DNA of 52,616 bases. It comes from an uncultured Porphyromonadaceae bacterium. Its GTDB lineage: Bacteria > Bacteroidota > Bacteroidia > Bacteroidales > Muribaculaceae. The stretch spans positions 1-52,616 of the forward strand of contig CAMWNP010000018.1 in assembly GCA_947175645.1 (NCBI GenBank). The letters run 5' to 3'. A model generated the notes under the pieces. It saw only the letters and a list, made by a program, of their open reading frames with translations, searched no databases and had not been told where the DNA came from. The position numbers and the translations under genes were made by a program. Shown here piece after piece: positions 1 to 52,616 of the stretch (positions are counted from its first letter, which is position 1; each line of letters begins with the position of its first letter).

Positions 1-53
1 CAACGACCCCCTGATTAACAGTCAGGTGCTCTAACCAACTGAGCTACTGAAGC
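1..53 (-). tRNA. tRNA-Asn (GTT), 3' part cut by the window edge
   Basis: Read on the minus strand, the sequence has a 7-base acceptor strand (positions 53 to 47), T8-A9, a GCTC/GAGC D-stem and an anticodon stem CCTGA/TCAGG around the loop CTGTTAA. That loop places anticodon GTT, which reads Asn codons. The T-arm and 3' acceptor strand lie outside the window. No intron or odd base is visible in the part seen. Confidence 0.93.
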
Positions 54-145
54 AGTGCTATGACCCTCTCTCGGGTTTTGCGATGCAAATTTACAAACAA
101 TTTTTTATCTGTGCAAGAATTTCATCGTGTTTTTTTCTTGCAGGA

Positions 146-688
146 TTAAAAATCTATCTCTTGTCCTTTGTCAATATCGGGATAGAGAATTTCAGTGAGT
201 TCATCCTCCGCCATCACAAGAGGAAGTTCTGAAGGGATTGTGTTGTTGAATCCTTGGTAAAAACCTCGGTAAGTTAACCTGCTGTTCCAGTCAAGATCAC
301 GCGACTGTGTCATTTTGGTCAGATTGTGACGAAGGTCAAGAGCAATCATGATGCCATAAAGCAGATCCAACTGAGCGGAGTCAGCCTGTAGGGCAATAGC
401 CACACCACGCTCGAAATCGTTGCGGTTGATATTCTTTAACTCCGGCATACGGTTTGTCTGGATCATCCTGTTAAGATTACCACCGAAAATGTAACCCATA
501 AGATAGGAAGCAGAGTCGGTGCGGTTATCAAGCACCTGGTTTTCCTGCGACCATGAGGCAGGTTTCTCAGTTAGGGAAGCGCTGTCATCGTAGGCCTTTG
601 CCAACGGATTCTTTTCTTCACATGCAGTCAGGACTGAAGTAATGGCTACCAATGTGATTAAGATGACGGAAAAGAGCGATTTTTTCAT
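146..688 (-). CDS. lipoprotein with an FKBP N-terminal-like helical domain and no PPIase domain
   Basis: The 180-residue product starts with a lipoprotein signal peptide: a basic start, a hydrophobic stretch and a lipobox ending at Cys23 (VLTAC). It is therefore probably an envelope lipoprotein. Residues about 58-125 (ASYLMGYIFGGNL, then DFERGVAIAL) resemble the helical dimerisation domain that precedes the catalytic domain in Mip/FkpA/FklB proteins. The chain ends near residue 180 with no FKBP barrel. It is last in a minus-strand run after two full FKBP genes, 83 bases behind the previous one, so it probably arose by duplication and loss of the catalytic half. A role as a non-catalytic partner is only a guess. 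Confidence 0.75.
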   Translation of the reverse strand: MKKSLFSVILITLVAITSVLTACEEKNPLAKAYDDSASLTEKPASWSQENQVLDNRTDSASYLMGYIFGGNLNRMIQTNRMPELKNINRNDFERGVAIALQADSAQLDLLYGIMIALDLRHNLTKMTQSRDLDWNSRLTYRGFYQGFNNTIPSELPLVMAEDELTEILYPDIDKGQEIDF

Positions 689-716
689 TTTCGGGGTTGT
701 AGTATTTAATAATGAG

Positions 717-755
717 GGAGATGAAGCGGAGGCTTATTGCCTCCACATCATCTCC
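717..755 (-). terminator. nested hairpin between two FKBP-family genes
   Basis: The outer arms GGAGATGA (717-724) and TCATCTCC (748-755) enclose inner arms GGAGGC (728-733) and GCCTCC (739-744) with a 5-base loop. On the minus strand the stem follows the stop of the 772-1650 gene by about 16 bases, but the bases after it (CTCATTATTAAAT) are not a clean U run. It may be a weak terminator or an mRNA-stabilising stem that separates expression of the last gene. Confidence 0.5.
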
Positions 756-771
756 TTAATATGATCTGTTA

Positions 772-1650
772 TTATTCAGCGCTGGGTTCGATGTCAGTCA
801 ACTCAACTTCAAAGACAAGCATCTCGTTGGGTCCGATACCGGCCATTGCATTGCCATTGGCACCGTAAGCGAGTACCCCGGGGATGTAGAGGGTAGCCTT
901 GCCACCTTTACCGATAAGTTTGAGACCTTCAGCAAAACCGGGAACAACATGACCGAGTTGGAATTTTACGGGCTCACCGTCAGAACTGTCGAACACTTCA
1001 CCGTTTGTGTGCTTGCCTGTGTAGATGACACTGACAACATCATCGTCACCGGCGCGTGTGGCATCGCCGGCTTCGGTTACCTTGTAGGACAGACCTGATT
1101 CAGTGGTTTTTACTTCGGCATCATTTTTCTTAAGTTCAGCAACGAAATCGTCACCTGCCTTTACATTCTCTGCAGCCTGTGCCTCACGAGCCTTAGCCTC
1201 TTTAGCATCCTTGACTTCCTTGTATTTTGCCTGAAGTTGCTGCATCACCATATAGAGTTGATCCGGACGGAGGGTTGAGTCGTTGAGCGCTGCAACAGCC
1301 GCTTTGGCAACCTTACCCTGATTTACCTTGAGACCATCCTTAGCCCACTGTGCTTCAGCCATAGCCATGTTTAAACCGTATTGAAGACCAATCAGATAAG
1401 CGATATCGGCTGTGTCAGTGGTCATACCGGCTTTCAGACCTTTTTCAAAAGATTCGCGTTTGAAACCTTCGCCCAACTGCTGTTCCATCATGGGGAGTTG
1501 GTTGCGGAGATTCATTGCGAACATCTGCGCGTTAACTGTTGCGAGAGAATCAGCGAAAGCGCTGTTATCGCCTGCTGATTTAGAGTTGTCGTTACAGCCT
1601 GTGGTCAACATCAGACCTGCTGCAGCAACTGCGATTAAAAATTTTTTCAT
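772..1650 (-). CDS. FKBP-type peptidyl-prolyl isomerase, lipoprotein (FkpA/Mip-like)
   Basis: The 292-residue protein has a lipoprotein signal peptide with the lipobox Cys at residue 19 (MLTTGC). A helical N-terminal FKBP domain and a charged Lys/Ala-rich linker follow. The FKBP barrel lies at about residues 200-290: VIYTGKHTNGEVFDSS, then GHVVPGFAEGL, then LAYGANG and GIGPNEML. The usual ligand-pocket Trp (VIPGW) is Phe here. By family knowledge it would isomerise X-Pro bonds and chaperone folding proteins; the signal peptide puts it in the periplasm on a membrane. It sits between a cytoplasmic FKBP and a catalytic-domain-less paralogue, all on the minus strand. Confidence 0.92.
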   Translation of the reverse strand: MKKFLIAVAAAGLMLTTGCNDNSKSAGDNSAFADSLATVNAQMFAMNLRNQLPMMEQQLGEGFKRESFEKGLKAGMTTDTADIAYLIGLQYGLNMAMAEAQWAKDGLKVNQGKVAKAAVAALNDSTLRPDQLYMVMQQLQAKYKEVKDAKEAKAREAQAAENVKAGDDFVAELKKNDAEVKTTESGLSYKVTEAGDATRAGDDDVVSVIYTGKHTNGEVFDSSDGEPVKFQLGHVVPGFAEGLKLIGKGGKATLYIPGVLAYGANGNAMAGIGPNEMLVFEVELTDIEPSAE

Positions 1651-1710
1651 GATTTGTGAGAATGATTATTATGTTTGTTTTCAGTTTATTTTCCGTATGA
1701 CACCACAATA

Positions 1711-1739
1711 GTCCGGACGGCAGTAATTACCATCCGGAC
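1711..1739 (-). terminator. intergenic hairpin between FKBP genes
   Basis: The arms GTCCGGA (1711-1717) and TCCGGAC (1733-1739) form a 7-bp stem in the gap after the stop of the 1772-2401 gene. No good U run follows on the minus strand, so this is a candidate partial terminator or processing stem only. Confidence 0.35.
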
Positions 1740-1771
1740 ATTGTGCAGTGTTATAACAGGATATGTTTCAA

Positions 1772-2401
1772 TCAGTTTTTGTCAACTATTTTGAGAAGTT
1801 CAACATCAAAGATGAGAGTGGCGTTCGGACCGATAACGTTACCGGCTCCCTGAGGGCCATAAGCGAGTTGTGAAGGGATGAACAGACGCCATTTGGCACC
1901 CACTTTCATCAACTGGAGTGCCTCAACCCATCCGGGAATAACCTGTGTCACACCAAAGGTTGCAGGAACACCACGTTCAACGGAACTGTCAAACACTGTT
2001 CCGTCAATAAGTTTCCCTGTATAATGCACTTCCACGGCATCATCGGCTGTGGGCTGTGCACCGGTACCCTCTTCGAGTACTTCATATTGCAGACCCGATT
2101 CTGTTGTCTTCACTTCCGCACGCTTGCCGTTCTCCGCGAGGAAAGCCTCACCGGCGGCCTTGTTGACTTCACCCATCTTGGCTGCGGCTTCGCGCTGACG
2201 TTCTTCCATTGCAGTGAAGAACTTGCGTATCTCTTCCTTAGCCTCATCGTAGGTCATTTTGGGGGTAGAACCGTAGAACACGGCTGCCACACCGTCAGCG
2301 AAATCGTTAACGGAAATTTTCTCAATTCCTGAACTGCGGAAGTTGTTGCCCATGCTCAGACCGAGGGCATAACTGAGTCGGTCAAACTGTTCGTTTTCCA
2401 T
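1772..2401 (-). CDS. FKBP-type peptidyl-prolyl isomerase, cytoplasmic (FklB-like)
   Basis: The 209-residue protein has no signal peptide and starts MENEQFDRLSYALGLSMGNN, the typical opening of the FKBP N-terminal dimerisation domain. A helical linker is followed by a complete FKBP domain at about residues 115-206: VHYTGKLIDGTVFDSS, VIPGWVEAL, LAYGPQG and VIGPNATLIFDVELL. The pocket residues Tyr, Phe, Trp and Tyr are all present. Length and layout match FklB/FKBP22 proteins, cytoplasmic prolyl isomerases. It is the first gene of the three-gene FKBP run. A candidate -7 box (TAACTTTG on the minus strand, 2458-2465) lies about 57 bases upstream. Confidence 0.93.
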   Translation of the reverse strand: MENEQFDRLSYALGLSMGNNFRSSGIEKISVNDFADGVAAVFYGSTPKMTYDEAKEEIRKFFTAMEERQREAAAKMGEVNKAAGEAFLAENGKRAEVKTTESGLQYEVLEEGTGAQPTADDAVEVHYTGKLIDGTVFDSSVERGVPATFGVTQVIPGWVEALQLMKVGAKWRLFIPSQLAYGPQGAGNVIGPNATLIFDVELLKIVDKN

Positions 2402-2457
2402 ATTGATATAGTTTTATTTTTGCTGATCCTTACAGCGGAAACCCGCCAATACATCGG

Positions 2458-2465
2458 CAAAGTTA
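2458..2465 (-). promoter_or_regulatory. candidate -7 box for the FKBP run
   Basis: Read on the minus strand the bases are TAACTTTG, an exact match to the Bacteroidetes -7 consensus TAnnTTTG. A TTTG-like -33 element is not evident at the usual 19-base distance, so support is partial. Confidence 0.45.
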
Positions 2466-2597
2466 AGTTAAATATGTTATTTATTATAATTTTCTTATAG
2501 AAATTTCTTATCTAACTAACAATCCGGCGATTGATAAGGTTCAGCCTGGAGTTGTGCAGTAAGTGGTGTTTGGAATGCCGTTTACCGCATGTACTTA

Positions 2598-3869
2598 TCA
2601 GTCAATGATGTCGAAACCGGTGTATTTACGCAGACATTCGGGCACAACTATACCTTCCGGAGTCTGGTTGTTTTCCAAAAGTGCTGCCATTATACGCGGA
2701 AGAGCCAGCGCCGAACCGTTGAGAGTGTGACAAAGATGGGTTTTCTTGTCATCGCCACGGAAACGACACTTCAGACGGTTGGCCTGATATGTCTCGAAGT
2801 TTGACACGGATGACACCTCAAGCCAGCGTTTCTGAGCGGCTGAGAAGACCTCAAAGTCAAAAGTTATAGCAGAAGTGAAACTCATGTCACCACCGCAGAG
2901 ACGCAGGATGTGCCAGGGCAGACCGAGTGATTCAAGGAGTCCCTGAACATGATTTTTCATCTCTTCCAGAGCGGTATATGAATTTTCAGGTTTCTCGATG
3001 CGTACAATCTCAACCTTATCGAACTGATGGAGACGGTTCAGGCCTCGTACATCTTTGCCGTAACTTCCGGCCTCGCGGCGCCAGCATGCAGAGTAGGCGC
3101 AGTTCTTCACCGGAAGTTGATCCTGGGTGAGAATAACGTCACGATAGATGTTCGTCACAGGAACTTCGGCGGTGGGTATAAGGTAGAGATTGTCTTCATT
3201 GACATAATACATCTGGCCTTCCTTGTCAGGCAACTGGCCTGTGCCGTAGCCTGAAGCCTCATTGACAACATAAGGAGGCTGGATTTCAGTATATCCTGCT
3301 TCATTTGCACGATCAAGGAAGAACTGAATCAGCGCACGCTGCAGACGCGCACCTTTACCGATGTAGACAGGGAATCCCGCACCGGTTATTTTCACGCCAA
3401 GGTCAAAATCAATGATATTATATTTCTTGGCAAGTTCCCAGTGGGGGAGCGCATTCTCCGGAAGGTGAGGTTCGGGACCGCCCGATTTTTCCACAACATT
3501 ATCCTCTGCGGTAAGTCCTTCAGGAACCATATCACAGGGAACATTGGGAATATTCAGGAGCCTGCGGCGCATTTCCGACTCAATACCTGCCAGTTTTTCG
3601 GCAATTTCCTTCTGCTGCTCCTTAAGTGATGCAACAGTTTTCTTGGCAGCCTCGGCCTCCTCTTTCTTGCCCTGTTTCATAAGGGCACCGATCTGCGACG
3701 CAGCCTTGTTGAGTTCAGCGGCAAGGTTATCATTATTCAACTGATTGACACGGCGTTGCTCATCAAGAGAGAGGAGGGTTTCAATCTCCTCCTTGCCGTC
3801 AAATCCTTTTTTTGCCAGACGGCGCACAATGTCAGCGGGGTCGGCTTTAATCTGCTGGAGTGTAAGCAT
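2598..3869 (-). CDS. serS: seryl-tRNA synthetase
   Basis: The 423-residue protein charges tRNA-Ser with serine in the cytoplasm. Residues 1-110 form the N-terminal antiparallel coiled coil (long Lys/Glu/Ala helices). The class II core follows, with motif 2 (CWRREAGSYGKDVRGLNRLHQF, residues about 262-283) and motif 3 (ALALPRIMAALLE, about 386-398). Length is normal for bacterial SerRS. It is the last gene of the run nucleotidyltransferase, tyrS, YqeY-like, serS, with a 29-base gap to the previous stop, so it is probably co-transcribed with them. Confidence 0.98.
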   Translation of the reverse strand: MLTLQQIKADPADIVRRLAKKGFDGKEEIETLLSLDEQRRVNQLNNDNLAAELNKAASQIGALMKQGKKEEAEAAKKTVASLKEQQKEIAEKLAGIESEMRRRLLNIPNVPCDMVPEGLTAEDNVVEKSGGPEPHLPENALPHWELAKKYNIIDFDLGVKITGAGFPVYIGKGARLQRALIQFFLDRANEAGYTEIQPPYVVNEASGYGTGQLPDKEGQMYYVNEDNLYLIPTAEVPVTNIYRDVILTQDQLPVKNCAYSACWRREAGSYGKDVRGLNRLHQFDKVEIVRIEKPENSYTALEEMKNHVQGLLESLGLPWHILRLCGGDMSFTSAITFDFEVFSAAQKRWLEVSSVSNFETYQANRLKCRFRGDDKKTHLCHTLNGSALALPRIMAALLENNQTPEGIVVPECLRKYTGFDIID

Positions 3870-3898
3870 GGGTTCTTTATGCTTTTGTACCTATATAT

Positions 3899-4348
3899 TT
3901 ATGAGAGTAATTCCTTTACTTTTGAAGAGATGGCACGTCCGTCAGCACGTCCCGCAAGAGTTTTTGATGCAACGCCCATCACCTTTCCCATATCCTTCGG
4001 AGATGATGCACCCACCTGTTCGATGATTTTGCGGAGTTCGGCGGTAAGTTCCTCCTCGCTCAGTTGCTTGGGAAGGTATTCTTCAATTACTGAAGCCTCA
4101 GCGAGTTCTGCGTCAGCGAGTTCATTGCGGTTGTTTTCCTGATATATGCGAGCACTTTCCTTGCGCTGCTTCACCATCTTGATGAGTATTTTCATGGCGT
4201 TGTCATCAGTGAGCACGCCACCAGCACCTTCGGCTGTCTTTGCCTCGATGAATTCCTTTTTGACGCCGCGAAGTGCTTCCAGACGCACTTTGTCACGCGC
4301 CTTCATGGCAGTCATTATATCAGCGGAAATTTTGTCAAATAAATCCAT
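3899..4348 (-). CDS. GatB/YqeY domain protein
   Basis: The 149-residue cytoplasmic protein matches the YqeY family: MDLFDKISADIMTAMKARDK at the start, EALRGVKKEFIEAK, EYLPKQLSEEEL in the middle and a C-terminal helical part with KDMGKVMGVAS and LAGRADGRAISSKVKELL. The family is related to the tail domain of the GatB amidotransferase subunit, which contacts tRNA; the role of stand-alone YqeY is not settled. It starts one base after the tyrS stop and is followed by serS, which fits translation-related work but proves nothing more. Confidence 0.93.
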   Translation of the reverse strand: MDLFDKISADIMTAMKARDKVRLEALRGVKKEFIEAKTAEGAGGVLTDDNAMKILIKMVKQRKESARIYQENNRNELADAELAEASVIEEYLPKQLSEEELTAELRKIIEQVGASSPKDMGKVMGVASKTLAGRADGRAISSKVKELLS

Positions 4349-4349
4349 A

Positions 4350-5648
4350 TCAGTCTGCTATTTTAATTAAGAAGTAGTTTTTTTTGCCGCGCTGCACAAG
4401 GATATATTTGTCATTGAGCAGCATTGCGGGTGATGCGGTGGCGGTTGCGTCAGTCACCTTCTCCTTGTTGATTGACAGCGCGCCCTGCTGGGTCATTTTG
4501 CGGAATTCAGCCTTTGACGGGAACACGGGGGCATGTTCAGTGAGCAGATCAGCAAGTCTGGTACCGTCAGTAATGAGCGAGCGCGACACCTCAAACTGCG
4601 GCACACCCTCAAAGATTGCGAGCAGGGTGTCATCGTCGAGACGATGGAGCGCATCGGCAGTGTTGTTGCTGAACAAGATGGATGAAGCCTCTACGGCATC
4701 ATTGTAGGCTTGCTCCGAATGTACCATGATTGTAATTTCCTTGGCCAGACGCTTCTGGAGGGGGCGCGCTCCCGGATCCTGTTTCTGCTGCTCGATCAGT
4801 GCATCAATCTCATCTTTGGGAAGAGTTGTGAAAATCTTGATGTATTTCTCCGCATCGGCATCTGTTACATTGAGCCAGAACTGATAGAACTTGTAAGGTG
4901 ATGTATAACGGGGATCAAGCCAGACGTTACCGCTTTCGGTCTTTCCGAACTTTCCTCCGTCCGCTTTTGTGATGAGAGGACATGTGATTGCGTAGGCTCC
5001 TTCTTCGCCGGTGATGCGGCGAATGAGTTCAGTTCCGGTGGTCATGTTACCCCACTGGTCAGATCCGCCCAACTGAACCCGACAGTTTTTCTCGCGGAAA
5101 AGATGGAGAAAGTCGTAACCTTGAAGGAGTTGATAGGAGAATTCAGTGAACGACATACCTTCACGGCTTTCTCCTGACAGACGTTTTTTCACGGAGTCCT
5201 TGGCCATCATGTAATTGACGGTTATATGTTTACCGATGTCACGGATAAAGCCGAGGAATGAGAAGTCCTTCATCCAGTCATAGTTGTTGACCAATTCCGC
5301 TGCATTGTCGGCCGTACTGTCAAAATCAAGAAATTTGGCGAGTTGCGCCTTGATAGCCTGCTGATTATGGCGCAGAGTTTCCTCATCAATCAGTTTGCGT
5401 TCCTGACTTTTCATGGATGGATCGCCTATCATGCCGGTTGCACCTCCGACGAGCGCGATAGGTTTATGGCCGGCACGCTGCAGATGCTTGAGCATCATCA
5501 CACCAACGAGGTGTCCGATATGGAGAGAGTCGGCGGTGGGGTCTATTCCAAGATAGGCGGTGGTCATCTCTTTGCCGAGTTGCTCTTCCACGCCGGGCAT
5601 CATGGAATGGATCATGCCACGCCACTGTAGTTCTTCAATAAAATTCAT
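4350..5648 (-). CDS. tyrS: tyrosyl-tRNA synthetase
   Basis: The protein charges tRNA-Tyr with tyrosine. The start chosen is the ATG at 5648 ([12 protein letters not shown]), giving 432 residues; an in-frame ATG 18 codons upstream adds a stretch not typical of the family. The class I signatures are visible: [10 protein letters not shown] (HIGH motif, about residues 37-46), [10 protein letters not shown] for tyrosine and tRNA recognition, and KFGKTESG in the KMSKS position. The last ~75 residues form an S4-like RNA-binding domain ([10 protein letters not shown], then [15 protein letters not shown]). It begins 19 bases after the nucleotidyltransferase stop and its own stop is one base from the YqeY start. 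Confidence 0.97.
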
Positions 5649-5667
5649 TTGTATTTTAGTATATATG

Positions 5668-6576
5668 TTAGTTTTTCTCAAACAGGGGAGTGGGATATTC
5701 ACCGTTTTTGTGAAGTTCAGCCAGACGGCTCACCACCACAGGACGGTCTTCCGCATAAGTCACTCCAAACCATCGTGATGTTGTGTCAAGCATCTTAACA
5801 CGGGCCTTTCCGGTGCGTATAAGCGTATCTACAACGGTTGGGATATAATATTCTGCTGTCAGAGAATTGCCGTTTGCATCCAGAAACTTAGCGAACTCCC
5901 TGACGGAGTGGTCAAGGTAATCAGGGGTGAAGCCCCACAGGTTCATAGACACAGGAGTTTCAGGGTCAAGGACCTGCCTGTTGCCGTTTTCATCTGTGAA
6001 AACAATCTTATGGTCAGAATCATAACCTATATCCTTGCGTTCTACGACTGTGTCAAGATGACCGTCGGCAGTGGTGCAGACACCGCGTGAAACAGTACCG
6101 TTCTCGGTCACGGTGTTTCCCACACGGAATCCCACCATGCAGTAATCGCCCTCGTTTTTCGGACCGGACAGTTCACGTGCGATAACCTCAAAGGCATCCC
6201 GGCCATAGAAGTCGTCGGCATTAATTACGGCGAAAGGCTCGTTTATCACACCGTGAGCCATCATTATCGCATGGTTTGTTCCCCAAGGTTTCACACGACC
6301 CTCGGGGACGGAGTAGCCCTCAGGGAGCGTATCAACGCCCTGGAACACTACCTCAGTTGGAATAAGTCCGATATATTTGCTCAGGACTTTCTCCCGGAAA
6401 TCCTGTTCAAAGTCTCTGCGGATAACGAACACCACCTTACCGAATCCGGCACGTATGGCGTCAAAAATAGAGTAATCCATGATGGTTTCACCCGAAGGAC
6501 CCACCGGATCCAACTGCTTGAGACCACCATAACGGCTACCCATTCCGGCAGCGAGTACATACAGTGTAGGTTTCAT
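5668..6576 (-). CDS. sugar-phosphate nucleotidyltransferase (NDP-sugar pyrophosphorylase family)
   Basis: The 302-residue protein begins [21 protein letters not shown], the nucleotide-binding signature loop of sugar-1-phosphate nucleotidyltransferases (G-x-G-x-R near the start, then a Lys). [10 protein letters not shown] (about residues 117-126) holds the metal-binding Asp pair seen in these enzymes. It probably activates a sugar phosphate with an NTP for surface polysaccharide or a related precursor; the substrate cannot be read from sequence. It is the first gene of the operon with tyrS, YqeY and serS, driven by a well-formed promoter at 6615-6645. The link between sugar activation and tRNA charging is probably just shared transcription. 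Confidence 0.88.
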
Positions 6577-6614
6577 AAAATCTGTAAATTTGATATGATT
6601 TTGGTTTCAATCTG

Positions 6615-6645
6615 CAAATTTACTCAATATTTATATACCTGCCAA
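6615..6645 (-). promoter_or_regulatory. Bacteroidetes-type promoter for the nucleotidyltransferase-tyrS-serS operon
   Basis: On the minus strand the -33 element is TTGG (6645-6642) and the -7 element TAAATTTG (6622-6615), separated by exactly 19 bases. The start codon is about 40 bases downstream of the -7 box. Spacing and both boxes fit the primary sigma factor consensus of Bacteroides (TTTG, N19, TAnnTTTG). Confidence 0.75.
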
Positions 6646-6730
6646 ATAAATTACCCGCAAATAAGAACCGCTCCGGTAATAAATTTGTCGACAAAATAGC
6701 CCTGACTGCCCGTCATTTCAAGCGCATACC

Positions 6731-7423
6731 TCAGTCCTTCGCCCGGGCAATCAGTTCAGCAGCCAGTTCTGACATTCCTTTTGTTGCGGGTTCAGCGATG
6801 ACGGTAACACGCGAAGGCACCGCTGCGGGATGCGGGTCAATGTAGTAGATCTCTGCGTCAGGACGCGCATACCCCACAAGTCCGGCTGCAGGGTAAACGT
6901 TCAGCGATGTGCCTATAATGATGACTATATCAGCCTGCGACACTATGTCAACGGCCGGCTCAATCATAGGCACGGCCTCCTCGAAGAACACTATGTGGGG
7001 ACGCACATGGTGACCTTCAATCACGGTTTCAGGTGTGGTATCAAGGTTATCCTCAGTCAGCGTGAATGTGAGATTTTCATTATCCATGGCACGCACTTTC
7101 ATAAGTTCACCGTGAAGGTGAAGCACCTTTGAACTACCCCCTTTTTCATGAAGATTATCAACGTTCTGCGTAACCACATACACATTGAAATACCTCTCCA
7201 GACGGGCTATCCACAGATGCGCCTCGTTGGGTTGTTTGTCAAGAAGATCGTGACGGCGCATATTGTAGAACTGATGCACCAGAGCCGGGTTACGGACAAA
7301 CCCGGTGTGGCTGGCCACTTCCATAACCGGATAGTTTTCCCACAGTCCGTCAGAGTCACGAAAGGTGCTGATGCCGCTTTCGGCACTAACACCTGCACCT
7401 GTTATGAATACGATGTTTTTCAT
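6731..7423 (-). CDS. Sir2-family NAD-dependent deacylase lacking the zinc cysteines
   Basis: The start chosen is the ATG at 7423 (MKNIVFITGAGVSAESG), giving 230 residues; the longer ORF adds 19 residues before the Rossmann strand and looks wrong. Sirtuin motifs are clear: GAGVSAESGISTFRDSDGLW (residues 9-28), TQNVDNLH (85-92), catalytic His104 in LHGE, RPHIVFFEE, and IGTSLNVYPA. FYNMRR (52-57) carries the Tyr and Arg that, in class III sirtuins such as SIRT5 and CobB, bind succinyl or malonyl groups. No Cys occurs after the catalytic His, so the usual four-Cys zinc site is absent. It is a single gene on the minus strand, divergent from porV. Confidence 0.92.
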   Translation of the reverse strand: MKNIVFITGAGVSAESGISTFRDSDGLWENYPVMEVASHTGFVRNPALVHQFYNMRRHDLLDKQPNEAHLWIARLERYFNVYVVTQNVDNLHEKGGSSKVLHLHGELMKVRAMDNENLTFTLTEDNLDTTPETVIEGHHVRPHIVFFEEAVPMIEPAVDIVSQADIVIIIGTSLNVYPAAGLVGYARPDAEIYYIDPHPAAVPSRVTVIAEPATKGMSELAAELIARAKD

Positions 7424-7527
7424 AATTACCAATACTTGTGAATTTTTGATAAAATTACAAAAAGTTGGGAAACCACACAATAAAAGAGTAAAATAAGAGT
7501 TATTTAAAAGAGTAGAAACATAGAAAA

Positions 7528-8739
7528 ATGAAATTAAACCGTCTTTACATACTTGCAGCCCTGCTGCTTTCAGCCGTCGGACTCGTAAAAGCCGATGATT
7601 CAGGGAAAAATCAGTTCAACCCCATCACTACAGGTGTGACATCACTTAGCATTGCCCCTGATGCGCGCGGCGCTTCAATGGGTGACATCGGTGCGGCCAC
7701 AGAGCCGGATGCCAACTCGCAGTTCTGGAACCCCTCGAAATATGCCTTCGCTTACAGCACCGGAGCGGTGTCACTGAGTTATACTCCATGGTTGCGCAAA
7801 CTTGTCAATGACATCTTCCTTGCCAATGTGTCAGGCTACTGGAAATTAGGGTCACAGGATAATCAGGCGTTAAGTGCGACTCTGCGCTATTTCTCTCTGG
7901 GTGAGGTTAATGCCAATGGTCCCGGCGATGCCACCGGACAGTCGCTCAACCCCTATGAGATGAGTGTGGATGTAGGTTACTCACGCAAATTGTCGGAAAA
8001 ATTCGCAATGGGTGTGGTATTCCGCTACATCTACTCCGACCTCGGCTTCAGCGACTCATATGCAGGCGACCAGCAGACTGGAGCATCGGCATTCTCTGCT
8101 GATATCTCCGGCTATTACACCACCTACCCCATCATAGGACGAAACGAGTGCCAGTGGTCATGGGGTTGGGATATTTCAAACATCGGTACGAAAGTACAGT
8201 TCAACAACGGTGAGAACCCCGCTTTCCTGCCCACCAACCTCCGACTGGGTACAACGTTTATGTTCCCTCTGGCTGACTACCACACCCTCGCTCTCTCGCT
8301 TGACCTTAACAAACTGCTCGTTCCCACCCGTCCGCGTGAAATAGACTACGACACTGACACCACCGAAGGACAGGCCGCTTATCTTGACGCATTGGAAAAC
8401 TGGGAAAACATGTCGCCCATAACCGGTATTTTCAAATCATTCTCCGATGCCCCCGGCGGTTTCAGCGAAGAACTAAGGGAAATCTACTACTCCATAGGTG
8501 CTGAATATTCCTACAATCAGCAGTTCTTCCTTCGCGCCGGCTACTATCATGAGGACCAGTACAAGGGTAACCGCCAGTATTTCGGTATCGGTGCCGGTTT
8601 CTCGCTTAACGTGCTCCGGCTGGATGCGTCCTACATGATGGCTACCGCACAGACCTCACCACTTGACCAGACCTTGCGTTTCACCCTCACATTTGATATG
8701 GACGGACTGCGTGAGATTCTGGGTAAACGCCGCCGTTGA
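7528..8739 (+). CDS. porV: PorV/LptO-type outer-membrane protein of the type IX secretion system
   Basis: The 403-residue protein has a signal peptide cut near residue 22 (VKA). It then shows a stretch typical of Por[23 protein letters not shown], then [16 protein letters not shown] and [11 protein letters not shown]. Alternating aromatic/polar segments through the rest, and a strand near the C-terminus rich in aromatic and hydrophobic residues, indicate an outer-membrane beta-barrel. By family knowledge PorV shuttles T9SS cargo from the translocon to the PorU sortase on the cell surface. The window encodes four secreted proteins with T9SS-type tails that would depend on such a system. porU is not next to it; ispF starts 2 bases after its stop. 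Confidence 0.9.
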
Positions 8740-8741
8740 TC

Positions 8742-9215
8742 ATGATACGCATAGGAAACGGATTTGATGTTCACCGGCTGGTTGAAGGACGCCCTTGCAT
8801 TATCTGTGGAGTTGAAATACCCCACGAGAAGGGGCTGCTCGGACATAGCGACGCCGACGTGGCGCTGCATGCCCTCTGCGATGCTCTCTTAGGAGCCGCG
8901 GCATTGCATGACATTGGATATCACTTCCCCGATACCGACACCCGTTACAAGGGTGCCGATTCCCGACTGCTTTTGCGCGAAGTGCTGAGAATCATCAGCG
9001 AAAACGGCTACCATCCCGTGAACGTCGACGTAACCATTATCGCCCAGGCACCCAAAATGCTTCCCCATATTCCTCAGATGCGGCAGAACATCGCCGATGA
9101 TCTGAAAATTGACATTGACTCCGTTTCAGTGAAAGCCACCACCACTGAACATTTAGGTTTCACCGGACGGAAAGAAGGGATTGCCTCCTTAGCAACGGTG
9201 CTGATAGAGAAGTAG
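8742..9215 (+). CDS. ispF: 2-C-methyl-D-erythritol 2,4-cyclodiphosphate synthase
   Basis: The enzyme makes the cyclic diphosphate intermediate of the MEP isoprenoid pathway. The start is the ATG at 8742 ([16 protein letters not shown], 157 residues); a TTG two codons upstream overlaps the porV stop and is unlikely. Metal and active-site signatures are present: the Asp and His of FDVHRL (residues 8-13), [35 protein letters not shown], and [18 protein letters not shown] near the end. Length is typical. It is probably co-transcribed with porV, whose stop is 2 bases upstream. Confidence 0.97.
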
Positions 9216-9293
9216 TTACACATTCATCAAAAACCATTCGCCCTGAAAGATTGTTATAGTATCAGAAGTTAGAAATCTAAACAAAATGATACT

Positions 9294-9590
9294 ATGAAAC
9301 ATCTTGATGAAGTGATCAAAGAATCACGCCCCACCCTTGTGGTATTCCAACATTCAGGCGAAGTGAACGCCGTTGATGAAAACATTGTTTTCGAGGAAGT
9401 CAAATCAAAATATGAAGGTAAGGCTAATGTCATCAGCGTTGACTGCTCACGCAACGGCAGTTACAAGGAGCATTACCGCTTCAATGGCTATCCCACATGG
9501 ATTCTGTTCAAGGAAGGTCAGGAACTGATGCGTGAAGGTGGTAACCGCACGGTGGCTCAAATCGAGGAAATGATTGCCACTGCATTCTGA
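9294..9590 (+). CDS. thioredoxin-fold protein without the CxxC active site
   Basis: The 98-residue cytoplasmic protein keeps a thioredoxin outline: PTLVVFQHSG (strand then active-site turn), ANVISVDCSRN (central strand), FNGYPTWILFKEGQE with the cis-Pro before Thr, and a C-terminal helix. The position where thioredoxin has WCGPC reads HSGE, so it cannot do thiol-disulfide exchange by the usual route. The only Cys (in VDCSRN) lies on the central strand. It may be a binding or chaperone-like variant; its partner is unknown. It stands alone between ispF and a hairpin terminator at 9617-9646. Confidence 0.8.
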   Translation: MKHLDEVIKESRPTLVVFQHSGEVNAVDENIVFEEVKSKYEGKANVISVDCSRNGSYKEHYRFNGYPTWILFKEGQELMREGGNRTVAQIEEMIATAF

Positions 9591-9614
9591 TAAATCCGAT
9601 TTCGTTAAGGAAAT

Positions 9615-10484
9615 TCAGCCGGATGTGAGATCACATTCCGGCTTTTTCTGTCCGGAGATGATGATATGCTTTATTTCAAGAGAGGAGGTGTCATACATGA
9701 CTCGCGCATGATTCCTACGCAGAATCCGGCGGGAGATACATGAGCCGGAATGTTTGTCAATAGTGTCGCGGTAAACGGTGCCGTTACGGTAGACAACACC
9801 GTTTTCTTCCGAGAAAAACTCATCCTCGGCATGAATATGATAGGAGTTTGACTGCGGGTTAAGTGCCCTCAGTTCTCCACGTAGATATTCTCCGTCGGTT
9901 CTGACAAGAATCTGATATGTATTGGCGGTGTCGTTGCGGAAACGGTAATCCAGGTAGTTATATACGATGCTTGTGCCGGTTCCGAAAGGAATCTGACGTT
10001 TGTAATCCGGAAAAAGATCAAGGCCGTCGTGATGATGGTGCTCGGTGATTGTCAATTCCGAGTGCAGTATCATCCAGTGGATGAGATTGGTGAACTGACA
10101 CAGACCTCCGCCGGTGCCACGTGATGGTCGCCCGCCGGCTATGGTGAGTCCCTCCTTATAGCCGCGGTGAGCCGAGTCCTCTCCTACCAGACGCCAGAAC
10201 GAGAAAGTTTCTCCCGGACGGATAATTATTCCCGTGACCTTCGGAGCCGCTATGGAAAGATTGACCGCCTTGTTCTCCTGAAGTTCTGGTTCCGTATTAC
10301 CCAGTTTTCTACGTATCAGGGAGTTATGCCTGTAAACCACAACCGGAAGAGGACGCATGCAGCGCTCCCTCGCAAACCGGCATGACGACAGGATGTCAGT
10401 CAGTTGCCTGAGAAGGATACACTTACGGCGTGATATTTTGAATGTCACAGGCGATATCTGGCAGAACAGTCTTCTTTTCCCCAT
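9615..10484 (-). CDS. VanW family protein
   Basis: The start chosen is the ATG at 10484 (MGKRRLFCQISPVTF), giving 289 residues; the upstream in-frame part is AT-rich and looks intergenic. The VanW core is clear: IIRPGETFSFWRLVG, then GYKEGLTIAGGRPSRGTGGGLCQFTNLIHW, and HHHHDGLDLFPDYKRQIPFGTGTSIVYNYLDYRF. The family occurs in some vancomycin-resistance clusters but is widespread in strains without resistance, and its biochemical role is not known. Here there is no vanHAX neighbourhood, so a resistance role should not be inferred. There is no signal peptide. The gene is convergent with the thioredoxin-like gene and divergent from the next one. Confidence 0.9.
   Translation of the reverse strand: MGKRRLFCQISPVTFKISRRKCILLRQLTDILSSCRFARERCMRPLPVVVYRHNSLIRRKLGNTEPELQENKAVNLSIAAPKVTGIIIRPGETFSFWRLVGEDSAHRGYKEGLTIAGGRPSRGTGGGLCQFTNLIHWMILHSELTITEHHHHDGLDLFPDYKRQIPFGTGTSIVYNYLDYRFRNDTANTYQILVRTDGEYLRGELRALNPQSNSYHIHAEDEFFSEENGVVYRNGTVYRDTIDKHSGSCISRRILRRNHARVMYDTSSLEIKHIIISGQKKPECDLTSG
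9617..9646 (+). terminator. Rho-independent terminator after the thioredoxin-like gene
   Basis: The inverted arms AGCCGGATGTGA (9617-9628) and TCACATTCCGGCT (9630-9642) form a stem with one bulged base, followed by TTTTTC. The stem overlaps the last codons of the convergent VanW gene (stop at 9615-9617), so it is part coding and part signal. Confidence 0.75.
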
Positions 10485-10558
10485 AACAGTGTTACTAAAA
10501 TTGACAAAATTATACATAATATTATTAAAATACAAACCGTCAGGAGTTCATTTTTTAT

Positions 10559-10566
10559 TACCTTTG
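10559..10566 (+). promoter_or_regulatory. candidate -7 box
   Basis: TACCTTTG matches TAnnTTTG exactly, 27 bases before the ATG at 10594. A -33 TTTG at 19-base spacing is not seen, so this is a partial promoter call. Confidence 0.4.
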
Positions 10567-10593
10567 CATAATCTGAAATAAAACCTCTATGTT

Positions 10594-11706
10594 ATGCGAT
10601 CTATTTTGTTCCTGTTTGCTGCTCTGACCGCAATCATCCCCTCCGTAGCCGGAAAAAGAATAATGGTTATAGGCAGTGATGACCGTCAGCCTGTTGCCGG
10701 AGCATCCGTAATGGCTTCTAACGGCTTGATTATCGGGCTTACTGACGCGGACGGCCACCTCGACATTGATTCCCGTAACTGGCCGCTGACTATCAGGTCT
10801 TTAGGATATGAGTCCACACAGGTTGATGCTGAATGTGACACCATCCTGTTGCCCCCCGCCTCGTATGCACTGACTGAAGTGACAGTCAGTCCGGCCGATC
10901 GCCCCATAACCCGCGTCATCACTTTCGCCAGGGAATATTGCACCGGTGCCGAAACTGACACTTTGCAGTTATATAATGAATACATGCTGGAGTATTTCAT
11001 CACTGACGGAAAGGTGAAAGGTTACAGCAAGGGTGACGCCAAAGCACACATGAAAAATGTCAAACGCTATGGAAGAATTGCCCGAAGTAACAGTTCTGAC
11101 AGCATCATGCGTCCCGGTCAAGATGATGAAATCACAATGCTTTCGTTCATCCAACTCATGGCGGATCTGCCTGATGAGAAAATTTCCGAACCCGAACCGT
11201 TCCGTAGAGGCGCCAAAATGATCAACGTCTCCGGAAAATACAGCGACAAAATTATCTTCCGGCGTACTGACAACACCTTTTCCGTTGAAACCGACCCGCT
11301 TGCCGACCATAAGGACCACCGTTGGGAACCCTGGATTTTCAAGATGTTCGGATTTACAATGGATATGCGTGACTTCCGTACCGCTCAGATTTTCCGACGC
11401 AATGAAGCCGGTATCTATGGGGTTGGTGATTTCCTCACCGGAACAACCACTTTCCACGTCATCGGTAAAGGCAAATTGCTCAAAAAAATCATGGGTGTGA
11501 AAAATGAAATCGACATCTATTGTCTGGTTGAACAATATCCGGTTGAAATTGAGCATCTTACAGTGGAAGAATACAAAGAGATGAAAAAAGAGGGAAAAAA
11601 CCGGACGATAGCCTTCCGAAAGCCATCTGACCTTAACCCTTTACTTCCGTCGGTCGCCGGCCTGGTAGACAGAATAGAGGAAGAACTACCCGCTGATACT
11701 AATTGA
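10594..11706 (+). CDS. secreted protein with carboxypeptidase-regulatory-like domain
   Basis: The 370-residue protein has a signal peptide (FLFAALTAIIPSVAG). A beta-sandwich follows at about residues 22-100: KRIMVIGSDDRQPVAGASVM, GLTDADGHLDI, IRSLGYESTQV, LTEVTVSP. This is the CarboxypepD_reg-like (CarbopepD_reg_2) domain found at the start of many TonB-dependent receptors. No barrel or plug follows; residues 110-370 form a soluble domain I do not recognise. Similar Bacteroidetes proteins are annotated only by the N-terminal domain. It lies 6 bases before the HipA-like kinase and could share its transcript. A candidate -7 box TACCTTTG sits at 10559-10566. Confidence 0.78.
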   Translation: MRSILFLFAALTAIIPSVAGKRIMVIGSDDRQPVAGASVMASNGLIIGLTDADGHLDIDSRNWPLTIRSLGYESTQVDAECDTILLPPASYALTEVTVSPADRPITRVITFAREYCTGAETDTLQLYNEYMLEYFITDGKVKGYSKGDAKAHMKNVKRYGRIARSNSSDSIMRPGQDDEITMLSFIQLMADLPDEKISEPEPFRRGAKMINVSGKYSDKIIFRRTDNTFSVETDPLADHKDHRWEPWIFKMFGFTMDMRDFRTAQIFRRNEAGIYGVGDFLTGTTTFHVIGKGKLLKKIMGVKNEIDIYCLVEQYPVEIEHLTVEEYKEMKKEGKNRTIAFRKPSDLNPLLPSVAGLVDRIEEELPADTN

Positions 11707-11712
11707 AAATCT

Positions 11713-12498
11713 ATGGAACTGAGAAAACAGGAATTGACAAGATACATACTCCCCATGCGTGAGGGAGGCTCCCTCCCCGGGCTGGCCGAGGCTGACGACG
11801 GTTTTCGCTACGTGGTAAAATTTCGCGGTGCCGGCCACGGAAGCAAAGCCCTGATTGCGGAACTTGTAGGCGGAATGGTGGCTAAATCACTCGGATTCAA
11901 AGTGCCGGAACTTGTATTTCTGAATGTGGACAGCCGCTTCGGAATTACCGAGCCTGATGAGGAAGTGCAGGATCTGTTGCGTGCAAGCGAAGGGCTCAAC
12001 TTAGGTCTGCATTTTCTTGACCGCTCCGTTGCCATGGATCCTTCCGTGAACCATGTCGACAACCTCACGGCGTCAAAGATTGTGTGGTTAGATGCATTTC
12101 TGACCAATGTTGACCGTACACGCCTGAACACCAATATGCTCATCTGGAATGGAGAACTGTGGCTCATTGACCACGGTGCCTCCCTCTATTTCCATCACTC
12201 ATGGCGTAACCTTGAAAAGGCTGCCCTTGACCCGTTTCCGTATATCCGTAACCATGCCTTGCTCGCTAATGCCACCCTACTGGAGGAGGCCGACAAACTG
12301 ATGCGCCAGGCCATAACTCCCCGTACACTTAACAAAATTGTCGATCTTATTCCCGACGAGTGGCTTATTGCCGAAGGAGACATGGAAAGCCCGGAGGAAA
12401 AGCGTGAGGTATACCGCAGATTCCTCACCGAGCGACTGAAATATTCATCCATCTTTGTTAAACAGGCCATCCATGAACGACAACTCCTTGGTCTATGA
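11713..12498 (+). CDS. HipA-like kinase (HipA_2 type), stand-alone
   Basis: The 261-residue protein resembles the kinase core of HipA but lacks the long N-terminal subdomain. VVKFRGAGHGSKALIAELVGG (residues 34-54) supplies the phosphate-binding Lys and loop; WLDAFLTNVDRTRLNTNML (125-143) matches the HipA catalytic loop, with Asp134 and Asn139; LIDHGA (151-156) stands where the metal-binding Asp is expected. No HipB-like antitoxin is adjacent; the next gene is DUF3037, which starts 26 bases before this stop. Pairing with DUF3037 is a recurring arrangement as I recall it, and the two probably act together. The phosphorylated target is unknown. Confidence 0.82.
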   Translation: MELRKQELTRYILPMREGGSLPGLAEADDGFRYVVKFRGAGHGSKALIAELVGGMVAKSLGFKVPELVFLNVDSRFGITEPDEEVQDLLRASEGLNLGLHFLDRSVAMDPSVNHVDNLTASKIVWLDAFLTNVDRTRLNTNMLIWNGELWLIDHGASLYFHHSWRNLEKAALDPFPYIRNHALLANATLLEEADKLMRQAITPRTLNKIVDLIPDEWLIAEGDMESPEEKREVYRRFLTERLKYSSIFVKQAIHERQLLGL

Positions 12499-12853
12499 GT
12501 ATGCAACGCTCCGTTATGTCCCTGACATAGAGCGTGAAGAATTCATCAACATTGGTTTGTTGATGATGTGTAAGCGTCGCCGCTGGTTCAGGTGTGAAAT
12601 CCATCTCGATGCCGACCGCCTGCACGCACTTGACCCATCGGCCGACTTGGATCTCATCAGCCGTCAGGTGCAGATGTTCCTGCCAGGCTCCAAGGCTCTC
12701 GCCGACTCTCCCGCAGAGGAGCGGTTCAGGTGGTTCACGGCTGTGAAGAGCGCCATGCTTCAGACCTCACGCCCGCACCCCGGTCTGCTCCAGGATGCGG
12801 CTGAACTTGACCCCACTTTTGAAAGACTATATAAAAGACTGGTTACAAAATGA
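12473..12853 (+). CDS. DUF3037 family protein
   Basis: The 126-residue product begins MNDNSLVYEYATLRYVPDIE; the ATG at 12473 is preferred because YEYATLRYVPD is the usual opening of the family, though an in-frame ATG at 12455 exists. EEFINIGLLMMCKRRRWF and LHALDPSADLDLISRQVQMF are further family-like stretches. The function is unknown. Its start lies inside the end of the HipA-like kinase gene and its stop overlaps the ZIP transporter start (ATGA at 12850), so the three are translationally coupled. No toxin or nuclease motif is visible. Confidence 0.8.
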   Translation: MNDNSLVYEYATLRYVPDIEREEFINIGLLMMCKRRRWFRCEIHLDADRLHALDPSADLDLISRQVQMFLPGSKALADSPAEERFRWFTAVKSAMLQTSRPHPGLLQDAAELDPTFERLYKRLVTK

Positions 12854-13629
12854 ACGGACTCGTTTTAGGATTGACACTCCCGTTTTTGGGCACTGCAATG
12901 GGTGCCGCAACGGTGTTTTTGATGAAAAACCGCATACCCGGCCTTGTGCAGAAAGGGCTCACCGGATTTGCAGCCGGAGTGATGGTGGCGGCATCGGTGT
13001 GGTCGCTCCTCATACCCTCGGTGGAGATGACCGGCAAGGAGGGATTCATGAGTATTTTCCCTGCCATAGCAGGTTTTATCGGGGGCATGCTGTTTCTGCT
13101 CATGCTTGACATGATTGTGCCACATCAGCACATTGACAGTAACCAAAGCGAAGGTCCGCGCACCCACCTCTCGAAAACAACGAAATTAGTCTTTGCCGTG
13201 ACACTCCACAACATTCCGGAAGGAATGGCTGTCGGGGCAGTCATGGCTGCCGCAATCGAGCATAATTCTTACGTGCCCATGGCCGGTGTTATAGCCCTTG
13301 CCATAGGCATGGCCATCCAGAACTTTCCTGAAGGGGCGATCGTATCCATGCCATTGCGTGCTGCCGGCAACACACGCCGCAACTCCTTCATAATGGGTGC
13401 GTTGAGCGGAATTGTGGAACCGGTCGGTGCCGTCATAACCATTCTTCTTGCATCATTCATTCTCCCCGCCCTACCCTATCTGCTTGCCCTGGCAGCCGGA
13501 GCCATGATGTACGTAGTCGTTGAGGAACTTATACCGGAAACACAGCAGGGAGAGCACTCAAACATGGGCACAATTGGATTCGCCGCCGGCTTCCTGCTGA
13601 TGATGACACTTGATGTCCTGTTAGGATAA
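12850..13629 (+). CDS. ZIP family metal transporter
   Basis: The 259-residue inner-membrane protein has about eight hydrophobic segments. The ZIP signature helices are present: LHNIPEGMAVGAVMAA (residues about 118-133) and AIGMAIQNFPEGAIVSMPL (about 151-169), whose His, Asn, Pro and Glu residues form the binuclear metal site. A His/Asp loop (DMIVPHQHIDSN, about 86-97) lies in the usual variable region. It probably imports zinc or another divalent metal, like ZupT/GufA proteins. The start ATG overlaps the DUF3037 stop. The overlap suggests shared expression rather than shared function. Confidence 0.93.
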   Translation: MNGLVLGLTLPFLGTAMGAATVFLMKNRIPGLVQKGLTGFAAGVMVAASVWSLLIPSVEMTGKEGFMSIFPAIAGFIGGMLFLLMLDMIVPHQHIDSNQSEGPRTHLSKTTKLVFAVTLHNIPEGMAVGAVMAAAIEHNSYVPMAGVIALAIGMAIQNFPEGAIVSMPLRAAGNTRRNSFIMGALSGIVEPVGAVITILLASFILPALPYLLALAAGAMMYVVVEELIPETQQGEHSNMGTIGFAAGFLLMMTLDVLLG

Positions 13630-13661
13630 CAGTTGGCATATACAAAAAATCAGTTCATGAC

Positions 13662-13692
13662 TTGGAGAACCACAACTTTTATAGTAACTTTG
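13662..13692 (+). promoter_or_regulatory. Bacteroidetes-type promoter of the KAP/helicase unit
   Basis: TTGG (13662-13665), 19 bases, then TAACTTTG (13685-13692) match the -33/-7 consensus. The ATG of the KAP gene follows 31 bases later. This makes the two genes a transcription unit of their own, separate from the ZIP transporter upstream. Confidence 0.75.
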
Positions 13693-13723
13693 CTAAAATA
13701 GTTTCATCCAAGCCGCATACACC

Positions 13724-15640
13724 ATGAACGATTATAAAAATTTTCCGAAAAAATCATCATTATCTGATACCCCCCTTGAACTTCCGAACAATGACTTCGG
13801 TACGGACAAATATGTGAAAGGGCTTGTCAACTTCATCGAACGTTCTGCCGCTCCTATTACCATCGCTCTCAAAGGAGAATGGGGAAGTGGAAAAACATCA
13901 CTAATGAACCGTCTGCATAATGACCTTTGTTCGGAAAACAAAAATTTCATAGGGGTAAAAATCAACACATGGGAATATTCCATGCTGGCGACTCCGGAGG
14001 AAACAGTGGTGAAAATCATAATCCAACTGGTCCGTTCGCTTTCCAATAATGATCCCAGCACCTCGGAAAAACTGAAGAACTTCACTAAAACGGCAATCAA
14101 CTTCGTGTATCGAGGCACACGTGAATGGGGTAAGAAACAGATTCCCTTTGCTGATTATGCCATAGAGGCTCTCGGGGTACCTACAGAGATTTTCTCAGGA
14201 CAGGGAACCCCTGAAAACATATCACTCTCGGATCTACGCATAGCGTTGACCAATGCCATTGCCAAAACGCTGAGTGAAAAAAATAAAAATGGTATAATCG
14301 TATTTGTCGATGACCTCGACCGTCTTAATCCACCCCTGGCGGTGCAGATTCTGGAACTGCTAAAAAACATCTTCACCCTCGACAACTGCATATTCATCCT
14401 TGCCATCGACTATGAGGTGGTAGTGAAAGGTCTGGAACCTAAGTACGGTCCGTACAAGCCGGAAAACGACCGGGAGTTCCGCTCCTTCTTCGACAAGATA
14501 ATTCAGGTGCCGTTCTCTCTTCCCGTTGGTAATTATGACCCGATCAATTTCGTCCTCGACTCACTGATGGAGATTGATTTCATCAATACCTCTGAACGCC
14601 ACATGACACGCTTCAAGCAGTCTATAGAAAAGATAGTCAATTATTCCGTGGGAAAGAATCCACGTGCCATAAAACGTCTGATCAACACACTCTCGCTGCT
14701 AAACTGCATATCACAATACTCGGATCAGAATCAGAACACTCCTGATTATAAGTTGATTAACTTTGCTATTGTATCATTGCAGGTGTGCTATCAGAAGATA
14801 TATGACATGCTGTCAATCAATCCCGACTTTGACCGTTGGGACGTTACCATAGCCGCGAAGTTGGGAGTGCACAACGCTGTTGATAGTGAAGAATTGAACG
14901 GTGATACCATCCTCGACGCTCTATGCGAAAAAGAGATCTTCTATGACCAGCACCACTCAGACATTCTCGGACTTATACGTATAATCAAAGAATGTGCTCT
15001 GGAGATTGACCGCAGTAACCCTGACAAGATAGTCCGGGATCTGATGAGGAGTTCATCGGTGACAAACGTGTCAAATTCGGAATCAGTGGGTTATAACAAC
15101 AGGGAAATCATCAACCGTCTGCATAGCAACGTTGCGACATTTATCAAACGTAACCGTCCTGAAATTGACCTGAAGCCGAAGCGAAACACCGGTAATGGCG
15201 GATTCATAATAACCTTGGACAATAACACTAAATCGCATGTAGTGTTCAGTCTGAGCGAGGATGAATTACTTACATTAGGAATAACACTGGGTGTGAAGAA
15301 CGGTCGGCCGGAACGCCTTGCCAATCAGCCATTTTCCATGGTTATGAATGACGATGCCGTTCAACAGGTGATTGAACCGATGCATCATGTAGTGAAAGAA
15401 TACACTTCATCAGGACTGATTCACCCCGTATCATTATTCAACGGTGAAACCTACACGGATATAGTGGAAGAATACAAAGTCCGTGAGGATGAATTATGGG
15501 ACTCCATCTCCGGTGATCTTTCCTACCGACTCAAAGTGAATTCTGTGACTGACTATGAGGACACTCGTATGGTCAGAACTATAAGCGACCTCATAATAGC
15601 CGCTTATGATATGAACAATCGTGCTTTGAAAATAAAGTAG
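13724..15640 (+). CDS. KAP-family P-loop NTPase
   Basis: The 638-residue protein carries a KAP NTPase domain. The opening LELPNNDFGTDKYVKGLVNFIE is the usual lead-in, GEWGSGKTSLMNRL (residues 51-64) is the Walker A loop, INTWEYS follows, and IIVFVDDLDRLNPPLAVQILELLK (191-214) holds Walker B and the sensor region. CIFILAIDYEVVVKGL completes the core. Many KAP proteins have membrane helices inserted between the Walker motifs; none is seen here, so it should be cytoplasmic. Residues 300-638 match nothing I know. It ends 13 bases before the giant helicase gene and shares its promoter. KAP NTPases occur in several anti-phage systems (for example QatA), so a regulatory or sensing ATPase role is a reasonable guess. 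Confidence 0.88.
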   Translation: MNDYKNFPKKSSLSDTPLELPNNDFGTDKYVKGLVNFIERSAAPITIALKGEWGSGKTSLMNRLHNDLCSENKNFIGVKINTWEYSMLATPEETVVKIIIQLVRSLSNNDPSTSEKLKNFTKTAINFVYRGTREWGKKQIPFADYAIEALGVPTEIFSGQGTPENISLSDLRIALTNAIAKTLSEKNKNGIIVFVDDLDRLNPPLAVQILELLKNIFTLDNCIFILAIDYEVVVKGLEPKYGPYKPENDREFRSFFDKIIQVPFSLPVGNYDPINFVLDSLMEIDFINTSERHMTRFKQSIEKIVNYSVGKNPRAIKRLINTLSLLNCISQYSDQNQNTPDYKLINFAIVSLQVCYQKIYDMLSINPDFDRWDVTIAAKLGVHNAVDSEELNGDTILDALCEKEIFYDQHHSDILGLIRIIKECALEIDRSNPDKIVRDLMRSSSVTNVSNSESVGYNNREIINRLHSNVATFIKRNRPEIDLKPKRNTGNGGFIITLDNNTKSHVVFSLSEDELLTLGITLGVKNGRPERLANQPFSMVMNDDAVQQVIEPMHHVVKEYTSSGLIHPVSLFNGETYTDIVEEYKVREDELWDSISGDLSYRLKVNSVTDYEDTRMVRTISDLIIAAYDMNNRALKIK

Positions 15641-15653
15641 CAATCATAAAGCA

Positions 15654-18600
15654 ATGTCATTCTGGCGAAAAATAATAGAAGGCTTCAAGAGCACTGAAAG
15701 TGAGACTGCTCCCACTGAAAGGAATGATTCCTTGGTAGAAGAACTGTCTGTCGCGCCTGGATCGGTAGAACTCGCCTACGTTGATGTTGAGGTTGGGAAT
15801 GATAGGAAAATCCATGACATAGGCGCACTTAAAGAGGATGGCTCGGAGTTTCACGAACCGGACAAAAACGGTCTGATGAAATTCCTTGACGGTACCGGGT
15901 ATTTATGTGGTCATAATATTGTCCATCATGACGTACAATATCTTTTAGGGAAAGAAGAAAAATCTCCGTGGACATTGGTTGACACCCTGTTTATGTCGCC
16001 TATTCTTTTTCCTGAGCGACCCTACCATCGGTTGGTGAAAGATTACAAACTGATCTCTGACCAGATGAACAATCCGCTGAATGACTGTAAACTGACCCGT
16101 GAATTACTTCATGACGAGATAAATAAATGGAACACGCTACCTGCAGAAATAAGGTTGATCTTTGCAACACTGCTAAAGGGTAAACCAGAATTCGAAGGAT
16201 TTCTCAGATTGGTAAAAGCAGAGTATGCCGTCAGCGAACTTACCCAACTTATACGAAAGCATTTCCATGGTAAGATTTGCAGTAACGCTGATATAGAAAC
16301 TATTATTGGCACCTGTTCCACCGAACTCACCTACGCTCTTGCTCTAATTGACACGGAACATAATTCCATCACTCCGGGATGGGTCCTGCACAACTACCCT
16401 CACGTAGAATACATTGTGAAGCAATTGCGTCTGACGCGGTGCAGCCAGGGGTGCGACTACTGTAACAAACAACTGGACACACACCGTAACCTGAAACTTT
16501 TTTTCGGTTACGATGAATTCAGGACATACGAAGGTGAACCTTTGCAGGAAAAGGCGGCTGAAGCGGCCGTCGGAGGAAAATCACTTTTAGCAGTTTTTCC
16601 AACCGGTGGAGGCAAGTCTCTTACTTTCCAATTGCCGGCACTTATGGCGAATCGTGCCGTACATGGACTGACGGTGGTAATATCACCTCTCCAATCACTT
16701 ATGAAGGATCAGGTTGATAATCTTGCGGACAGAGGTATAACAGAAGCCGTCACCATCAACGGATTGCTTGACCCTATAACCCGTGCGCTCTCCTTACAGC
16801 GAGTACAGGATGGTGAGGCATCATTATTATATATTGCCCCTGAAATGTTGCGTTCAAAAACCATTCAGCGCATACTGCAGACACGCAACGTCGTGCGGTT
16901 TGTCATTGACGAGGCTCACTGTTTTTCATCGTGGGGACAAGATTTCAGGGTGGATTATCTCTATATAGGCAAATTCATCCGTAAATTACAGAGTCTAAAG
17001 AAATCTAAACAGCCGATTGCCGTTTCATGTTTTACCGCGACAGCCAAACAAAAGGTTATACAGGACATATGCGATTATTTTCGGCGTGAGTTACACCTTG
17101 AACTGGAACTATTTGCTTCAGGTGCTTCGCGCTCAAACCTGCGTTACTCAGTAATTCATGTAGAAAATGAAAGTGAAAAATATTCACGTTTACGCGATTT
17201 AATATCAGTGGCTGACTGTCCCACGATAGTTTATGTATCCCGAACCAAACGCACCTTTGAACTTGCTGCTAAACTGAGCAAAGACGGATATCGAGCACTA
17301 CCGTTTAACGGTAAGATGGAGTCAGAAAAGAAAATAGCCAATCAAGAGGCTTTCATGAACGACAATGTCAGAATCATTGTGGCAACATCTGCTTTCGGAA
17401 TGGGTGTAGACAAAAGTGATGTGGGTTTGGTGGTGCATTACGACATATCCGATTCACTGGAAAACTACGTTCAGGAGGCGGGACGTGCGGGACGTGACCC
17501 ACGGTTGAACGCACGTTGCTTCGTGCTTTATTCCGATGATGACCTTGACAAACATTTCATACTTCTGAACCAAACCAAATTAAGTCTGAGTGAAATTCAA
17601 CAGGTATGGAAAGCGGTGAAAGATCTTACAAGGAAGCGTAACAACATAAGTTGCTCAGCATTGGAAATAGCACGTCAGGCAGGATGGGACGATTCTGTCT
17701 CTGATATTGAGACGCGTGTCAGAACAGCACTCTCGGCACTCGAGCAAAATGGATACATTGAACGTGGAGACAACATCCCTCATGTATATGCCACCGGAAT
17801 CTCTGTCAAAAATATTGACGAAGCGAGAAAGCGTATCTCGGAATCTGTGTTGTTTGAATCGGAAGAGATCGAAAATGCCGTCAGGATTATCAAATCACTG
17901 ATTTCTCAGAAATATATTGCCATGGCACAGGCTGATGAGGCTGAGTCTCGTGTGGACTATCTCGCTGATATCCTGGGTATGCAGAGAAAAGAGGTCGTAT
18001 CCGTTGTAACACGTATGAGACAGGAAGGAATCCTTGCTGACAACCGTGAAATATCAGCCTATCTTTCTGATGCCGGTGACTCAGAAAGAAAATCAAATAC
18101 GCTGCTCGAACGGTTTGCTCGCCTTGAACGTTTCATACTGAATCATATTCCTGACGAATCCCTGCGTATTTCGTGCAAGCAATTTAATGAAAATGCGGTA
18201 AATGATGGCATTACAACTTCGCGTGAAAAAGATATCCGAACTCTGATTTATTTTCTTACTGTTACAGGCTACACCCATAAAACTGAAGATTCCGGACATA
18301 ATCTGGAACTTAAACGTCAGGCTGACATGGAGGTAATTCTGCGGCGTTTTGAAAAGCGTCTTGAAATATGCCGCTTCGCCTTGCCATGGCTTTATAAAAT
18401 GACTGCCGACGCGGTGCCGGGAACGGCAATTCAGTTCTCTATCGTTGAACTCCTCAACGATATTAATAAGGAAAACCACACCATATTTGGCATCACCGAT
18501 GACATTCGACTGGAAGATGTTGAGGAAGCGCTCCTTTACATGTCAAAGATTGGCGCCCTTAAACTTGAAGGTGGTTTCCTTGTGTTGTATAACGCTATGA

Positions 18601-20531
18601 ACATCACACGTTTGAAAGACTCAAAATTCAGTTTCAAACATGATGATTACCGAACATTGGATGAATTCTATAAGTTAAAAATACAGCAGATTCATATTGT
18701 GGGTGAGTATGCGAACCTTATGGTGAAAAACTATGAAGCAGCATTACAGTATGTCAAGGATTATTTCGGTATGGATTACCGCAAATTCGTATTGAAGTAT
18801 TTCAAAGGTACGCGATTAAATGACATTAAACGTAACGTCACCCCTCACAAGTATAATCAGTTGTTCGGGCTATTGTCACCACGACAGAAAGAGATTATTT
18901 CTGACAACACCTCTCGTTGTATAGTGGTGGCTGCTGGTCCCGGTAGCGGCAAAACCAGGGTGCTGGTTCATAAACTCGCATCTTTGCTCCTGCTTGAAGA
19001 TGTCAAGCACGAGCAACTGCTGATGCTGACATTCTCTCGCTCCGCAGCCACGGAATTCAAGCAACGACTTATAGGTCTGATAGGTAATGCTGCACACTTC
19101 GTGGAAATTAAGACTTTTCACTCCTACTGTTTTGACCTTCTTGGACGTATTGGTAATTTGGATGAAGCAAAAAATGTTGTGGCATCAGCCGCAAAAATGA
19201 TAAGCGAAGGAGAAGTTGAGCCAAACAAAATAGGAAAGACGGTGATTGTCATTGATGAAGCCCAGGATATGGGAGAAAATGAATATGCCCTTGTCTCTGC
19301 CCTGAAGGACAATAATGAGGAGATGCGAATCATTGCTGTTGGCGACGATGACCAGAACATATTTGAATTTCGCGGTTCTGACTCAAAATTCCTTTTTCAA
19401 CTGTCACGGCAGCCAGGGAGCAGATTGATTGAGATGACTGAGAATTATCGCAGTGCCCGGCACCCGGTTGTTTTTGCCAACGCATTCCTGAAAACTCTTG
19501 AAAAGAGATTAAAGTCTAATCCCGTCATATCCATGAGTGATGAAGATGGCAAGGTGGAGGTGACGCATTATAAAACTGATAATATATGTAAGCCGTTGGT
19601 TGATCATATTTTGCAAAACAGAACCGATAGGACTACGTGCGTACTCACTCAGACTAACAATGAGGCGGCAACGGTTGTGGCTTTACTGCGCAGAAATGGA
19701 GTGAACAGTAAACTCATTCAGTCAATGGATGGCTTCCAGTTCCGCAATTTGATGGAGATACGCTTCTTCACTAAGTATCTCGACAACCGTGTTGACTCAC
19801 CATGCATTTCTGACACTTTATGGGAAGAAGCGATTAAGGAGACTAAACATATTTACAAGCGCAGTTCGGCATTGGGGTACTTTGAACGATGCGTGGCTCA
19901 GTTCAGGAAAATAAACCGCAGTTTATATCTCAATGATTTCAAGGAATTTGTCAATGAATCATCAGTTGAGGATTTTTGTGATTTGACAGGCACGGAGGTG
20001 GTGGTGTCAACAATTCACAAGGCCAAAGGTCGAGAATTTGATGATGTGTATATGCTGATTTCAGATAAATATAAACTGGATGACAAACTAAAACGCCGAT
20101 ATTACGTAGGTCTGACACGAGCCAAGAAGCACCTTTATATCCATACTAACAGTAACTATTTCAATAATTTACCTGCCGACAACTATCACCATGATGCCTC
20201 TGACTATCCTCCACCGGAGGAAATCATGCTGCAGATGTCAATGAAAGATGTTTACTTAGGCTTTTTTAGAGACCGAAAGAAGGATGTGCTTTCCCTCAGG
20301 GGTGGAGACAGGCTGATATACAAGGATGGACTGTTGTTTGTCAACGGTGTCACAAATGCCGTAGGCTGCCTTTCTACAAAGATGAAAGAAGAACTTGCCG
20401 ACTGGCATAACAAAGGATATACAGTAACATCATCATCGGTGCAGTTTATTGTAGCCTGGAAACCAAAAGATGCACCCAGAGAAGAACCTGAAACCGCAAT
20501 ACTCCTGGCCAACCTTGTTCTAAACAGATAG
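15654..20531 (+). CDS. DEDD exonuclease - RecQ-like helicase - UvrD-like helicase fusion
   Basis: The 1625-residue protein joins three enzymes. (1) Residues about 40-155 form a DnaQ-like 3'-5' exonuclease: YVDVEVG (Asp44, Glu46), CGHNIVHHD (Asn88, Asp93) and NNPLNDCKLTREL (Asp144); Asn replaces the usual His of the last motif. (2) C263, C267 and C270 (CSQGCDYC) hint at a metal site. Residues 300-640 form a RecQ-type SF2 helicase: PTGGGKS (316-322), DEAH (419-422), FGMGVDKSDV and QEAGRAGR (607-614). (3) Residues about 1074-1510 form a UvrD/Rep-type SF1A helicase: GPGSGKT (1095-1101), DEAQ (1201-1204), ENYRS, HKAKGREFDDV (from 1455) and YVGLTRAKKHL. Residues 660-1070 look like winged-helix and helical linkers. 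It probably unwinds and trims DNA with the KAP NTPase encoded 13 bases upstream. Confidence 0.9.
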   Translation: MSFWRKIIEGFKSTESETAPTERNDSLVEELSVAPGSVELAYVDVEVGNDRKIHDIGALKEDGSEFHEPDKNGLMKFLDGTGYLCGHNIVHHDVQYLLGKEEKSPWTLVDTLFMSPILFPERPYHRLVKDYKLISDQMNNPLNDCKLTRELLHDEINKWNTLPAEIRLIFATLLKGKPEFEGFLRLVKAEYAVSELTQLIRKHFHGKICSNADIETIIGTCSTELTYALALIDTEHNSITPGWVLHNYPHVEYIVKQLRLTRCSQGCDYCNKQLDTHRNLKLFFGYDEFRTYEGEPLQEKAAEAAVGGKSLLAVFPTGGGKSLTFQLPALMANRAVHGLTVVISPLQSLMKDQVDNLADRGITEAVTINGLLDPITRALSLQRVQDGEASLLYIAPEMLRSKTIQRILQTRNVVRFVIDEAHCFSSWGQDFRVDYLYIGKFIRKLQSLKKSKQPIAVSCFTATAKQKVIQDICDYFRRELHLELELFASGASRSNLRYSVIHVENESEKYSRLRDLISVADCPTIVYVSRTKRTFELAAKLSKDGYRALPFNGKMESEKKIANQEAFMNDNVRIIVATSAFGMGVDKSDVGLVVHYDISDSLENYVQEAGRAGRDPRLNARCFVLYSDDDLDKHFILLNQTKLSLSEIQQVWKAVKDLTRKRNNISCSALEIARQAGWDDSVSDIETRVRTALSALEQNGYIERGDNIPHVYATGISVKNIDEARKRISESVLFESEEIENAVRIIKSLISQKYIAMAQADEAESRVDYLADILGMQRKEVVSVVTRMRQEGILADNREISAYLSDAGDSERKSNTLLERFARLERFILNHIPDESLRISCKQFNENAVNDGITTSREKDIRTLIYFLTVTGYTHKTEDSGHNLELKRQADMEVILRRFEKRLEICRFALPWLYKMTADAVPGTAIQFSIVELLNDINKENHTIFGITDDIRLEDVEEALLYMSKIGALKLEGGFLVLYNAMNITRLKDSKFSFKHDDYRTLDEFYKLKIQQIHIVGEYANLMVKNYEAALQYVKDYFGMDYRKFVLKYFKGTRLNDIKRNVTPHKYNQLFGLLSPRQKEIISDNTSRCIVVAAGPGSGKTRVLVHKLASLLLLEDVKHEQLLMLTFSRSAATEFKQRLIGLIGNAAHFVEIKTFHSYCFDLLGRIGNLDEAKNVVASAAKMISEGEVEPNKIGKTVIVIDEAQDMGENEYALVSALKDNNEEMRIIAVGDDDQNIFEFRGSDSKFLFQLSRQPGSRLIEMTENYRSARHPVVFANAFLKTLEKRLKSNPVISMSDEDGKVEVTHYKTDNICKPLVDHILQNRTDRTTCVLTQTNNEAATVVALLRRNGVNSKLIQSMDGFQFRNLMEIRFFTKYLDNRVDSPCISDTLWEEAIKETKHIYKRSSALGYFERCVAQFRKINRSLYLNDFKEFVNESSVEDFCDLTGTEVVVSTIHKAKGREFDDVYMLISDKYKLDDKLKRRYYVGLTRAKKHLYIHTNSNYFNNLPADNYHHDASDYPPPEEIMLQMSMKDVYLGFFRDRKKDVLSLRGGDRLIYKDGLLFVNGVTNAVGCLSTKMKEELADWHNKGYTVTSSSVQFIVAWKPKDAPREEPETAILLANLVLNR

Positions 20532-20591
20532 TACGGGTTTCTTAAATGGCAATTTTGCCGTAAGGCATAATCTTAAAGTTTCCTTCACAAC

Positions 20592-20618
20592 GCATCTCAT
20601 GGAACGATTTTGAGATGC
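20592..20618 (+). terminator. weak hairpin after the helicase gene
   Basis: GCATCTCA (20592-20599) and TGAGATGC (20611-20618) form an 8-bp stem 60 bases after the helicase stop; the bases after it (CAATCTTCTATT) are a poor U run. A separate 14-base palindrome TTTTCTTAAGAAAA lies at 20684-20697. Neither is a firm signal. Confidence 0.35.
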
Positions 20619-20718
20619 CAATCTTCTATTAATATTTATTGTAAACTGCCTCTTAGTTGGCACAATATTACAAAAGCGTCACATTTTCTTAAGAAAAGGT
20701 TATAATTTAAATTATTTT

Positions 20719-20749
20719 TTGGCTGACAAATTAAAAATAATTAACTTTG
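20719..20749 (+). promoter_or_regulatory. Bacteroidetes-type promoter of the secreted-protein cluster
   Basis: TTGG (20719-20722), 19 bases, then TAACTTTG (20742-20749). The box overlaps the TTG at 20747 that would otherwise open the long reading frame, which rules out that start and supports the ATG at 20777. Confidence 0.75.
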
Positions 20750-20776
20750 CCGAAATATTTTTACAGTATACTGAAA

Positions 20777-22957
20777 ATGAAGAACATCTACCAATCAATT
20801 ATCACTATGGTGCTGGCGGCCGGAAGCGTCTTTTCTGCAGCCGCGGTAACAGGCCATACTGATTTCGATCTATCAAAATTCCGTTATAAAACTGACTCCA
20901 GATCAGTTTTCAGTAACAAAAAAGCGCAGAGAACCTTTGCCATCAATAATATGATCGAGCAAAAGTCCGCTCTGTCAAAAGCAACGGAAGCGGAGCAGCC
21001 CGCTCCTTTCATATCGTTTCCCGCTTCAGACCAGACCGGAAATATCGACGCCCCTAACGGTGAACTCTGGTACTACACCGGAAACTTCGAATATCTCGAG
21101 ATTCCACCCCACGACAATGTGATGTTCACGGACCGGATTCTTCAGAACTACACATTTAAAATATATAACTCAAAGATGGAACTGATCGGCACTATCAAGG
21201 ATAAGATGGATTATGCCGATAATGAAGTCAGGGTACCTAGTTGTGAAATTACCCCTGTAGCAACCAGAAACTTCTTCAATACTGATGACAAAATTGAGAT
21301 AATTATTTCTCTGGCGGTAAACAGAGATGGTGGAGGTAATAATTATCGTTCTGTAGTTTACGCTCTCAACGGAGAAAAAGATGCTGATGGTGACGATGTT
21401 CCCGTAATGATCATGGATGATCTTGTTGGTGACGTAATCGAAGGCCCTGCAACAGGCGACAGCGACAATTTCTACATCACATTCATGTCAGACGTCTATG
21501 AAGATGTGGCAGAGGATGCACCCTTCTGGGATTATCTAATGGCCCAGAAAGCAGCCGTCACTATTTATGGCAAAGCATTGGACGACAAGGGGCCACGAGT
21601 AATCTACGAAACGGTAATCCCCTTGATGCAGTTCCCCGGAAATCAGGAAGACATCGGTCCGATGATCTCCATGCGTCGTGGCGATGATGTCATCTATTCA
21701 ATCTCATATTATAAACTCCCGTTCTACAACAGGTATGATAATCCAATGAGCGATGACATGACTCAGCGTGAAGGAAACAGTCTGATCATCGACCTTTATA
21801 AAGCATCGGAGTCAGGGCTTACAAAATTCTCCACCACGGAAATCCCGGTTGTCCTGGATCCCATGCCCAATTCTGACGGCGACCCCACATGTCTGTTCTC
21901 ATATTTCAGCGTAGGAAACCTGCTCTACTCTGGTGACTTTCTATATGATGCTCCCGGAGCCTCCGCAAACGCGCCTGACTTTATCATCACCCGTGGAAAC
22001 TACCAGGTTTCAACCGATGGTATCATTGACTCATACTTTACTTACAAAAACGACGGGTCACTGAAGAACACACTGTTCAAATATGCCGACGGAACTATTT
22101 CATTAGGAAATCTGAAAGGTTACGAGCCTCAGCAAATGTTTGTTTCAGCAGATGCATACGGTTATCTCTATAATTTCGTAGATCTATATTCCGGGAAAAA
22201 AGCAGTAACGATAGAAGCTGATTACTATTATGATGATGATTCCGATCCTGAACTTCTGACAGCCAATGTTGCCAGATATACTGATGGTGACAACTACAAA
22301 TATGTATTTGAACTTCGCTATCCTCTCGTAGATGACGATGAAAACGACATCCTGAGGTTCATGCATATCACCGCCGACGGAAAATTTGACCATACTGATA
22401 ATGTAAATATGGGCAAAGGGGTTGCTTACGCACAGAGTTTTCTGTCAACGGAAGCCGTGGCGCCACACGCTTATTCGATTTCTGACACCCCCACCTACAT
22501 GTTTCTTGTCAAAAGGGGCGTTGAATCTTCAGATGTCATGGAAGAAGAACTCATGATAGCAGAGGCTCAGTCCGAGGAGAACCCTGAAGGTAAGACCCTT
22601 CTGCAACTCGGACCGAACGAAAACGGCACACTCGCGTCCATCTACCCGGAATTCGCCACAGAAGACAACTCCGGACGCCTTTTCATTTACTACGGCAACA
22701 CTGTCACCTCAAAATATGTCCTCGACATCTACGAACTTCCCATCAACGCCGAAGATGGGGTTGACACCATTGAAGATGATGAAGCAGGAATCAGCATGAA
22801 GAACGGAGTGGTGAAATCCAACGGTAAAATTCATGTGTTCACCCTCGACGGACGTCATGCAGCCACTGCCGACGGGCATTTCAATACCGGATCTCTGCAA
22901 CCGGGAATGTATATTATCGCAACTTGTGGAAAAGCATTCAAGGTATTAGTAAAATAA
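20777..22957 (+). CDS. secreted protein of unknown function with T9SS-type C-terminal tail
   Basis: With the ATG at 20777 (MKNIYQSIITMVLAAGSVFS) the product is 726 residues and opens with a signal peptide ending near AAAVTG. The middle is an acidic, beta-rich domain I do not recognise, with many Asp/Asn/Tyr-rich turns and a WYYTGNFEYLEIPP stretch near residue 100. The last ~60 residues (IHVFTLDGRHAA, then LQPGMYIIATCGKAFKVLVK) have the pattern of a T9SS type A sorting domain: a strand-G-R unit, then G-x-Y-I-I and a Lys-rich end. It is probably secreted or anchored on the cell surface. The next gene starts 30 bases on and is likely co-transcribed. Confidence 0.8.
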   Translation: MKNIYQSIITMVLAAGSVFSAAAVTGHTDFDLSKFRYKTDSRSVFSNKKAQRTFAINNMIEQKSALSKATEAEQPAPFISFPASDQTGNIDAPNGELWYYTGNFEYLEIPPHDNVMFTDRILQNYTFKIYNSKMELIGTIKDKMDYADNEVRVPSCEITPVATRNFFNTDDKIEIIISLAVNRDGGGNNYRSVVYALNGEKDADGDDVPVMIMDDLVGDVIEGPATGDSDNFYITFMSDVYEDVAEDAPFWDYLMAQKAAVTIYGKALDDKGPRVIYETVIPLMQFPGNQEDIGPMISMRRGDDVIYSISYYKLPFYNRYDNPMSDDMTQREGNSLIIDLYKASESGLTKFSTTEIPVVLDPMPNSDGDPTCLFSYFSVGNLLYSGDFLYDAPGASANAPDFIITRGNYQVSTDGIIDSYFTYKNDGSLKNTLFKYADGTISLGNLKGYEPQQMFVSADAYGYLYNFVDLYSGKKAVTIEADYYYDDDSDPELLTANVARYTDGDNYKYVFELRYPLVDDDENDILRFMHITADGKFDHTDNVNMGKGVAYAQSFLSTEAVAPHAYSISDTPTYMFLVKRGVESSDVMEEELMIAEAQSEENPEGKTLLQLGPNENGTLASIYPEFATEDNSGRLFIYYGNTVTSKYVLDIYELPINAEDGVDTIEDDEAGISMKNGVVKSNGKIHVFTLDGRHAATADGHFNTGSLQPGMYIIATCGKAFKVLVK

Positions 22958-22987
22958 GCCAATCAATTTCACTAAATATAAAAAACA

Positions 22988-25900
22988 ATGAAAAAAATCT
23001 ACGCTTTTTGTCTTTTACTGACAATGTTGCTCTTCACAAGCAACAAGGCGTCCGCTCTTTCTACTACGATCGAGTGGGACATTCCCGGGTCAGTAATGCT
23101 CAAGACTGGCAGCACATCAGAACCTTTCGTGGATCTGTCATCTGACCAGACTTCCTACACTTTCAATACAACGGAAACCTATGGCTCCATTTATATCTAT
23201 GCAGCCGATGGCTACACCCTTATTGACGCAGAGACCACCGACGGTGCCTCAAAATACATACCAAGCACATGGGCAAACCCGCATTTCATCAATATATATG
23301 CGAGTTTAGGAAATGGCATGGATGGAAAAACCGTTAAAGTAAACTGCATCAAAACCGAACGGAATGACTCTTTCAACATCAACGTCATCAACGGTCTTGA
23401 CTATCTTAAAGCCTCTTTCGCTTCCGGTTATGAACTGTCACTTAAGGAAGGTGAGAACGCCTACATGTTCAATCCTCTCATCGACGGGAATCTTACAATC
23501 AATCTTGTTGGTATCAACAATGCTTACAGTGTGACCCTTGATGGTGAACCGGTAGAGAAATATCCTTATGGCGCACGCTACGACGATATTAAGATTGCAA
23601 ATGGAAGTAACCTTGCTATACAAGTGTTCGAGAGTGAAGCAGACATCCCCAAAGATTGCAGTTTCACCATTGAATATGGCGAGGGTATGAACGGATGTAT
23701 AACCAACATCTATAACCGGACAACCGGAAATTTCTCATATCCGAAAGATTTTGTCAACAACACCACCGTATTCAAAGGTGGCTCAACGATCAAAATCAAC
23801 ATTAATGTCGATGACTACACTGTCACAGCAGTTTATCTCAACGATGAAGACATCACTGACAAATATATCTATTCCAACAGCAGTTTCGGCAAGAGCGGCT
23901 ACATTGAAATAGATGTCCCTAATGATTCTCAGGCAACTCTGAAAATTGAGGGAACTGCAGTTAAATATGACGATATTGAATTCACCGGATATATCTCTGG
24001 TGCCGAAGGCGTTGAATTCAGTTACACCTACAGCGGTGATGCCATAACACTTCCTGCAGGTGAATCCTTCAGCGGTGAATACACCATAGGTGCCTTTACC
24101 CTCAACTCAGAGAATGCTGAAAAGTTCATCATCCCCGTATCTGAAAAAATCGGCAAGATATTCTTCCGTCCCAAACAGGGCTACTACATCGCCGAACTCT
24201 ACACTCAGTTAGGCAACGCTGCTGCAGAACAGCACAGCGGAACTTCTTCAATCTTCCCCAATTCTGACGGAACAACCTTCTATATGGTTGTAAAAGAACT
24301 TCCCGCAACATATTCTTTCAACGTAACCACTACAGGTTCTACCTACAACGGCCGACTCATCCTGAATCCTCAGGTTTCAAACTGGGGTAACCCCGATGGT
24401 TCGGTAACCCGACTCACTGAAGGTGAGAAAACATTCTCATTCATACCTGTTTATCAAACACCTCTGACTGTATCCGTTCAGGGTAGTGACAACATCAGTC
24501 CTGCCGTTTACCTTGACGGGGCACCTCTTACAAGTTTCTTAAATTCTGAAAGCGGTGCTACAGAATTCTCTTTCGAACCTTATTACCCGACAGAAGGCTC
24601 ACTGGTTGCAGAAGGTGTGAAATCTGATGTCAAGGTTTACCTCTCAACCGCCCGTCCAACAATGTCAGGTGCCTCACTCGTTGTTGAAGATGGTCTCGAA
24701 GCCGGATTCTTCTACAGCGCTGCCCGTCACAACGCTAATCCTGACGGCCAGACACTTATCTCCGGCACTCAGATGATTGTCAAACCGGCAAGTGCTAACG
24801 TGCAGGTCAAATACAAGGATGAAACAGTATCTCTCGATGAAAACGGCGAATTCGTATTCACCGTAACCGGCAACGCACGCAACAACATTGTTACGGTTTC
24901 TGCCGCAAGCGAACCCGTGAAATATGCCGACATGCTCGTCAACCCTGAAGATGGAGCCACAGTCAAATCACTGTCTGCCATCAAGGTAACCCTTCCGGTA
25001 ATTGACCCCAACTATGAGTCAATGCTTGACTACAACGAAGAAGTTCTTCCTCAGGTGGTTGTCAAGAAAGGTGAGGAAGTAGTTGCTACATTCGGTGAAC
25101 TCGGCGATCCTGCTGAAGATGCGGAAGGCAACATGATAGTATCCATAATATTGTCAGCCCCCGTTACCGAAGCCGGCGAATACACCATTGACATTCCTGA
25201 AAAAGCATTCGTTCAGAAAGCATGGAGCGAAGCAGATGATGCTATGATGCCCGTCAGCGGCGGCTTCGTAACCCCTGCTTTCAATGGTAAAGTGACCGTT
25301 GATCCCACAATGATTTCTATCTGCGATGACTATACTCTTGATCCCGTTTCAGGTTCAAAAGTCGAGAGCATCGAAGAAGTGAAGATCTCATTCAACAAAA
25401 TTTCTTCAGAAGAATATTTCAGCGGTTGGGAATTCCAGAACGCAACATTCACCAACGGCGAACAGACCGTTCAGGCCATCGTTAATTACGACTGGACCGG
25501 AGAATCTGAAAATCGCGTCATGAAAGTGACTCCTGTTGATGAAGAGGAAGAGCCTGCGGCTATCACAGCAGCCGGAACATGGACCATGACCATCGCAGCC
25601 GGAACATTCACCTACCAGGGCGAATCAAACGGTGAAATCACCGCCGAGTACACCATCGAGGCTCCCGTTGAGGACAAAGTTGCCGACATGATTGTATCTC
25701 CCGCCGACGGTGCAACCGTAAAATCACTCTCTGTCATCAAAATCACTCTCCCCGTAGTTGATCCCAACTTTGAAACCATGCTTGATGTTAACGAAGAGGT
25801 TCTTCCTCAGTTGGCAGTCAAGAAAGGTGAGGAAGTAGTCGCAACATTCGGTGAACTCGGCGATCCTTCTGCCGATGACGAAGGCAACACCATCGTTCCC

Positions 25901-27871
25901 ATCTATCTCTCTGAAGCAATCACCGAAGCTGGTGAATACACCATTGACATCCCTGCAAAAGCCTTTGTTGAAAAAGGATGGAGCGAGGCTGACGATGCAA
26001 TGATGCCCGTTGCAGGTGGTTATGTGACTCCCGCTTATGCAGGAACCGTTACAGTTGACCCCTCTATGATCTCTATCTGCGACGACTACTCCCTCGATCC
26101 CGTTGCCGGCTCTGAAGTTGAATCTATCGAAGTTGTGAAGGTTACTTTCAACAAAATATCATCAGAAGAATACTTCAACGGATGGGAATTCCAGAACGCT
26201 ACATTCACTAACGGCGACCAGACCTTCCAGGCTATCGTCAACTACGACTGGATGAGCGAGAGCGAAAACCGCATCATGACAGTAACTCCTGTTGATGAAG
26301 CGGAAGAACCTGTTGCTATTACCGCTGCCGGCAAGTGGACAATGACCATCGCCGCAGGCACATTCAACTATCAGGGTGAATCAAACGGCGAGATCTCAGC
26401 CGAGTACACCGTCGTGGCAAACACTCCCGCCTACACCATCACTCCCGAGCCCGGAACCACAGTTGACAATCTGGCTGAAATCAAGATCGAGTTCACTGAT
26501 GCAACCGAAATTGAATACAATGAAATTCCCGTCACCCTCAAAGGTTCGGAATACAATGCATCAACAACTGATGTTCTTGGCGTAGGCAACAGCCGTACCG
26601 CTTATTTCCGCAACCCCACTGTCGACGGAGAATACACCGTAACCTTCCCCGCCGGCGCATTCACCATTGACGGCAAGGAAAGCGAAGAAGTGACCGCAAC
26701 CTACACATTCAAGAGTTCTTACGTTCTCACTCCCGAGTCAGGAAGCACCCTTGAAAAATTCGAAGTTGCCATCGCATTCCCCAATGCAACTGAAGTGGCA
26801 CTTGTTGGTGACCTCTCATCAATCCTTCTCACTAACAACCACTCTTATGCATCACCGACCATGAACTGTGTGAAAGATGAAAATGCTTCAGTTCCCACAT
26901 TCATCCTCACCATCCCCGAAAGCGCTCAGCAACCCCCGGTTGGCTCTTACAACCTCATTATCGAAGAGGGCGTATTCCAGATCGACGGTAAACCCAGCGT
27001 TGCAATCTACGCTGACTACAATATCGATCATGAAGTAAGCACCGAGTACACCCTCACTCCTGAAAATGGTGTGATCGTTTACGAAGACTGGGGTTATACT
27101 TTCGCATTCATCTTTGATGAGGCCGCTACCCTTTCACGTCCTGACGCTTCAAAAATCGAACTTACATTTGACGGAGAAACCATCCCCGCTGCCTCTTATG
27201 AGACAGGAGTTGAAATGAACATGCTGATGTTCATGGTGTTCGACTCCAACTATTGCAAGGATGGCGTTATCAAAGCCAACATCGCTGAAGGTGCGTTCAA
27301 GATCGGTAAAACCAACTGCCCCGCAATCCAGGCAGAATGGACCCTGACAGCGCCCAAGTCATTTGAAGCAAGCGTAACTCCCGCAGAAAATGACTCCGAT
27401 AATAAGATTGCTTCTATTGAAACCGTAATCCTTCAGTTCCCCGAAGCAACCTCAGGTGAAGTCTACAATGAATATGGCGCATCACTCCGCTCAAATGACT
27501 ACTCTTACTTTGAAACAGGAGTGATTAAGAAAGAGGAAACTGCCGATCTGCTCGCCGAGGGTGAAGCCAAAGGTGTTACATTCTCTATCACATTCAAGAA
27601 AACCACCGATGCCGGAACATATAATCTTAATGTTAGAGAAGGCACATTCGTTCTTGACGGTGTTCACAACTCTCCTGAACTTAACGCAACTTACTATGTT
27701 GACCCCGTAGGTTCAGGTATTGAGGGTATTTTCGCTGATGAAAACGGCAATGTGACAGTTTACAGCATTGACGGTCGAATCATCATTGACAATGCTCCCG
27801 CAGCAGAAATCAAAACCCTCAAGAAAGGTGTGATCTACATCATCAACGGCAAGAAAGTGGTTCTGAAATAA
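22988..27871 (+). CDS. giant secreted beta-rich repeat protein with T9SS-type tail
   Basis: The 1627-residue product begins with a signal peptide (IYAFCLLLTMLLFTSNKASA). Two successive 252-residue modules, from about residues 647 and 899, are near copies; each opens with a D/P-DGATVKSL...IK(V/I)TLP strand, carries EEVLPQ(V/L)(V/A)VKKGEEVVATFGELGDP and ends before a conserved EFQNATFTNG...YQGESNGEI part. Shorter related modules (TPEPGTTVDNL, TPESGSTLEKF, TPENGVIVYED) follow, so the protein is a string of Ig-like or bacterial adhesin-like domains. The tail (VTVYSIDGRIII, then LKKGVIYIINGKKVVLK) fits T9SS sorting. It is probably a surface or adhesion protein. No enzymatic motif is visible. Confidence 0.78.
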   Translation: MKKIYAFCLLLTMLLFTSNKASALSTTIEWDIPGSVMLKTGSTSEPFVDLSSDQTSYTFNTTETYGSIYIYAADGYTLIDAETTDGASKYIPSTWANPHFINIYASLGNGMDGKTVKVNCIKTERNDSFNINVINGLDYLKASFASGYELSLKEGENAYMFNPLIDGNLTINLVGINNAYSVTLDGEPVEKYPYGARYDDIKIANGSNLAIQVFESEADIPKDCSFTIEYGEGMNGCITNIYNRTTGNFSYPKDFVNNTTVFKGGSTIKININVDDYTVTAVYLNDEDITDKYIYSNSSFGKSGYIEIDVPNDSQATLKIEGTAVKYDDIEFTGYISGAEGVEFSYTYSGDAITLPAGESFSGEYTIGAFTLNSENAEKFIIPVSEKIGKIFFRPKQGYYIAELYTQLGNAAAEQHSGTSSIFPNSDGTTFYMVVKELPATYSFNVTTTGSTYNGRLILNPQVSNWGNPDGSVTRLTEGEKTFSFIPVYQTPLTVSVQGSDNISPAVYLDGAPLTSFLNSESGATEFSFEPYYPTEGSLVAEGVKSDVKVYLSTARPTMSGASLVVEDGLEAGFFYSAARHNANPDGQTLISGTQMIVKPASANVQVKYKDETVSLDENGEFVFTVTGNARNNIVTVSAASEPVKYADMLVNPEDGATVKSLSAIKVTLPVIDPNYESMLDYNEEVLPQVVVKKGEEVVATFGELGDPAEDAEGNMIVSIILSAPVTEAGEYTIDIPEKAFVQKAWSEADDAMMPVSGGFVTPAFNGKVTVDPTMISICDDYTLDPVSGSKVESIEEVKISFNKISSEEYFSGWEFQNATFTNGEQTVQAIVNYDWTGESENRVMKVTPVDEEEEPAAITAAGTWTMTIAAGTFTYQGESNGEITAEYTIEAPVEDKVADMIVSPADGATVKSLSVIKITLPVVDPNFETMLDVNEEVLPQLAVKKGEEVVATFGELGDPSADDEGNTIVPIYLSEAITEAGEYTIDIPAKAFVEKGWSEADDAMMPVAGGYVTPAYAGTVTVDPSMISICDDYSLDPVAGSEVESIEVVKVTFNKISSEEYFNGWEFQNATFTNGDQTFQAIVNYDWMSESENRIMTVTPVDEAEEPVAITAAGKWTMTIAAGTFNYQGESNGEISAEYTVVANTPAYTITPEPGTTVDNLAEIKIEFTDATEIEYNEIPVTLKGSEYNASTTDVLGVGNSRTAYFRNPTVDGEYTVTFPAGAFTIDGKESEEVTATYTFKSSYVLTPESGSTLEKFEVAIAFPNATEVALVGDLSSILLTNNHSYASPTMNCVKDENASVPTFILTIPESAQQPPVGSYNLIIEEGVFQIDGKPSVAIYADYNIDHEVSTEYTLTPENGVIVYEDWGYTFAFIFDEAATLSRPDASKIELTFDGETIPAASYETGVEMNMLMFMVFDSNYCKDGVIKANIAEGAFKIGKTNCPAIQAEWTLTAPKSFEASVTPAENDSDNKIASIETVILQFPEATSGEVYNEYGASLRSNDYSYFETGVIKKEETADLLAEGEAKGVTFSITFKKTTDAGTYNLNVREGTFVLDGVHNSPELNATYYVDPVGSGIEGIFADENGNVTVYSIDGRIIIDNAPAAEIKTLKKGVIYIINGKKVVLK
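24926..26425 (+). repeat. tandem 756-bp duplication inside the giant secreted gene
   Basis: Unit 1 runs from 24926 to 25681 and unit 2 from 25682 to about 26425; both open with GCCGACATG and stay in register, codon by codon, for about 250 residues. Long shared stretches (for example the block encoding KKGEEVVATFGELGDP) differ mainly at third positions, so the copy is not very recent. The copies could recombine and change the number of modules. Confidence 0.85.
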
Positions 27872-27910
27872 TCTCAGAATGACATTCTGCCCCATCTGAT
27901 AGACTGACAA

Positions 27911-27947
27911 GGAGGCTGTGTCAAGGGTTCTTTCCGGCACAGTCTCC
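27911..27947 (+). terminator. hairpin between the giant protein and the C10 protease genes
   Basis: GGAGGCTGTG (27911-27920) and CACAGTCTCC (27938-27947) form a 10-bp stem with one wobble pair. The sequence after it (TGCAGTTTGTCC) has only a short T stretch, so it may be a leaky terminator that lowers expression of the protease gene. Confidence 0.5.
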
Positions 27948-27987
27948 TGCAGTTTGTCCGATGACTTACAAAAAACCTTAAAAAACT

Positions 27988-30534
27988 ATGAATCAATTCA
28001 AAACAACACTTTTTCTGCTTTCAGCACTGTTAACTCAGCAAGGTTTCGCCGCGGTCATCACTCCCGATGAGGCTTTGAACAGGGTTCACAAGAATGGTGC
28101 TTCATCAAAAGCACGACGGGTTGCAGCAATGCCCCGGTTAGTTCACACCACTTGCACTGACCGTGGTGAAGCGGCGGTCTACGTGTTCAACGGCTCGGAC
28201 GACAACGGCTTCATGATCCTGAGTGCCGATGACCAGGCTACCCCGCTGCTCGGATACTCTGAATCCGGAGCGTTCAACGCTGACCGTATTCCCCCGCAGT
28301 TGGAATGGTGGCTTTCGGAATATGCCGCTCAGATTGAATATGCCCGTAAAAACAACATTCATGACGCTAAAAGACCCATGGAAGCACCCCGCCAGGCGAT
28401 CGAGCCCATGCTTAAAACCAAGTGGGACCAGGTGGACCCCTTCAACAATCAGTGCCCGCTTGAAGGAACTCAGCGCACATGGACTGGATGTGTGGCCACA
28501 TCAATGGCGCAGGTATTGAAATATTTCGAATATCCTCAGAAAGGGGAAGGTCAGATAACCTACAACATCGAGAGCCTCGAGAAAAAAGTTACCATGAACT
28601 TCGCCCAGAAGAATTTCGACTGGGACAACATGCTCGACAGTTACGCTGACGGACAGTACACCGAGGCCCAGGCCGATGCCGTAGCATACCTGATGAAAGC
28701 ATGCGGATATGCCGTCAAGATGCAATACGGTCTTGACTCATCCGGTGCCCTCGCTTTGAATATCCGTAACGGTCTTGTAAAATACCTCAAGTATGATGCC
28801 AGCACTGAATATGCTCTCCGCGCCTACTACTCCACCGCGCAATGGCACAACATGATTTACGAGAACCTCAAGAACGTAGGTCCGGTAATCTACGGTGGAG
28901 GCTCCGCATTAGGTGGCGGTCACTCATTCGTTTGTGACGGCTACGACGGCGACGGAATGTATCACTTCAACTGGGGATGGTCCGGCATTTCCGACGGCTA
29001 CTTCAGCCTGGAGGCTCTCAACCCGAGTTCCCTCGGCACAGGTGGTGGCATGGGTGGCGGATACAACTTCACCCAGGACGCTATCCTGGGACTGCAGCCT
29101 GACACCGGCAAACCTGCGGCTGAACAACCCATATTCCTGACTCAGGAAGGGGAACTCACCGGAACAGTGGTCAACAACGTGCTTTCTCTCTCTATCGTTA
29201 ACACATCAAACCCCGGATGGGTAAACTACAACACCTCCACTCTTACATTCAAGTTCGGTGCCAAGTTCATCCCCCAGGGAAACACTCCCGGTGAAACGCT
29301 TTACCATGATCTGTCAGAAACCCGTTTAGCCCTCGAACCCGGCTACGGCGTGAATGTGGCATCGCTCAAACCCATGGTTAACCTTGGCAAACTCAATCTG
29401 CAGAACGGAACATACAAAGTTGTGGTAGGAAGCACCGTGCTTCAGCGTGGTGCGGAATCCTCGGAAACCGACAGTGAAGGTTGGGTGGAAATAAAACCCA
29501 ACTACGGCATGCCCAACTACGTGACCCTTAAAGTTGACAACGGAAATTTCACCGTCACTGACCACCTGCTTCCTCCCCTGAAAATCACCGGAGAGTTCAC
29601 AACTCCCCTGTATTACGGTTGTCTGGTTGGTGTGAAGGTGACGGTTGTCAATGACGCTGATGTTGACCGTGTCAGCGGTTTCGCTCCCGTCCTTGCCGAT
29701 GAACAGAGTCCGCTGATGCTCGGTGAAAGTGTATTCGTAAACATTCCCGCGCACTCAACAGTTACGAAAGAATGGTATACTGACATGACCCAGTTCGTGC
29801 AGTATTTCGATCCCTATCTGAACACTCCCCTGATCTTCACTTTCTTCGATGAGGACGGCTATAATTTCTACACCGAGGAATTTTCACAAACAGTCACTGT
29901 GCTGGAAACTCCTAACGTTGTGAATCTCAGGGTCACCAAATTCGATCTTCCCGGAACTTCAACCGACACTGACGGACTCAGAATCGTCACAGACCCGAAC
30001 AATATCCCCGTAACAGCCGATATGAGCATCTTCACCGGCTATTTCGCATACAACGTCATGGCATGCCTGTGTGCGCCCGCTGACAACGATCAGGTTGAAA
30101 TTCTTGCCACAGTAGGTGAACCTGTATTCATGTCGATAAATAACCGCAAGGCATCATTGAACCTGAACGTTTGTTACCCAGTTTTGATTCCCGGTGAGCA
30201 ATATTACATGGTGCTGGCATATCTGGCGCCCGGCGGTCTCTCACCAATGGCAACTGCTATCCCGTTCAGATATAAACCGAATTCCGACAGCGTGGATTCA
30301 GTTGACGCCGACAATGAAATCAACATCACCGTTGACAAAGGCTCACACACCGTAACCATTATATCACCCTCGAAAATAGTTTCTGCCCAAGCGTACGACA
30401 TCACAGGACGCAGGGCCGATGCTGCCTCAGTGATCAATGGAACCGGGGCAGAGATCTCAGTGATCAACACCGGACTGACAATCATCCGGGTACAAACCGT
30501 ATCAGGAGAAAAAACATTCAAAGTCTCCTTCTGA
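27988..30534 (+). CDS. C10-family (streptopain-like) secreted cysteine protease with T9SS-type tail
   Basis: The 848-residue protein has a signal peptide (FLLSALLTQQGFA) and an N-terminal inhibitory prodomain of the Spi type (about residues 25-140: VYVFNGSDDNGFMILSADDQ, LLGYSESGAF, PPQLEWWLSEYA). The catalytic domain follows: Cys168 in WTGCVATSMAQVLKYFEYP, His312 in GGGHSFVCDGYDGDG, and HFNWGWSGISDGYF. This order matches peptidase family C10 (SpeB, interpain). Residues 390-770 are beta-rich, and the end (AQAYDITGRRAD, then NTGLTIIRVQTVSGEKTFKVSF) fits a T9SS sorting tail. It is probably exported as a zymogen and matured outside. It lies third in the secreted cluster and no separate inhibitor gene is adjacent. 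Confidence 0.93.
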   Translation: MNQFKTTLFLLSALLTQQGFAAVITPDEALNRVHKNGASSKARRVAAMPRLVHTTCTDRGEAAVYVFNGSDDNGFMILSADDQATPLLGYSESGAFNADRIPPQLEWWLSEYAAQIEYARKNNIHDAKRPMEAPRQAIEPMLKTKWDQVDPFNNQCPLEGTQRTWTGCVATSMAQVLKYFEYPQKGEGQITYNIESLEKKVTMNFAQKNFDWDNMLDSYADGQYTEAQADAVAYLMKACGYAVKMQYGLDSSGALALNIRNGLVKYLKYDASTEYALRAYYSTAQWHNMIYENLKNVGPVIYGGGSALGGGHSFVCDGYDGDGMYHFNWGWSGISDGYFSLEALNPSSLGTGGGMGGGYNFTQDAILGLQPDTGKPAAEQPIFLTQEGELTGTVVNNVLSLSIVNTSNPGWVNYNTSTLTFKFGAKFIPQGNTPGETLYHDLSETRLALEPGYGVNVASLKPMVNLGKLNLQNGTYKVVVGSTVLQRGAESSETDSEGWVEIKPNYGMPNYVTLKVDNGNFTVTDHLLPPLKITGEFTTPLYYGCLVGVKVTVVNDADVDRVSGFAPVLADEQSPLMLGESVFVNIPAHSTVTKEWYTDMTQFVQYFDPYLNTPLIFTFFDEDGYNFYTEEFSQTVTVLETPNVVNLRVTKFDLPGTSTDTDGLRIVTDPNNIPVTADMSIFTGYFAYNVMACLCAPADNDQVEILATVGEPVFMSINNRKASLNLNVCYPVLIPGEQYYMVLAYLAPGGLSPMATAIPFRYKPNSDSVDSVDADNEINITVDKGSHTVTIISPSKIVSAQAYDITGRRADAASVINGTGAEISVINTGLTIIRVQTVSGEKTFKVSF

Positions 30535-30558
30535 TTCCTCTCACACTCCATTCAAAAA

Positions 30559-30598
30559 GCAGAGGTCGCTTCGTTGTTGTAGCGACCTCTGCTTTTTT
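30559..30598 (+). terminator. strong bidirectional terminator
   Basis: A perfect 12-bp stem, GCAGAGGTCGCT (30559-30570) with AGCGACCTCTGC (30581-30592), has a 10-base loop and is followed by TTTTTT; AAAAA precedes it. It ends the secreted cluster and could also stop transcripts from the opposite strand. Confidence 0.9.
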
Positions 30599-30660
30599 CT
30601 GACAATTTTGTTCACCCAGTGGGATTCATCCACATTATACAGAGTATAACCCATTCGGAC

Positions 30661-30702
30661 AAAAAAAACAGGGTGTGTCAAAACCTGATCTGACACACCC
30701 TG
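30661..30702 (-). terminator. dnaK terminator built on a GGGTGTGTCA palindrome
   Basis: CAGGGTGTGTCA (30669-30680) pairs perfectly with TGACACACCCTG (30691-30702); on the minus strand a run of Ts follows (AAAAAAAA at 30661-30668 on the plus strand). The stem sequence is the same palindrome that opens the repeats at 33065 and 39782. Confidence 0.88.
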
Positions 30703-30737
30703 AATTGTTCAGTATCTTGAGTATCTTTTACTCAGTC

Positions 30738-32651
30738 TTATTTCACTTCCTCAAAGTCAACATCGGTTACATGGTCATCAGAAGGTGCTGAACCCTGGTT
30801 AGCACCGGCGTCGTATGACTGACCTGCTGATGCACCTGCCTGCTGCTGAGCGTTGAGGATATCCTGCTGAGCGGCACCGAAGGCAGTGTTGATTTCGTTG
30901 ATTGCTGCATCGATTGCTGCAACATCTCCTGCTTTGTGAGCCTCGCGGAGTTTGTCAAGAGCGACCTCGATGGGTGCTTTCTTGTCAGCGGGAATCTTGT
31001 CGCCGAGTTCCTTGAGTTGTTTTTCAGTCTGGAAGATGTAAGTATCAGCCTGATTCATCTTGTCAACACGCTCTTTTTCTTTAGCGTCAGATGCCGCATT
31101 GGCTTCCGCTTCTTCCTTCATTCGTTTGATTTCTTCATCGGTCAAGCCGCTTGATGCTTCAATACGGATTGACTGTTCCTTACCGGTTGCTTTGTCCTTG
31201 GCTGAAACGTTAAGGATACCGTTGGCATCGATTTCAAAGGTAACTTCAATCTGAGGAATACCACGGGGAGCGGGTGCGATACCGTCGAGGTGGAATTTAC
31301 CCAGAGTCTTGTCATCCTTAGCCATAGGACGTTCACCCTGCAGAACGTGGATTTCTACTGAAGGCTGGTTATCAGCGGCAGTTGAGAAAGTCTCGCTCTT
31401 ACGGATAGGAATTGTTGAGTTCGCTTCAATAAGTTTGGTCATCACGCCGCCGAGGGTTTCGATACCAACTGACAGAGGCACTACATCAAGAAGAACCACA
31501 TCCTTATAGTTCTGGTTACCTGACATTGATGCACCCTGGATGGCAGCACCGATAGCCACAACTTCATCGGGGTTAACACCTTTTGAGGGTGCTTTGCCGA
31601 AGAATTTCTCAACTACCTGCTGAACGGCGGGGATACGGGTTGAACCACCAACGAGGATCACTTCGTCGATATCGGCGGGTGTCAGTTTCGCATCCTTGAG
31701 CGCCTGCTCGCAAGGCTTGATAGTATCCTGAATCAATTTGTCAGCCAGTTGCTCGAATTTCGCACGGGTAAGAGTCTTAACCAAGTGCTGAGGTATACCG
31801 TCAACAGGCATGATATAAGGAAGGTTGATTTCAGTGGTTGTGGTGCTTGAAAGTTCGATTTTCGCCTTCTCGGCAGCCTCTTTCAAACGCTGGAGTGCCA
31901 TAGGATCCTTGCGGAGGTCAACTCCATGTTCTTTCTGGAATTCATCGGCAAGCCAGTTGATGATTACCTGGTCGAAGTCATCACCGCCAAGGTGGGTATC
32001 ACCGTTGGTTGAAAGCACTTCAAACACGCCGCCACCGAATTCAAGAATAGAAATATCGAAAGTACCGCCACCGAGGTCGAATACGGCAACCTTCATATCT
32101 TTGTCTTTCTTTTCAATACCGTAGGCAAGTGCCGCTGCGGTAGGTTCGTTCACCAGACGCATAACCTTCAGACCGGCGATTTCACCTGCTTCCTTGGTTG
32201 CCTGACGCTGTGCGTCGTTGAAGTATGCAGGAACGGTGATGACCGCTTCTGTCACTTCCTGACCCAGGAAGTCCTCAGCGGTTTTCTTCATTTTCTGAAG
32301 AATCATTGCTGAAATTTCCTGTGGGGTGTATTCACGACCGTCGATGTCCACACGAGGCATACCGTTTGCGGTGCAGACAACTTTGTAAGGTACGCGTTTT
32401 ATTTCATCCTCTACCTGCTCGCAGGTTTCTCCCATAAAACGCTTGATAGAATAAATCGTACGTTTAGGATTGGTAATAGCCTGACGTTTGGCGGGCTCAC
32501 CTACCTTGCGTTCGCCGCCGTCAACGAATGCCACTACTGAAGGAGTGGTGTTACGGCCTTCACTGTTAGGGATAACGACAGCGTCGTTACCTTCTACAAC
32601 AGATACACATGAGTTGGTTGTTCCTAAGTCAATACCTATAATTTTTCCCAT
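30738..32651 (-). CDS. dnaK: molecular chaperone DnaK (Hsp70)
   Basis: The 637-residue protein is a complete Hsp70: [18 protein letters not shown] (phosphate loop 1), [16 protein letters not shown], and [14 protein letters not shown] in the ATPase domain (1-385). Next come the linker ([18 protein letters not shown]), the substrate-binding beta domain, a helical lid, and the acidic C-terminal motif DVDFEEVK. It binds unfolded chains in the cytoplasm together with DnaJ and GrpE, neither of which is encoded nearby. It is a single gene with its own terminator; upstream lie a sigma54-like element (32726-32742) and a dyad (32833-32850). Confidence 0.99.
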
Positions 32652-32725
32652 AGTTGAATATATTTTATGTTGTTAATTATTCTGATTATCATTGAAGGGC
32701 TATTTGCTCTTCGTTTCATTTAAAG

Positions 32726-32742
32726 AACAAATTACGTGCCAA
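32726..32742 (-). promoter_or_regulatory. sigma54-like -24/-12 promoter of dnaK
   Basis: On the minus strand the 17 bases read TTGGCACG, TAAT, TTGTT; the sigma54 consensus is TTGGCACG, N4, TTGCW, so only one core base differs. The predicted start would be near 32714, about 60 bases before the ATG. No clean TTTG-N19-TAnnTTTG promoter is seen in the same stretch, though the TAATTTG here is one base short of a -7 box, so a primary-sigma promoter cannot be excluded. Confidence 0.55.
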
Positions 32743-32832
32743 AAAAGTTGCACTCACTCAAAAACGATTTGGTTAATTTTTATATCAAATTGTTAATCAG
32801 ATAATTAAGTTAAAATAAAAAACTGACATCTT

Positions 32833-32850
32833 ACTGACACACATGTCAGT
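32833..32850. promoter_or_regulatory. dyad ACTGACA-caca-TGTCAGT upstream of dnaK
   Basis: A perfect 7-bp inverted repeat with a 4-base spacer lies about 127 bases before the predicted dnaK start, where enhancer-binding proteins of sigma54 promoters usually sit. An extra half-site (AACTGACA) is at 32821-32828. Binding by a specific regulator is inference. Confidence 0.5.
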
Positions 32851-32879
32851 TCTGCGTCACTCTTGGCAGTATGCTATAT

Positions 32880-33064
32880 ATAAAGCCATCTGGAATTTTC
32901 ATGCAAGTTATGATTGACAGTGATTTGGCGCGTCTTTACGGAGTTGAAACAAAAATACCTGAAAAGGGCTGTAAAGGCAAATATTAAGAGATTCCCGTCT
33001 GATTTCATGTTTGAACTTGACACTTCAGAATTTAATAGTTTGAGGTGCAAAACTGCACCTCAAG
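32880..33064 (+). pseudogene. ORF6N-domain gene remnant, frameshifted and truncated
   Basis: In frame from the ATG at 32901 the translation reads MQVMIDSDLARLYGVETK, the start of an ORF6N domain (the family pattern being VMLDxDLAxLYGVETKxLNxxVKRN). A run of five A at 32951-32955 shifts the frame. One base further the reading continues YLKRAVKANIKRFPSDFMFEL and then DTSEFNSLRCKTAPQ, again as in ORF6N proteins. The alignment stops where the hairpin repeat starts (33065). ORF6N is a small DNA-binding domain of phage- and element-borne proteins, so this is a fossil of a mobile or accessory gene. The usual upstream codons are missing or poor. Confidence 0.75.
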
Positions 33065-33225
33065 GAGGGTGTGTCGAAATTCAATTTTGACACACCCTCT
33101 TAAGGTTTGTCAGAATAGGTTAGATGCAAGGCGCTGAGGATGAGGATGATGGGAGCATACCCCAGTATGTGACCGAAGCCGCTGCCGAAAGCAACGCTGC
33201 AGATGGCTTATTATGACACACCGTC
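33065..33225. repeat. MITE-like hairpin repeat, copy A
   Basis: The element opens GAGGGTGTGTC (33065-33075) and closes GACACACCGTC (33215-33225), an imperfect terminal inverted repeat (10 of 11 bases). Its first 35 bases also fold on themselves (arms 33065-33079 and 33085-33099). The interior (AGATGCAAGGCGCTGAG, CCGAAAGCAACG, GCAGATGGCTTATTATGA) recurs at 39782-39904. No coding frame and no clear target duplication is seen. It lies at the broken end of the ORF6N remnant, so it either inserted there or marks a deletion joint. Confidence 0.7.
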
Positions 33226-33334
33226 ATCTGCGACTACTGTATCTTCAAAGTCAATGACCTTGAAGTATTCCTTTGATAACTCTATTAAACTTTTACCTTT
33301 AAAAAAGGTCATATTTGTATAGACCAACTGCATA

Positions 33335-34168
33335 ATGAAAAAATTATACATAATTCTATTCTCCATTATAATAGCGAACCTTTGCAATCTCGTTTTCGCG
33401 CAACGTAATCACCCCATCCCAAAGGAAATCATAGAAGCCTTCACTCCCAAAACTGACACCGTTGGCAATCAAATTATTCAATATAGAGAAACCATTATTT
33501 GTCCCGAAGCATCCGATTCTGCCACTCTCGTATTATTTTTACATAGTGCCGGTGGTCGTGGTAATGATAATCTCTCGCATCTTGGTATGCCGGCGGTAAA
33601 AGATATATACGACTATCTCAAACAGCACAATATCCATGCTTACTTCATCGCTCCCCAATGTCCGAAAACTGCATCGTGGAACGGGGTTGCTCCCGGTGGA
33701 GACAGACCGCGAGGCGACGGCTCAAGCCCTAATCGTCCTCTTTTCGGAGATCGTAAGGAAAAACTTGAAGATAATACCCCGTATGTTGAGTATTTAATGC
33801 CTTTCCTGAAACAATATGTAGCAGAACGTTCTATCAGTAAATCCCAGATTTATATACTGGGGGCTTCTATGGGAGCAGCGGGAGTCTGGGAACTTCTTGC
33901 AAAGAACCCTGAATTTTTTACTGCCGCAATGCCGGCTTCCGGTGCTTATCGTGGCAAAAATCTTACTCCATTCAAACATACTCCGATTGTTTGTACAACC
34001 GGCACCGAAGAAAGCACGTTTAATAGAAATAAAAGAGTAGTTGAGAAATTACAACAAGTTGGCGCTGACGCAACTTTTATTCCTCTAAGCGGTATGCGTC
34101 ATGTTGATGCTTGTAACCGGGCATTTTCATCTCAAAACTTAGATATACTTTTCTCAAAACACAGATAA
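33335..34168 (+). CDS. secreted alpha/beta hydrolase (esterase, PHB-depolymerase-like)
   Basis: The 277-residue protein has a signal peptide (LYIILFSIIIANLCNLVFA). The hydrolase fold follows: LVLFLHSAGGRGNDN (residues 65-79, oxyanion region), FIAPQCP, YILGASMGAAGVWELL with nucleophile Ser178 in G-A-S-M-G, and His256 in GMRHVDACNRAF; an acidic residue near 225 (TGTEES) may complete the triad. This matches the prolyl-oligopeptidase/esterase group that includes feruloyl and acetyl-xylan esterases. It is likely periplasmic; the substrate is unknown. Its codon use looks AT-richer than its neighbours, and it lies just after the repeat and pseudogene, so it may be part of an acquired patch. Confidence 0.85.
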   Translation: MKKLYIILFSIIIANLCNLVFAQRNHPIPKEIIEAFTPKTDTVGNQIIQYRETIICPEASDSATLVLFLHSAGGRGNDNLSHLGMPAVKDIYDYLKQHNIHAYFIAPQCPKTASWNGVAPGGDRPRGDGSSPNRPLFGDRKEKLEDNTPYVEYLMPFLKQYVAERSISKSQIYILGASMGAAGVWELLAKNPEFFTAAMPASGAYRGKNLTPFKHTPIVCTTGTEESTFNRNKRVVEKLQQVGADATFIPLSGMRHVDACNRAFSSQNLDILFSKHR

Positions 34169-34236
34169 ATCCTTTTTTAGAAGATATTAAAGGTTTCCTA
34201 TTTTCATTATCAAAACAAAAGAAGTAATTTTGCGCT

Positions 34237-34650
34237 ATGACAAAAGCACAAAAAATAAAGATATGTGACTGGACATTAGCAGTCCTACTGCCAATTATCC
34301 TCGCATCAAGCATACAGTTGGAAGCGACATCAAGTGGTGGCTTCTTGCCGATTATTTTCCATATAATAGTGGCACTACCATTTATGTGTATTATTGTATG
34401 GCATATTTACCTTCATTTTCAATGGAAAAAGTGGCTTACAAAATTTAGCAAACTTAAAGTGCCGACACGCTTACTTTGGTGGCTGTATGTTCTTACTTTC
34501 ATATCAGGTGTAGCAACTTTAACCCATTGGCTCCTATCAAATGAGCATAGTCCATTAGGAGGCATTCATGGAAAAATTGGATTTTTAATGATAGCATTTG
34601 CCATAGGACATACCATAAAGCGTATAAAATTCTTTAAAAGGAAGAAATAG
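34237..34650 (+). CDS. small four-helix membrane protein, DUF4405-like
   Basis: The 137-residue product has four hydrophobic helices (about residues 12-30, 36-58, 75-97 and 108-127). His residues recur at helix ends: FHIIVALPF, VWHIYLHF, THWLLSNEH, GIHGKIGF and GHTIKRIKF. The pattern resembles DUF4405/cytochrome b561-like membrane proteins, in which paired His residues can bind haem, but the call is tentative. A -7-like box (TAATTTTG, 34225-34232) lies only 4 bases before the ATG, so the message may be leaderless or the true promoter may lie elsewhere. Confidence 0.6.
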   Translation: MTKAQKIKICDWTLAVLLPIILASSIQLEATSSGGFLPIIFHIIVALPFMCIIVWHIYLHFQWKKWLTKFSKLKVPTRLLWWLYVLTFISGVATLTHWLLSNEHSPLGGIHGKIGFLMIAFAIGHTIKRIKFFKRKK

Positions 34651-34747
34651 CGTCTTTTCGCACACCTCATAGAGTCCATAACTTGTTCTCACTGCTTCGC
34701 AAGCGCTTCGCGGTAACGAACCCGGGGGTTCGAACCCTCTTTAACGC

Positions 34748-34776
34748 AGAAAAGCAGCCTTTCGGACTGCTTTTCT
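34748..34776 (-). terminator. terminator of tRNA-Ser
   Basis: AGAAAAGCAG (34748-34757) and CTGCTTTTCT (34767-34776) form a 10-bp stem with a 9-base loop directly after the tRNA 3' end on the minus strand. The arms are A/T-rich at their outer ends, so the stem could act in both directions. Confidence 0.65.
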
Positions 34777-34864
<88 letters not shown>

Positions 34865-35054
34865 TGTGGTCTGTTGTTTACGGGTGCAAAGTTAAGGCGT
34901 TTTTTTTAATTGTGCAAGTGTTTCCATGATTTTTTTCATCAGAAAATTCACTTTTTTATTCAGCGAACTTTTGAGAACGGATTATTGTTTAATTTTCATA
35001 ACGAAGTCCTCACGTTTCACCGGCAGGAGAATTCCCGCCTAACATATTCATATT

Positions 35055-35825
35055 ATGTCATTTACATCTCATCTGAATCAGATTTTCCAAAAGAAAGGCG
35101 TTTACTTTCTTCTTCATGTTATCGTCCTGGTACTCTCCATATACCTTATCTGGACTATCTCCTATGACACTTTCAAAGGTATTTCAGAGTTTCAGCGTCC
35201 ACGTTTCATCAGGATTGAATTCTGGATTTGCGTTGTTTTCATTTTTGACTTTTTTGTGGAACTCTTCCTGTCACAAAGAAAATGGCATTATTTCCTTACC
35301 CATTTCCTCTTCCTGCTGGTGTCAATCCCTTACGGAGCACTGATTGAGCATTACGGCTGGAACTTCGGACCGGAAACCGCATATATTGTCAGGTATATCC
35401 CGCTGATCCGTGGTGGCTACGCCCTTGCCATCGTCGTCGGATGGTTTACCTATAATAAGGCTACAGGACTGTTCGTGACCTACGTTGTAACACTTGTCGC
35501 AACCGTCTACTTCTCATCGCTTGCTTTTTACGTTTTTGAGCATGGGGTGAACAGCGGAGTCCAGAACTATAACGATGCTTTGTGGTGGGCGGCTATGGAC
35601 GTCACAACCATAGGCTGCAACATAGTTGCCGTAACCCCCGTCGGACGCGTACTTTCAGTGCTGCTTGCTGTGATCGGCATAATGATGTTCCCCGTATTCA
35701 CTGTCTACGTCACGAGTCTTATCAACCAGACACGTAACACCAATCCCATGACAGCAGTGGTGAAGAAACAGAACGCCGACTCCGAATCTGACAAGGCTTC
35801 TTCTGACAATCAGACAGTTGTATGA
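35055..35825 (+). CDS. ion channel of the voltage-gated potassium channel fold with an atypical filter
   Basis: The 256-residue inner-membrane protein has about five to six hydrophobic segments. A pore loop (DALWWAAMDVTTIGCNIVAVTPVGR, residues about 174-198) lies between the last two helices, as in KvAP-like channels. The filter position reads T-I-G-C-N (185-189) where potassium channels have T-V-G-Y-G, so the ion choice may differ. There is no clear Arg-rich S4. The C-terminal ~30 residues are soluble and charged. The gene overlaps the convergent BadF-type kinase gene by 16 bases at its end. It is probably a small cation channel or stress-related conductance. Confidence 0.75.
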   Translation: MSFTSHLNQIFQKKGVYFLLHVIVLVLSIYLIWTISYDTFKGISEFQRPRFIRIEFWICVVFIFDFFVELFLSQRKWHYFLTHFLFLLVSIPYGALIEHYGWNFGPETAYIVRYIPLIRGGYALAIVVGWFTYNKATGLFVTYVVTLVATVYFSSLAFYVFEHGVNSGVQNYNDALWWAAMDVTTIGCNIVAVTPVGRVLSVLLAVIGIMMFPVFTVYVTSLINQTRNTNPMTAVVKKQNADSESDKASSDNQTVV

Positions 35826-36646
35826 TATTCAACCAGTCCGGGCATTGAGGAAGGCACTATTTTCAATACTTCCACATTAAAGTCCCGGGCTGCTTCCTGC
35901 AGTATTTCCGAGAAGTTGCATGCCACTGACCCCACGAAACTTACAGGATGGTTCTTGTAGTCATACGCTGCAATGTTTCTACGGAAAAACTCCATGAAAG
36001 AGTTATAGATGAGATCGCGCACATACTCGTCGTCCAGATGCTTGAGCAGGAAATTCGAGTAGGACGACAGCAACACACTTGCAAGAGCATGAATGTAGAT
36101 CTCATCAAGCACATTCTCCATTTCAATGGAATATTCGCTGATGAACTGCTCCGTCAGAGCAACGGGCGCCAGCCCTTTCAGGCAGTCTGCAATGAACCGT
36201 TTCCCTATGTAGGCTCCTGAACCCTCGTCACCAAGAACATAACCCAGCGGTCGGATATTCTTTACGATTTTCTCCCCGTCGTAGTTACAGGAGTTGGAAC
36301 CGGTGCCTATGATACAGGCCAGACCGGGCTTTCTGACAAGCAGCCCGCGCGCCGCACCCAGAAGGTCGCTCTCCACAGTGACGGGTGTCTTGAACTGTGC
36401 AACCAGCGATGACTCCATGATCTTGCACTTCTCAGGATTTGAGCATCCTGCTCCGTAATAATACACATGCTCCCATCTCTTCTTAAAAAAGAGTTCCGGG
36501 AGTTCAAGGCGGATGCTGTGGCTTATTTCACGACGGGTCTGGAAGTATGGGTTCATACCTCCCGTAGTGGCCTTTTCTACCACCTTGTCTCCGTCTACCA
36601 ATACCCACTCCGTGCGGGTAGAACTACTGTCGGCAATAATGATCAT
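35810..36646 (-). CDS. BadF/BadG-type ATPase, N-acetylglucosamine kinase-like
   Basis: The start chosen is the ATG at 36646 (MIIIADSSSTRTEWVLVDG), giving 278 residues; the 11 codons upstream do not match the family. The actin-like ATPase fold is visible: ADSSSTRTEW (phosphate 1), CIIGTGSNSCNYDG (phosphate 2), and GYVLGDEGSGAYIGKRF, a conserved signature of N-acetylglucosamine kinases of this family. SFVGSVACNFSEIL supplies the adenosine motif. It probably phosphorylates an amino sugar in the cytoplasm, in line with cell-wall or host glycan recycling. The gene stands alone, convergent with the channel gene. Confidence 0.88.
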   Translation of the reverse strand: MIIIADSSSTRTEWVLVDGDKVVEKATTGGMNPYFQTRREISHSIRLELPELFFKKRWEHVYYYGAGCSNPEKCKIMESSLVAQFKTPVTVESDLLGAARGLLVRKPGLACIIGTGSNSCNYDGEKIVKNIRPLGYVLGDEGSGAYIGKRFIADCLKGLAPVALTEQFISEYSIEMENVLDEIYIHALASVLLSSYSNFLLKHLDDEYVRDLIYNSFMEFFRRNIAAYDYKNHPVSFVGSVACNFSEILQEAARDFNVEVLKIVPSSMPGLVEYHTTV

Positions 36647-36882
36647 GATCGTGCAAGAAATGTGATGACACCCTTCCAATAGCGGAGTGAAAATGGGTTA
36701 AGGACTGCGGGCAGACGATTTCTTGTCATCCACCTCAATCCATTTTCCCGCTCCAACTACATTAGATACAGGTGTTTGGTGGCAAAGTTACGGATTTTTT
36801 CCGATGTTATGAAATGTTAGTTGAAAAATTTCAATACACTTTGCCAACAAATATTAAAATGTAGTAAATAGATGTTAATAGT

Positions 36883-36913
36883 TTTGAAATTATGGATTAA
36901 AGCAGTAAATTTG
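36883..36913 (+). promoter_or_regulatory. Bacteroidetes-type promoter of the GHL10 gene
   Basis: TTTG (36883-36886), 19 bases, then TAAATTTG (36906-36913): a full match to consensus and spacing. The leader to the ATG is about 105 bases. The rest of the 36680-37024 gap shows no gene, only AT-rich sequence near the promoter. Confidence 0.8.
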
Positions 36914-37024
36914 TATTATAAAACTTCGGGACGGCACTTTTTTGCCTCCGCTCATTATTATATAGTTCTAATAGGAATTTACTAACCCGAATAAACCATT
37001 CTGAAATTATTTAGAAAATCAATC

Positions 37025-39745
37025 ATGCGAAAAACTATCACGAAAGCACTGATGGCTACATTGACGCTGGTTTTAAGCGTTAACGCGCTCTACGGTGCCA
37101 CCCCTGCCGTAAAGCAGGAATTCCGCAGCACTTGGCTCGCCACGGTATGGCAACTTGACTGGCCTACAACCAAAGTATCCTCCACCGGCAACCAAACTCA
37201 GATCAACAATCAGAAACAAGAACTGATTGTGTTGCTCGACTCTCTGAAAACCAACAACTTCAATGCCATAAACCTTCAGGTTCGCAGCCGTTCCGACGCA
37301 TTGTATAAATCAAGTTACGAACCCTGGTCATCTGACCTTGTAAGTAACCGTGGACTTGATCCGGGATGGGACCCTCTGGAATTTGCAGTAGAGGAATGTC
37401 ACAAACGCGGAATGGAGTGTCATGCATGGGTAAACCCCTACCGCTACGAATCTGTAGTGGGCTCATGGAAAGGCGCTGACGACTATCGCCAGACTCATCC
37501 CGAATGGCTTCTTGACATTAAAGGGGCTTCCATCCTTAACCCGGGTCTGCCGGAAGTGACCGAGCAAATTTGCAAAATTGTCAAAGAAATTGTTCAGAAT
37601 TACGACATCGACGGCATGCTCTTCGATGACTATTTCTACCTCTCCGGAGTCTCCGAGGCTGACGACGGCGACCTTTTCCAAGCCTACAAAGACAACGGAG
37701 GAACGCTGACAAACATCAAGGACTGGCGTCGCGCCAACGTAAACAACATGATCAAACAGGTCTATAACACCATTCAGGAAACCAAACCCTGGGTACGTTT
37801 CGGTGTCGGACCCGCCGGTATTGCATGCACAAGTTATGATGTGGCTAAAAATTACGGAATCACGCCATGTCCTACTGGCAGTGACTGGCAGTACAACGAC
37901 ATTTATTCCGATCCTATCGCCTGGCTGGCTGAAGGAACCGTCGACTTCATGACCCCTCAGATCTACTGGACCGTTGAGAATTCTTCCCCCAACTATGAGG
38001 TTGCAACTAAATGGTGGAGCCAGGTGGCAGCCAAGTTCAACCGCCACATGTTTGTATCACAGGACATTTCAAGCATCACCAATGTCAGTGAAATCACCCC
38101 CTTTGCCGCTTCATCCATTGAAACCGTCATAATGGGCAGCAACGAAGCATCTCCCATGGCCGGTGGTCCACACAACGCCAATCTCTACGAATACTCGAAA
38201 GAGGTGAAAGTTAACCGCGAGTACACGCTTGATGATGCACCCGGTTCCGTTTTCTACTCCGCAAAATATCTCTACAAAAAAGGATTCGGCAAAGGGCTTC
38301 TGGGCCATCACCTCCGCAATGAGGTATTCACCACTCCTGCCCTCGTCCCCGCAATGACCCACAAAAAGAGCAATAACCCCGGTCTGGTCTCTGACATTGA
38401 ACGGGTAGGAAACCGCCTCTCTTGGAAAGGCTACGACAATGTACGCTACACAGTCTATGCCGTACCGGAATCCGAAGAATCCTTCACCCGCCAGCCTGAA
38501 TATCTGCTGGGAGTAACCTATACACCCTCCTACGAAATTCCTGCTGAAAAGGTTGCCAACCACCGCTATGCCGTGTGTGTCTATGACCGTCTCGGCTTTG
38601 AATATTCAGCCGCTTTCATGGGTGAGAAAGTTTTTGATCTTGAAGGTCCTGAACTAATTGCCCCCGCGGAAGGAGCCGAAGTGGAAGCACCGTTCGACTT
38701 CTCCTGGAACGAAGTCAAGGATGCGCTTGTCTATACCGTTGACGTTGCATCGGATGCCGAATTCAACCACATGCTCGCAAGTGTGTCAACCGAATCATGC
38801 ATCCTGTCATCTTCAACCATGCAGGCTCTCCCCATGGGCGAGAAAATCTATTGGCGCGTCCGCGTATCCGGCAACAATGCAAATGACGGAATCTCTGCCG
38901 TACGTACGGCAGTTCCCAACAGGGCACGTCTGACCTATCCCACTGATATGCAGGCTAAAACCGAACTGGCTCCATGCTTCAAATGGACGCCTGAGGAACG
39001 CAAGATAAATCTGGAAATATCAAACTCCGAAGATTTCGCCAACCTCGTTTACACCGCTGAAGCAGAAGGTGGCAGTCATCAGATGACTTCATACCTCGCG
39101 GCAGGATCCAAATACTTCGCTCGATTCCACTACAACCACCAGGGTGAAAATCTGACCTCTCCGGTGATTTCATTCTTCACCCAATATGCCGATCCCATGG
39201 TTCCCGAAGTAATTTCGCCCGTAAACGGAGGCTCGTTCTATGGCAATGAAACCATCAAACACAAACCCGTTATCGGTGCGAGTCAGATTGTTTACTACAT
39301 TGCCAAAACAGCCTCAGGACTTGCACGTGGATCTTCCTACAAGGGAGAATTCAACTCAAACGAATCTTGCCCCATCAAGGAGATTCCCTCTTCAAAAACA
39401 TTCCTCAAGGAAGGTGACACCTACTTCTTTAAGGTTGTTGCAACCTTCATTACCGAAACCGGAACAGAACGCCGTGAAACACCTGCTTTCAGTGCCGTAT
39501 ACTTAGGTGATGATTCAGGAGTGGAAGGTATAGCAAGTGACAGTGAAAACATCGTGATCAAAGACAACACCGTGATTCTCGGTGGCAAACCGGCAACCGT
39601 TGAAGTGTTCGGCGTTGACGGTCGCCTGATCATGAGTCTTACCTCAAACGGAGAAGACGTGACCCTCGGAAATCTTGATGCAGGGCTCTATCTGATCAAA
39701 GTCACAGGAGACTCCACCAAAACCATAAAACACCGAATTCTATAA
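37025..39745 (+). CDS. GHL10-family glycoside hydrolase-like secreted protein with T9SS-type tail
   Basis: The 906-residue protein has a signal peptide (ALMATLTLVLSVNALYGA). Residues about 30-430 match the GHL10/DUF187 TIM barrel (YngK-like): EFRSTWLATVWQLDWP, FNAINLQVRSRSDALY, GMECHAWVNPYRYES, DIDGMLFDDYFYLSG, WVRFGVGPAGI and VDFMTPQIYW. Fibronectin-III-like beta domains follow (AEGAEVEAPFDFSWNEV, LTYPTDMQAK), and the end (VEVFGVDGRLI, LGNLDAGLYLIKVTG) is a T9SS sorting tail. It probably hydrolyses a polysaccharide or peptidoglycan-related glycan at the surface; the substrate is unknown. It is a single gene with its own promoter. Confidence 0.9.
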   Translation: MRKTITKALMATLTLVLSVNALYGATPAVKQEFRSTWLATVWQLDWPTTKVSSTGNQTQINNQKQELIVLLDSLKTNNFNAINLQVRSRSDALYKSSYEPWSSDLVSNRGLDPGWDPLEFAVEECHKRGMECHAWVNPYRYESVVGSWKGADDYRQTHPEWLLDIKGASILNPGLPEVTEQICKIVKEIVQNYDIDGMLFDDYFYLSGVSEADDGDLFQAYKDNGGTLTNIKDWRRANVNNMIKQVYNTIQETKPWVRFGVGPAGIACTSYDVAKNYGITPCPTGSDWQYNDIYSDPIAWLAEGTVDFMTPQIYWTVENSSPNYEVATKWWSQVAAKFNRHMFVSQDISSITNVSEITPFAASSIETVIMGSNEASPMAGGPHNANLYEYSKEVKVNREYTLDDAPGSVFYSAKYLYKKGFGKGLLGHHLRNEVFTTPALVPAMTHKKSNNPGLVSDIERVGNRLSWKGYDNVRYTVYAVPESEESFTRQPEYLLGVTYTPSYEIPAEKVANHRYAVCVYDRLGFEYSAAFMGEKVFDLEGPELIAPAEGAEVEAPFDFSWNEVKDALVYTVDVASDAEFNHMLASVSTESCILSSSTMQALPMGEKIYWRVRVSGNNANDGISAVRTAVPNRARLTYPTDMQAKTELAPCFKWTPEERKINLEISNSEDFANLVYTAEAEGGSHQMTSYLAAGSKYFARFHYNHQGENLTSPVISFFTQYADPMVPEVISPVNGGSFYGNETIKHKPVIGASQIVYYIAKTASGLARGSSYKGEFNSNESCPIKEIPSSKTFLKEGDTYFFKVVATFITETGTERRETPAFSAVYLGDDSGVEGIASDSENIVIKDNTVILGGKPATVEVFGVDGRLIMSLTSNGEDVTLGNLDAGLYLIKVTGDSTKTIKHRIL

Positions 39746-39781
39746 AATACCGGAACCAATCCTTAAACCGAATTCAACAAA

Positions 39782-39904
39782 GAGGGTGTGTCAAAACAAA
39801 ATTTTGGCACACCCTCTTAAGTTTTGTCAAAATAGGTCAGATGCAATGCGCTGAGTCCGAATTCCGAAAGCAACGACGCAGATGGCTTATTATGATACAC
39901 CGCC
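39782..39904. repeat. MITE-like hairpin repeat, copy B
   Basis: The copy opens with a near-perfect hairpin (GAGGGTGTGTCAAAA, 39782-39796, with TTTTGGCACACCCTC, 39802-39816, one wobble pair) that can also end the GHL10 transcript. The interior repeats the copy A pieces TTAAG, AATAGGT, AGATGCAA, GCGCTGAG, CCGAAAGCAACG and GCAGATGGCTTATTATGA and closes with TGATACACCGCC. About 38 bases of copy A are missing between GCGCTGAG and CCGAAAG. Confidence 0.7.
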
Positions 39905-40240
39905 TTGCTGATAATCAACGTCCTCAGACGTTTTTTCCCTTTGAGACAGATGCCGACAGAGCATACGGTTTGGGAGGAACTCCATTTTTCGCATCCCCTA
40001 CGCTGTCCGTCAGGCGTGCCGGGCAGAGGGAACACATGAGCAGGGCGTCCTGGAAAGGATGCCGATCTATCGTAACCCCGTACGCCGCCAGGCGTGTCGG
40101 GACAGCGTCCTCGTTCAACGTTGGCGTCCGGAGTGACACCGATTAAACCGGGCAGGCATCTCATTCACCGAGATCGCCACGGCAGACCTAACCTGAGAGG
40201 ACACGATTTCTTTACATCACCGAAAATCCGGGAATTTCAC
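39905..40240. other. 336-base GC-rich stretch without a credible gene
   Basis: Open frames cross this stretch on both strands but none has a recognisable product, and their composition is skewed to Pro, Arg and Gly. Two imperfect direct repeats (CCGTCAGGCGTGCCGGGCAG at 40007-40026 and a similar 21-base copy at 40085-40105) lie within it. It adjoins repeat copy B and may be the rest of a longer element. Confidence 0.5.
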
Positions 40241-41326
40241 CTATGAATCAATCACACTTTTAACCTTGTCGACTATTTTTGAAGGATTAATTCCTTTAAG
40301 ACAAAAGTAGTCGCCACGATGACACGGTTTGTCACCGAACACAGAACATGGGCGGCAGGTTAGCGGCAACTGAACCATATTGCAGTCGCGCTGATGCCAT
40401 CCCTTGAAGCCGCAGAACGGATGAGTCGCTCCCCAAACGCTAACCACAGGCGTATTTACCAGTGACGCAAGATGCATGTTGCCCGAATCCATTGAAACCA
40501 TTACATCACAATGGCTCATCAGAGCCAGTTCAACAGGGAAGCCGAGACGCCGGCCAGCCAGTGACACAGTCCCGGGAAAGCGGTTCACCCAGCCGTCGAG
40601 AATCTGCTCTTCACTTGCTCCGCCGCCAAAGAAAAACAACCTGTTGCGGGTATCCGAGGCTAATTCCTCCACAACCCGTTCCATCATTTCCTTGGGATAA
40701 ATTTTCCCTTTGTGTGCGGCAAACGGTGCTATACCAATCCATCGTTCACCCTCAGAATGACTCCGTGCGAAGTCCGGCAACATATCCACCGGAGCCTTTG
40801 ACCGGCCGAAAAGTCCATCGAAACGTTCCTCAAGAGGCAACCCCATGGCATAGAACACACCACGGTAACGTGCCCTGGAGGATGTCAGCGGAAGCATTAT
40901 TTTGCCGGTCCGGCGCGTAAGGGCACGCTTCCCTCTCCTACCCTTTCTTATTCTCCTCACGGGAATACGGTGAAGACGGCAGAACAGGCCCAGCAACTGA
41001 GTGCGGATAACATCGTGAAGATCAATAAACGCCTCAAAGCCATACTCCCTGCGCAGATCCTTGAAAAGATGCCACATCGCAGTGGTTCCGGCATACTTCC
41101 CTTTCAGATCCACACCCACCGGTTTGAGATTAACGGGAGCGTTGACGAACATTGAGGTCATGGCCGGACGAGTGATGAAGATAAACTCTACATCAGGGTA
41201 GCAGCGGGCCGCGCTGTACAGAACGGGGATAGCCATGGCAACGTCACCCAACGCTGAGAAACGTGCCACAAGCACTCGCTTCAGCCCAAGCGGATTTGCT
41301 CCGTAATCATTATTTTTTTGCGCCAT
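40241..41326 (-). CDS. glycosyltransferase family 9 (heptosyltransferase-like)
   Basis: The 361-residue protein has the GT9 layout: VLVARFSALGDVAMAIPVLYSA (residues 19-40, first Rossmann loop), WIGIAPFAAHKGKIYP at the middle start of the second domain, and VMVSMDSGNMHLASLVNTPVVSVWGATHPF (nucleotide-sugar site). A Cys-rich tail (LTCRPCSVFGDKPCHRGDYFCLKGI) matches heptosyltransferases. It probably adds a sugar to lipopolysaccharide core in the cytoplasm. The start overlaps the end of the DUF4254 gene by 17 bases. Confidence 0.93.
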   Translation of the reverse strand: MAQKNNDYGANPLGLKRVLVARFSALGDVAMAIPVLYSAARCYPDVEFIFITRPAMTSMFVNAPVNLKPVGVDLKGKYAGTTAMWHLFKDLRREYGFEAFIDLHDVIRTQLLGLFCRLHRIPVRRIRKGRRGKRALTRRTGKIMLPLTSSRARYRGVFYAMGLPLEERFDGLFGRSKAPVDMLPDFARSHSEGERWIGIAPFAAHKGKIYPKEMMERVVEELASDTRNRLFFFGGGASEEQILDGWVNRFPGTVSLAGRRLGFPVELALMSHCDVMVSMDSGNMHLASLVNTPVVSVWGATHPFCGFKGWHQRDCNMVQLPLTCRPCSVFGDKPCHRGDYFCLKGINPSKIVDKVKSVIDS

Positions 41327-41936
41327 ACAACACCGGATTGGTGTCAGGATCGTTGTACATCTTCATCTGTCGGTAGACCTTCATGTACTTGCGTCCTGCC
41401 GCTATATCGTCAAGCAATTGATCGATGGCGGTAGTGAGGTCCGTGCGTTGCTGAAGCAGAACATCAAGTTTAGCCTGACAGCGGGCCAGGTGTTCGGGTG
41501 AAGCATCGGTGCGCTGAAGTTCAGCCTGCATGTGATAGATCTTCAGAGCCAGGATTGACAGACGGTCAAGTGCCCACGCCGGACTCTCTGTGTTGATTGT
41601 GGCATCAGCCTTCACCTCCACACCGGCATATTTGTCGCGGAAGAAAGAGTCAAGTTCCTCAACCATATCGGTGCGGTCCTGGTTAGAACGGTCAATACGT
41701 CGTTTCAGCGCCAGCGCTGCCACCGGATCAATCTCCGGATCACGGATAATATCCTCCAGATGCCACTGAACGGCATCAATCCAGTTCTTGGCATACAGAG
41801 TGTGTTCGACAGTCCCCTCCTGATAAGGATTGGAAACAGGAGTGTCAACGTTATCGTTGATATGATAGTCAGCCGTTGAACGGTCAAAGATGATGTTGCA
41901 GTTTTCTGCAAATGAGGTGTTAGTCTTCTGGTTCAT
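41310..41936 (-). CDS. DUF4254 family protein
   Basis: The 208-residue soluble protein is helical and carries the family features: NPYQEGTVEHTLYAKNWIDAVQWHLEDIIRDPEID, then ALALKRRIDRSNQDRTDMVEELD and RLSILALKIYHMQAEL. Its function is unknown. In Bacteroidetes it often sits beside a GT9 glycosyltransferase, as here, and the two genes overlap by 17 bases at 41310-41326. It also overlaps the Lrp-type regulator by 17 bases. A role in LPS core assembly is inferred only from this context. Confidence 0.87.
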   Translation of the reverse strand: MNQKTNTSFAENCNIIFDRSTADYHINDNVDTPVSNPYQEGTVEHTLYAKNWIDAVQWHLEDIIRDPEIDPVAALALKRRIDRSNQDRTDMVEELDSFFRDKYAGVEVKADATINTESPAWALDRLSILALKIYHMQAELQRTDASPEHLARCQAKLDVLLQQRTDLTTAIDQLLDDIAAGRKYMKVYRQMKMYNDPDTNPVLYGAKK

Positions 41937-42390
41937 ATACCGGGATATTTCGTTTTATACTGCGGTCGAGCGAAATCAGTGTTTCCGTTCCGGTCACACC
42001 GTGAATGCTCTGTATTTTATTATTGAGTAGATCCATCAGGTGCTCATTGTCCTTCGCATAAAGTTTCACGAACATGGTGTAAGGGCCCGTGGTGAAATGA
42101 CATTCAACCACCTCGGGTATCTTATCAAGTTCCGCAACCACCTGACGGTACATGGCGCCACGCTCCAGATTGACCCCAATGAACGTACAGGTGTGGAAAC
42201 CGAGTGCTTTCTTATTTACATTGTAGCCTGAGCCTGTGATGATGCCCAGTTCCACCAGCCGCTGTATGCGCTGATGAATCGCCGCACGTGACACACCGCA
42301 CTCCACTGCAATATCCTTTGAAGGAGTACGCGCGTTGTGCATTATGAGTTGAAGAATCTTTCGGTCAAGTTTATCTATTTTGTCTGACAT
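41920..42390 (-). CDS. Lrp/AsnC family transcriptional regulator
   Basis: The 156-residue protein begins with a helix-turn-helix (LDRKILQLIMHNARTPSKDIA, then VSRAAIHQRIQRLVELGIITG, residues 6-54). An RAM/ligand domain follows (TCTFIGVNLERG, VVECHFTTGPYTMFVKLYAKDNEHLMDLL). It probably senses an amino acid or similar small molecule and controls nearby or distant genes. It is the first gene of the overlapping run with DUF4254 and GT9. A candidate -7 box (TAATTTTG on the minus strand, 42418-42425) lies about 30 bases upstream. Confidence 0.95.
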   Translation of the reverse strand: MSDKIDKLDRKILQLIMHNARTPSKDIAVECGVSRAAIHQRIQRLVELGIITGSGYNVNKKALGFHTCTFIGVNLERGAMYRQVVAELDKIPEVVECHFTTGPYTMFVKLYAKDNEHLMDLLNNKIQSIHGVTGTETLISLDRSIKRNIPVYEPED

Positions 42391-42417
42391 GATATTATTA
42401 GGTTATTGTTTGCTTGA

Positions 42418-42425
42418 CAAAATTA
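42418..42425 (-). promoter_or_regulatory. candidate -7 box for the Lrp-DUF4254-GT9 operon
   Basis: TAATTTTG on the minus strand matches TAnnTTTG; a TTTG-like -33 (42447-42450) is present but about 2 bases too far away. Moderate support only. Confidence 0.45.
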
Positions 42426-42616
42426 ACAAAAAACCTGGTTACAATGCAAATCCACACCATTTTTTTTGAAAAATGTCAGTTTTGGATTCTTTATTGACTC
42501 AATCTCGTCCCTGCATAAACCTAAATAAAAGTTTTTAAAGGTTAAATTATCTAAATTTTAGTATATATTCTAAAAATAATACCTACATTTGCACCATAAG
42601 AAAAAACATCACAGGG

Positions 42617-44596
42617 ATGAAAACCAATTTAAGTTCACAAATCAAACTTGAGAGAATTCCTCGCCGTTACTACGCACCCGAAGGTGACGTTGAAAGAGCG
42701 GCTCTCACTCGTGAGGAAAATGTATACACCCGTATTTTCGAAACCGTGCCGGAAGGGAGCAACTACATCGCTCAGCATGCGGTGGATCTGATCAACCGGA
42801 AACTCAAAGAAAACGGAAAATGCGTGGTTGCCCTAGGCACCGGCAAAGACCTCGATCCGGTTTATGCCTCTTTGGTAGAGAAATACAAAAACGGGGAAAT
42901 TTCTTTTGAAAATGTCATTGTGTTCAATATCTCGGAATTCTATCCCGCTCTCTCTGACGGTAACAGCACACTGGAAACTTTAAAGAATGAATTCCTCGAT
43001 CATGTCAACGTCAAGCCCGAGAACATCCACAGTTTCGACACTTCGGTAAGCAAAGGCGAACTCTATGAATACTGTCTGGAATACCAGCAGGAAATTGACC
43101 GTGCCGGCTCGCTTGACCTGACGATCCTGGCAATCGGCGACGAAGGCAACATTGCCCTCAATGAACCGGGATCACTCGCAACAAGCACTTGCCGACTGGT
43201 TCTTCTGGATGCTGAAACCCGCCGTCGTCTCGCCAAACGTTATGGAGCGAAATCTCTCCCAGCCACCGCAATCACCCTCGGTATCGGCAACATACTCAAG
43301 TCTTCACGTATCATGGCGGTTGCATGGGGTGAAAACAAAGCGAACAAAATCAAACAGGCAATCGAAGGCCCCGTCACCGAGAATGTCCCCGCTTCATTCC
43401 TCCAACTCCACAACCACACCCGCATCGCGCTTGACCTGCCAGCCGCAGAAGAACTCACCCGCCTGTCACACCCCTGGAAAGTGACCACATGCGAATGGGA
43501 CGACAAACTGATCCGCCGCGCCATTGTATGGCTCTGCCAGCAAACCGGAAAACCCATCCTCAAACTGACAAACAAGGATTATACAGACTGGGGACTTGGT
43601 GAACTGATCGCCCTCTTCGGCTCAGCCTACAACGTAAACATTAAGGTGTTCAACGAACTTCAGCACACAATCACCGGATGGCCCGGTGGCAAACCTGATG
43701 CTGACGACACCTATCGTCCCGAACGGGCAAACCCCTATCCAAAACGTGTGATCGTGTTCAGCCCCCACCCCGATGATGACGTAATCTCAATGGGTGGCAC
43801 ACTCCAGCGTCTTGTCGACCAGAACCATGACGTTCATGTGGCTTACGAAACATCAGGAAACATCGCCGTTGGTGACGAAGACATGATGCGCTACTTCCTG
43901 ATGATGGACAAAATTGCCCCGATGTTCGATTTCAACACCGCCTCTTACCGTATCCTTTCTGATGACATCAAGACTTTTGTCAACTCAAAGAAACCGGGCG
44001 AGATGGACACGAAGGACATCCGCGAAATCAAGACCATGATTCGTCAGGCGGAAGCAACCATCGCATGCAACTACATTGGAGTCAAACCTGAAAACATACA
44101 CTTCCTCCGTCTCCCCTTCTACGAAACCGGTACTATCAAAAAAGGTGAACTCACCGAACGCGACGTCAACATCGTCAAGGCTCTCATAGAGAAGGTAAAA
44201 CCTCAGCAGATTTTCGTAGCAGGTGACCTCGCCGATCCCCACGGAACACACCGTGTCTGCACTGATGCTGTTCTCGCTGCGGTTGACGAACTCAAAGACG
44301 AACCCTGGATGCAGGACTGCCGCATCTGGATGTACCGTGGAGCATGGGCAGAATGGGAAATAGACCACATTGAAATGGCTGTTCCGATGAGCCCCGAGCA
44401 ACTCCGCTCAAAACGTAATTCCATCCTGAAACACCAGTCTCAGATGGAGAACGCTCCTTTCCTCGGCGATGACGACCGTCTCTTCTGGCAGCGTGCCGAG
44501 GAACGCAACCGTGCCACTGCAATGCTCTACCAGAGCCTTGGTCTGGCATCCTACGAAGCAATGGAAGCCTTCGTTCAATATCACCCCATCCGATAA
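42617..44596 (+). CDS. NagB-like / PIG-L deacetylase fusion (BT_0258-type)
   Basis: The 659-residue protein has two parts. Residues 1-300 resemble glucosamine-6-phosphate deaminase (VVALGTGKDLDPVYASL, VNVKPENIHSF, AIGDEGNIALNEPGS). Key NagB positions have changed: Ser106 replaces the base Asp, Glu176 and Asn178 replace the Asp and His of the ring-opening site, while Glu183 is kept. The domain is probably not a normal deaminase. Residues about 378-620 are a PIG-L type deacetylase: SPHPDDDVISMGGTLQRL, with the metal-binding HPDD, and DPHGTHRVC. The layout matches the Bacteroides protein listed as a putative NagB-like protein. It may deacetylate an amino-sugar compound with the first domain as binding scaffold. 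Confidence 0.88.
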   Translation: MKTNLSSQIKLERIPRRYYAPEGDVERAALTREENVYTRIFETVPEGSNYIAQHAVDLINRKLKENGKCVVALGTGKDLDPVYASLVEKYKNGEISFENVIVFNISEFYPALSDGNSTLETLKNEFLDHVNVKPENIHSFDTSVSKGELYEYCLEYQQEIDRAGSLDLTILAIGDEGNIALNEPGSLATSTCRLVLLDAETRRRLAKRYGAKSLPATAITLGIGNILKSSRIMAVAWGENKANKIKQAIEGPVTENVPASFLQLHNHTRIALDLPAAEELTRLSHPWKVTTCEWDDKLIRRAIVWLCQQTGKPILKLTNKDYTDWGLGELIALFGSAYNVNIKVFNELQHTITGWPGGKPDADDTYRPERANPYPKRVIVFSPHPDDDVISMGGTLQRLVDQNHDVHVAYETSGNIAVGDEDMMRYFLMMDKIAPMFDFNTASYRILSDDIKTFVNSKKPGEMDTKDIREIKTMIRQAEATIACNYIGVKPENIHFLRLPFYETGTIKKGELTERDVNIVKALIEKVKPQQIFVAGDLADPHGTHRVCTDAVLAAVDELKDEPWMQDCRIWMYRGAWAEWEIDHIEMAVPMSPEQLRSKRNSILKHQSQMENAPFLGDDDRLFWQRAEERNRATAMLYQSLGLASYEAMEAFVQYHPIR

Positions 44597-44669
44597 TAAA
44601 TACATCACATACAACCCTAAAAAACGAAAGTCAATAGTAATTTTTACATATAAGTGAATCATAGGTTAC

Positions 44670-44703
44670 GAACTCCCGCCGCTTGTGAAAGTAGCGGGAG
44701 TTC
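44670..44703 (+). terminator. hairpin terminator between the NagB-like and NhaC-like genes
   Basis: GAACTCCCGC (44670-44679) and GCGGGAGTTC (44694-44703) form a perfect 10-bp stem, followed by ATTTTC. The stem lies upstream of the ATG at 44729 and within the longer open frame that starts at 44654, which is a reason to reject that longer start. Confidence 0.65.
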
Positions 44704-44728
44704 ATTTTCAAAATCCGGAATCAGAACA

Positions 44729-46015
44729 ATGGACAACTCAAAAATCATAACCACACGTCAGGGGCTCAAAGCACTATCGCCGATGGCGGTATTCCTGATC
44801 AGTTACGTAGTGACCAGCATCATTGCCGGTGACTTCTACAAAATGCCTATCAGTGTGGCACTGCTCGCGGCCTCTGTCTGGGGGGTGACCATATCCACCG
44901 GACAACCGCTTACGTCACGCATAGAAATCTTCTCCAAAGCCGCCGGTCACTCCTCTATCCTCTACATGCTCTGGGTGTTTGTGCTCGCCGGAGCATTCTC
45001 CACCCTTGCCCGCGAACTGGGAGCCGTAGATGCCACAGTCCGTCTGACACTGCGCTTCTTTCCCGCCGAATTCATCGTTCCCACAATGTTTCTCGCCGCC
45101 TGCTTCATATCACTCTCAATAGGCACCTCCGTAGGAACCGTTGTGGCCCTCACCCCCATAGCCGTTGAACTCGCCCAGCAATCTGACGGCAATGTGCCGT
45201 TCTACGTGGCACTGATAATCAGTGGAGCATTCTTCGGTGACAACATATCGTTCATATCTGACACCACTATAGCGGCCACACGCTCGCAAGGATGCGGCAT
45301 GGATGAGAAGTTCAAAGCCAACATCCTCATTGTACTTCCGGCCGCATTGATAACCCTGCTCATCTACATTCTGATGAGTTACGGCACCCCGGCCATAAAA
45401 ACCGACACCTCATGCAACCCGTGGCTGATTCTCCCCTACATGGTGGTCATCGTCACAGCCATCATAGGAATAAATGTCACCATTGTCCTTACCATAGGGA
45501 CAGTAACAGCCCTTGTATTAGGACTGATATACCAGACACCCCTTCTTGACATGGCCCTCTACATGGGCTCAGGAATCAACTCCATGGGAGAACTGATCAT
45601 CATAACCCTGCTGGCTGCAGGCATGCTCGGGCTCATACGTGAAATGGGTGGGATAACCTTCATCCTCCAACTGATGACGGCGCGCATCAGCGGCTCACGC
45701 GGAGCACAATCGGTAATTTGCCTGCTCACCGGAATAGTAAATCTCTGCACGGCAAACAATACGGTGGCCATCATAACCGTGGGCGAAATCTCAAACCGCA
45801 TCTCCCGAAAATTCAACATCCGTCCACGTAAAACAGCCTCGTTGCTCGACACATCGTCATGCATAGTCCAGTGTCTCATCCCCTACGGAGCACAGACACT
45901 CCTGGCCGCATCACTCGCCGGGATATCACCCCTCGCGCCATTCCCCTACATGTATTACCCCTGGGCACTTACCCTGATGGTGCTTCTTTCCATTATCATC
46001 AAAAATAAAAAGTGA
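44729..46015 (+). CDS. NhaC-family Na+/H+ antiporter-like transporter
   Basis: The ATG at 44729 (MDNSKIITTRQGLKALSPMAV) gives 428 residues; the longer frame would start before a terminator hairpin. About ten to twelve hydrophobic helices are seen. Signature stretches for the NhaC group include FISLSIGTSVGTVVALTPIAVELA, FYVALIISGAFFGDNISFISDTTIAATRSQG and LCTANNTVAIITVGEIS, with the Asp and Asn residues of the ion site in the middle one. It probably exchanges Na+ for H+ in the inner membrane, or carries an organic acid or amine with cation exchange. The gene is separate from the upstream fusion gene. Confidence 0.9.
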   Translation: MDNSKIITTRQGLKALSPMAVFLISYVVTSIIAGDFYKMPISVALLAASVWGVTISTGQPLTSRIEIFSKAAGHSSILYMLWVFVLAGAFSTLARELGAVDATVRLTLRFFPAEFIVPTMFLAACFISLSIGTSVGTVVALTPIAVELAQQSDGNVPFYVALIISGAFFGDNISFISDTTIAATRSQGCGMDEKFKANILIVLPAALITLLIYILMSYGTPAIKTDTSCNPWLILPYMVVIVTAIIGINVTIVLTIGTVTALVLGLIYQTPLLDMALYMGSGINSMGELIIITLLAAGMLGLIREMGGITFILQLMTARISGSRGAQSVICLLTGIVNLCTANNTVAIITVGEISNRISRKFNIRPRKTASLLDTSSCIVQCLIPYGAQTLLAASLAGISPLAPFPYMYYPWALTLMVLLSIIIKNKK

Positions 46016-46029
46016 TTTTCATACCTCAT

Positions 46030-46060
46030 TTTGCAATTACGCTGCAAATTCTTATATTTG
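46030..46060 (+). promoter_or_regulatory. Bacteroidetes-type promoter of the NfeD-stomatin pair
   Basis: TTTG (46030-46033), 19 bases, then TATATTTG (46053-46060). This is a full match; the ATG of the NfeD gene follows 27 bases later. Confidence 0.8.
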
Positions 46061-46087
46061 TAACGGTATTCAAAAAAAAATGAAGGT

Positions 46088-46534
46088 ATGAACGGATGGA
46101 TAATATGGCTCACCGTGGCCGCTGTACTGCTGATTCTTGAAGTACTCACCCAGACAATGTGGCTCCTGTGCATGGCAATAGGTTGCACAGGCGCACTGAT
46201 AGCAGCCCTCTGCGGCGCATCGACCGTGTGGCAGGTCACAGCATTGGCCGGAAGTTCCGTTCTGGCCTATCTACTGATTATGCCATGGTTCCGTAAACTC
46301 CACATAGCGGCCACCGCCAAAGAATCACGCAACGCACGCACCGGAATGGACGCGCTATTAGGGCGCCATGCCATAATAACACATGAGATAAAGCCAGGCC
46401 AACCGGGTCGCGCCCGCATCGACGGGGACAACTGGCAGGTTACCGCACCGGGTCACACACAAATCATTCCCCGCGGACAGGAAGTCGTTGTAACCGGCTA
46501 CAACAGCATAATACTTGAAGTCGCTGTCATCTAA
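46088..46534 (+). CDS. NfeD-family membrane protein
   Basis: The 148-residue protein has two or three N-terminal hydrophobic helices (WIIWLTVAAVLLILEVL, LCMAIGCTGALIAALCG, VTALAGSSVLAYLLIM). A C-terminal OB-like domain follows (LLGRHAIITHEIKPGQPGRARIDGDNWQVTA, then RGQEVVVTGYNSIILEV). It is the short NfeD form without a serine protease domain. NfeD proteins pair with SPFH/stomatin proteins and help organise membrane domains; here the SPFH gene starts 23 bases downstream under a shared promoter. Confidence 0.92.
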   Translation: MNGWIIWLTVAAVLLILEVLTQTMWLLCMAIGCTGALIAALCGASTVWQVTALAGSSVLAYLLIMPWFRKLHIAATAKESRNARTGMDALLGRHAIITHEIKPGQPGRARIDGDNWQVTAPGHTQIIPRGQEVVVTGYNSIILEVAVI

Positions 46535-46557
46535 CATCTTAAACAATATAACTCACA

Positions 46558-47517
46558 ATGGATGCAACCATCATCTTCGCACTGATAGTAGTGCTCCTCG
46601 TAATTGTCATCATCTCCGCCGGAGTGAAAGTAGTGCCTCAGTCTGAAACACGGGTAATAGAACGGTTCGGACGCTTCCACAGCGTTCTCCCCGCAGGTCT
46701 GAACTTCATCATCCCCTTCATTGACAAGCCTAAACTCATCTACATCCGGACCAACCGCGGCTACACCACCACAAGCATAATCGATCTGCGTGAACAGGTC
46801 TATGACTTCCCCTCGCAGCAGGTTATCACACGTGACAACGTCACCACCGAAATCAATGCACTGCTTTATTTCCAGATCACAGATCCCAAGAAAGCCGTGT
46901 ACGAAATTGACAACCTGCCCAACGCCATAGAAAAACTCACCCAGACTTCGCTGCGAAACGTAATCGGTGAACTTGAACTTGACGAAACCCTCACCTCACG
47001 TGACACCATCAACAGCAAACTCCAGGTGATTCTGGATGATGCCACCAACAAGTGGGGCGTGAAAGTCAACCGTGTGGAACTTCAGGACATCACACCCCCG
47101 CAGAGCGTACGTGTGGCCATGGAAAAACAGATGCAGGCAGAGCGTAACCGCCGTGCGGAAATCCTTAACGCCGAGGGTGAAAAACAGTCACTGATCTTAC
47201 GCTCGGAAGGGGAACGTGCCTCAAAGATAAATCAGGCGGAAGCGACCAAACAGGCTGAGATTCTTCGTGCCGAAGGTGAGGCTCAGGCCATTATCCTCAA
47301 CGCACAGGCCGAAGCGGAGGCCATACGTAGGGTTGCCGAAGCGGTAGCACAGACAAAAACAGATCCGGCAACATATATGCTGGCCATGAAATATATCGAC
47401 ACTCTGCGCGAGATGACCACAGGCAAAGATAACAAAACCGTCTACATCCCTTACGAGGCCTCGTCGGTTCTCAGTTCAATCGGCTCCATCAAGAACCTTT
47501 TCGGGCAGAATCAGTAA
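46558..47517 (+). CDS. SPFH/band 7 (stomatin-like, paraslipin/QmcA type) protein
   Basis: The 319-residue protein has one N-terminal membrane helix (FALIVVLLVIVIISAG) and an SPFH domain (VKVVPQSETRVIERFGRFHSVLPAGLNFIIPFID, then ITRDNVTTEINALLYFQITDP, and LRNVIGELELDETLTSRDTIN). A long charged coiled coil rich in EAE/AEG repeats follows (residues about 195-270). It probably forms oligomeric rings in the inner membrane with NfeD and may regulate membrane proteases. A strong terminator follows at 47537. Confidence 0.95.
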   Translation: MDATIIFALIVVLLVIVIISAGVKVVPQSETRVIERFGRFHSVLPAGLNFIIPFIDKPKLIYIRTNRGYTTTSIIDLREQVYDFPSQQVITRDNVTTEINALLYFQITDPKKAVYEIDNLPNAIEKLTQTSLRNVIGELELDETLTSRDTINSKLQVILDDATNKWGVKVNRVELQDITPPQSVRVAMEKQMQAERNRRAEILNAEGEKQSLILRSEGERASKINQAEATKQAEILRAEGEAQAIILNAQAEAEAIRRVAEAVAQTKTDPATYMLAMKYIDTLREMTTGKDNKTVYIPYEASSVLSSIGSIKNLFGQNQ

Positions 47518-47536
47518 CTTCTCATACTTAAATTTT

Positions 47537-47577
47537 CAGGGTGCATCACAACTGAGCGATGCACCCTGTTTTTTTAT
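47537..47577 (+). terminator. Rho-independent terminator after the SPFH gene
   Basis: CAGGGTGCATC (47537-47547) and GATGCACCCTG (47558-47568) form a perfect 11-bp stem followed by about nine Ts. The convergent guaA gene ends 19 bases on, so the pair is cleanly separated. Confidence 0.92.
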
Positions 47578-47595
47578 TCGGAGTCAAGGTGGAGA

Positions 47596-49119
47596 TTATT
47601 CCCACTCGATTGTTGCCGGTGGTTTTGAGGAAATATCATAGGTAACGCGGTTCACGCCACGTACCTTGTTGATGATGTCGTTCGAAACTTTAGCAAGAAA
47701 GTCATAAGGAAGACGGGCCCAGTCGGCGGTCATGGCATCAGTGGAGGTTACTGCACGCAGAGCCACAGCCTGTTCGTAGGTTCTTTCGTCTCCCATCACA
47801 CCCACACTCTGCACGGGCAGCAGGATTGTACCGGCCTGCCATACTTTGTCATAAAGTCCCCAGTCGCGCAGTCCTTGAATGAATATGTGGTCAGCCTGCT
47901 GGAGGATGTTCACTTTCTCAGGAGTGATGTCGCCCAGGATACGGACGGCCAGTCCCGGACCTGGGAACGGATGACGTCCAATCAGGCGTTCGGGTACTCC
48001 AAGAGCCCTGCCCACCGCACGTACCTCATCCTTGAACAACAACCGGAGAGGTTCACACAGTTTGAGATGCATCTTTTCCGGAAGACCACCCACGTTGTGA
48101 TGGCTCTTGATTACGGTGCCGGTTATAGAGAGTGATTCAATACAGTCAGGATAAATGGTTCCCTGAGCCAGCCATTTGACATCGGTGAGTTTTGAAGCCT
48201 CGCGGTCAAACACGTCAATGAATCCTTTTCCAATGATTTTTCGTTTGCGTTCAGGATCCTTCACGCCTGCGAGTTCCGCAAAGAATTCAGCAGATGCATC
48301 AACTCCTATCACGTTGAGTCCAAGCCCCTTATAGTCCTCCATAACCTCGTTGAATTCATTGAGGCGGAGCAATCCGTGATCAACGAAGATGCATGTGAGG
48401 TTCTTGCCTATAGCCTTGTTAAGAAGGACACCGGCCACAGTTGAGTCGACACCGCCGCTCAGACCGAGGACGACTTTGTCATCGCCCAACTGCTGTTTCA
48501 GTTGCGCCACGGTTGATTCTATGAAGGATTCCGGGTTCCAGGTCTGCTTGCTTCCGCAGATTCCCACTACGAAATTCTCAAGCAGGCGCAGCCCATCTTC
48601 CGTGTGATAGACTTCCGGATGGAACTGCACCCCGAAGGTTTGTTCACCGTCAGCCTGGAACGCCGCAAATTTTACACTGTCAGTAGATGCAGTCCGGTGA
48701 AATCCTTCACCTAATGCGGTAATCGTATCGCCATGGCTCATCCACACCTGCGATCCTTTAGGAATTCCGTTAAACAGCGGAGATTCCGGATCAATCTCGG
48801 AAAGGTGGGCTCTTCCATACTCGCGTGAGGGGGCACCCTCAACATTTCCACCGTTCTGAAAGGCCAGAAGTTGTGCTCCGAAGCAAATTCCCAGCACGGG
48901 AAGTTTGCCACGCAAATCCATGGTGTTGATTTTAAACGCTTTTTCATCGTAAACGGAGAAAGGAGATCCGGAAAGGATGACCCCGATGACCGAGGGATCG
49001 TTCTCCGGGAACTTATTGTAAGGGAGAATTTCACAATAAGTGTTCAGTTCGCGGACACGGCGCCCGATAAGTTGGGTTGTCTGCGATCCGAAGTCAAGAA
49101 TAATGATTTTTTCCTGCAT
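47596..49119 (-). CDS. guaA: GMP synthase (glutamine-hydrolysing)
   Basis: The 507-residue enzyme converts XMP to GMP with glutamine and ATP. The N-terminal class I glutamine amidotransferase domain (1-190) has the nucleophile Cys79 in GICFGAQ and the His/Glu pair in FHPEVYHT. The ATP-pyrophosphatase domain starts with [14 protein letters not shown] (P-loop), and the C-terminal dimerisation domain holds [33 protein letters not shown] and [16 protein letters not shown]. All signature residues are intact. A candidate -7 box (TACTTTTG on the minus strand, 49145-49152) is about 25 bases upstream of the ATG. Confidence 0.99.
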
Positions 49120-49144
49120 TGAGACGATTTATGAAATTTTCATG

Positions 49145-49152
49145 CAAAAGTA
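49145..49152 (-). promoter_or_regulatory. candidate -7 box of guaA
   Basis: TACTTTTG on the minus strand matches TAnnTTTG, about 25 bases before the start codon. A -33 TTTG at the proper spacing is not evident. Confidence 0.4.
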
Positions 49153-49264
49153 GCAATTTTTGGTCAGTCCGGCATAATAAATTTCCGGAAAAGGTGGAAA
49201 TGATGCTGAATTATGATTAATTTTGTAGTTGAAAAGGTATAAAAACAGTTTCCGAACAAACGTG

Positions 49265-50932
49265 ATGAGATTTTTTTCAGTTATAGCATTTCTTGGGTGT
49301 GCAGTCCTTGTTCAGGGGCAGAATAAAAGTGCCTACATGGTCAAACCGGTGAATATTCCGGCAGTTCTCGCCGGCAACTTCGGCGAACTCCGGCCCAATC
49401 ATTTCCACGGGGGAGTAGATTTCAAGACCCAGGGACGCACAGGATGGGATGTGCATAGTGCGGATGACGGCTATATTTCCCGTATTTCAGTGTCACCATG
49501 GGGCTATGGGCGAGCCGTTTACGTGACACATCCGGCCACTGGGCTGATGACGGTTTACGGACATCTGGAGGCGTTCACACCTGCGGTTGACAAAGTTGTC
49601 AAGGCGCGCCAGTATGAACTCCGTCAGTTCGCCGTCGACATGGAATTTCCGCCTGAACAGTTTCCGGTGAAACGTGGCGAGGTCATTGCGGTGAGCGGAA
49701 ATGCCGGACATTCTTTCGGTCCGCATGTTCATTTCGAGGTTAGGGAAACCGAAACCGGATATGCTCTTGACCCCATCCCGTTCATGCGTGATATTTTCAA
49801 TGACAAGGTTGCTCCTGAAGTAAGGCATCTGGGATTGTATCCCCACGGTGATGAGGGCGTGATAAACGGAGAAATCAAAGGTGCGGTGCTGACAGCAGCG
49901 GAAGCCCAGAAGGGATTCACGGCCTGGGGTAAGGTCATTCCGGCCATCAATGCCTTTGACAAGATGACGGGAACTGCCAACATCTACGGAGTGAAATACC
50001 TGACCTTTTCCGTTGACGGCAAAACGATTTACGAGCGAGTCATAGACCGCTACGATATGGAGGAGACACGTGCGGTGAACACCCTGGCATTCTATGGCGA
50101 CGTGGTCAATCGCGGACGATGGATGATGTGGACCTATGTTCCACCGTCCCAACCTCTGGGCTTCATGATAAAAACCGGCAACAACGGCATTCTTGATATT
50201 ACCGAGGAACGTCCTTATAAATGTGAGTTCACGCTTACGGACGAATTCGGGAACACACGTCATGTGCCTTTCACAATCCGAGGCAAACGTCAGGATATCG
50301 TTCCTGTTGAGCACGCTGCCTGGCGTCTGGATTACCGGGGCTACAATTATTATAATGTTGACGGGGTGAAGGTTGAAATCCCCTCAGGTGTGCTTTATGA
50401 CGACATCTGGTTCAACGTTTCCACCACATCCTCCGAAAACTACATATCACCGATAGTGAAGATAGGCGACCCCACGGTACCTCTGGCGAATGACATAACC
50501 GTGGAGATTCCCGTCACAGAAACCGTATCCGATCCCTCGAAACTATGCCTTGTCAGGATAGGAGGCTCGTCGCGCAGCGCCATCGGTGCGGAATTCACAG
50601 GGAGTTCAATGAAAGCCGATGTCAACCGCTTCGGCACGTACGCAGTAACCACTGATGCTACGGCACCCACTGTCCGCCCGCTGAATCCGCAACAGTGGGG
50701 ACGCAACAACCGTGTGGCGGTAAAGATTTCCGATAATCTGAGCGGTGTTGAAACCTATAGCGGCGAGATCGACGGCAGATTCGTCCTTATGGAACTTGAC
50801 GGAAAGTCAGGTACACTGACCTACGATCTCAATGCCGGACGCGTCAAACGCGGAGGAGACCATAAATTGACCGTGACAGTTACGGACGGCTGCGGCAACC
50901 GCACTGTATTCAATCAGAATTTCCGTTGGTAA
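49265..50932 (+). CDS. secreted M23-family (LytM/lysostaphin-like) peptidase
   Basis: The ATG at 49265 (MRFFSVIAFLGCAVLVQGQ) gives 555 residues with a signal peptide; the longer frame would start at a TTG next to a -7-like box. The M23 metallopeptidase domain (about 30-170) has the metal ligands His48 and Asp52 (HGGVDF) and His156 in GPHVHFEVRE; GYGRAVYVTHPATGLMTVYGHL lies between. The rest, residues 200-555, is beta-rich (VKISDNLSGVETYSGEID near the end looks like an Ig-like fold). It probably cuts or binds peptidoglycan in the envelope. It lies 13 bases before trkH. Confidence 0.92.
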   Translation: MRFFSVIAFLGCAVLVQGQNKSAYMVKPVNIPAVLAGNFGELRPNHFHGGVDFKTQGRTGWDVHSADDGYISRISVSPWGYGRAVYVTHPATGLMTVYGHLEAFTPAVDKVVKARQYELRQFAVDMEFPPEQFPVKRGEVIAVSGNAGHSFGPHVHFEVRETETGYALDPIPFMRDIFNDKVAPEVRHLGLYPHGDEGVINGEIKGAVLTAAEAQKGFTAWGKVIPAINAFDKMTGTANIYGVKYLTFSVDGKTIYERVIDRYDMEETRAVNTLAFYGDVVNRGRWMMWTYVPPSQPLGFMIKTGNNGILDITEERPYKCEFTLTDEFGNTRHVPFTIRGKRQDIVPVEHAAWRLDYRGYNYYNVDGVKVEIPSGVLYDDIWFNVSTTSSENYISPIVKIGDPTVPLANDITVEIPVTETVSDPSKLCLVRIGGSSRSAIGAEFTGSSMKADVNRFGTYAVTTDATAPTVRPLNPQQWGRNNRVAVKISDNLSGVETYSGEIDGRFVLMELDGKSGTLTYDLNAGRVKRGGDHKLTVTVTDGCGNRTVFNQNFRW

Positions 50933-50945
50933 ACCAATATCAGAG

Positions 50946-52433
50946 ATGAGCGAGTACACCCACTCACGACGACGCCCCGGGATTAACATCCTGATGGTTC
51001 TCCGCATAATAGGACTTCTGTTGCTTTTCGAGAGCGGTTTCATTGTTGTGCCTCTGGTCACATCAGCCCTTTATGGCGAAAAAGACACCATAGCCTTTGC
51101 CATAACCACCGGAGTCACACTTTGCGCCGGACTTTCCATGACATTTCTCATCAAACCCCGTTATTCCGATATGGGAAAACGTGAGGGACTGCTTCTGACA
51201 TCGCTGGTGTGGGTGTTTTTCTCACTGTTCGGTCTGCTCCCCTTCATGATAGGCTCGCCACATCTGGGTTTCACCGATGCCTTCTTCGACTCCATCAGCG
51301 GATTCACCACCACCGGAGCATCGGTGCTGACGGACATCTCTGACGTAGGACACGGTATTCTCATATGGCGCGCTCTGATGCAGTGGATAGGGGGTATGGG
51401 AATCATACTCTTCACCCTGGCCGTTCTCCCCATGCTTAACTCCTCAGGCGGAATGCAGATGTTTAATGCGGAGGTCACCGGAATAACCCATGAGAAAATA
51501 CGCCCTCGTGTGAGCCAGACCGCCATGACCCTCTGGACATGTTATATATTGCTGACCATAGTACTGACTCTGCTGCTGTGGGCAGGCCCAATGAATCTGT
51601 TCGACTCGCTCTGCCATGCGTTCAGCACCATGAGCACCGGCGGATTTATCACCAATACCGAAGGGATAAACTACTGGCAGTCCAACTATGTGAAGTGTAT
51701 CCTTATTCTTTTTATGTTCATAGGTGGTGTCAACTTCGGTATGATATACAAAATGAGTACCGGAAACTTTAAGGTGACGTGGCATAGCGAGGCCTTCCGG
51801 ACCTACGTGAAAGTGGTGGTGTGGGCAACTGCCGCCGTAACTCTGATAATGCTTCTCAACGGGAAATTCCGCACTCTCCAGTCAGGTGTCATCGACACTC
51901 TTTTCCAGGTGGTATCCACCATATCCTCAACCGGATATACCATCAGCGGACTTAACAACTGGGGCACACCCGTGATGCTGATAATCTTCCTGCTTATGTT
52001 CACGGGGGCCTGTGCAGGATCAACCAGCGGTGGATCAAAACTTGACAGGGCTATTTTCGTCGCCAAGAACATTCGTAACGAAATGTACAGGGTACTTCAT
52101 CCTAACGCCGTACGCTCCGTGACCTTCAACAATAGGGTTTCTTCGCCGGAAATAGTTAACAAAGTGATGGTGTTCATGACCATTTATGTTGCCGTTATCT
52201 TTATAGGAGGCTTCATACTGATGCTTTTCGGTGATTCAATGCTTGACTCTATCCTGACATCACTTGCATGTGTGAGCAATGCTGACCTCGGGATAGGTAT
52301 AGAGGGGTTCGGCGGGAGTTACACGAGTCTGGCCGCACCTGCTAAATATGTCATGGCGCTGCTCATGCTCACCGGTCGTCTTGAACTGTTCACTGTCCTT
52401 ATCCTCTTTACATCAGCCTTCTGGAAACGGTAA
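50946..52433 (+). CDS. trkH: TrkH/KtrB-family potassium uptake protein
   Basis: The 495-residue inner-membrane protein shows the four pore-loop repeats of the family: ISGFTTTGASVL (about residue 118), FSTMSTGGF (about 220), VVSTISSTGYT (about 322) and a degenerate fourth (LACVSNADLGIG, about 439). Each of the first three keeps the filter Gly. Eight or more hydrophobic helices surround them. It moves K+ with a cytoplasmic TrkA-type regulator, which is not encoded here. It starts 13 bases after the M23 gene and is probably co-transcribed. Confidence 0.95.
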   Translation: MSEYTHSRRRPGINILMVLRIIGLLLLFESGFIVVPLVTSALYGEKDTIAFAITTGVTLCAGLSMTFLIKPRYSDMGKREGLLLTSLVWVFFSLFGLLPFMIGSPHLGFTDAFFDSISGFTTTGASVLTDISDVGHGILIWRALMQWIGGMGIILFTLAVLPMLNSSGGMQMFNAEVTGITHEKIRPRVSQTAMTLWTCYILLTIVLTLLLWAGPMNLFDSLCHAFSTMSTGGFITNTEGINYWQSNYVKCILILFMFIGGVNFGMIYKMSTGNFKVTWHSEAFRTYVKVVVWATAAVTLIMLLNGKFRTLQSGVIDTLFQVVSTISSTGYTISGLNNWGTPVMLIIFLLMFTGACAGSTSGGSKLDRAIFVAKNIRNEMYRVLHPNAVRSVTFNNRVSSPEIVNKVMVFMTIYVAVIFIGGFILMLFGDSMLDSILTSLACVSNADLGIGIEGFGGSYTSLAAPAKYVMALLMLTGRLELFTVLILFTSAFWKR

Positions 52434-52440
52434 GTGGGAG

Positions 52441-52616
52441 TTATCCTTCCACATCGGGCAGCCTGTCACGCCATGACTGGTCGGTGAGCCAGCGCTGCAT
52501 GGTGGGGAATTGTCCGGTACGGTAACCTCGTTCAGTCATGGTGCGGTGCCACCCGATGTGGTTGCGCAGGGCTATGGGAAGGGTGTCCATCTCATCGTTC
52601 AGTTTGCCGAACTGCC
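52441..52616 (-). CDS. C-terminal end of an unidentified protein, cut by the window edge
   Basis: On the minus strand the frame entering from the window edge reads QFGKLNDEMDTLPIALRNHIG, then WHRTMTERGYRTGQFPTM and QRWLTDQSWRDRLPDVEG, ending with the TAA at 52443-52441. It is 58 residues of a longer product. I do not recognise the family; the Trp/Arg-rich helix hints at a nucleic-acid-related protein but that is weak. It is convergent with trkH, whose stop is 8 bases away. Confidence 0.65.
   Translation of the reverse strand, partial: QFGKLNDEMDTLPIALRNHIGWHRTMTERGYRTGQFPTMQRWLTDQSWRDRLPDVEG

What the first reader, a model, noticed from the sequence alone, without database searches (positions are those of the whole stretch)
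13662..20531. KAP NTPase plus exonuclease-RecQ-UvrD megaprotein as a candidate uncharacterised DNA-processing or defence system
Seen: one promoter drives two genes 13 bases apart. The first is a soluble KAP-type P-loop NTPase with a long unrecognised C-terminal half. The second is a 1625-residue protein that combines a DEDD exonuclease, an SF2 RecQ-like helicase and an SF1 UvrD-like helicase. Known: KAP NTPases, RecQ helicases and UvrD helicases each occur in anti-phage systems. Inference: the KAP protein senses or gates, and the fusion unwinds and degrades DNA. I do not recall a described system with this exact pair; the novelty is a guess until searched.
Basis: partly seen in the sequence, partly recalled or inferred. 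Interest (0 to 1): 0.8.

Follow-up and report, generated by a model that had tools for sequence, protein, structure and literature searches.

The report
Roaming exonuclease RecQ UvrD fusion protein
A very large gut-bacterial protein that joins a DNA-trimming enzyme to two DNA-unwinding motors is, in the genomes searched, a free-standing gene that moves between bacteria, and the neighbouring gene that looked like its partner was found beside it only in this lineage; what the protein does is still untested.

Summary
In detail: KAP NTPase (13724-15640) and a 1625-aa exonuclease-RecQ-UvrD protein (15654-20531), 13 bases apart. The two-gene "system" is not supported. None of 116 other fusion loci (six are repeats) carries this KAP gene; one congener has KAP followed by a broken fusion start. 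Elsewhere the fusion is solitary and usually has its own promoter-like motif (48 of 79, shuffled mean 8.7). Relatives of this KAP sit beside other genes, in 3 of 6 cases two GmrSD-type genes.

The fusion is a coherent family without known function: 15 of 395 genomes of the phylum, full-length relatives in three phyla, DEDD acids and Walker lysines conserved, plus a conserved four-cysteine site. Comparison with DnaK shows horizontal transfer. The defence link is suggestive only: markers near 10 fusion loci against 1 in controls (p 0.04; 0.18 without four loci already seen), and 0 of 44 matches of one methyltransferase family within 20 kb.

Best reading: an accessory, mobile DNA-end-processing nuclease-helicase, perhaps against mobile DNA, that came to lie behind a KAP gene in one lineage.

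The parts
13685..13692 (+). TAnnTTTG promoter-like motif (TAACTTTG) upstream of the KAP gene
   Evidence: consensus recalled; no matching -33 element seen
13724..15640 (+). KAP-type P-loop NTPase gene, 638 aa
13805..14701 (+). KAP NTPase domain (residues 28-326; Walker A GEWGSGKT at 51, Walker B IVFVDDLDR at 192)
   Evidence: Pfam PF07693; motifs
14714..15637 (+). unassigned, fast-diverging C-terminal half of KAP (26-33% identity to five family relatives against 54-61% in the N half; 84% against 87% to the congener)
15641..15653 (+). 13-base gap between the two genes
15654..20531 (+). exonuclease-RecQ-UvrD fusion gene, 1625 aa
15771..16358 (+). DEDD-type exonuclease domain (residues 40-235; D44, E46, D93, D144; N139 where DEDDh/DEDDy enzymes have His/Tyr; H125 conserved)
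   Evidence: hhalign; alignments; AF2 model
16278..16280 (+). C209, putative first ligand of a four-Cys metal site
   Evidence: 92 of 93 rows; lost together with C267 and C270 in L133
16440..16463 (+). C263-x3-C267-x2-C270 cluster between exonuclease and RecQ core
16491..17684 (+). RecQ-type SF2 helicase core (residues 280-677; K321, DEAH at 419)
17685..18872 (+). middle region, mostly helical in the model; only sub-threshold helix-turn-helix matches (HTH_Crp_2 E 0.0015) and no RQC or HRDC match at E<=0.1
18873..20165 (+). UvrD/PcrA-type SF1 helicase (residues 1074-1504; K1100, DEAQD at 1201)
20166..20528 (+). C-terminal beta-rich domain, unassigned (no match to HIRAN in a weak profile test)

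Best explanation
The unit is the fusion gene alone: an accessory, horizontally moving DNA-end-processing machine. Shown: conserved catalytic residues of three engines on one chain, solitary occurrence, patchy distribution, transfer between families. Inferred: it loads on a 3' end or fork of linear or stalled DNA; the RecQ and UvrD motors (both 3'-to-5' in their families, recalled) pull and unwind, and the DEDD domain trims the 3' strand, with the four-cysteine site bracing the exonuclease to the RecQ motor. The likeliest purpose is to destroy incoming or replicating mobile DNA; repair of stalled forks is a close second. In this lineage the gene lies behind a KAP gene and has no promoter-like motif of its own, so KAP is at most a lineage-specific co-expressed NTPase.
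For: D44 and E46 in 92 of 93 rows (in the other, L069, my ORF call starts after them), D93, H125, D144, K321, D419, E420, K1100 in 93 of 93; rows include repeated species. Exonuclease profile match; RecQ and UvrD folds in AF2 models. Solitary: no neighbour family in more than 12 of 97 loci. Patchy: 17 of 150 family genomes and 15 of 395 phylum genomes, the window's own counted in both. Horizontal: congeners G083/G099 have DnaK 98.7% but fusion 77.0%, while G099 and G500 of another family have DnaK 75.7% and fusion 76.0%; host families interleave on the tree, 42 changes against a least possible 10. Own promoter-like motif elsewhere, 48 of 79 against shuffled mean 8.7 and maximum 17. Relatives on plasmid records of Bacteroidales, Campylobacterota, Proteobacteria and Cyanobacteria. 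Some copies beside restriction genes.
Against: Defence link is weak: none of 44 N6_N4_Mtase match rows in 28 fusion-bearing genomes lies within 20 kb of the fusion (this family misses type I methylases and MAG contigs are broken); flank test p 0.037, and 0.18 once four loci seen beforehand are left out; nearest-neighbour PADLOC scan no richer than control by its commonest family (3 of 129 against 3 of 128), though 138 against 54 families were matched. Fusion and DnaK identities correlate (Spearman 0.74 in 136 pairs) and host families cluster more than shuffled labels do (42 changes against a mean of 56.8), so part of the inheritance is vertical. DnaK lies nearby in 12 of 97 loci. No activity is tested; the usual general-base position holds Asn.
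Confidence: 0.5

Rival explanations
1. Accessory DNA-repair or replication-stress enzyme, like bacterial DinG (DEDD exonuclease plus helicase) or eukaryotic WRN (exonuclease plus RecQ): it clears blocked forks, R-loops or 3' flaps.
For: Same kinds of parts; B. subtilis DinG joins a DEDD 3'-5' exonuclease to a helicase and acts in replication stress (PMC12525004, abstract and outline seen); several nearest neighbours are ordinary metabolic or transport genes (top 25 of 114 families shown); partial correlation with DnaK.
Against: Rare and patchy rather than near-universal; moves between families; published Bacteroidetes SOS motifs are not enriched upstream: CTAA-N5-TTAG 0 of 79, GGA-N5-TCC 3 of 79, GGA-N5-TTC 3 of 79, shuffled means 0.5, 1.9 and 2.9 (motifs from passages of PMC8565304).
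Confidence: 0.3
2. The KAP protein and the fusion form one two-gene defence system, KAP sensing or gating, the fusion degrading DNA.
For: 13-base gap and no separate promoter-like motif before the fusion in the window; a congener keeps KAP with a piece of the fusion start (35 residues, 57% identity) behind it and the same upstream genes; KAP relatives pair with GmrSD-type genes; a HipA_2/DUF3037-like pair matching the candidate PDC-M66 lies just upstream.
Against: KAP is absent beside 116 other fusion loci; in the congener the fusion is broken while KAP is intact; among 150 family genomes only the window's has both.
Confidence: 0.12
3. A gene serving mobile elements themselves (plasmid, conjugative element or phage): processing element DNA or countering host nucleases.
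For: On plasmid records, once next to parAB; one IMG/VR contig with phage-like genes (gene names by eye).
Against: No phage record holds 80% of it; the IMG/VR scan, which finds close relatives only, gave one contig.
Confidence: 0.08

Closest known systems
RecQ family helicases (TIGR00614)
   Same: SF2 core scores above the subfamily cut-off (269.6 against 219.8 bits); AF2 model closest to RECQL5 and bacterial RecQ
   Different: far below the RecQ equivalog cut-off (308.9 against 640.2 bits); no RQC or HRDC match; fused exonuclease and UvrD
WRN (Werner helicase)
   Same: N-terminal DEDD-type exonuclease followed by a RecQ core (recalled)
   Different: bacterial, second SF1 motor added, Asn rather than Tyr at the fifth catalytic position (WRN as DEDDy is recalled)
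DinG of B. subtilis
   Same: DEDD exonuclease plus helicase on one chain (PMC12525004, abstract and outline)
   Different: XPD-like helicase instead of RecQ plus UvrD
RNase H-like cluster F.14 (PMC3985635)
   Same: a published cluster of RNase H-like exonuclease domains that comprises RecQ helicases (passages seen); may include this family
   Different: the passages seen do not mention UvrD, a KAP partner or a function for them; membership of this protein not tested
Gabija GajB and AdnAB/AddAB/RecBCD
   Same: UvrD-type motor with nuclease (Foldseek matches to GajB, AdnB, AddA, RecB)
   Different: no GajA beside it in the window and a DEDD instead of a PD-(D/E)XK nuclease; single polypeptide
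KAP NTPases PifA, QatA, PDC-S20
   Same: KAP NTPase domain (PADLOC E 7.9e-28, 7.3e-21, 1.4e-26; best stretches within residues 14-363)
   Different: C-terminal half not matched; QatA equivalog cut-off 600, score 79

Membership tests
RecQ family (TIGR00614 subfamily) | score above curated cut-off | tested here: met
   269.6 against 219.8 bits
RecQ equivalog (TIGR01389) | score above curated cut-off | tested here: not met
   308.9 against 640.2 bits
UvrD-like SF1 helicase | PF00580 and PF13361 above gathering scores, Walker lysine | tested here: met
   116 and 60.5 bits against 23 and 25.6; K1100 in 93 of 93
DEDD exonuclease | four acidic residues in three motifs and RNase H-like order of strands and helices | tested here: met
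   Pfam itself finds no exonuclease in the window protein
DEDDh or DEDDy subtype | His or Tyr before the last Asp | tested here: not met
   Asn (N139) five residues before D144, invariant in 65 rows of A1 and at least 90% of A5; conserved H125 lies elsewhere; which residue acts as base is open
KAP NTPase | PF07693 above gathering score | tested here: met
   150.9 against 20 bits
Qat system | QatA equivalog plus QatBCD | tested here: not met
   79.1 against 600 bits; neighbours in the window are other families
Gabija | GajA TOPRIM nuclease beside GajB | tested here: not met
   no such Pfam match in the ten window neighbours scanned; only the UvrD part matches GajB models
Dpd system (DpdF) | DpdF equivalog | tested here: not met
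   210.8 against 550 bits
Conserved two-gene KAP-fusion system | the two genes adjacent in distant taxa | tested here: not met
   0 of 116 other loci
Anti-phage defence system | clusters with defence genes | tested here: inconclusive
Anti-phage defence system | protects against phage | not testable with these tools
   needs plating assays

The most novel reading that the evidence does not exclude
The fusion founds a single-gene immune nuclease-helicase family, a 'WRN plus UvrD' machine with a cysteine metal site that ties exonuclease to motor, and this KAP NTPase subfamily (host family probably Muribaculaceae) is a swappable regulator plugged into different effectors: GmrSD pairs, a WYL-linked gene, or this fusion.
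Probability: 0.2. Interest if true: 0.65.

Novelty: new variant of a known kind. Interest (0 to 1): 0.42.

Why it matters
A protein that carries three DNA-processing engines on one chain, found full length in three phyla, in about 4% of sampled genomes of its own phylum, and passed between families, is a good candidate for a stand-alone function for which my searches found no test. The correction matters too: experiments should start with the fusion alone, not with the KAP pair. If it is immune, it would show how a repair-type machine is turned against mobile DNA; if it is repair, it would be an optional repair enzyme of gut Bacteroidales.

Tried and rejected
Fixed KAP-fusion system: rejected. 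Gabija, Qat and Dpd membership: rejected on cut-offs or missing partners. HIRAN for the C-terminal domain: no match, but only three sequences in the profile. SOS control: published motifs not enriched upstream. Clean empty site in the genus: none found; the ZIP gene is followed by other genes in the three other congeners whose flank I fetched. Close relatives in IMG/VR: one contig for the fusion, none for KAP.

PADLOC and Pfam on nearest neighbours: of 552 neighbour ORFs of at least 120 aa within 6 kb, 138 were chosen (nearest on each side) and 129 scanned, nine left out to fit the residue cap or because they overlapped others; controls 128 of 130. Only the top 25 families are shown, so totals per protein are not known. 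The first methyltransferase pattern was faulty and missed true cases; it was corrected. In the final count of ten against one I left out by eye two L087 ORFs and the control ORF in L296 as chance matches, and kept L301 as a real control hit. Six fusion contigs occur in both flank sets, so the 1.545 Mb is slightly too large.

Literature: ten searches, open-licence papers only; only part of the papers found were listed. None of the titles and abstract starts listed describes the three-domain fusion or the pair. Passages were seen in PMC3985635, PMC10952713, PMC8565304, PMC9122126, PMC13055991, PMC9519451 and PMC9122601; abstract and outline of PMC12525004; no paper was read whole.

Full report
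What is there. Two ORFs stand in tandem: a 638-aa KAP NTPase (13724-15640) and a 1625-aa protein (15654-20531), 13 bases apart. KAP belongs to PF07693, with Walker A at residue 51 and Walker B at 192, and shows no membrane stretch beyond one weak hydropathy window. The large protein has a RecQ-type SF2 core (280-677) and a UvrD-type SF1 core (1074-1504), both above curated cut-offs for their broad families. AF2 models agree: residues 1-700 (mean pLDDT 82.8) match RECQL5 and bacterial RecQ, residues 640-1625 (77.9) match PcrA, UvrD and Rep, then AdnB and GajB.

The exonuclease. Pfam and a PDB sequence search find no exonuclease with the single sequence. A profile of 32 relatives gives 12 weak PDB matches (E 0.045 to 0.96), eight of them titled exodeoxyribonuclease III, DnaQ, PolC, DEDDh or Cas2-DEDDh; the other four are unrelated names. 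The same profile aligns with DnaQ/RNase T-like proteins of related genomes at 96.2% probability, P 2e-9, against 0.3% and 0.8% for DnaK and KAP controls. D44 and E46 are kept in 92 of 93 aligned rows (my ORF call for the other starts after them), D93, H125 and D144 in 93 of 93. The position five before the last Asp is Asn (N139), not the His or Tyr that names DEDDh or DEDDy, so subtype and general base are open.

A conserved detail. C209, C267 and C270 are present in 92 of 93 rows and C263 in 93; in the Aliarcobacter protein C209, C267 and C270 are gone together. This suggests one metal site (zinc or iron-sulphur) made of one distant cysteine and a Cx3Cx2C cluster between exonuclease and RecQ. 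It is an inference from conservation. The C-terminal 120 residues form a beta-rich domain that I could not assign.

The pair is not conserved. In one search, 135 relatives of the fusion were confirmed and the best 80 kept; 16 more came from family genomes, so 96 other fusion loci were examined, 93 of them with at least 300 nt upstream. Fourteen phylum-level loci, five plasmid loci and one viral contig make 116; six contigs occur twice, by equal contig lengths, so 110 are distinct. None has the KAP gene. KAP occurs in 11 of 150 family genomes (E<=1e-20) and the fusion in 17 of 150 (E<=1e-100); the genome handles are the same, and only the window's genome has both. A sample of 393 genomes of the order gave KAP at E<=1e-100 in the window's genome only. 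One congener, G134 (a 76% complete MAG), keeps KAP at 85% identity with the same upstream genes, followed by a piece of the fusion start (35 residues, 57% identity) and then sequence without a match up to the contig end. The simplest reading is that the pair is older than the split of the two species and that the fusion then decayed while KAP stayed intact; an assembly fault is not excluded.

What KAP pairs with elsewhere. Of six full-length family relatives, three are followed by two GmrSD-type genes (L119, L121, L123), one by an unknown gene and a WYL-domain gene (L122), one by a recF-like gene (L120, named by eye), and one by the broken fusion. The other KAP matches in the family are partial or at contig ends. 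The C-terminal half of KAP diverges faster than the NTPase half.

The fusion as a gene on its own. The commonest neighbour family is DnaK, in 12 of 97 loci; the next reach 10, 9 and 9. Upstream of 79 testable relatives (start placed by a simple rule), 48 have TAnnTTTG within about 200 nt, against a shuffled mean of 8.7 and maximum of 17; the rows are related, so this is not a probability. In the window the motif stands before KAP and not before the fusion. A monocistronic gene that came to lie behind KAP, or lost its own promoter there, would explain this.

It moves. The fusion is in 17 of 150 family genomes and 15 of 395 phylum genomes, the window's own included; the matches are near full length in 14 of 17 and 15 of 15. 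Of 24 plasmid records with a match, two are Bacteroidales (69%) and 22 others have 27-35% identity; six cover at least 80% of the protein, from Bacteroidota, Campylobacterota and Proteobacteria; cyanobacterial records cover up to 77%. Host families interleave on the tree (42 changes, least possible 10), yet cluster more than shuffled labels (mean 56.8); many host names are MAG labels. G083 and G099, of one genus, share DnaK at 98.7% but fusions at 77.0%; G099 and G500, of different families, have 75.7% and 76.0%. The overall correlation of 0.74 shows that vertical descent also counts.

Defence? Against: in 28 fusion-bearing genomes none of 44 N6_N4_Mtase match rows lies within 20 kb of the fusion, the nearest being about 46 kb away. 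That family misses type I methylases, and MAG contigs are broken. Neutral: nearest neighbours scanned with PADLOC show no family beyond 3 of 129, controls 3 of 128, with 138 against 54 families matched in all; SLFN_AlbA_2 is the commonest Pfam neighbour, 5 of 129. For: by eye, L013, L014, L019 and L029, among eight loci that I listed, have restriction-modification or Wadjet-like genes nearby. A marker search finds such genes near ten fusion loci (7 of 80 GTDB loci, 3 of 27 genomes) in 1.545 Mb of flank against one of 58 control windows in 0.972 Mb from fusion-bearing genomes; p is 0.037, or 0.18 if the four loci that I had already seen are left out. Control windows were taken on long contigs, which favours core genome. 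I call this inconclusive.

Mechanism. Two motors that both run 3' to 5' in their families (recalled), and an exonuclease expected to act on 3' ends, point to a machine that enters at a 3' end or fork, unwinds and trims. Shown: residues and predicted folds. Inferred: polarity, substrate, coordination, purpose. Use against mobile DNA is slightly favoured over repair because of rarity, turnover and mobility; the margin is small.

Known or new. [quoted passage not shown] A 2014 classification lists a cluster (F.14) of RNase H-like domains that comprises RecQ helicases (PMC3985635, passages), which may include this domain. I found no description of the three-domain protein, its cysteine site, its mobility or the KAP pair in the ten searches named in Tried and rejected, within their capped lists. 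I file it as a new variant of known helicase-nuclease kinds.

Noticed in passing
window 11713-12853: A HipA_2-like kinase gene and a small gene downstream match the PADLOC candidate pair PDC-M66A/B (E 3e-21 and 1.3e-11; DUF3037 is my own label), just upstream of the ZIP gene and KAP; same order kept in congener G134 (L118).
   Followed up: partly
L119, L121, L123: KAP NTPase followed by two GmrSD_N genes; in L119 and L123 also preceded by a 126-aa zinc-finger-like gene, which occurs in L122 too: a candidate KAP-GmrSD defence cassette (only the L119 copy of the small gene was scanned).
   Followed up: partly
L136 and L013:15375-19767: A fusion copy followed by what look like the same AlbA_2 piece, two DNA methyltransferase genes and a putative restriction gene, in an IMG/VR contig with phage-like genes and on a Bacteroides sp. 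contig; in L136 the match begins at fusion residue 165 (names by eye).
   Followed up: partly
12 of 97 fusion loci (two are one contig), and window 30738-32651: dnaK is the commonest neighbour family: opposite strand in 12 of 12, downstream in 11 of 12; the label changes 12 times on the tree for 12 labelled rows, window included. The stretch downstream of dnaK may be an insertion hotspot.
   Followed up: partly
G000:C28:16646-18439 and L202, L203, L206, L211, L212, L214: Separate proteins of about 880 aa join a UvrD-like helicase to an RNase_T exonuclease in the same and related genomes.
   Followed up: no
L118, L009, L104: Broken or partial fusion copies: only a piece of the start in G134, an interrupted N-terminus in the closest relative L009, a short piece in G042.
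   Followed up: partly
window 20747-30534: A 736-aa and a 1627-aa protein without Pfam match at E<=0.001, then a C10 peptidase with a Spi inhibitor domain.
   Followed up: no
L084, L085: Two loci titled Lachnoclostridium and Clostridium MAGs carry close relatives of Bacteroidales fusions (64% and 68%); L084 groups with Bacteroidales on the tree. Probably mis-binned contigs.
   Followed up: no
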